Assembly (NCBI GenBank): GCA_024697885.1
Contig: JAILSA010000093.1
Span: 1 to 28,462 of the forward strand
Source of the DNA: Eubacterium sp.
Lineage (GTDB): Bacteria; Bacillota; Clostridia; Lachnospirales; Lachnospiraceae
Direction of reading: 5' to 3'
DNA length: 28,462 bases
The notes below the pieces were generated by a model. It was not told the origin of the DNA. It saw only the letters and a program-made list of their open reading frames with translations, and did no database searches. This document shows, in pieces, positions 1 to 28,462 of this stretch (positions are counted from its first letter, which is position 1; each line of letters begins with the position of its first letter). The translations under genes were made by a program, and so were the position numbers.

Positions 1-1
1 G

Positions 2-457
2 CCGGCAGAAATCACCAAGAACCTGGCCAGCCAAAAGGCCAGAGCCGTGGCCTCTGAGTGTAAAGAAAAGGGAAAGGTCTTGATTATAGGAGCGGATACT
101 GTGGTGGCAGTGGATGGCCAAATCCTGGGGAAGCCAAAGGACAAAAAAGAGGCCAAGGCCATGATGGAGGCCTTGTCTGCCAGAAGCCATGAGGTCTTTA
201 CCGGAGTCAGCCTCCTCTATGTGGAGGATGGAAAAATCAAAGAGGAAAAATCCTTTGCAGAGAAAACCCAGGTAATGGTGGCCGCCTTATCGGAGGAGGA
301 AATCAAGGCCTATATCGACACAGAAGAGCCCTATGACAAGGCAGGGGGCTACGGAATCCAGGGGCTTTTTGGCAAGCATATAGAGGGAATTTGCGGGGAC
401 TACAATAATGTAGTGGGCCTGCCAGTTCACAGAATATATCAGGAAATAAAGGCATAA
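2..457 (+). CDS. maf: Maf-family nucleoside triphosphate pyrophosphatase (5' truncated by window)
   Basis: The frame is open from base 2, so the N-terminus lies outside the window; 151 residues remain. Motifs of the Maf/HAM1-like fold are clear: ADTVV (catalytic Asp region), the KP...A...L.A.SHEVFTGV block, and the C-terminal EPYDKAGGYGIQG, GDYNNVVGLP blocks. Family members hydrolyse non-canonical or modified nucleoside triphosphates (typically dTTP/UTP or m7GTP) to monophosphates in the cytoplasm. The subgroup cannot be settled from the fragment, though the YDKAGGYGIQG block is typical of the dTTP/UTP (YhdE-like) type. The gene ends at a two-way terminator shared with the convergent amylase gene. 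Confidence 0.93.
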   Translation, partial: PAEITKNLASQKARAVASECKEKGKVLIIGADTVVAVDGQILGKPKDKKEAKAMMEALSARSHEVFTGVSLLYVEDGKIKEEKSFAEKTQVMVAALSEEEIKAYIDTEEPYDKAGGYGIQGLFGKHIEGICGDYNNVVGLPVHRIYQEIKA

Positions 458-460
458 AAA

Positions 461-499
461 AAGTGTTCCACCAGACAATTTGGAGTCGGTGGAACACTT
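461..499. terminator. Bidirectional Rho-independent terminator between maf and the amylase gene
   Basis: A perfect 12-bp stem, AAGTGTTCCACC (461-472) with GGTGGAACACTT (488-499), encloses a 15-base loop. Read on the plus strand it is followed by CTTGTTTT; read on the minus strand by a run of seven T's (complement of A's 456-462). It sits between two convergent genes, so it probably stops transcription from both sides. Confidence 0.9.
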
Positions 500-505
500 C
501 TTGTT

Positions 506-2167
506 TTATCTAAAACTTTTAATCCAGTTAATGAGGGATTGGTAATCGGTCTGACCCTCAACATCTCTTTTCATCTGGTCGGTAATAGGACCATTCATTT
601 CCATTCGGGCCAAAACAGCGGCCTGAAGTCCGGCAATCACACCCTTGTGATAATCCATATTTTCTAGTGGAGAATCTGCAGTGTCATTTCGCTGGGTGAT
701 TCTGGTAGGGTCTTCACCCTGGTAGGAATTCTTTTGGGCCTTGTCCGGCGCTTTTGTTTCTTCCGCTGGAACTGTCTCTACTACAGGAGTAGAACGCTCT
801 AAAACATTGCCTTCCCTAGGTTCCTCACCCTGGCAGGGAACCCAGATTTCTCCGCTGCAGGCCTTAATATTTACAGACAAATTGCCATTTTCTGCCTGGA
901 CAACCTGGTCGGTCAAAAGCCCCTTATAGGTTCCGGCCTGAGTCACTGGCAGGTTCATGACAAAATCGCTCTCGTCGTTGTTGACTGTCACAAGGGCCAG
1001 GCCCTCAGGGCAAGACCTTGAAAAGGCGTACTGGCGGTTGGTCAAGAGAAGTTGATTGTAGTCTCCATAGGAGAGGGCCGGTGTTTCCTTCCTGATCTTG
1101 CATAGCTTGGCAATCAGTCTGGTGACAGGATTACTCTCCATGGCATCTGCAAAGTCCTCTAGCTTAAGGGCTGGTCGCAGGGAGTCGTCGGAATATTGTT
1201 CCTTTTTTCCCTCAAGGGCAAACTCGGAGCCGTAGTAGATGGATGGAAGGCCCGGCAGACCAAAGAGGAGGACATGGACTGGTACCATGTGGTCTTTGTT
1301 GTTCAGCTTGGTGTAAATGCGCTCCACGTCGTGGTTGTCCACAAAGTTATAGAGTCTGACCTTGTCCCCCAACATGTCATGGAGGCGCTTTACGGTGTGG
1401 GCAATCTCAAAGTAGTTGTGGTCATTGTGACCGGAGTAGAGGGCCTTGTGGAGCTGATAATTGGTTACGCTATGTAAGGTTCCCTCATTGACCCAGCGGG
1501 TGTAGTCCCCGTGGATCACCTCCCCCATAAGCCAGAAGTCTGACTTGACTTCCCTGGAAGTCTGGCGGAGTTTTTTCATAAAATCAAAGTCCAAAACATC
1601 GGCTGCATCCAGACGGATTCCGTCAATGTCAAAGGTCTGAACCCAGAAGCGGATGTTGTGGCAGATAAAATCGATAACGGAAAGGTTTTTCTGGTTCAAC
1701 TTGACCAGGAGGTTGTAACCGCCCCAGTTGTCATAGGAAAAACCGTCGTTGTACTCGTTGTTGCCGTCAAAATTCACATTGCAAAACCAGTCCAGATAAG
1801 GGGAGTATTCCCTGTTTTCCAAAAGGTCCTTAAAGGCAAAAAAGTCTCTGCCCACGTGGTTAAATACTCCGTCTAAGACAACTCGAATCCCCTTCTTGTG
1901 GCAGGCGTCAACAAATTCAATTAAGTCCTCGTTGGTACCCAGGCGGTTGTCTAAAAGTTTGTAGTCCGTGGTCTCGTAGCCGTGGCCCACGGATTGGAAG
2001 AGGGGGCCTATGTAGAGGGCGTTAATGCCCAAATCTGCCAGGTAATCAATCCAGGGCAGGAGGGTCATAAGCCGGTGAACTGGCTCCCCGTAGTCATTTT
2101 CTTTTGGTGCCCCTGTCAATCCCAGGGGATAGATGTGATAAAAAATTGCTTCGTCATACCATGCCAT
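506..2167 (-). CDS. Cytoplasmic GH13 alpha-amylase-family glycosidase with C-terminal helical tail
   Basis: A 553-residue GH13 enzyme expected to cleave alpha-1,4-glucans or maltodextrins. The catalytic regions are all present: DGVFNHVG (I, about 99-106), GIRLDAAD (II, nucleophile D187), MGEVIHG (III, acid/base E216) and FVDNHD (IV, transition-state stabiliser D280). There is no signal peptide, so it acts inside the cell. I chose the ATG at 2167 because GAGGA lies just upstream and the fold begins at once (WYDEAIFYHIYPLG); the frame stays open further upstream, but that extension overlaps the GGDEF-EAL gene and does not look like protein of this family. After the beta domain (to about 445) come a Pro/Glu/Thr-rich linker (about 446-505) and a helical segment of some 48 residues. 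It starts 31 bases after the GGDEF-EAL gene and is probably co-transcribed with it. Exact substrate is unknown. Confidence 0.93.
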   Translation of the reverse strand: MAWYDEAIFYHIYPLGLTGAPKENDYGEPVHRLMTLLPWIDYLADLGINALYIGPLFQSVGHGYETTDYKLLDNRLGTNEDLIEFVDACHKKGIRVVLDGVFNHVGRDFFAFKDLLENREYSPYLDWFCNVNFDGNNEYNDGFSYDNWGGYNLLVKLNQKNLSVIDFICHNIRFWVQTFDIDGIRLDAADVLDFDFMKKLRQTSREVKSDFWLMGEVIHGDYTRWVNEGTLHSVTNYQLHKALYSGHNDHNYFEIAHTVKRLHDMLGDKVRLYNFVDNHDVERIYTKLNNKDHMVPVHVLLFGLPGLPSIYYGSEFALEGKKEQYSDDSLRPALKLEDFADAMESNPVTRLIAKLCKIRKETPALSYGDYNQLLLTNRQYAFSRSCPEGLALVTVNNDESDFVMNLPVTQAGTYKGLLTDQVVQAENGNLSVNIKACSGEIWVPCQGEEPREGNVLERSTPVVETVPAEETKAPDKAQKNSYQGEDPTRITQRNDTADSPLENMDYHKGVIAGLQAAVLARMEMNGPITDQMKRDVEGQTDYQSLINWIKSFR

Positions 2168-2198
2168 AGTTTCTGTCCTCGTTTCTGCGAATTGACGC

Positions 2199-4316
2199 TT
2201 ATTTATCTTGGTCCAAAAGGGACTCAAAATCCTCAATTGGGATAGGCTTAGATAGGTAGTAGCCCTGATACATGTCACAGCCAAGATTTTCTAGTAGCTT
2301 TCTCTGGTCATCATCCTCCACACCCTCGGCAATTACTGTGGTGCCCAGGTCATGGCTCAGGTTGATGACATGTCGGATGAGAATGCGACCTTGAGGGCTG
2401 TCCCCTCGCAAAATCAGGCTTCGGTCCAGTTTGACTGTGTCAATACCGGCGATTAAGAGCATGCGAAGAGAAGAGTAGTCGGTTCCCATATCGTCCAGGG
2501 AAACGCTGATGCCCTTTTCCTTTAGGCCAGCTACATAGGTTTCTAGACGCTGGTAGTTCAGGGTCTCATTGGACTCAGTGATCTCAAATTCAAGTTCGTC
2601 CTTTTTTACCTTGTACTTGTCGCATATTTCCAAAATATTTTCCATGTAATCAGTTTCTGCCAGGGTGATGCGGGACATGTTGACAGAAAGTTTAATAGGT
2701 TCCCGCCCCTCTTTTTCCCAGCGGCGAAGGAGTTTACAGGATTCCTCCAACATAAAATAATCCAGGGTTGGAATCAGTTTTTCCTTTTCCAGGGCCGGTA
2801 TAAATTCGTCAGGAAAAATGATTTTGCCCTCCTCGTCAAACTTTCGTACCAGGGCCTCGGCACCTATAATCTTGGTGCTGTCAATGTTGGCCTTGGGCTG
2901 GAGGTAGAGCTTGTAGCGACCGCTAGATACATCGTCGTAAAACTGCTTCATCATTTTTGGCCGGTGTTTGGAAATAGTATCCTGCCTCTGGGCATAATAT
3001 TTTTGCTTTTCCACATACATGAGCTGCTCGGACTTTTGAATGCCCTCGTCTAGCATGGCAATGTTTTCGTGCCAGCTGTAGCCCACGGAGGCTATGTCGC
3101 CTGCTTTTTCAATGGCCTTAATCAAATCCTTGTTTCTCTGGTTGAATTCCTCCATCTGAATATTGGGAACAAAGACCACAAACTCATCACCGCTGATGCG
3201 GTAAATATCTCCTGTTCGGAAGTTTTCCTGCAGGAGGTTTGACAACTCCTTAATCATGCCATCTCCGTAGGCGTGGCCGAATACGTCATTGGCATTTTTC
3301 AGGCCGTTGACATCCACAAAACTGATGCCGGCGCTCTCGTAGGAGTAGTGCTTGTGGGTTTCCAAAAAGCGGTTAAAGGCATTTCTGTTGAGCAGGCCTG
3401 TCATGCTGTCATAGTAGTACATATCCGACAGGAGCTTGTGGCTCTTTTGGATTTCCATGGAGTTTTGCATGGAAAGGGTAATGTCTGCATAGGAGACATA
3501 GTACATGCGCTTGGTCTCGGAAACCAGTTTAGAAGAACAAGAGCAGTGAACCCAAATCTGATTGTCTTTTGTGGAACCTCTCAGACGAAAATCGCACTCT
3601 GACAGGTTTTCAAAAATGCTGTTGTGGAGCATGTCCTGAATCAGGTAGGTGTCCTCCTCTACGGAAAAAGAGTAGAGGTCGTGGTCTAGCATCCAAATCA
3701 TGCGCTCCCTGGTCCAGTGGCGCTCTTTGCCGTCTAGGAGCTTGCCCAGACGATTGGCCAGGTCCAAAAGGGTGTCGTTGACAGCCACAGTTTCCAGGTG
3801 CTTATTATTTTCCATGGAAAAAACGGCCAGGCCCACAGGGACGGAATTTATAATATCCATCCACCTGGCATTTTCCTCTTTTAATTGTCTTTGCGATCCC
3901 AAAAACTCCTGGATATTGGAAAAGCAGATAAAGATATATTTTTCCTCCTCCACCTGGACAAAGCGGTGGACGCCCATGAACCAAAGGTCCTGGTCGTTTT
4001 GGGCCCGCAGCCGGTAGGTATCTGTGTGCAGGCCTTTTTGCTCTGTGAACCGCAGGGCCTTAGAGACATTGGTAATATCAAAAAGGTAAACTGCATCTAG
4101 AAAGCTTCTTCCCTCTCCGGAAGGATCAAATAAAACCTGCTGTCCCAAAAGGCCTGTGAGAGTGGGGTTGGCGTACTCCACTACATATCTCTCGGGTTGA
4201 CGGCGCAAGACAACAAGACCATTTTGGACATTTTGAAAGCCATCCTGGTCTCGCATTTTCAGAAGTTCATAATCCGCTATAGACTCAAATTTTTGTGTAA
4301 AATCATCTCTCCCCAT
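2199..4316 (-). CDS. PAS-GGDEF-EAL cyclic-di-GMP turnover protein
   Basis: A 705-residue signalling protein with no membrane segment. Two PAS-like sensory regions (about 25-140 and 150-285) precede a GGDEF domain (about 295-445) and an EAL domain (about 455-700). The diguanylate cyclase signature reads SGDEF (375-379), a variant found in active enzymes. The phosphodiesterase domain keeps EAL (487-489), VNMS, the E-x-TES block (EFEITES), DDMGTDYSS, KLD, AEGVE and QGY, so the metal- and substrate-binding set looks complete. It may make, degrade or switch between both activities; sequence alone cannot say which. The ATG at 4316 has AGGAG upstream. It is the first gene of a two-gene unit with the GH13 amylase and has a good promoter on the minus strand. 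Confidence 0.94.
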   Translation of the reverse strand: MGRDDFTQKFESIADYELLKMRDQDGFQNVQNGLVVLRRQPERYVVEYANPTLTGLLGQQVLFDPSGEGRSFLDAVYLFDITNVSKALRFTEQKGLHTDTYRLRAQNDQDLWFMGVHRFVQVEEEKYIFICFSNIQEFLGSQRQLKEENARWMDIINSVPVGLAVFSMENNKHLETVAVNDTLLDLANRLGKLLDGKERHWTRERMIWMLDHDLYSFSVEEDTYLIQDMLHNSIFENLSECDFRLRGSTKDNQIWVHCSCSSKLVSETKRMYYVSYADITLSMQNSMEIQKSHKLLSDMYYYDSMTGLLNRNAFNRFLETHKHYSYESAGISFVDVNGLKNANDVFGHAYGDGMIKELSNLLQENFRTGDIYRISGDEFVVFVPNIQMEEFNQRNKDLIKAIEKAGDIASVGYSWHENIAMLDEGIQKSEQLMYVEKQKYYAQRQDTISKHRPKMMKQFYDDVSSGRYKLYLQPKANIDSTKIIGAEALVRKFDEEGKIIFPDEFIPALEKEKLIPTLDYFMLEESCKLLRRWEKEGREPIKLSVNMSRITLAETDYMENILEICDKYKVKKDELEFEITESNETLNYQRLETYVAGLKEKGISVSLDDMGTDYSSLRMLLIAGIDTVKLDRSLILRGDSPQGRILIRHVINLSHDLGTTVIAEGVEDDDQRKLLENLGCDMYQGYYLSKPIPIEDFESLLDQDK

Positions 4317-4382
4317 ATACTATCTCCTAAGCCAAATATTTACTTGTAAAAATTCACAAAATTCACGCTAATATATAAGATT

Positions 4383-4411
4383 ATTATATCAATTTTTACA
4401 ATAATATACAA
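4383..4411 (-). promoter_or_regulatory. Sigma-A promoter of the GGDEF-EAL / amylase operon
   Basis: On the minus strand TTGTAT (4411-4406) and a perfect TATAAT (4388-4383) are 17 bases apart. The predicted start leaves a leader of roughly 60 bases before the ATG at 4316. Confidence 0.72.
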
Positions 4412-4439
4412 GTTGCAGAAGGGGAATTTTGGGCCTTCA

Positions 4440-4469
4440 TTGACAGAAAGCTCCTACCTATTGTAAAAT
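4440..4469 (+). promoter_or_regulatory. Probable sigma-A promoter of pyrE
   Basis: A perfect TTGACA (4440-4445) is followed 18 bases later by TAAAAT (4464-4469). The pyrE ATG is 38 bases further on. I see no attenuator or PyrR-type anti-antiterminator in the short leader. Confidence 0.68.
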
Positions 4470-4506
4470 TGAAATCAGTATGAAAAATTAATTGGAGGGT
4501 TGATAA

Positions 4507-5184
4507 ATGGAAGCATATAAAGAAGAGTTTATTGATTTTATGGTGGAGTCAGATGTTTTGAAGTTTGGAGAGTTCACCTTGAAGAGTGGCAGAAAGTCAC
4601 CATTTTTTATGAACGCAGGAGCCTATGTCACAGGTTCCCAGCTCAAGAGGTTAGGTGAGTACTACGCCAAGGCCATTCATGACAACTACGGAGATGATTT
4701 TGATGTCCTCTTTGGACCTGCCTACAAGGGAATTCCACTGGGAGTGGCCACAGCCATCGCCTACTCCAATTTGTATGGAAAGGAAATCCGTTACTGCTCC
4801 AACCGCAAGGAGGTAAAGGACCACGGCGACACTGGAATCTTGCTGGGAAGCAAGCTTAAGGACGGAGACCGAGTAGTGATTATTGAGGATGTTACCACCT
4901 CGGGCAAATCCATTGAGGAGACCTTCCCTATCATTAAGGCTCAGGGCCAGATTGAGATTGTGGGACTGATTGTATCCCTCAACCGCATGGAGCACGGCAA
5001 GGGAGAGAACATGACAGCCCTTGATGAAATCCGCCAGATGTATGGATTCCCAACAGCAGCTATTGTAAGCATGGAAGATGTTGTGGAAAAACTTTACAAC
5101 AGGGAGTGCCAGGGCAGAGTGATTATTGACGATGCTATGAAGGCTTCCATCGATGAATATTACAAACAGTACGGTGTAAAATAA
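4507..5184 (+). CDS. pyrE: Orotate phosphoribosyltransferase
   Basis: PyrE joins orotate to PRPP, giving orotidine 5'-monophosphate, the fifth step of pyrimidine synthesis, in the cytoplasm. At 225 residues it has the usual length. Visible blocks are LKSGRKSPFFMNAG near the N-terminus, FGPAYKGIPLG, the catalytic flexible loop CSNRKEVKDHGDTG, and the PRPP-binding motif VVIIEDVTTSGKS. The ATG at 4507 is preceded by GGAGGG at good spacing. The gene stands alone here, with its own promoter and a strong terminator, away from other pyrimidine genes in this window. Confidence 0.97.
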   Translation: MEAYKEEFIDFMVESDVLKFGEFTLKSGRKSPFFMNAGAYVTGSQLKRLGEYYAKAIHDNYGDDFDVLFGPAYKGIPLGVATAIAYSNLYGKEIRYCSNRKEVKDHGDTGILLGSKLKDGDRVVIIEDVTTSGKSIEETFPIIKAQGQIEIVGLIVSLNRMEHGKGENMTALDEIRQMYGFPTAAIVSMEDVVEKLYNRECQGRVIIDDAMKASIDEYYKQYGVK

Positions 5185-5203
5185 GTTTAGAGTCCAAATT
5201 AAG

Positions 5204-5252
5204 AGCGTCTTGCGACAGATTTGAGATAAATGGTCGTGAGACGCTTTTTTTT
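5204..5252 (+). terminator. Rho-independent terminator of pyrE
   Basis: A 13-bp stem, AGCGTCTTGCGAC (5204-5216) with GTCGTGAGACGCT (5233-5245), contains two G-U pairs and is followed by eight T's (5245-5252). The loop is 16 bases. Confidence 0.92.
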
Positions 5253-5292
5253 CGTGTTTTTTTCACGAAATTCTAGAAAGTTTTTTGTGGGC

Positions 5293-5302
5293 ATTGGCCA
5301 AT
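5293..5302. promoter_or_regulatory. Palindrome at the -35 region of the Tad-like operon
   Basis: ATTGGCCAAT is a perfect 10-bp palindrome that ends on the first base of the -35 hexamer of the following promoter. It is a possible binding site for a dimeric regulator, but a 10-bp palindrome can also occur by chance. Confidence 0.3.
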
Positions 5303-5330
5303 TTACAAAGGAAAAATAGGGTGCTATGAT
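5302..5330 (+). promoter_or_regulatory. Sigma-A promoter of the Tad-like surface operon
   Basis: TTTACA (5302-5307), a 17-base spacer and TATGAT (5325-5330), with TG one base upstream of the -10 (an extended -10). The start codon of the first gene is 43 bases downstream of the -10. Confidence 0.75.
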
Positions 5331-5372
5331 AGAGCCATTCCACCCCAAAATTGGATGAGAAGGAGGCTTTGT

Positions 5373-6209
5373 ATGAAGGTTGCTTTTTGGAGCAATGTCC
5401 GGGGAAAATCATGTGTTACAAGCAATCTGGCTTGTATCAGTATTCTATCGTCTATGTTTTCTGAGGAGATGGATCACAGGTCCATTGTCTTTGAAAATCA
5501 TCAGAATTTTATTAATCTTGGCAATTTATTATTCAGCCACAATTCAGAGAATTTTTTGAGAGAAGAAAGTGTTTATAGGGTGAACCGGGGCATGAGTCAG
5601 GTCCTTCGCGCCGTGGAGGAAGGTCAGGTCTATTCGGGAGATATTATTTTTCAAAATGCCAGAGAGTGTTTGGGGGACAGGCTTCTCTACCTACCCAATC
5701 CACCGGGGCTTAATTCCGAGGTGCTAGAGTACCAGATGGATCGGAATTGTCACAAGGTGCTGGGGTACTTAGAGAGGTTTGGCCACAGGGTATTTGTGGA
5801 CACCACGGCGGCTCCTGTCAGGAGTTCCAGGAAGATTTTGCAGGAGGCGGACCTGATTGTGGTCAACCTGGTGCAAAATGAAACCATGTTAGACCAGTTT
5901 TTCAGAAATTATAGGGCCATACGGGAGAAGGCCTTTTACCTGATAGGAAATTATGATGAGAATTCGGTTTTGACCAGAGATTACATTGGAAAAACCTATG
6001 GGATTTCTGAGAGGCAAATCGGCCTGATTCCCCGCCATACTGCCTTTTTGGACGCTGTTTCCTCCGGGGAAATTGTGCCCTTTTTGGAGAGGGGTATGAG
6101 GGGAGAACATGACCCTTTTTGTCAGGAATTTTTTGACTGCTTGAGAGAGACTGTAGATTTGTTTGAGGAGAGCTTAGAGGCTTTTTCCTGCAGGGAGATT
6201 TATGCATGA
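5373..6209 (+). CDS. TadZ/CpaE-like ParA-family ATPase, divergent
   Basis: A 278-residue soluble protein that starts with a ParA/MinD-like nucleotide-binding loop: FWSNVRGKSCVTSNLA lines up with the family pattern KGGVGKTTxxxNLA, keeping GK and NLA but losing the leading 'deviant' lysine and the usual Thr pair. A Walker B-like strand, VFVDTTAAP, follows near residue 143, then LIVVNLVQN. TadZ/CpaE proteins place Tad pilus machines at chosen sites in the cell; the classical ones have an N-terminal receiver-like domain, which is absent here. Start: the ATG at 5373 has AGAAGGAGG seven bases upstream; an in-frame ATG at 5355 lies ahead of that site and is unlikely. Its stop overlaps the next start (ATGA). 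Role inferred mainly from neighbours. Confidence 0.72.
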   Translation: MKVAFWSNVRGKSCVTSNLACISILSSMFSEEMDHRSIVFENHQNFINLGNLLFSHNSENFLREESVYRVNRGMSQVLRAVEEGQVYSGDIIFQNARECLGDRLLYLPNPPGLNSEVLEYQMDRNCHKVLGYLERFGHRVFVDTTAAPVRSSRKILQEADLIVVNLVQNETMLDQFFRNYRAIREKAFYLIGNYDENSVLTRDYIGKTYGISERQIGLIPRHTAFLDAVSSGEIVPFLERGMRGEHDPFCQEFFDCLRETVDLFEESLEAFSCREIYA

Positions 6210-7621
6210 AGAGGTGGAGTAGAAGGTTTTGTTCGGGGCTATTAATCCTGGCCTTAGGAGTGCAGGGGCCGGGAGTTATGGCAAAAGAAGAGACTGTCAG
6301 GGTTTCTAGTTTAGAGGAATTAGAGACCTGGCTTGCAAGGCCGGGAGACCAGGTCTTAGAGCTAGAGAGAAATATTGGAGTTACAAGAACCCTTAAGGTA
6401 AAGGGGACCAAGCTCCTTCGGGGAAGGGGCAGGGAGATTTACCGCCTGGGTCAGTCGGACCTTTTGAGAGTGGCAGGAGCTACTCTGGTTTTGGACAAGG
6501 TGAAAATTTCTGGCAGGAAGAAAAAGGCCAGGGATCGAGCCACTGCCCTGTCTGTGGGAGAGGGAGGCATGGTTCTAATGAAGGGCGGTAGCCTGGAGAA
6601 AAATTACAATGTAGCCGGGGGACCCGCCGTCTGTATTCAGGAGGGGGGAACCTTTGAACTCCAGGGAGGAAGTATAAAAAATAACAGGGCTACAGGCCAG
6701 GGAAGGCGGCTTGGCAGGGATGCCAGAGGAGGCGCGATCCTGAATTTTGGCAAGTGCATTGTCACCTTTGGAAGTCTTAAATCCAACTGTGCCAGGGGAA
6801 TCGAGAAGAATCATAAGGGCTATGGAGGAGTAGGTGGTGCCATCTACAACGCAGGTCAGTGCTATGTGCAAAAGGGAGAGATCAAGAGGAACCAGGCCAG
6901 CAGCGGTGGCGGAGGAATATACAGCAAAAGGGGCAGTCATATCTGGATTCGGGGTGGAAGTATCTTGGATAACACTGCAAAAAAAGGAAAGGACCTGTAT
7001 ATTTTTCCCCAGACCCTGTGGGGGGAGGACAATGGGACAATAGGTGATGTCTACGAATTTAGGAAGGAAAAAAAGCCTAGGGTGAGCCCAAGTCCCGCTC
7101 CCTCTGAGAGGCCGGAACCCAAAAAGGACACAGAAAAAAGTCCCGCCCCCCGGGAGACCAAGGGGCCGACGAGTCCCCCTGAGGCCAGTCCTAAGGCCAG
7201 GCAGGAGGCCCAGAGGGAGGAAGTTTTACAGGGAGAAAAGAGGTATTTTTTTGACTGGGAGGTCAGGAATTTTTCCAGGAGCCAGTGGGCAGAGAGTCTT
7301 GGGGTGGAAGAAGGCTCCATTGGCGGCCAGGAAGGCTTTTTGACCAATCAGGTGGGAGTGTATGAGGCCCTGCTGGAGGGAAAGAATGGCAGGACCTATA
7401 GATTGGAAATTGAAATTGTAAAAGAGGGAGTAGAAGAAGTGAGAGAGAAGGAAGAGGAGATTCGTTTTTGCAAGGAGGGCTCTAGCCAAAGTCCCAGGGA
7501 GACCTGGTTTTTTTCCAGGGAGGACCTAGAGGAAATCAAGGCCTACCTAGAGGAGAGACAGGGGACAAGCCTGGAGGAATTTTGTCAGACCTTAGAGGAC
7601 AAAAGGAGGGAACCGGCGTGA
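6206..7621 (+). CDS. Secreted beta-helix surface protein of the Tad-like operon
   Basis: A 471-residue exported protein. A signal peptide (about 1-26, RRFCSGLLILALGVQG...VMA) is followed by a right-handed beta-helix (about 60-270) whose turns repeat the pattern G-x-[IL]-x-x-N (GGSLEKN, GGSIKNN, FGSLKSN, KGEIKRN, GGSILDN), alternating with GGAILNFG, GGAIYNAG and GGGIYSKRG. This resembles the GGAI / FxxN repeats of polymorphic outer-membrane proteins. A Ser/Pro/Glu/Lys linker (about 290-335) leads to an Ig-like segment (about 345-410) and a short helical end (WFFSREDLEEIKAYLEE). There is no LPXTG motif or C-terminal membrane segment, so anchoring is unexplained. It is sandwiched between the TadZ-like and CpaF-like genes with 4-base overlaps on both sides, suggesting linked expression. 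No enzymatic residues are recognised. Confidence 0.82.
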   Translation: MKRWSRRFCSGLLILALGVQGPGVMAKEETVRVSSLEELETWLARPGDQVLELERNIGVTRTLKVKGTKLLRGRGREIYRLGQSDLLRVAGATLVLDKVKISGRKKKARDRATALSVGEGGMVLMKGGSLEKNYNVAGGPAVCIQEGGTFELQGGSIKNNRATGQGRRLGRDARGGAILNFGKCIVTFGSLKSNCARGIEKNHKGYGGVGGAIYNAGQCYVQKGEIKRNQASSGGGGIYSKRGSHIWIRGGSILDNTAKKGKDLYIFPQTLWGEDNGTIGDVYEFRKEKKPRVSPSPAPSERPEPKKDTEKSPAPRETKGPTSPPEASPKARQEAQREEVLQGEKRYFFDWEVRNFSRSQWAESLGVEEGSIGGQEGFLTNQVGVYEALLEGKNGRTYRLEIEIVKEGVEEVREKEEEIRFCKEGSSQSPRETWFFSREDLEEIKAYLEERQGTSLEEFCQTLEDKRREPA

Positions 7622-8646
7622 ATGAATTTCAAAAAAAATACCTGCTAAAGAGGCAGGATTATGGGGTTTTATTCCCCTATATCACCTCGGAGGAGGTGAC
7701 AGATATTAACTGGAATGGCAAGCAGCTCTGGATTGATGACCTGCAAAAGGGGCGGTTTGTGGCCCCGGAGGTCCTGCCAGAGGTTTTTGTGGAGAGGTTT
7801 GTCATGCTTCTAGCCAATGTGACGGGGATGAATTTTAACCGGACAAACCCTGTTATGGAGGCGGAGACAGAGGAACTTAGAATCAGTGTGGTCCACGAGA
7901 GTGTGGCCAGGTCCGGGGTGACTATTTCCATCCGAAAAATCCCCATGGTAAGGAGGATGACGGAGGAGTCCATGTTGGCCCAGGGGTATTGCTCTGGGGA
8001 GATTTTGGACTTTATGATTAGGTGCATACAGTCCCACTGTTCCCTGGTGATTGCAGGTTTGCCGGGGGTGGGAAAGACAGAACTACTAAAGTTTTTGACC
8101 CAGTATATCCCCTCCAAGGAGAGGGTGATTACCATTGAGGATGTCTTGGAGATTCATTACCCATCCCTCAATCCGGACAAGGATTGCATTGAGATGAAGG
8201 TGGCGGAAAATTTTTCCTATGCCCAGGCCATTAAGGCCAGCCTTCGCCAGTTTCCCAAGTGGATTATCCTGTCGGAGGCCAGGTCTAGGGAGGCCAGGCA
8301 ACTTTTGGAGTCTCTGTCCACGGGAGCCTGTTCCATCACCACCCTTCACGCCCAGGGAATCAGTGATATTCCGGTGCGCATGAAAAATATGGTGGGAGAT
8401 TTAGAGGGGGATAAGCCGGTGGATGAGGCCATTTATCGCTACATTGATGTGGGGATTTTGGTCAGCGGCAAGCCGGACTCCCAGGGACGGATGGTGAGAA
8501 AAATAGAGGAGATCGGGGTCTTTGAATACCTAGAGGGCCAAGAGGAGGCCACTAGATTGACCATGCTGGCGGAGGGAGGAAGATTTTTCCCGGAGAGAAT
8601 GCCAGAATCCATGAGATTGCGCTTGAGTCAAAATGTAGCGGGATAG
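7618..8646 (+). CDS. CpaF/TadA-family secretion ATPase
   Basis: A 342-residue cytoplasmic motor ATPase of the VirB11/CpaF type, which drives pilus assembly or protein export from the inner face of the membrane. It has Walker A GLPGVGKTE, the acidic box ITIEDVLEIHY, Walker B IILSEARS and the histidine box TTLHAQG. I take GTG at 7618 as the start: it overlaps the preceding stop as GTGA and has AAAGGAGGG upstream; an ATG at 7582 in the same frame would lie inside the previous gene without a ribosome site. It is slightly shorter than typical CpaF proteins, which carry a longer N-terminal region. Confidence 0.94.
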   Translation: MNEFQKKYLLKRQDYGVLFPYITSEEVTDINWNGKQLWIDDLQKGRFVAPEVLPEVFVERFVMLLANVTGMNFNRTNPVMEAETEELRISVVHESVARSGVTISIRKIPMVRRMTEESMLAQGYCSGEILDFMIRCIQSHCSLVIAGLPGVGKTELLKFLTQYIPSKERVITIEDVLEIHYPSLNPDKDCIEMKVAENFSYAQAIKASLRQFPKWIILSEARSREARQLLESLSTGACSITTLHAQGISDIPVRMKNMVGDLEGDKPVDEAIYRYIDVGILVSGKPDSQGRMVRKIEEIGVFEYLEGQEEATRLTMLAEGGRFFPERMPESMRLRLSQNVAG

Positions 8647-8656
8647 GAGTTTTTGG

Positions 8657-9820
8657 ATGATAACAATGATAGGATGGACTGTGTTTTCCCTGGCAGCCTA
8701 TGGGCTTTTTGGCCTCTATTGGTATGCCAGCCTGGCCCTTTTTGTCCTCGGCCTGCCCCTGATTTGGGTGGCAGAGGGAGTGAAACATAAGGGCCTTTGG
8801 GAGAGAGAAAAATTTCACGAGAGGATGGATTATTTAGAGCAGCTTCTGTGTTCTTACCGGCGGCAGGGGATGGTTAGTTTGGCCCTTAAGGACTGTTTGG
8901 AAATCTTTGCCGGCCGGCCTTTAGAGAACTTTTTGCAGGAGGCCATAAAGGGCTTAGAGGAAGGACAGGAGGAGAAGGCCTTCTCTGGTCTGGAAAAGAA
9001 TTTTGGCAGTCGCCGCATGGTCTTAATCCATGATTTTTTGTTGGATTTAGAGAGGCGGGGAGGTCAGGGAGACAGGGCCCTGGATATATTACTGACGGAC
9101 CTGCAGAAGTTAAAAAACAGGGTGCTCTTGCGACAGGGGGCCAAGGAGAGGTTAGTGGATGCCTACCAAAAGTCCATGATTTTGGCTGGACTTTTGGCAT
9201 ATTGTTCCGGCATCCTTGTACCTTCTTCTATTCTCCCTCAAATCCGGGGAAATGCCTGGTATCAGGCTGGCTTTGTCCTTCTGAGTCTTGTCTGCCTCTT
9301 GGGGAATTATTTGGCCAAAGTCTACGGCTATAGGGGCTGGCAGGAGGAGGAAGCGGCCAGGGGAGATTGGAAGGTAAGAAGGGCCTATTCCTTATTTTTG
9401 CTGAGGGTCTGTGTCAATTTGACCTTTCTTAACTCCTACCAGGCCATTGAGGCTGCCAAGAGCCCGGGACTTGAGAAGGAAAAGGCCAAGCTTTTGGAGG
9501 ATTTAAATGGGGACCCGGGAAGCGTCCGACCCTTTATGGAATTTGCCAGGACTTTGGGAAGGCCAGAGGTGGAGACGGGAATGCGTTTACTCTACGCTGT
9601 GAGGGAGCACGGACTAGAGGGCTTAGAGGGGCAGATTTATGGGCTCTTAGACCACTGCAACCTGGTGATGGAGGACCTGGAGAAGAATTCGTCCAAGGCA
9701 AGTCTTTTGCCCCTCCAGCTCATAAGGCAGGTTCCCATGGGGCTTGCCACCTTGAAAATCGGACTGGACCTGTTTCTTTTTTTGGGGATTTCCATGCAGG
9801 AACTCCAATTATTTTTATAG
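8657..9820 (+). CDS. TadB/TadC-like (T2SF) membrane platform protein
   Basis: A 387-residue membrane protein. Hydrophobic segments lie at about 3-40 (probably two helices), 172-222 (two helices) and 368-385. Between them are cytoplasmic helical stretches typical of type II secretion F domains (LEQLLCSYRRQGMVSLALKDCL..., GGQGDRALDILLTDLQKLKNR, and a second one at about 255-350). Such proteins form the platform on which the CpaF ATPase acts. Canonical Tad loci have two such genes, tadB and tadC; here there is only one, and its second half also looks like a weak F domain. The ATG at 8657 follows TAGGAG. Confidence 0.78.
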   Translation: MITMIGWTVFSLAAYGLFGLYWYASLALFVLGLPLIWVAEGVKHKGLWEREKFHERMDYLEQLLCSYRRQGMVSLALKDCLEIFAGRPLENFLQEAIKGLEEGQEEKAFSGLEKNFGSRRMVLIHDFLLDLERRGGQGDRALDILLTDLQKLKNRVLLRQGAKERLVDAYQKSMILAGLLAYCSGILVPSSILPQIRGNAWYQAGFVLLSLVCLLGNYLAKVYGYRGWQEEEAARGDWKVRRAYSLFLLRVCVNLTFLNSYQAIEAAKSPGLEKEKAKLLEDLNGDPGSVRPFMEFARTLGRPEVETGMRLLYAVREHGLEGLEGQIYGLLDHCNLVMEDLEKNSSKASLLPLQLIRQVPMGLATLKIGLDLFLFLGISMQELQLFL

Positions 9821-9832
9821 GAGGAAAGGAAT

Positions 9833-10255
9833 ATGAAGGGTGAGCATTTGGGGGAGTGGCTGGTTTTGATTCTCATAGGAGGAATCTTTTTGGGAGGCCT
9901 GCAATTCCTTCAAAACAATTGGATTAGCTTTGGCCTGGTGGAGGACAGTAAAAGGGTCAGTCTGTCCACAAGCTTTTTGCCCAAGGGGGAGCCGGTGATG
10001 GACTGCCTAGAGGCAAAGTGTGTAAGGGGTGAGGAGTTTTGCCCCAAAAAGCTTCTTAAGGCCAGGGATTTTGACGGCAGGGACCTGACAGACCAGGTGG
10101 AGATAAGAGATGAGTCCGGAAGGGTCTGGAGGCAGGGTGATGTCCTTGAAAAGGAGGGCTGCTATCAACTTTCGGCCCGGGTGAAAAGCCCCGTCACAGG
10201 ACTTTTGGCTGAGAAAAAATGGACTTTTTTGGTGGATGGGAGGTGCCTGATATGA
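9833..10255 (+). CDS. Small membrane-anchored protein with Ig-like outer domain
   Basis: 140 residues: one N-terminal membrane segment (about 9-27, VLILIGGIFLGGLQFL) and an outer part that looks like a small bacterial Ig-like fold (DFDGRDLTDQVEIRDESG..., then KEGCYQLSARVKSP). Four cysteines (in DCLEAKCVRGEEFC and GCYQ) could form disulphides. It is not a Flp pilin: there is no G/E-containing prepilin cleavage motif followed by a hydrophobic helix. The ATG at 9833 follows TAGGAGGAAAGG. Its stop overlaps the next start (ATGA). Function unknown, probably a structural or accessory part of the surface machine. Confidence 0.72.
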   Translation: MKGEHLGEWLVLILIGGIFLGGLQFLQNNWISFGLVEDSKRVSLSTSFLPKGEPVMDCLEAKCVRGEEFCPKKLLKARDFDGRDLTDQVEIRDESGRVWRQGDVLEKEGCYQLSARVKSPVTGLLAEKKWTFLVDGRCLI

Positions 10256-10584
10256 ACCTGTCCAACTTAATTCATCAGTTTATTATTATTTTTATGATTC
10301 TTATGTCCATGTGGATCGGGATTACCTATGTGACCCAAAATATTCAATATACCCGTGCAAAGCAGGTGCATGATGAGATCAGCTTCCGGCTGGGAAATAA
10401 TGATTTTGACCCGGAGACCATAAAGGAGTGCCGGGATTTGGCCAGCCAGTGTGGCTACGATCTCACCATAGACCTCTATGAGCAGGGCGGGGAGGGGGGA
10501 GCCAGAATTATTCTGGACATGACCTATCAGTTTCCCGTATTTCAAAATACAAAAAGGTATAGCATTGAGGGCTATGCCAGCTAG
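10252..10584 (+). CDS. TadE-like / DUF4320-like single-pass protein
   Basis: 110 residues with an N-terminal membrane helix (about 8-27, FIIIFMILMSMWIGITYV), a helical stem and a C-terminal strand region ending TYQFPVFQNTKRYSIEGYAS. The layout, with the closing GYA, resembles DUF4320/TadE-like pseudopilins found in Firmicute Tad loci (recognition from memory). The ATG at 10252 has GGGAGG upstream and shares ATGA with the preceding stop. A minor pilin or scaffold role is inferred. Confidence 0.68.
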   Translation: MNLSNLIHQFIIIFMILMSMWIGITYVTQNIQYTRAKQVHDEISFRLGNNDFDPETIKECRDLASQCGYDLTIDLYEQGGEGGARIILDMTYQFPVFQNTKRYSIEGYAS

Positions 10585-10592
10585 GAGGATTT

Positions 10593-10958
10593 TTGAAGGG
10601 AATGATTATATCTATGGTGGGAGTGACTTCCATCATTTTATTACTGACGATTCAGGGGGCAGTCAATATGGATTCTAAGAATCAGCATGACCTGAGGGCC
10701 GGGCTGACCCTGGCCATGACCCAGACCATGAATCAATTAAAGCAGGAAAAAATGCAGGAATCAAACCAGTATATCGCCCTTTTGATGGAGGGCCTGATTA
10801 GCCGTTTGGACACGGATATGGACCTGACCCTTAAGGTTCATTCCTTTGACCCGGACAAGAAGGAGCTAGAGGTGGAAGCTATTGGCTCCTATGTCCTGCC
10901 GGGCAATGTGGAGCGCAGGGTGTCGGTTCGGAGGCGGGCCATCTTGGAGGGACACTGA
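10593..10958 (+). CDS. Small single-pass protein of the Tad-like operon
   Basis: 121 residues: N-terminal membrane helix (about 4-22, MIISMVGVTSIILLLTIQG), then helical and strand segments (DMDLTLKVHSFDPDKKELEVEAIGSYVLPGN). Another pseudopilin-like layout. The start is uncertain: TTG at 10593 is only four bases from AGGAGG (10583-10588), while ATG at 10602 is 13 bases away. Function unknown; placed in the machine by its position. Confidence 0.66.
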   Translation: MKGMIISMVGVTSIILLLTIQGAVNMDSKNQHDLRAGLTLAMTQTMNQLKQEKMQESNQYIALLMEGLISRLDTDMDLTLKVHSFDPDKKELEVEAIGSYVLPGNVERRVSVRRRAILEGH

Positions 10959-10986
10959 ATTTTTGGAAAAATGGGAGGAATAAAGG

Positions 10987-13900
10987 TTGAAAAATTGGAT
11001 AAAAACCTGGAAAAAACAGCTGGCATTTTTGCTGGCCCTGGTGGTACTTGTGGGAATTTGTCAGCCGGCGGGAACTGCCCGGGCGGCATTCTCTATGAGA
11101 GTTTATGTGCCACGACGAGTCTTGCACTATGCCAAGACAGGAAACTTAGTTTATACAAAATTTGGCGATGGGGAAATGATCGCCAGTTATTATGCCTCAG
11201 AGGTAGGTGGTCTGAGTCTGACAGAGGACCAGGTGGGGTTTGACTCGGGCAACAACAATTACATCAAATTAGATGGAAACATATCTATACAAAATATCAA
11301 TACATTTTATATAGATAAGGAGGGAAGGCTGGTAATAAACGACCAGACCCTTCCTACCTTTGAAGTCAGTGGAGCCAATTTTATCAAGCCTCTTGGCTAT
11401 ATTATTTATCTGATCAAGGACAAGTATATTAACAAGACTCTGGCAACCCTGACCCCAGAGAGTTTTATGGCCAGTCTGGATTCAAGCCTCTTTCAGAGTG
11501 GGGAGGGAATTGCCATTGGCATAATTATGCCTGACCTTATTAAGAACAGCTTTTATTTTCAGGGCGGCAAGTTAAAAAAGGATATTCGGACTCAGGTTTA
11601 TTTTCCCCTTTATGTCAAGGGAAGTCAGGTGATAGACCCAGACGAAGGTGGGGGATTTTACCATGAGGCAAGGAATTTTAATCAGGTGGACGAACTCTAC
11701 AACGCCGAGGGATATTATTACAAGAACAGGCCTAGAACTGCCCCTGTGCCAGAACGAGTGGGCTATGATTTTCAGGGTTGGAGTCTGACAGATGAGGGCA
11801 TGATTCTCACCAGAGATGAATTTCTCGAGGCCAGCAATTCCGGTGTGGATCAGAAGTTTCTTGCCAACTGGAAGGCCAAGACCTATGAGGTCAGCCTCCA
11901 GACCAATGGGGGAAGCTGTCAACGACAATCCTGTCAGGTGGACTTTGACCATGCCTACGGTAATCTGCCGGTGCCGGAGAAAAAAGGTTATGAATTTGCG
12001 GGCTGGTATACGAAAAAGACGGGGGGTGAATTGATTACCTCCACAAGCATCTGCAAAACCCCAGGTGACCACAGCCTCTATGCCCTGTGGAAAACCAAAC
12101 AGTACACCGTTACCTGTACAGATTATTTGGAGACGGGAGAGATTTTGGGAAAGAGTGAGTGGCAGGCGGACTACCAGACCAAGCAGTCTGGAGCCAGTGC
12201 GGGCCAGGATCTGATGATCGGAAAGTACTACAAAGAAACCCAGTATTTATCAGATACTACTGCTGTAGTAGACGATACGGGCTGCCAGGTTTCACGAGTT
12301 TTTATCTCCTATGAGGGAAGTGGCTTAGATGGGTCCTACCTTCAGGACCAGGTGCTGACTAAGGCAGGGGAAAAGGTTTCTGAGGTCAGGCTGCCAGAGG
12401 AGGTAAAGGCCATTGGACCCAAGGCCTTTGACAACTGTCAGAAGATGAAAACCATCACCCTTCCCTACAGTGTGGAGGCTATTGGTGAGGAGGCTTTTGC
12501 CACAGCCAATAATCTCCAGGAAATTGTGGTGAAAAATCCCCATTGTCGATTTGAAGGAAGCCATATTTGCAAATCTACCTGTAAGCTTGTGGGCTTTAGC
12601 GGGTCCACCACAGAGGCCTATGCCAGGTCCCATCAGATCATGTTTGAGCCTATTCAAGTGATTGGCAAGGATTTTTACCAGAATGAAGGGGAAATCAAGG
12701 AGATTAGCCTGCCCCAGGATGTGAAGGAAATTCAGGAGGGGGCCTTTAAAAATTGTACCAGTCTGGAAAAAATTGATCTGGGGGGTGTGGAAAAAATTGC
12801 GGACGGTGCCTTTCAGTCCACGGGCCTAGAGAGGGTAGTGATGCCAGAGGGCCTAAAGGAGATTGGGCAGGCGGCCTTTGCAGACTGTCCCAACCTGAAG
12901 GAAGTAGATTTTTCTGCCTGCAAGGAGGATGTAAAGATTGGGGATTACTGCTTCTGGAATGACGGCGCCCTGGAGCGCCTGATTGAGGGGCAGGGAGAGC
13001 TCCTTGACCTGGTGAGAACCAGCATACCAGAACACACCATCCTAATCTGCTATGCAGGAAGTCGTCTGGCCCATTTTGCCGACCTCTATAACAGGCCTTG
13101 TATATTGATTTTTGGCCAGGGCAAGGAAAAATCTACCAGTCTCGGACTAGGAGGTCTGAGGGTAAGCAATTTGCAGGGGCTGATTTTGGGGCAGGCAGTG
13201 GATCAAATTGAGTCCGACGCCTTTTCGGAAACTAAGACCCTGCCCCAGGGAATTGTGGTAAAAAATCCCAACTGCAAGATTCCGGATCAAAGGAGATTTT
13301 TCCCTGAGGAAACACCGCTGACTTCTTGGTCTAAGTCCAGTCTGAAGGATTATTGCAGCCAGTATGAGATGACTATGAATAAGTTAGGAGAGTCCAACCA
13401 AATTCAGGCCAGGGACCAGGACCAGATTGTGGCTCACTTCTATGCCTATGTGGGCATGCCTATGCCAAGGCTTCCAATCCTTACCAAGGACAAGCACACC
13501 TTTTTGGGGTATGGCTTGGGGGAAGAAGTCTATTATGATATTCATGGAAGGTGTCTAATGGATTGCTGGGAGGGACCGGATGATTTGACGGGAGACCACT
13601 GCCTTCAGGTCCTGTGGCAGTCTAATGAAACTGGGGAAAACCCCGTTCCAAGCGCCAGTCCAGAAGCCGGGGAAAAACCTACTCCAAATCCGGAGAATCC
13701 CGGGGAGAAGAGTGGTGAATCTACAAAAGTAGAACAGAGTAAAACGGCAAATCCTTCCGTTCAAAGAGCCAAGTCTGGCCAGGAAAACAGCCGTCAGGAT
13801 CAGGACCAATCCAAAATCGTCATTACCTTTTCCGATGTGGCAAGGAATGACGGGGCCAATGTGGGAGGCCTTGTGAAGAAAAAGAAGGGGATTACCTACT

Positions 13901-14286
13901 GCCTTTACAAGGCCAGTTACACGGCCAGTGTCCTCTCGGTCTCTAGCAAGAAAAAGAAGATAAAGATTGGAAATACAGTATCTTACAAAGGTAGAAAATA
14001 CAAGATTACCGGCCTGGAAGAGGGGGCTATGAGAAAGAATAAGAGGGTCAAGAGTCTGACCCTTGGAAAGCATATTAACCGGCTGGGCAGGAAGTGCTTC
14101 TACAAATGTAGTAAACTTAAGAAAATAAGGATATATTCCAGGAAAATCAAGAAAATAGGGAAAAAATGCTTTCAGGGTATAGGTAAGAGATGCCAGATTT
14201 ATCTGCCAAAGAAAGTTAAAAGTAAATATAAGAAGTTGTTTAGAAAAAAGGGCCAGGGAAAAAAAGTGGCCATCCGATTTATTTGA
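10987..14286 (+). CDS. Large secreted InlB-repeat / BspA-type leucine-rich-repeat surface protein
   Basis: A 1099-residue exported protein. Order: signal peptide (about 1-34), a unique region (35-250), two InlB/Listeria-Bacteroides-type beta-grasp repeats (about 255-297 and 300-370, with GYDFQGWS and GYEFAGWYTKKTGG), BspA-type leucine-rich repeats (about 465-690: LPEEVKAIGPKAFDNCQKM, LPYSVEAIGEEAF, LPQDVKEIQEGAF, MPEGLKEIGQAAF), a further degenerate part, a Ser/Pro/Glu-rich linker (about 878-940) and a very lysine-rich LRR cap (945-1099). BspA-like repeats bind host proteins or other bacteria. There is no LPXTG motif. I chose TTG at 10987 because GGAGG lies eight bases upstream and the signal peptide begins there. 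It is the last and largest gene of the Tad-like operon, 28 bases after the small protein, so it may be a cargo or tip adhesin. Confidence 0.88.
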   Translation: MKNWIKTWKKQLAFLLALVVLVGICQPAGTARAAFSMRVYVPRRVLHYAKTGNLVYTKFGDGEMIASYYASEVGGLSLTEDQVGFDSGNNNYIKLDGNISIQNINTFYIDKEGRLVINDQTLPTFEVSGANFIKPLGYIIYLIKDKYINKTLATLTPESFMASLDSSLFQSGEGIAIGIIMPDLIKNSFYFQGGKLKKDIRTQVYFPLYVKGSQVIDPDEGGGFYHEARNFNQVDELYNAEGYYYKNRPRTAPVPERVGYDFQGWSLTDEGMILTRDEFLEASNSGVDQKFLANWKAKTYEVSLQTNGGSCQRQSCQVDFDHAYGNLPVPEKKGYEFAGWYTKKTGGELITSTSICKTPGDHSLYALWKTKQYTVTCTDYLETGEILGKSEWQADYQTKQSGASAGQDLMIGKYYKETQYLSDTTAVVDDTGCQVSRVFISYEGSGLDGSYLQDQVLTKAGEKVSEVRLPEEVKAIGPKAFDNCQKMKTITLPYSVEAIGEEAFATANNLQEIVVKNPHCRFEGSHICKSTCKLVGFSGSTTEAYARSHQIMFEPIQVIGKDFYQNEGEIKEISLPQDVKEIQEGAFKNCTSLEKIDLGGVEKIADGAFQSTGLERVVMPEGLKEIGQAAFADCPNLKEVDFSACKEDVKIGDYCFWNDGALERLIEGQGELLDLVRTSIPEHTILICYAGSRLAHFADLYNRPCILIFGQGKEKSTSLGLGGLRVSNLQGLILGQAVDQIESDAFSETKTLPQGIVVKNPNCKIPDQRRFFPEETPLTSWSKSSLKDYCSQYEMTMNKLGESNQIQARDQDQIVAHFYAYVGMPMPRLPILTKDKHTFLGYGLGEEVYYDIHGRCLMDCWEGPDDLTGDHCLQVLWQSNETGENPVPSASPEAGEKPTPNPENPGEKSGESTKVEQSKTANPSVQRAKSGQENSRQDQDQSKIVITFSDVARNDGANVGGLVKKKKGITYCLYKASYTASVLSVSSKKKKIKIGNTVSYKGRKYKITGLEEGAMRKNKRVKSLTLGKHINRLGRKCFYKCSKLKKIRIYSRKIKKIGKKCFQGIGKRCQIYLPKKVKSKYKKLFRKKGQGKKVAIRFI

Positions 14287-14296
14287 TCGGATGACC
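14259..14296 (-). terminator. Terminator of the ABC-F / CorC operon, overlapping the surface-protein stop codon
   Basis: Read on the minus strand, GGTCATCCGAT (14296-14286) pairs with ATCGGATGGCC (14278-14268) over 11 bp with one G-U pair and a 7-base loop, followed by AC and seven T's (14265-14259). On the plus strand there is no T run, so it works in one direction. The stem spans the stop codon of the convergent surface-protein gene. Confidence 0.82.
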
Positions 14297-14301
14297 TCTC
14301 A

Positions 14302-15612
14302 TTAAATTGCTTCCCCCTCTTCCTCGTCTCCCAGGCGGGGTTTCAGGGTCAGCTCTACTTTGTCAATACGGTTGCCCTCTGCCTCTAATACCAGGTAGTT
14401 GGCATATTGATCTTCTGCTTTTTCTCCCACATCTGGGAAGTGCTCTAAAAGCTGTATAATATGTCCTGCAATGGAGTCATAGTCCTCAGATTCTAGAGGA
14501 ATATCCATCTCCTGGGCAATGTCATCTAGGGATGTACTGCCCAAAAGGACATAGGTTTCATCGTCTATCTTTTGAATTTCATCTTCTTCGTCGTCATCGT
14601 ATTCATCGCGAAGCTCGCCGACGATTTCTTCTAGAAGGTCTTCAATGGTAATGAGACCTGCCAAGGCGCCGTATTCATCCAGAACAATGGAGAGGGGAAT
14701 GGAGTCCTTACGCATTTCCATAAAGAGCTCAGCCACTTTTTTGTACTCATAGGTGACATGGGCCTCACGGACCAAATCGTGGATATCCATTTTCTCTCTA
14801 TCCCCCTGATAGAAAGCTACATCCTTGAGATTAATGACACCGATAATGTTGTCAATGGTGTCCTCGTAGACAGGCATGCGGGCATATTTGCTCTCCTTGA
14901 ATTCCAGCATAAGGTCCTCGTAGGAGATCGGTGCCTCTACCATGGCAATATCGATTCGGGGAATCATAACATCCTTTACCAGGGAATCACCAAAGTCTAC
15001 GATGTTGGTAATCATCTGTCTTTCTTCGCTTTCGATGACACCCTCCTCGTGGCTTACATCTACGAAGGTTCGAAGAACATCCTCTGTAATGGTTTCGTTC
15101 TTGCTCTTTGTGTCAATGCGAAAGAGGAAGAGGATGAATTTTGAAATCTGATTTACCACATAAATAATTGGCGTTAAAAGGTTGGTTAAAAACAGGATTG
15201 GGCGGGAGAAAAAGAGAGACATTTTGGTCGCCTTTTTCGTGGCCATATTTTTAGGGGTAATTTCACCAAAAATCAGAATTAAGATGGTCAAAATACCGGT
15301 GGCAATTCCTGCTGCCAAGCTGGTGCTCTCCTTTAAGCCCATGCGTTCACAGATACTGTAGGCATAGGTGGTGGAGAAGGAAGATGCGGACAGGTTTACT
15401 ATGTTGTTGCAAATCAGAATTGCACTCAACATCTTGTCCGGATTTTCAATAAGCTTTAACACTCGTTTTGCTGATTTGTTTTTTTCCTCTGCCAAAGATC
15501 TCATTTTAATCTTGCTTACGGTAGTTAAGGCCGTTTCGGCAGAAGAGAAAAATGCTGATAATATTAATAAGACAAAAAGTATTATTAAGTTTATGGCGTC
15601 ACTGGGCCCCAA
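14302..15612 (-). CDS. HlyC/CorC (CNNM-CBS) family membrane protein
   Basis: 436 residues. An N-terminal CNNM/DUF21 transmembrane domain (about 1-190, opening with ILSAFFSSAETALTTVSKIKMRSLAEE), a CBS pair (about 205-330, with the typical VKDVMIPRIDIAMVEA and DEYGALAGLITIEDLLEEIVGE), an acidic stretch and a C-terminal CorC/HlyC domain. The family is linked to magnesium or cobalt export and divalent-cation homeostasis; substrate here is inferred. I take TTG at 15612 as the start, with AGGAAGGAG upstream and the membrane helix directly after it. It begins 16 bases after the ABC-F gene and shares its transcript. Confidence 0.92.
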   Translation of the reverse strand: MGPSDAINLIILFVLLILSAFFSSAETALTTVSKIKMRSLAEEKNKSAKRVLKLIENPDKMLSAILICNNIVNLSASSFSTTYAYSICERMGLKESTSLAAGIATGILTILILIFGEITPKNMATKKATKMSLFFSRPILFLTNLLTPIIYVVNQISKFILFLFRIDTKSKNETITEDVLRTFVDVSHEEGVIESEERQMITNIVDFGDSLVKDVMIPRIDIAMVEAPISYEDLMLEFKESKYARMPVYEDTIDNIIGVINLKDVAFYQGDREKMDIHDLVREAHVTYEYKKVAELFMEMRKDSIPLSIVLDEYGALAGLITIEDLLEEIVGELRDEYDDDEEDEIQKIDDETYVLLGSTSLDDIAQEMDIPLESEDYDSIAGHIIQLLEHFPDVGEKAEDQYANYLVLEAEGNRIDKVELTLKPRLGDEEEGEAI

Positions 15613-15628
15613 AAAATCACGCTCCTTC

Positions 15629-17239
15629 CTAGCTCAAGGCCTGGCGTTTTCTCGCCATCTCGTCACTGTCGAGATATTCATCGTATGTAGTTACTTTATC
15701 AATCATACCGTTTGGTGTCAACTCTATAATGCGGTTGGCAATGGTCTGGATAAACTGGTGGTCCTGGGAGGTGAAGAGTACAACGCCAGGGAATTTAATC
15801 AAACCGTTGTTGACAGAGGTAATGGACTCCATGTCTAAGTGGTTGGTAGGCTCATCTAGCATCAAAACATTGGAGCCGAGCATCATCATCTTAGAGAGCA
15901 TAACGCGAACCTTCTCACCTCCGGAGAGGACATTGACTTTCTTCAAGCCGTCATCTCCCTTAAAGAGCATACGGCCCAAGAAACCGCGAACATAGGTGGC
16001 ATCCTTCTCTGGGGAGAAAGGCATGAGCCAGTCAACGATGGTGTCGTTGCAGTCAAAGTAAGTGGTGTTGTCCTTTGGAAAATAGGACTGGGAAGTGGTA
16101 ATTCCCCACTTGTAATCTCCCTCATCTGGCTCCATTTCTCCGGAGAGAATCTGGAAGAGGGTGGTAGCTGCGATGCCATAGGAGCCCACAAAGGCAATTT
16201 TGTCATCGTGGCCAACGGTGAAGGAAACGTTGTCGAGAACCTTCTCTCCGTCAATGGTCTTGGAGAGGTTGGTTACTGTTAAAATCTCGTTTCCGATTTC
16301 TCTGTCTGGCTTAAAATCAACATATGGGTACTTACGGCTAGATGGTCGCAGTGTGTCGAGCTCGATTTTTTCCAGAGCTCTCTTACGGGAAGTAGCCTGC
16401 TTAGACTTAGAAGCGTTGGCGCTGAATCGCTGGATAAATTCCTGCAACTCTTTGATTTTCTCTTCCTTTTTCTTGTTGGCTTCCTTCATCTGCTTGATCA
16501 TCAGCTGACTTGACTCGTACCAGAAGTCGTAGTTTCCTGCGTAAATCTGCATTTTACCGTAATCCAAATCAACGGTGTGGGTACATACCTTGTTGAGGAA
16601 GTAACGGTCATGGGAGACTACGATGATGGTATTTTCAAAGTTAATTAAGAACTCCTCTAACCAGCGGATGGAATCTAAATCCAAGTGGTTGGTAGGCTCG
16701 TCGAGAAGCAAAATGTCAGGATTTCCAAAGAGGGCTCTGGCCAAGAGAACCTTGACCTTATCAGTATCTGGCAATTCACTCATGACCTTGTAGTGAAGTT
16801 CGGTAGGAATGCCAAGTCCGTTTAGGAGGGTGGCAGCATCTGTCTCTGCGTCCCAACCATTCATATTGGCAAATTCTTCCTCGAGCTCACTGGCTTTGAT
16901 ACCATCTTCCTCTGAGAAGTCAGGCTTTGCATAAATGGCATCCTTTTCCTTCATAATATCGAAAAGGCGCTGGTTTCCGGCAATTACTGTGTCTAAAACC
17001 ACGTCGCTGTCATATTTGAAGTGGTCCTGCTCTAAGACGGAGAGACGCTGTCCTGGTCCCAGGATAATCTCACCAGAGGTAGGCTCTAACTCACCGGAGA
17101 GAATCTTTAGAAAGGTAGATTTTCCGGCGCCGTTGGCTCCGATAATACCGTAACAATTTCCCTCGGTAAACTTAATATTTACCTCCTCGAACAGAGCTTT
17201 TTTTCCAAATCGCAATGAAATATTACTTGCTTGAATCAT
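15629..17239 (-). CDS. ABC-F family ATPase with one degenerate ATP site (YbiT/YkpA-like)
   Basis: 536 residues with two ABC domains, no membrane part, and the charged helical interdomain linker of ABC-F proteins (about 240-300), which act on ribosomes. Domain 1: Walker A GANGAGKS (34-41), Walker B LLLDEP (177-182), H-switch H210, but the signature is ELPDTD (155-160) instead of LSGGE. Domain 2: intact signature LSGGE (438-442) and Walker B LMLDEP (459-464), but Walker A reads GSYGIAAT (352-359, lysine replaced by A358) and the H-switch is Q492. So one composite site is complete and the other has lost three elements. It is first in a minus-strand operon with the CorC-like gene. Length and order match the YbiT/YkpA group; a translational role rather than antibiotic resistance is the default inference. 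Confidence 0.94.
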   Translation of the reverse strand: MIQASNISLRFGKKALFEEVNIKFTEGNCYGIIGANGAGKSTFLKILSGELEPTSGEIILGPGQRLSVLEQDHFKYDSDVVLDTVIAGNQRLFDIMKEKDAIYAKPDFSEEDGIKASELEEEFANMNGWDAETDAATLLNGLGIPTELHYKVMSELPDTDKVKVLLARALFGNPDILLLDEPTNHLDLDSIRWLEEFLINFENTIIVVSHDRYFLNKVCTHTVDLDYGKMQIYAGNYDFWYESSQLMIKQMKEANKKKEEKIKELQEFIQRFSANASKSKQATSRKRALEKIELDTLRPSSRKYPYVDFKPDREIGNEILTVTNLSKTIDGEKVLDNVSFTVGHDDKIAFVGSYGIAATTLFQILSGEMEPDEGDYKWGITTSQSYFPKDNTTYFDCNDTIVDWLMPFSPEKDATYVRGFLGRMLFKGDDGLKKVNVLSGGEKVRVMLSKMMMLGSNVLMLDEPTNHLDMESITSVNNGLIKFPGVVLFTSQDHQFIQTIANRIIELTPNGMIDKVTTYDEYLDSDEMARKRQALS

Positions 17240-17275
17240 AATGAATTCCTTTCTGATAAAAATATACTATTTCTT

Positions 17276-17303
17276 ATTTTACTAAAAATCGTTGATTTTG
17301 CAA
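17276..17303 (-). promoter_or_regulatory. Possible promoter of the ABC-F operon
   Basis: On the minus strand TTGCAA (17303-17298) and TAAAAT (17281-17276) are 16 bases apart. Both are imperfect and the region is AT-rich, so this is tentative. Confidence 0.32.
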
Positions 17304-17362
17304 GAACTTTATACTTTTTAGGGGATTTCACAGCTTTTTTCATAGTGTAAAAGCATTTTCTG

Positions 17363-17371
17363 TGCTATAAT
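17363..17371 (+). promoter_or_regulatory. Extended -10 promoter of the alpha-galactosidase operon
   Basis: TGCTATAAT is a perfect TATAAT with the TGn extension; no good -35 lies at 16-18 bases. The ribosome site is 22 bases downstream. A catabolite-repression site could be expected for such genes but I did not find a convincing one. Confidence 0.62.
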
Positions 17372-17404
17372 ATTTTAGCAAGTTTTTTGATTGGAGGTAT
17401 AGCT

Positions 17405-19588
17405 TTGGGGATTTTGATTGATCGGGAACAGCAGGTTTATCATCTGCAGACCCAAAATACAAGCTATATTATAGGGGTGATCCAGGACAAGTACCTGGGA
17501 CACATTTACTGGGGGAATAAAATTCGGACACCGGATGGCAAAAGATGCCTTTTGAGACGGTGGTCCTGCTTTGATGTGATTGAGCCAGACAAAAGTGAGG
17601 GGGCTTTTTCACTAGATTACATTTGTCGGGAATATCCCAGCGGAGAAGCAGACTACAGGGCGCCGGCCTTTATGTTGGAATTTGAGGACGGCAGCAGGCA
17701 GACAGAGTTTGTTTTTGAGAGCGTTGAGGTATTGAAAAAAAAGCCCAAGCTCTCTGGTCTACCTAGCCTCTTGGCAGAGGAGGGGGAGACAGAGACTTTG
17801 CGGATTAGCCTGGTGGACAAACTCAGTCAGGTTTATCTTCATCTCTACTACTGCATTTATCCGGACTACGATGTGATAAGCCGGCATGTGGTGGTGGAAA
17901 ATCAGGGAGAACAGAAGGTAAAAATCCACCGACTTATGAGTGGAGCCCTGGATTTTGACCGGGATGATTTGGAACTTTTGACCCTGCCAGGAGCCTGGGG
18001 CAGAGAGCGCCAGATGGAGAGGGGACCTGTCCGCAAGGGCCAGATGACTCTCACAAGCAGAAGGGGAGCAAGCAGCCACCAGATGAATCCATTTATGGCC
18101 CTGCTAGAGCCGGGAGCCTCGGAAAATCAGGGAGAAGTTTATGGACTGAACCTGGTTTACAGCGGCAACTTCACAGGAATTGTGGAGGGGGACCAGCGGG
18201 GAAAAACAAGAGTTATGCTAGGTTTTGGCAATGAGGATTTTTCCTGGTGCCTAGAGCCTGAGAAGACCCTGACTAGCCCAGAATTGGTTATGGTACATAG
18301 CAAAGAGGGCCTGGGAGGCATGTCTCGCATTTACCACAATATTTATCGGGACCGATTGGTTCGCGGTACTTATAAAAAGAAGGAGAGGCCAGTTTTAGTC
18401 AACAACTGGGAGGCCACCTATTTTGATTTTGACCAGGAAAAGATTTTGGATTTGGCAGACCGGGCCGCTGATTTGGGCCTGGAGTTACTGGTCTTAGATG
18501 ATGGTTGGTTTGGCAAGAGAAACGACGACAAGACCTCTCTTGGGGACTGGTTTGTCAATGAGGAAAAGTTGCCAGGGGGAATTACAGGTCTGGCCCAAAA
18601 GGTAGGAGAAAAGGGCCTGGGCTTTGGTCTCTGGTTTGAACCGGAGTCTATTTCCAGGGAAAGTCGCCTCTACAAGCGCCACCCGGACTGGTGCATCCAT
18701 GTGAAGGACCGCTACCAGACAGAGTGTCGCAACCAGCTCCTTTTAGACCTTTCCAGGGAGGATGTCTGTGACTACATAATCGGTGTGCTAGACCAGATTT
18801 TGACAGAGGCCCCTATTAGCTATGTCAAGTGGGATATGAATTCTCACATGTCCAATCTGGGTTCTGCTCAACTTGAGGCGGACAGGCAAAGAGAGTTGCC
18901 TCACCGCTACATGCTGGGTCTTTACCGGGTTTTAGAAGAGGTTACAGGCCGCCATGAGGATGTGCTCTTTGAGAGCTGTTCTGGCGGGGGAGGCAGGTTT
19001 GACCCCGGCATGCTCTACTACATGCCACAGGTTTGGACCAGCGACGACACGGACCCAATCGAGAGGGTTTATATCCAGTACGGAACCAGCCTTGTCTATC
19101 CGCCTTCCACCATGGGAGCTCATGTATCTGCAGTGCCAAACCACCAGAGTGGCAGGGTTACACCCCTAGAGACCAGGGGCAATGTGGCCATGAGTGGACT
19201 CCTGGGATATGAACTGGATTTGGGAAAATTTTCCCAGGAAGAAGAGGAAAAAGTAAAGGAGCAAATCCAGTTTTATAAGGAAAATAGAAAGCTGATTATG
19301 GAGGGAGACCTCTATCGAATAAAGAACCCATTTGAGAGTTCCTACGGTGCCTGGATGATTTGTTCTAGGGACAAGAAGGAGGTCCTGGTGACAGCGGTTT
19401 GCATGAGGGGGGAGGTCAATGGAAAAACCTGCCGCCTTAAGCTTGTGGGCCTGGATCCAGATTTGGATTATAAGGACATGGAAAATGGGGAGATTTATCA
19501 GGGAGACGAACTGATTGAAATCGGTCTTTTAGCAGACCTTTATGGGGATTATGAGAGCAAGGTTTGGAAATTTCAGGGGATGTATTAG
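17405..19588 (+). CDS. GH36 alpha-galactosidase
   Basis: 727 residues, no signal peptide, so a cytoplasmic enzyme that removes alpha-1,6-galactose from raffinose-type sugars or melibiose. An N-terminal beta-supersandwich domain (about 1-300) is followed by the TIM barrel. Diagnostic motifs: LVLDDGWFGKRNDD, LGFGLWFEPE, YVKWDMN (nucleophile Asp), ESCSGGGGRFDPGMLYY and VWTSDDTDP (acid/base Asp). GH36 enzymes of this length are common in Firmicutes. TTG at 17405 is chosen as start because GGAGG lies seven bases upstream (17393-17397); an upstream TTG at 17387 precedes the ribosome site. First gene of an operon with the GlgX-like protein 12 bases downstream. Confidence 0.95.
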   Translation: MGILIDREQQVYHLQTQNTSYIIGVIQDKYLGHIYWGNKIRTPDGKRCLLRRWSCFDVIEPDKSEGAFSLDYICREYPSGEADYRAPAFMLEFEDGSRQTEFVFESVEVLKKKPKLSGLPSLLAEEGETETLRISLVDKLSQVYLHLYYCIYPDYDVISRHVVVENQGEQKVKIHRLMSGALDFDRDDLELLTLPGAWGRERQMERGPVRKGQMTLTSRRGASSHQMNPFMALLEPGASENQGEVYGLNLVYSGNFTGIVEGDQRGKTRVMLGFGNEDFSWCLEPEKTLTSPELVMVHSKEGLGGMSRIYHNIYRDRLVRGTYKKKERPVLVNNWEATYFDFDQEKILDLADRAADLGLELLVLDDGWFGKRNDDKTSLGDWFVNEEKLPGGITGLAQKVGEKGLGFGLWFEPESISRESRLYKRHPDWCIHVKDRYQTECRNQLLLDLSREDVCDYIIGVLDQILTEAPISYVKWDMNSHMSNLGSAQLEADRQRELPHRYMLGLYRVLEEVTGRHEDVLFESCSGGGGRFDPGMLYYMPQVWTSDDTDPIERVYIQYGTSLVYPPSTMGAHVSAVPNHQSGRVTPLETRGNVAMSGLLGYELDLGKFSQEEEEKVKEQIQFYKENRKLIMEGDLYRIKNPFESSYGAWMICSRDKKEVLVTAVCMRGEVNGKTCRLKLVGLDPDLDYKDMENGEIYQGDELIEIGLLADLYGDYESKVWKFQGMY

Positions 19589-19600
19589 AAAGGAGTAGCT

Positions 19601-21439
19601 ATGTCATTACTAGATGGAGTAAAACTGCAAAAATGCGAGGCCTTTCCTCCAGGAGTTGAATATGTGAAGGGACTGGGCGTGACGGTTTCTGTCTGGAAGC
19701 GGGATGCCAAGAAATGTTATCTTCGACTTTTTCGCGAGAACAAGATGCTGGAGAAAATTCCAATGTTTTCCATGGAAGAAGAGGGGATGGCAGATGTTTT
19801 TACCCTTTTTCTCAAGGGAAATGAGGTAAAGGACAAAATCAACGGCCTGGAGTACGACTTTGTGGCCGACGGTGAGGTCTTTTTGGACCCCTTTGTAAAG
19901 CAGGTGGCAGGCAGAGATTCCTTTGGCAAAAAGCACGGAAAAACCAGGGGACTCATTTGTTTTGAAAGCTTTGATTGGTCCGGGGAAAACCGCAGGAGGC
20001 TTACGGTTCAGGAAATGGTTCTCTACCAGTGCCATGTGAGAGGTTTTACAAAGCATGCCAGCTCTGGAGTCAGCTACCCGGGAACATTCCTTGGTATGGA
20101 GGAAAAAATCCCTTATCTAAAGGACTTAGGAGTCAACACCCTCTTGCTCTTGCCAATTTATGATTTTGATGAGTGCATGAAGGACGAGGAGGGAAATTCC
20201 CTTGGCAAGGTCAACTACTGGGGTTATGGAAAGGACGCCTTTTACTTTGCCCCAAAGGCCAGCTACTGCAGTCAGACCATGTGTGCGGCCAGAGAACTAA
20301 AACATCTGATTAAGGCCCTCCACCAAAACGACATGAATATTATTTTGGATATGTATTTTGTGGGCCAAAACCCAGAGTTTATTACCCAGTGTTTGCGCTA
20401 TTATGCCCTGGAGTTTCATGTGGATGGATTTCGCATTAACCAGGACAGCGTAGATGCCTCATGGTTTACCATGGACCCTATTTTGTCCCACTGCAAGTAT
20501 ATAGGCAGTGGTTGGGGTGACCAGCCGGTGCCTCGGGGTAAGGAGCGCTACTTGGAAATGAACGATGGCTTCTTGGTGGATGCCAGAAGATTTTTAAAGA
20601 GTGATGAGGGTCAGACCGAGAGTTTCTACTACCGATTCCGGGAGCAGAGAGAGGGCGTGGGCCAGATTCACTATATCACCAGTAACAACGGTTTTACCCT
20701 GCGAGATCTGATTTCCTACGATGTCAAACACAACGAGGACAACGGGGAGCGAAACCAGGACGGTAGCCAGATGAACTACAGCTGGAACTGCGGGGCAGAG
20801 GGTTATAGCCGGAAGAAAATTGTTCTAAAGACCAGAAAGCAGCAGGAGAGAAATGCTCTTGTTATGCTTCTTCTTGGCATGGCAACCCCTATGATTTTGG
20901 CGGGGGATGAGTTTGGAAATTCCCAGAAGGGCAATAATAATGCCTACTGCCAGGACAATATGATTACCTGGCTGGATTGGCGACAGGTGGAAAAAAATAG
21001 GGACACCCTGGACTATGTAAAAATGCTTCTAAAATTTCGGAGGGAGCATCCCCTTTATCACTCTGAACGAAAACTTACGGGAGCAGATTTTTCCGGACTG
21101 GGAGCGCCAGATGTTTCCTGCCACGGAAGAGAGCCTTGGACGGCAGATTTTTCCTACTACAGCAGGGAACTTGGAATCTTGTATTTTGGCAGTTACTACG
21201 GCAGTCAGAGTTTGTATTTTGCCTTTAATTTTCACTGGGACAAGCACGAATTTTACCTGCCAAATGTCCAGGCAGACAGCCAGTGGGAACCCCTGTTTTC
21301 CACAGCGGAGGGGGCGGCAGACAAGGTGGAGGATGACAAGTATATGATGGCCCCAAGGTCCATTGCAGTCTTCCAGAAAAAGGTGATTCCAAAGCCTGTT
21401 CAGACCAAGAAAAAAACTAGAAAAAGAAAGGTGAAGTAG
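19601..21439 (+). CDS. GlgX-like GH13 debranching-enzyme homologue lacking catalytic residues
   Basis: 612 residues with the layout of a glycogen-debranching/isoamylase GH13_11 protein: an N-terminal CBM48-like domain (about 12-105), a barrel opening with VNTLLLLPIYDFDE and NYWGYGKDAFYFAP, and the family-typical block PMILAGDEFGNSQKGNNNAY followed by WLDW. The active site is gone: region I is DMYFVG instead of D-x-x-x-NH, region II is GFRIN (nucleophile Asp to N280), region III is GSGW where AEPW is expected (acid/base Glu to S303), and region IV is SNNGFT instead of AHDGFT (Asp to N363). Some 35-40 residues normally found between regions I and II are also missing. The frame is intact. No signal peptide; the C-terminus is Lys/Arg-rich. 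A binding or regulatory role is inferred. AAAGGAG precedes the ATG. Confidence 0.9.
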   Translation: MSLLDGVKLQKCEAFPPGVEYVKGLGVTVSVWKRDAKKCYLRLFRENKMLEKIPMFSMEEEGMADVFTLFLKGNEVKDKINGLEYDFVADGEVFLDPFVKQVAGRDSFGKKHGKTRGLICFESFDWSGENRRRLTVQEMVLYQCHVRGFTKHASSGVSYPGTFLGMEEKIPYLKDLGVNTLLLLPIYDFDECMKDEEGNSLGKVNYWGYGKDAFYFAPKASYCSQTMCAARELKHLIKALHQNDMNIILDMYFVGQNPEFITQCLRYYALEFHVDGFRINQDSVDASWFTMDPILSHCKYIGSGWGDQPVPRGKERYLEMNDGFLVDARRFLKSDEGQTESFYYRFREQREGVGQIHYITSNNGFTLRDLISYDVKHNEDNGERNQDGSQMNYSWNCGAEGYSRKKIVLKTRKQQERNALVMLLLGMATPMILAGDEFGNSQKGNNNAYCQDNMITWLDWRQVEKNRDTLDYVKMLLKFRREHPLYHSERKLTGADFSGLGAPDVSCHGREPWTADFSYYSRELGILYFGSYYGSQSLYFAFNFHWDKHEFYLPNVQADSQWEPLFSTAEGAADKVEDDKYMMAPRSIAVFQKKVIPKPVQTKKKTRKRKVK

Positions 21440-21445
21440 TCTTTC

Positions 21446-21889
21446 ATGATTGTTTTAAAAATAGAATCCGTCAAGGAGTTTATGGCCTGTCTCTTTCAGG
21501 GAGATATGTTTGACCGCTTCCACTTAAGAAATTGTCAGGTCAGGACTTTTACCAATTTTTCCTGTGATGGAAGCCTTTACGGGGACTGGTTTGACACGGA
21601 GGAAAAGCCGGAGGAGAGTCAGGTGGTTTGGAGCCAGATCAAACCCATAATCTTTGGATTGATTCGGGGCAACAAGCCCCCTCTTATGATGAATTTGGAA
21701 TTTTGCCACCACATGTCCAACGGGGACACAGGGGCTATTCGGGTTCAGTACGAAAAGGGGGAACTCCTTGTATATACAGGTTATGCCCAGAAGGAATTTA
21801 GTTTGGACAAGTCCAAACAGGAGACCTGGGATGACCAGTGCAAGGAATTTATTAAGAAAAATGAAATTGTTAGCACTCTTTTGGAATGA
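21446..21889 (+). CDS. Small conserved cytoplasmic protein (DUF5721-like)
   Basis: 147 residues with no signal peptide or membrane segment. The N-terminus (MIVLKIESVKEFMACLF...FDRFHLRNCQVRTFTNFSCDG) and a central SQIKPIIFGLIRGNKPPL resemble DUF5721 proteins of Lachnospiraceae as I remember them; function is unknown. It begins six bases after the GlgX-like gene, so it probably shares the alpha-galactosidase transcript. Its last codons and stop (21887-21889) lie inside the CIRCE element that controls htpG. Confidence 0.75.
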   Translation: MIVLKIESVKEFMACLFQGDMFDRFHLRNCQVRTFTNFSCDGSLYGDWFDTEEKPEESQVVWSQIKPIIFGLIRGNKPPLMMNLEFCHHMSNGDTGAIRVQYEKGELLVYTGYAQKEFSLDKSKQETWDDQCKEFIKKNEIVSTLLE

Positions 21890-21896
21890 GTGCTAA
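21870..21896. promoter_or_regulatory. CIRCE element (HrcA operator)
   Basis: TTAGCACTC (21870-21878), nine bases, GAGTGCTAA (21888-21896): an exact match to the conserved CIRCE inverted repeat bound by the heat-shock repressor HrcA. It starts within the coding end of the upstream gene and stops seven bases before the -35 of htpG. Confidence 0.95.
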
Positions 21897-21903
21897 ATTT
21901 CTC

Positions 21904-21932
21904 TTGACATTGGCTTTTGGCAGCGTTATGAT
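21904..21932 (+). promoter_or_regulatory. Sigma-A promoter of htpG
   Basis: A perfect TTGACA (21904-21909), 17-base spacer and TATGAT (21927-21932). Together with the adjacent CIRCE this predicts HrcA-controlled heat induction. Confidence 0.88.
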
Positions 21933-21974
21933 ATGTTCTAGCAAAAGAATTTGAAAGAAGTTGGAGGTAATATC

Positions 21975-24014
21975 ATGACACAAGAGCAAGGTAATTTAGC
22001 AATTAATTCAGAAAATATTTTTCCAATTATCAAGAAGTGGTTGTATTCCGATCACGATATTTTTCTCAGAGAGGTAGTCAGCAACGGATGCGACGCCATC
22101 ACCAAATTAAAGAAGCTTTCCCTTATTGGAGAGGCCAATCTGCCTGAAGATTACAAGGCTAAGATTGAGGTAGAAGTTAATCCAGAGGAGAAGACCCTGA
22201 CCATTCGAGACAACGGACTGGGAATGACAGCCGATGAGGTCAAGGAGTATATCAATCAGATCGCCTTTTCTGGCGCCACAGATTTCCTTGAGAAGTACAA
22301 AGATAAGACAAATGAAGAGCAGATTATTGGACACTTTGGACTGGGATTCTATTCCATCTTTATGGTTTCCGATTCTGCAGAGATCAATACACTTTCCTAC
22401 AAGGAAGGGGCAGAGGCTGTTCACTGGGAGTCCGACGGAGGCCTGACCTTTGAGATGGACGGAGCAGACAAGGACAGTGTGGGAACAGAGATTATCCTTC
22501 ACTTAAATGAGGACAGCTACGAGTTCGCCAACGAGTACCGTGTCCGCGAGGTTTTGGAAAAGTACTGTTCCTTTATGCCAGTGGAGATTTTCTTGTCCAA
22601 GGCAAATGCAGAGCCTGAGTACGAGACCATTCCTATGGAGGAGCTTTTGGAGACCGATACCCTCATTGAGGAGATTGTGGAGGAGCCAAAGGAAGAGGAC
22701 AAGGAAGAGGACAAGGAAGGCGAAGAGAAAGAGGAGCCTTTGAAGAAGGCTAAGATTCTCAAGAGACCTGTTTCTGTCAGCGACATTTCACCTCTTTGGA
22801 ACAAGCATCCAAACGAGTGCACCGACGAGGAGTACAAGGCCTTTTACCGCAAGGTATTTAATGACTACAGAGAGCCTTTGTTCTGGATCCATTTGAACAT
22901 GGATTATCCATTTAACTTAAAGGGAATTCTCTACTTCCCAAGAGTAAATCTGGAGTATGAAAATGTAGAGGGAATGATTAAGCTCTACAATAACCAGGTA
23001 TTTATTGCAGATAATATTAAGGAAGTAATTCCTGAGTTCCTTATGCTTCTCAAGGGAGTTATTGACTGCCCAGACCTGCCATTAAATGTCAGCCGAAGCG
23101 CCTTGCAAAACGATGGTTTTGTCAAGAAGATTTCTGACTACATTACCAAGAAGGTGGCAGACAAGTTGTCAGGCCTTTGCAAGACAGACCGTGAGAACTA
23201 TGAGAACTACTGGGATGACATCAGTCCATTTATCAAATTTGGTTGCCTGAGAGACGAGAAATTCAAGGATAAAATCAAAGATTATGTTCTCTTTAAGGAT
23301 TTAGATGACAAGTATTCTACTTTGACAGAGTACCTTGATACCCTGCCTGAGCCAGTTGAGGTAGTAGAGGAGGGCAAGGAAGAGGAAGACTCTGAGAACA
23401 AGGAGAAACCTCGCAAGGTAATTTACTATACCACAGACCTTCAGCAGCAGAGCCAGTATATCAACATGTTCCGCGACCAGGAATTGAATGCGGTGGTTTT
23501 GACTGAGAAAATTGACCAGCCATTTGTAACTGCCCTAGAGGCGGGAGATGAAGGAGTTCGCTTCCAGCGCATTGACGCAGAGTTGACGGACGACTTTAAG
23601 GATGAGGCTTCCGAGGAAGAACTTAAGGAAGAGACAGAGACCTTAAAGGAACTCTTTAAGAAGGCCACTGGCAAGGAAAATCTTGAGGTCAAGGTAGAGA
23701 AACTTAAGGACGAGAAGGTATCCTCTGTAATCACTATGTCAGAGGAGAGCCGCAGAATGCAGGATATGATGAAGATGTATGCCATGAATGGAATGGGTGG
23801 CATGGATATGGGTGACATGGGTCAGACTTTGGTACTCAACTCCAACAACGCCCTGGTTCAGTACCTTCTTGCCAACAAAGAGGGAGATAAGACAGATCTT
23901 TTCTGTAAGCAACTTTACGATTTGGCTCTGATTAGCAACCAGCCACTAGCTGCGGACAAGATGACAGAATTCATCCAGAGAAGTAATGAGATCATGATGC
24001 TTCTTACCAAATAA
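21975..24014 (+). CDS. htpG: Hsp90-family molecular chaperone HtpG
   Basis: 679 residues; an ATP-dependent cytoplasmic chaperone. The N-terminal GHKL ATPase site is complete: REVVSN (E33, N37), RDNGLGM (D79), GHFGLGFYS (119-127) and GTEI (T171). The middle domain carries NVSRSALQ (the catalytic-loop arginine region). The C-terminal dimer domain ends with NEIMMLLTK. Unusual: an acidic Glu/Lys/Asp linker (about 232-260) between N and middle domains, another acidic insert (about residues 465-485), and a Met/Gly-rich stretch (MYAMNGMGGMDMGDMG) near residue 605-622. ATG at 21975 is chosen because GGAGG lies seven bases upstream; the frame is open to a TTG at 21951 that precedes that site. Confidence 0.97.
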   Translation: MTQEQGNLAINSENIFPIIKKWLYSDHDIFLREVVSNGCDAITKLKKLSLIGEANLPEDYKAKIEVEVNPEEKTLTIRDNGLGMTADEVKEYINQIAFSGATDFLEKYKDKTNEEQIIGHFGLGFYSIFMVSDSAEINTLSYKEGAEAVHWESDGGLTFEMDGADKDSVGTEIILHLNEDSYEFANEYRVREVLEKYCSFMPVEIFLSKANAEPEYETIPMEELLETDTLIEEIVEEPKEEDKEEDKEGEEKEEPLKKAKILKRPVSVSDISPLWNKHPNECTDEEYKAFYRKVFNDYREPLFWIHLNMDYPFNLKGILYFPRVNLEYENVEGMIKLYNNQVFIADNIKEVIPEFLMLLKGVIDCPDLPLNVSRSALQNDGFVKKISDYITKKVADKLSGLCKTDRENYENYWDDISPFIKFGCLRDEKFKDKIKDYVLFKDLDDKYSTLTEYLDTLPEPVEVVEEGKEEEDSENKEKPRKVIYYTTDLQQQSQYINMFRDQELNAVVLTEKIDQPFVTALEAGDEGVRFQRIDAELTDDFKDEASEEELKEETETLKELFKKATGKENLEVKVEKLKDEKVSSVITMSEESRRMQDMMKMYAMNGMGGMDMGDMGQTLVLNSNNALVQYLLANKEGDKTDLFCKQLYDLALISNQPLAADKMTEFIQRSNEIMMLLTK

Positions 24015-24039
24015 TAGCAGTTCACTAAGAAAGTCTAAA

Positions 24040-24113
24040 AACAGGAAGAGTCCAACCGACTCGAGACGAGGTGTATGCGCACCTCGTCTCTCTCTGGTTG
24101 GCCTCTTCTTGTT
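24040..24113. terminator. Very long hairpin terminator between htpG and the thioesterase gene
   Basis: Arms of 34 bases (24040-24073 and 24080-24113) with a 6-base loop. From the loop outward: 11 bp (GACGAGGTG with CACCTCGTC at the core), a 5x5 internal loop, 6 bp (CCAACC/GGTTGG), one mismatch and 11 bp. T-rich sequence follows on the plus strand (TTGTTTTATT) and TTTTAG on the minus strand. It lies between convergent genes and probably stops both. Confidence 0.85.
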
Positions 24114-24122
24114 TTATTGCAC

Positions 24123-24482
24123 TTATAGAGATAAGTGGTGAGGAGTCTTTTGTCCCTTGGAATCTGTGGTGACAAAAATGCAGGTGGCGGAGGCGTGATC
24201 CTCCCCAGTCAACATGTTTTTGGCCAGGACACCCACCTGAATGCTGGTGGTGCCAAGGCTCTTGATTTCATAATAAAGTTCCAAAATCATGCCGGCAGTC
24301 ACTGGCTTTTGGATGTTTAAGTCCGAAATGGCCACTAAAACCACGTGTTCATTGTCTCCCAAAAAGTTGGTGACGCCAATCATGGCAGCCTCTGTCATCC
24401 AGTCAGACAGGCGACCGGCATAGAGGGTCTGGTGGTGGTTGTGGTCAGCGGGACGAACAAAATGTCTTGTTGATAATTCCAT
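24123..24482 (-). CDS. Hotdog-fold acyl-CoA thioesterase
   Basis: 119 residues of the YciA/4HBT hotdog type, expected to hydrolyse acyl-CoA thioesters in the cytoplasm. The N-terminal block DHNHHQTLYAGRLSDWMTEAA corresponds to the family's conserved N-x-x-x-T-L-x-G-G-x-L-x-x-W-M-D/E-E-A-A helix, with the usual second Gly/Ala tolerated and Glu in the active-site position; VLVAISDLNIQKPVTAG matches the following strand. The substrate is unknown. ATG at 24482 has GGGAGG five bases upstream. It diverges from the GH43 gene across a shared regulatory region. Confidence 0.82.
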   Translation of the reverse strand: MELSTRHFVRPADHNHHQTLYAGRLSDWMTEAAMIGVTNFLGDNEHVVLVAISDLNIQKPVTAGMILELYYEIKSLGTTSIQVGVLAKNMLTGEDHASATCIFVTTDSKGQKTPHHLSL

Positions 24483-24492
24483 AGAAACCTCC

Positions 24493-24530
24493 CAGGGCGA
24501 ATTTGCTGGACTTGGCCAGGATTTGCCCTG
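24493..24530 (-). other. Leader hairpin just upstream of the thioesterase ribosome site
   Basis: CAGGGCGAAT (24493-24502) pairs with ATTTGCCCTG (24521-24530), one G-U or mismatch, with an inner CTGG/CCAG stem (24506-24509, 24516-24519). In the minus-strand transcript its 3' arm runs straight into the GGGAGG ribosome site, so it could influence translation; this is an inference. Confidence 0.45.
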
Positions 24531-24568
24531 AAATTAGTATATCATATGATGGCAAGATATACTAATTT
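24531..24568. promoter_or_regulatory. Perfect 13-bp dyad between divergent genes (candidate operator)
   Basis: AAATTAGTATATC (24531-24543) and its exact reverse complement GATATACTAATTT (24556-24568) are separated by 12 bases. The left arm contains a minus-strand extended -10 (TGATATACT, 24544-24536) for the thioesterase, and the right arm ends three bases before the -35 of the GH43 promoter. An inner palindrome ATCATATGAT (24541-24550) overlaps it. Confidence 0.6.
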
Positions 24569-24571
24569 ATC

Positions 24572-24600
24572 TTGAAAAATAAGTACATAGCATATATAAT
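24572..24600 (+). promoter_or_regulatory. Sigma-A promoter of the GH43 gene
   Basis: TTGAAA (24572-24577), 17-base spacer, perfect TATAAT (24595-24600). The ATG at 24639 follows with TAGGAGG just upstream. Confidence 0.82.
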
Positions 24601-24638
24601 TTTTAACTGGGAGATTTTGACTGTTTTAGGAGGAACCC

Positions 24639-26888
24639 ATGCTAAGTAAGAAGAATTTTATCAGTAAAATGAAGACGGTGGCGGCCCTGTCCGCCATGAT
24701 TTTGGCCCTGGGGGGACTAGGGGCGGGGGAATGCCAGGCGGCGAGCGCCACAGAGAAAAACACCCTGCAGTCCTACACCCAGGTAGGAGATAACTACCGG
24801 TCCATGAGTGGAATCACGCTTACATCAAAGCTGGACAAAGACCAGTACAAGGACGGAGACCAGGCCAGTTTGACTCTGTCGGTGGAAAATACCAACGACT
24901 ATCCAGTGAAGAATGTGGAGATTCGTTATAACCTGCCGGCCAATATAAAAAAGGACAAGGGAAACAGCGATTTAGTAATCGAGGAATTAGGGGCTCATGA
25001 GACGAGAGAATTGACCTTTACGGCCACTGTGACAGAGGATTCCTCAGGCCCTATGGCCCCATGGTTTAAGAGGATTTTGCTTATTGGGGGCGTGGTTTTG
25101 GCCCTGATTATCCTGATTTTACTTATTATAATAATTCGAAAGAAAAAGGCTAAGAAGGCTCTGGCCCTCTTTATGACCCTTTTGCTGGCGGGAAGCGCCA
25201 CCTGCCAGGGACCGGCCTATACAAGGGCGGCGGACAGGAGTCAGGCGGCAGAAAAGACCCAGGCAGCGGAGCAAACGAAGGCCATAGAGGCTGACTACCA
25301 GGTGGATTCTGACGCCTTTATGAACCGGGTATCGGTTCACGACCCATCGGTGGTCAAGGATCCAAAGTCCGGCTACTATTACATTTTTGGCTCTCATTTG
25401 GCCTTTGCCAAGTCCAAGGATTTGATTTCCTGGGAGCGTTTTACCAATAACATCCACACCGACTACGAAAAGCTCTTTAAGGAGCCATGGGATAAGTGGG
25501 CCAAGAAGGCCACGGCTCCAGATTCCGGCCTGAGTGGAAGGATGTGGGCGCCAGATGTGGTTTGGAATGACACTATGAAAAAATGGTGTATGTACATGAG
25601 TATTGACGGCGACAACTGGGTATCTTCAATTTGCCTTTTGACTGCAGATAAAATCGAGGGGCCATATGATTATCAAGGAGTAGTGGTATACTCCGGTATG
25701 AACAATGGAAGAACCAAGGTGGATCTAAACCAGACAGATGTTTACAAGGTGTTAGATAAGGACGACGATTTGGAGCGATACAGCAATACCAGCGATTCCT
25801 GTATCAATGCCATTGACCCAAGCATACAGACGGATGAAGAGGGAAATATGTATATGACCTATGGCTCTTGGTCCGCAGGAATTTATCAGTTGAAGTTAGA
25901 CCCTAAGACAGGTATGAGAGATTATGAGACCAGGTACGAGTCAAAAATCAACGAGTCCGATGCCTATTATGGGAAAAAAATCGCCGGCGGATTTTACTGC
26001 TCAGGAGAGGGCCCATACATTATAAAGGGAAGCAAGTACTACTATCTCTTTTTGTCCTATGGCGGACTTGAGGCCACAGGCGGTTATCAGATGAGAATCT
26101 ATCGCTCTGAGCACGTGGACGGCCCATATGTGGACGACAATGGTGTTTCTGCCATTCGGGATAAGAGCGTGGAAATCAAGCGAACCGATTACGGTTACCG
26201 AATTTTTGGCAGTTATCTCATGGACGGCCTGGGAAAAGCCCAGGTGGCCCAGGGACACAACTCCGCCATTGTGGATGAAGACGGAAGAATTTTCCTCATT
26301 TATCACACAAGATTTCAGTCGGATTCCGGCACCAACGAGACCCATCAGGTGAGGGTTCACCAGATGTTTGAAAACGAAAACGGTTGGCTGGTGGCGGCCC
26401 CTTACGAGTACTCGGGAGAGACCTTGAAAGAGGAGGCTTATGCCATGGAGGAATTGGCAGGGGAGTACGAATTTATCTATCACGACCCAACCAAGGCCTA
26501 CATGGTGGTCAACGGAACCCAGATGGGACTGGTGGGAGCTGCTGATCGAGAAAAAGAAATGGAGGGCAGCCAGGAGGTTACCATTGGTAAGTATGTAAGC
26601 ACCATCCGCTACTGTGCGGACTTCAAGGTGGATCAGGCAGAAAAAATCACCCTCAAGGAGGATGGAAGCCTGACAGGAGAGTACCGGGGAACCTGGTCCC
26701 TAGAGGGCAACAAGTTGACCCTGGATTTGGGAGATGGCCATGTCTATAAGGGCTATTTTATCAAGCAGTACAATGAGAATATGGACCGCAAAGTAACAAT
26801 GACATTTACGGCAGAGGGAGAAAATGTGGCCGTTTGGGGCGTAAAACCGGTGGAAAAAGAAGAAGATACGGAGGCAGAAAATGAATAA
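24639..26888 (+). CDS. Membrane-tethered GH43 arabinanase-like enzyme with unusual N-terminal module
   Basis: 749 residues. Signal peptide (about 1-35), an Ig-like/CARDB-type domain (about 55-133), a membrane helix (145-166), a basic turn RKKKAKK, a second hydrophobic signal-like stretch (173-188), an Ala/Glu/Lys/Thr linker, then a five-bladed GH43 domain (about 225-590) and a beta-rich C-terminal domain (about 597-735) resembling that of endo-1,5-alpha-L-arabinanases (PF16369-like). The GH43 catalytic set is visible: D235 in HDPSVV, D393 in NAIDPSI, E457 in SGEGPY. If both helices span the membrane, the enzyme faces outward. The two-helix middle looks like a fusion of a tethered Ig protein with a separately exported hydrolase. 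Substrate (arabinan) is inferred. Confidence 0.88.
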   Translation: MLSKKNFISKMKTVAALSAMILALGGLGAGECQAASATEKNTLQSYTQVGDNYRSMSGITLTSKLDKDQYKDGDQASLTLSVENTNDYPVKNVEIRYNLPANIKKDKGNSDLVIEELGAHETRELTFTATVTEDSSGPMAPWFKRILLIGGVVLALIILILLIIIIRKKKAKKALALFMTLLLAGSATCQGPAYTRAADRSQAAEKTQAAEQTKAIEADYQVDSDAFMNRVSVHDPSVVKDPKSGYYYIFGSHLAFAKSKDLISWERFTNNIHTDYEKLFKEPWDKWAKKATAPDSGLSGRMWAPDVVWNDTMKKWCMYMSIDGDNWVSSICLLTADKIEGPYDYQGVVVYSGMNNGRTKVDLNQTDVYKVLDKDDDLERYSNTSDSCINAIDPSIQTDEEGNMYMTYGSWSAGIYQLKLDPKTGMRDYETRYESKINESDAYYGKKIAGGFYCSGEGPYIIKGSKYYYLFLSYGGLEATGGYQMRIYRSEHVDGPYVDDNGVSAIRDKSVEIKRTDYGYRIFGSYLMDGLGKAQVAQGHNSAIVDEDGRIFLIYHTRFQSDSGTNETHQVRVHQMFENENGWLVAAPYEYSGETLKEEAYAMEELAGEYEFIYHDPTKAYMVVNGTQMGLVGAADREKEMEGSQEVTIGKYVSTIRYCADFKVDQAEKITLKEDGSLTGEYRGTWSLEGNKLTLDLGDGHVYKGYFIKQYNENMDRKVTMTFTAEGENVAVWGVKPVEKEEDTEAENE

Positions 26889-28200
26889 GACAGTAAAGAA
26901 AATATTAAGCTTTGGATTGTGTGTGGGACTTTGTTTGGGAGGACAGAAGGCTCAGGCCAGCACAATCTTGTCCTCTGATGTAATTGTGGCATCTAGTGGC
27001 AACGAACTTTTGGGCCTGGAGGGAAGCTTTGTGGCCAAGGATGTGGATGCGGCCATTGAGAGAATCAACGCCATCCGCAAGGAGGCCTGCGACGAGGGAG
27101 TTCCCTATACCTTTTACAGACATGGATACTATGAGACCAGGGCGCTGACCCCAGACGACTACAGTCCTTTGGTCTGGTCCGGCAGCATGGAGACCATAGC
27201 CCGAATCCGCGCGGCAGAGGCAATTGTCTACGAGGACCATGTTCGACCAGATGGATCAAGTATTTTTGACTTAGAGGTAGTATCCGGCCAGGACACAGTT
27301 CGCACCTACGGGGAAAATCTTGCCTGGAACTACTCCACTTCCATGGTGGATGCCATCAACCAGTGGTATGCGGAAAAGGACGACTATGTCAACGGAGTGA
27401 CCAATGCAGTGGTAGGTCACTATACCTCCATGATTAACCCGGATTACGCCTGCTTTGCCATGGGACTTTTTGACCAAAAGCAGGATGGCTGGAACGCCAT
27501 TGCGGGAGAGTTTAACTACACCAGCGGTCTCTATGAGACAAAACAGCCGGCGGCCACCAATATTGTTCAGACCATACAGGTAAAAAAATCCTCCCTGTCT
27601 AGTCCAGTCTTAGAGGGAACGGGGAGCCTGCAGGTGGGAAAACAGACCTCCTTCAAACTCATGGTTCCAACCACCAACCTGGGTGTGACCAAAAACCTGC
27701 TGGTGCTTGACAGCGTAAGCTTTAGCTCCTCCAACAACAGCGTGGCAACAGTGACATCTTCCGGAGTGGTAACGGGAATCAAGAAGGGAAGTGCCCAGAT
27801 TACAGCTAAATCGGCTTCTGGCTACAAGGCCACAGCCACAGTAACTGTGACACAGACCGCATCCACCTCCACGGCAAAGGCATCTAGCAGCAATGTTTCT
27901 AAGTACATGCCAACCACCAAATTCAAGTCTATTAAAGCGCAAAAAACCAGTTTGAAACTCAGATGGGCCAAGAAGAAAAATATAACAGGCTACCAGATTC
28001 AGATTGCCAAAAAAAATAAATTTACCAAGGGTCTAAAGACCGTCAAGGTAAAAAAGAAAAGTAAGACCAGTGTCAAGGTGAAAAAACTCAAAAAGAAGAC
28101 CAGGTACTATTTGAGAATACGCACCTACCTCAAGGCAGGCACCACCATGATTTACAGCAGCTGGTCCAAGACAAAGAGCAAAAAAACCAAGAAGAAATAG
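26881..28200 (+). CDS. Secreted CAP-domain protein with Big_2 and FN3-like domains
   Basis: 439 residues. Signal peptide (about 1-26), a CAP/SCP-PR1 domain (about 45-205, with EDHVRPDG, YGENLAWNY, AINQWYAEKDDY and VGHYTSMINP), a Big_2 Ig-like domain (about 235-326: VSFSSSNNSVATVTSSGVVTG), a Ser/Thr linker, and an FN3-like domain (about 345-430) that is extremely lysine-rich (ending KSKKTKKK). Bacterial CAP proteins are secreted and of mostly unknown function. No LPXTG; charge-based wall binding is an inference. The ATG overlaps the GH43 stop by eight bases (ATGAATAA), so translation may be coupled. Confidence 0.9.
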   Translation: MNKTVKKILSFGLCVGLCLGGQKAQASTILSSDVIVASSGNELLGLEGSFVAKDVDAAIERINAIRKEACDEGVPYTFYRHGYYETRALTPDDYSPLVWSGSMETIARIRAAEAIVYEDHVRPDGSSIFDLEVVSGQDTVRTYGENLAWNYSTSMVDAINQWYAEKDDYVNGVTNAVVGHYTSMINPDYACFAMGLFDQKQDGWNAIAGEFNYTSGLYETKQPAATNIVQTIQVKKSSLSSPVLEGTGSLQVGKQTSFKLMVPTTNLGVTKNLLVLDSVSFSSSNNSVATVTSSGVVTGIKKGSAQITAKSASGYKATATVTVTQTASTSTAKASSSNVSKYMPTTKFKSIKAQKTSLKLRWAKKKNITGYQIQIAKKNKFTKGLKTVKVKKKSKTSVKVKKLKKKTRYYLRIRTYLKAGTTMIYSSWSKTKSKKTKKK

Positions 28201-28214
28201 GTTGAGGAGAAAAC

Positions 28215-28462
28215 ATGAAGTACAAATTGGCCATATTTGATATGGACGGAACCATTTTAGATACCCTAGAGGACCTAATGGACAGCGTGAATTTTGCCCT
28301 GAGGAGCCAGGGGCTTCCGGAACGAAGTTATGAGGAAGTAAAAAGCTTCGTGGGAAATGGCATTGGCAAGCTCATTGCCAGGGCGGTGCCAGAGGGAACC
28401 TCAGATGACACAAGGCAAGAGGTGCATAAGGCCTTTACAGACCACTACAAGGTTCACTGCGC
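28215..28462 (+). CDS. HAD-superfamily phosphatase, phosphoglycolate-phosphatase-like (3' truncated by window)
   Basis: The first 82 residues are present. The HAD motif I, FDMDGTILDT, carries both catalytic aspartates, and the helical cap starts with LEDLMDSVNFALRSQGLPE and SFVGNGIGKLIARAVPEG, as in Gph/PGP-type enzymes. Substrate cannot be assigned. The ATG at 28215 has GAGGAG upstream and lies 14 bases after the CAP gene with no terminator between, so the two are likely co-transcribed. Confidence 0.92.
   Translation, partial: MKYKLAIFDMDGTILDTLEDLMDSVNFALRSQGLPERSYEEVKSFVGNGIGKLIARAVPEGTSDDTRQEVHKAFTDHYKVHC

Follow-up and report, generated by a model that had tools for sequence, protein, structure and literature searches.

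Why does a bacterium keep an intact gene for what looks like a glycogen debranching enzyme when the entire active site appears to have been erased? The question is raised by one open reading frame in a contig from Eubacterium sp., the whole 28,462-nucleotide stretch of which is called the window here. The features of this gene and of its lost active site are as follows.

19601 to 21439, forward strand: GlgX/isoamylase-like pseudoenzyme (PG), ATG start, 612 amino acids
19655 to 19873, forward strand: CBM48-like N-terminal module, residues 19-91 (PF02922, 20.2 bits, cut-off 22.4)
20348 to 20368, forward strand: eroded region I, residues 250-256, V254-G255 in place of Asn-His
20366 to 20419, forward strand: residues 256-273, where about 44 residues are missing between regions I and II
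20438 to 20440, forward strand: N280, at the place of the nucleophile Asp (alignment)
20507 to 20509, forward strand: S303, at the place of the acid/base Glu (alignment)
20684 to 20689, forward strand: N362-N363, at the place of the His-Asp pair (alignment)

Homology to the GlgX/isoamylase enzymes (GH13_11) spans the whole length of the window protein. The match to NCBIfam TIGR02100 (GlgX) has an E value of 1.5e-91 and a score of 307.5 bits, below the curated cut-off of 640.9, and the top PDB sequence matches are plant and algal isoamylase 1 together with GlgX/TreX. The domain order and fold of GH13_11 (CBM48-like module, barrel, C-terminal domain) are found in the protein: Pfam detects the alpha-amylase barrel, its matches to CBM48 and to the isoamylase C-terminal domain are sub-cut-off, and the CBM48-like module has beta strands in the predicted models. 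The gene starts behind a good ribosome site (context AAAGGAGTAGCTATG). When aligned with E. coli GlgX, residues N280, S303, N362, N363, V254, and G255 fall at D336, E371, H442, D443, N265, and H266, respectively. The segment between regions I and II comprises 20 residues, as against 64 in the canonical enzyme. A sequence-only reading of this DNA had already described the fold as recognizable from end to end, the frame as intact behind a strong ribosome site, and these very substitutions at the catalytic places, and all of this holds; it was also right that the loop is shortened, but its figure of 35 to 40 residues has to be raised to about 44. Judged by its sequence, the window protein is a catalytically dead GH13_11 homologue that has lost the triad and the region I-II segment and retained the fold, and catalysis by the standard GH13 mechanism is ruled out, as that reading had concluded.

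We use the name PG for the short-segment, triad-less GH13_11 family to which the window protein belongs. A protein database search returned 7986 relatives; of the best 120, 99 have Asn and 10 have Asp at the nucleophile place, 109 have Asn and 10 have Asp at that of the third Asp, and none carries a complete triad. The sample was widened with 80 genome loci (the best 80 of 580) and with loci from further genomes to give 250 GlgX-type proteins (251 rows, from which a C-terminal fragment at locus L140 and the window copy, L001, were removed and to which the window protein was added). Some genes are represented twice, once from each of two collections, so 189 dereplicated PG sequences were used for conservation figures. 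Twenty-nine of the 250 proteins (28 from Lachnospiraceae, and E. coli GlgX) are canonical, with the full triad and the region I Asn-His pair. The segment corresponding to E. coli H266-H329 is 64 residues long in all 29 and 19 or 20 residues long in every one of the 221 PG proteins, and no intermediate between the two forms was found among the 250. The full triad is present in none of the 221: 155 retain no triad residue and 66 retain one or two. The nucleophile Asp persists in 3; Glu occupies the acid/base place in 31, an assignment that is uncertain for PG because region III is variable; the third Asp persists in 38; and the last two occur together in 6, never with the nucleophile. In trees of 86 representatives, built by a quick method with canonical GlgX only from Lachnospiraceae and E. 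coli, a single branch sets PG apart from the canonical proteins (SH-aLRT 99, falling to 94 on removal of the catalytic regions), and its status as a clade depends on the root, here set on E. coli. PG has one origin in these trees.

PG branches are longer than those of canonical GlgX, and an in-frame stop is flagged inside the matched stretch of four PG matches (G123, G061, G120, and G068), as might be expected of a decaying gene without function. We give that explanation virtually no chance. The median omega for PG is 0.079 (range 0.039-0.218 over 65 pairs with dS of 0.15-2, which share sequences and are not independent; the canonical comparison is limited to two pairs), and a value this low argues that PG is not a decaying gene. 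Moreover, at least 123 of the 150 Lachnospiraceae genomes carry the family, a lower bound because nine genomes with weak matches (G030, G048, G053, G055, G062, G074, G109, G131, and G147) were scored as lacking it; the other 17 genomes without PG gave no match at all. The idea of a functionless pseudogene was rejected on these two grounds, omega and breadth. PG is kept by strong purifying selection, as the sequence-only reading had supposed, and the orthologues with intact catalytic residues that it had named as counter-evidence were not found among the 221.

PG matches come from 38 of the 39 genomes of the window's genus, including 26 of 26 good ones, and an extra match of canonical type occurs only in G155-G158. 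The window's own genome (79.5% complete) yields a single match to the PG search. In an order-wide search (295 genomes, E 1e-70), the matches listed outside the family come from 18 genomes and all start at profile position 257-261, like canonical GlgX, a resemblance in positions only.

If cutting is not what has been preserved, the conserved positions should indicate what has. They center on two stretches, with limits set here:

20717 to 20803, forward strand: "border lobe" part 1, residues 373-401 (conservation)
20927 to 20956, forward strand: "border lobe" part 2, residues 443-452, KGNNNAYCQD (conservation)

This βα7/βα8 border lobe is near invariant in PG, with N378 in 221 of 221 proteins, N445 in 220, and W395 in 205 (it is missing from 16). 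The 29 canonical proteins share 184 positions at 95% conservation or more, and 62 of these are retained at 90% or more in the dereplicated PG set. The retained positions cluster, 32 of 41 within E. coli 444-540 (the loops that follow beta 7 and beta 8, a range picked post hoc, after inspection of the data) versus 30 of 143 elsewhere (p 3e-11), or 30 of 105 once positions absent from PG are set aside (p 7e-8). One report lists as acarbose contacts of S. venezuelae GlgX W222, Y224, H271, D342, E378, W380, and H449 at the -1 sugar, together with E470, N534, Y536, and R212 (PMC9530166). Five of these are retained in PG (W222 as W207, Y224 as Y209, E470 as E383, N534 as N447, and Y536 as Y449); H271, D342, and E378 are gone, the W380 place is Trp in 49% and the H449 place His in 34%, and no PG position could be mapped for R212.

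According to PMC12510319, a secondary glucan site of maize ISA1, SBS2, lies partly in the border lobe; W578 contacts bound glucan, and variants at W578, N561, N628, and R504 have undetectable activity and distinct ratios of soluble to insoluble glucan. By equal spacing, we tentatively place W578, N561, and N628 at W395, N378, and N445 of the window protein; the offsets of -17 and +50 hold in both rice and Arabidopsis, and the -74 of R504 holds in rice but misses by one residue in Arabidopsis. PG shows no conservation at the place of R504. The same report suggests that SBS2 is needed for ISA1 catalysis, and the lobe is equally conserved in canonical GlgX; its conservation in PG may thus be structural or inherited. 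Catalytic service by SBS2 could explain the lobe in the canonical enzymes, but not in PG, which, on present alignments, drops the cutting site and keeps the lobe.

Residues 373-401 (20717-20803) are among the most conserved stretches of PG, yet they are the least confident inner part of the predicted model, in which residues 371-400 stay at pLDDT 52-57 with 98 sequences. The notion that the lobe becomes ordered on binding, drawn from low confidence in a model built on 48 sequences, was dropped, since residues 440-454 are more confident with 98 sequences and only 371-400 remain low. A basic C-terminal tail was likewise discarded as a PG trait, a charge of +5 or more being found in only 52 of 221 PG proteins and in 1 of 29 canonical ones.

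We suspect, at a probability of about 0.5, that PG is an old, catalytically dead Lachnospiraceae family that holds alpha-glucan by means of the border lobe, does not cut it, and requires no GlgX partner. In other words, PG probably binds or shapes glycogen instead of cutting it; both the glucan binding and the non-catalytic role in glycogen handling are inferred from the residues retained, a pattern best fitted by the glycogen-binding scaffold that the sequence-only reading had offered as one option. The chains would be held by the lobe and by a remnant of the old cleft (W207, Y209, E383, N445-N447, and Y449). Bound near branch points, they might be shielded, or positioned for the cell's own glycogen synthase, branching enzyme, or phosphorylase. 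In this PG would resemble plant ISA2, except that it retains a different set of glucan sites and would need no ISA1/GlgX partner. More tentatively, and with the odds somewhat against it, we speculate that isoamylase-type enzymes possess in their border lobe a glucan-organizing module independent of catalysis, that Lachnospiraceae made from GlgX a stand-alone protein centered on this lobe by discarding the active site once, early in the family, and that most genera shape or guard their glycogen with it in the absence of a debranching partner.

The partner question bears directly on a rival explanation, that PG is a non-catalytic regulatory subunit in the manner of ISA2 with ISA1, binding and tuning canonical GlgX, a pullulanase, or another glucan enzyme. 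As possible partners we sought canonical GlgX (46 of the 150 genomes at E 1e-90), type I pullulanase (36, above cut-off), and GDE_C (27). PG is found in 43 of the 46 genomes with canonical GlgX and in 80 of the 104 others (Fisher p 0.02, with no correction for kinship), so the two co-occur somewhat more than expected. Two genomes place them close together, a count that comes from notice and not from a systematic search: G126 (L281 5810-11738) has canonical GlgX, an ABC-F gene, and PG in a single same-strand run, followed by a TraX-like gene and luxS, and in G133 (L280 2358-7992) canonical GlgX and PG are convergent, less than 2 kb apart, and separated by a ketoacyl-ACP synthase III-like gene. 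Even so, canonical GlgX is missing from 80 of the 123 PG genomes, which excludes it as an obligate partner; type I pullulanase too is missing from 60 of these, and in 58 none of the three families was found. For the enzymes sought, the allosteric partnership with an active amylase that had been entertained at the outset is therefore not general, and we regard a regulatory subunit as unlikely.

The same 58 genomes, 56 of which have GlgA, could be read in another way: PG might still be an enzyme, one that performs another chemistry through conserved acids such as E383, D436/E437, or D496. E383 (99%) and D496 (98%) are conserved in PG and not in the canonical GlgX sampled here. Against this, the old catalytic places vary widely in the 221 PG proteins and no conserved acid substitutes there, for which reason a new catalytic pair at those places was rejected, and debranching could be supplied by other GH13 or GH31 enzymes, outside the families sought. 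We consider this explanation very unlikely. GlgA itself is a poor guide. It is so common (145 of 150 genomes) that its co-occurrence with PG proves little, and we set it aside as a pointer to PG function; its presence in 25 of the 27 genomes scored as lacking PG indicates that glycogen synthesis does not depend on PG, and three PG genomes (G000, G042, which is 95% complete, and G064) have no GlgA at 1e-60.

The surroundings of the gene were considered next to these counts. The window has these genes in the order GH36, PG, DUF5721, htpG, with the PG start 12 nucleotides past the GH36 stop:

17387 to 19588, forward strand: GH36 alpha-galactosidase (PF02065, 549.5 bits), upstream of PG
21446 to 21889, forward strand: DUF5721 gene (PF18988, 98.5 bits), starting 6 nucleotides past the PG stop
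21951 to 24014, forward strand: htpG (HSP90; PF00183), downstream

The operon with GH36 had been taken as a sign of maintained function. The tight spacing is real in the window, but GH36 lies immediately upstream of PG in only 3 of 81 loci (the window plus the best 80 of 580, the basis of all neighbor counts here), namely the window, L031, and L037; the operon argument does not carry beyond near relatives, and the adjacency was rejected as a sign of a shared pathway. Neighbors were called by a simple ORF picker that may admit wrong-strand frames, and only representatives were annotated; the commonest clusters in the 81 loci are ABC ATPases (60, a merged cluster), DUF5721 (33), htpG (25), and CNNM (23). 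Annotated neighbors include ABC-F, DUF5721, DUF5662, htpG, CNNM, luxS, gltX, and similar genes, with, in other lineages, gltX, uvrD with a periplasmic binding protein, DUF5662, luxS, or dnaG with a sigma-70 gene beside PG. No glycogen gene stood out among the annotated neighbors at the 81 loci, which is evidence against a glycogen operon.

Housekeeping-type neighbors that vary with lineage, and a DUF5721 gene close behind PG at 33 of 81 loci, would suit a fold recruited outside glucans altogether, its lobe binding a protein or small-molecule partner linked, for example, to the ABC-F, DUF5721, or HtpG genes. A role of that kind would have no need of the several glucan-contact residues that PG retains, and DUF5721, present in 138 of 150 genomes, is not found in 12, of which 10 have PG, so that a strict tie between the two was rejected. 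We judge such a recruitment somewhat unlikely. The profile match of the window's own DUF5721 gene is split, positions ~80-103 being unmatched, and similar splits occur in G097, G108, and G134.

A glucan-holding PG invites comparison with ISA2. Plant ISA2, as described in PMC12510319, resembles PG in its GH13_11 fold, its lost catalytic residues, its long retention, and its faster sequence evolution; it carries an additional N-terminal beta-sandwich, retains SBS1 (a site of two tryptophans), lacks the SBS2 sequence, and binds ISA1. PG, in contrast, begins at the CBM48-like module (the match runs from residue 19), which leaves no room for the extra domain; is some 44 residues shorter between regions I and II; retains the SBS2 tryptophan (W395, 205 of 221) and the border-lobe residues; and mostly (80 of 123 genomes) lives without canonical GlgX. 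Nor does PG pass for GlgX/TreX (TIGR02100, GH13_11), since it lacks the triad and the region I Asn-His pair, has the short segment, and scores below cut-off. We file it as neither. It is best grouped with the pseudo-isoamylases and may work in an ISA2-like way; on the best reading it arose independently of plant ISA2 and retained other parts. In a GlgX regulated by c-di-GMP, the N-domain carries an ExR(X)6R motif, according to PMC9530166. A GH13-like fold serving without catalysis has a parallel of another kind in 4F2hc and rBAT, the heavy chains of amino-acid transporters. These are membrane-anchored animal proteins from other GH13 groups.

No description of the PG family was found in the openly licensed literature searched. 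Relatives among the best 120 of 7986 are named "glycogen debranching protein" or "glycogen operon protein" (P0009, P0109, and P0110), and with such names metabolic reconstructions of Lachnospiraceae may credit a step that PG cannot perform by the known mechanism. The glgX2 of Butyrivibrio hungatei, given as 648 amino acids in PMC5716241, has a fitting length for PG, a comparison of length only; two glgX homologues are noted in Blautia obeum, with no further detail in the part of PMC10395257 available. PG also amounts to a natural experiment, run in bacteria, on a question from plants: which parts of an isoamylase matter when cutting is impossible? The answer from the 221 PG proteins includes the lobe struck by missense alleles of maize sugary1.

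Elsewhere in the window, positions 5355-10958 hold a series of genes, among them one for a type II/IV secretion ATPase (7582-8646) and several Pfam-less ORFs, possibly a pilus or secretion cluster, and relatives of some of these genes recur upstream of PG at other loci. Positions 10987-14286 encode a 1099-amino-acid protein, perhaps surface exposed, that combines leucine-rich repeats of the BspA type and a Listeria-Bacteroides repeat domain. A second GH13 gene (506-2284; alpha-amylase catalytic domain, 161.5 bits) adjoins one for a GGDEF-EAL protein (2199-4316), and the 86-nucleotide overlap of the two ORFs probably means that one start was called too early.
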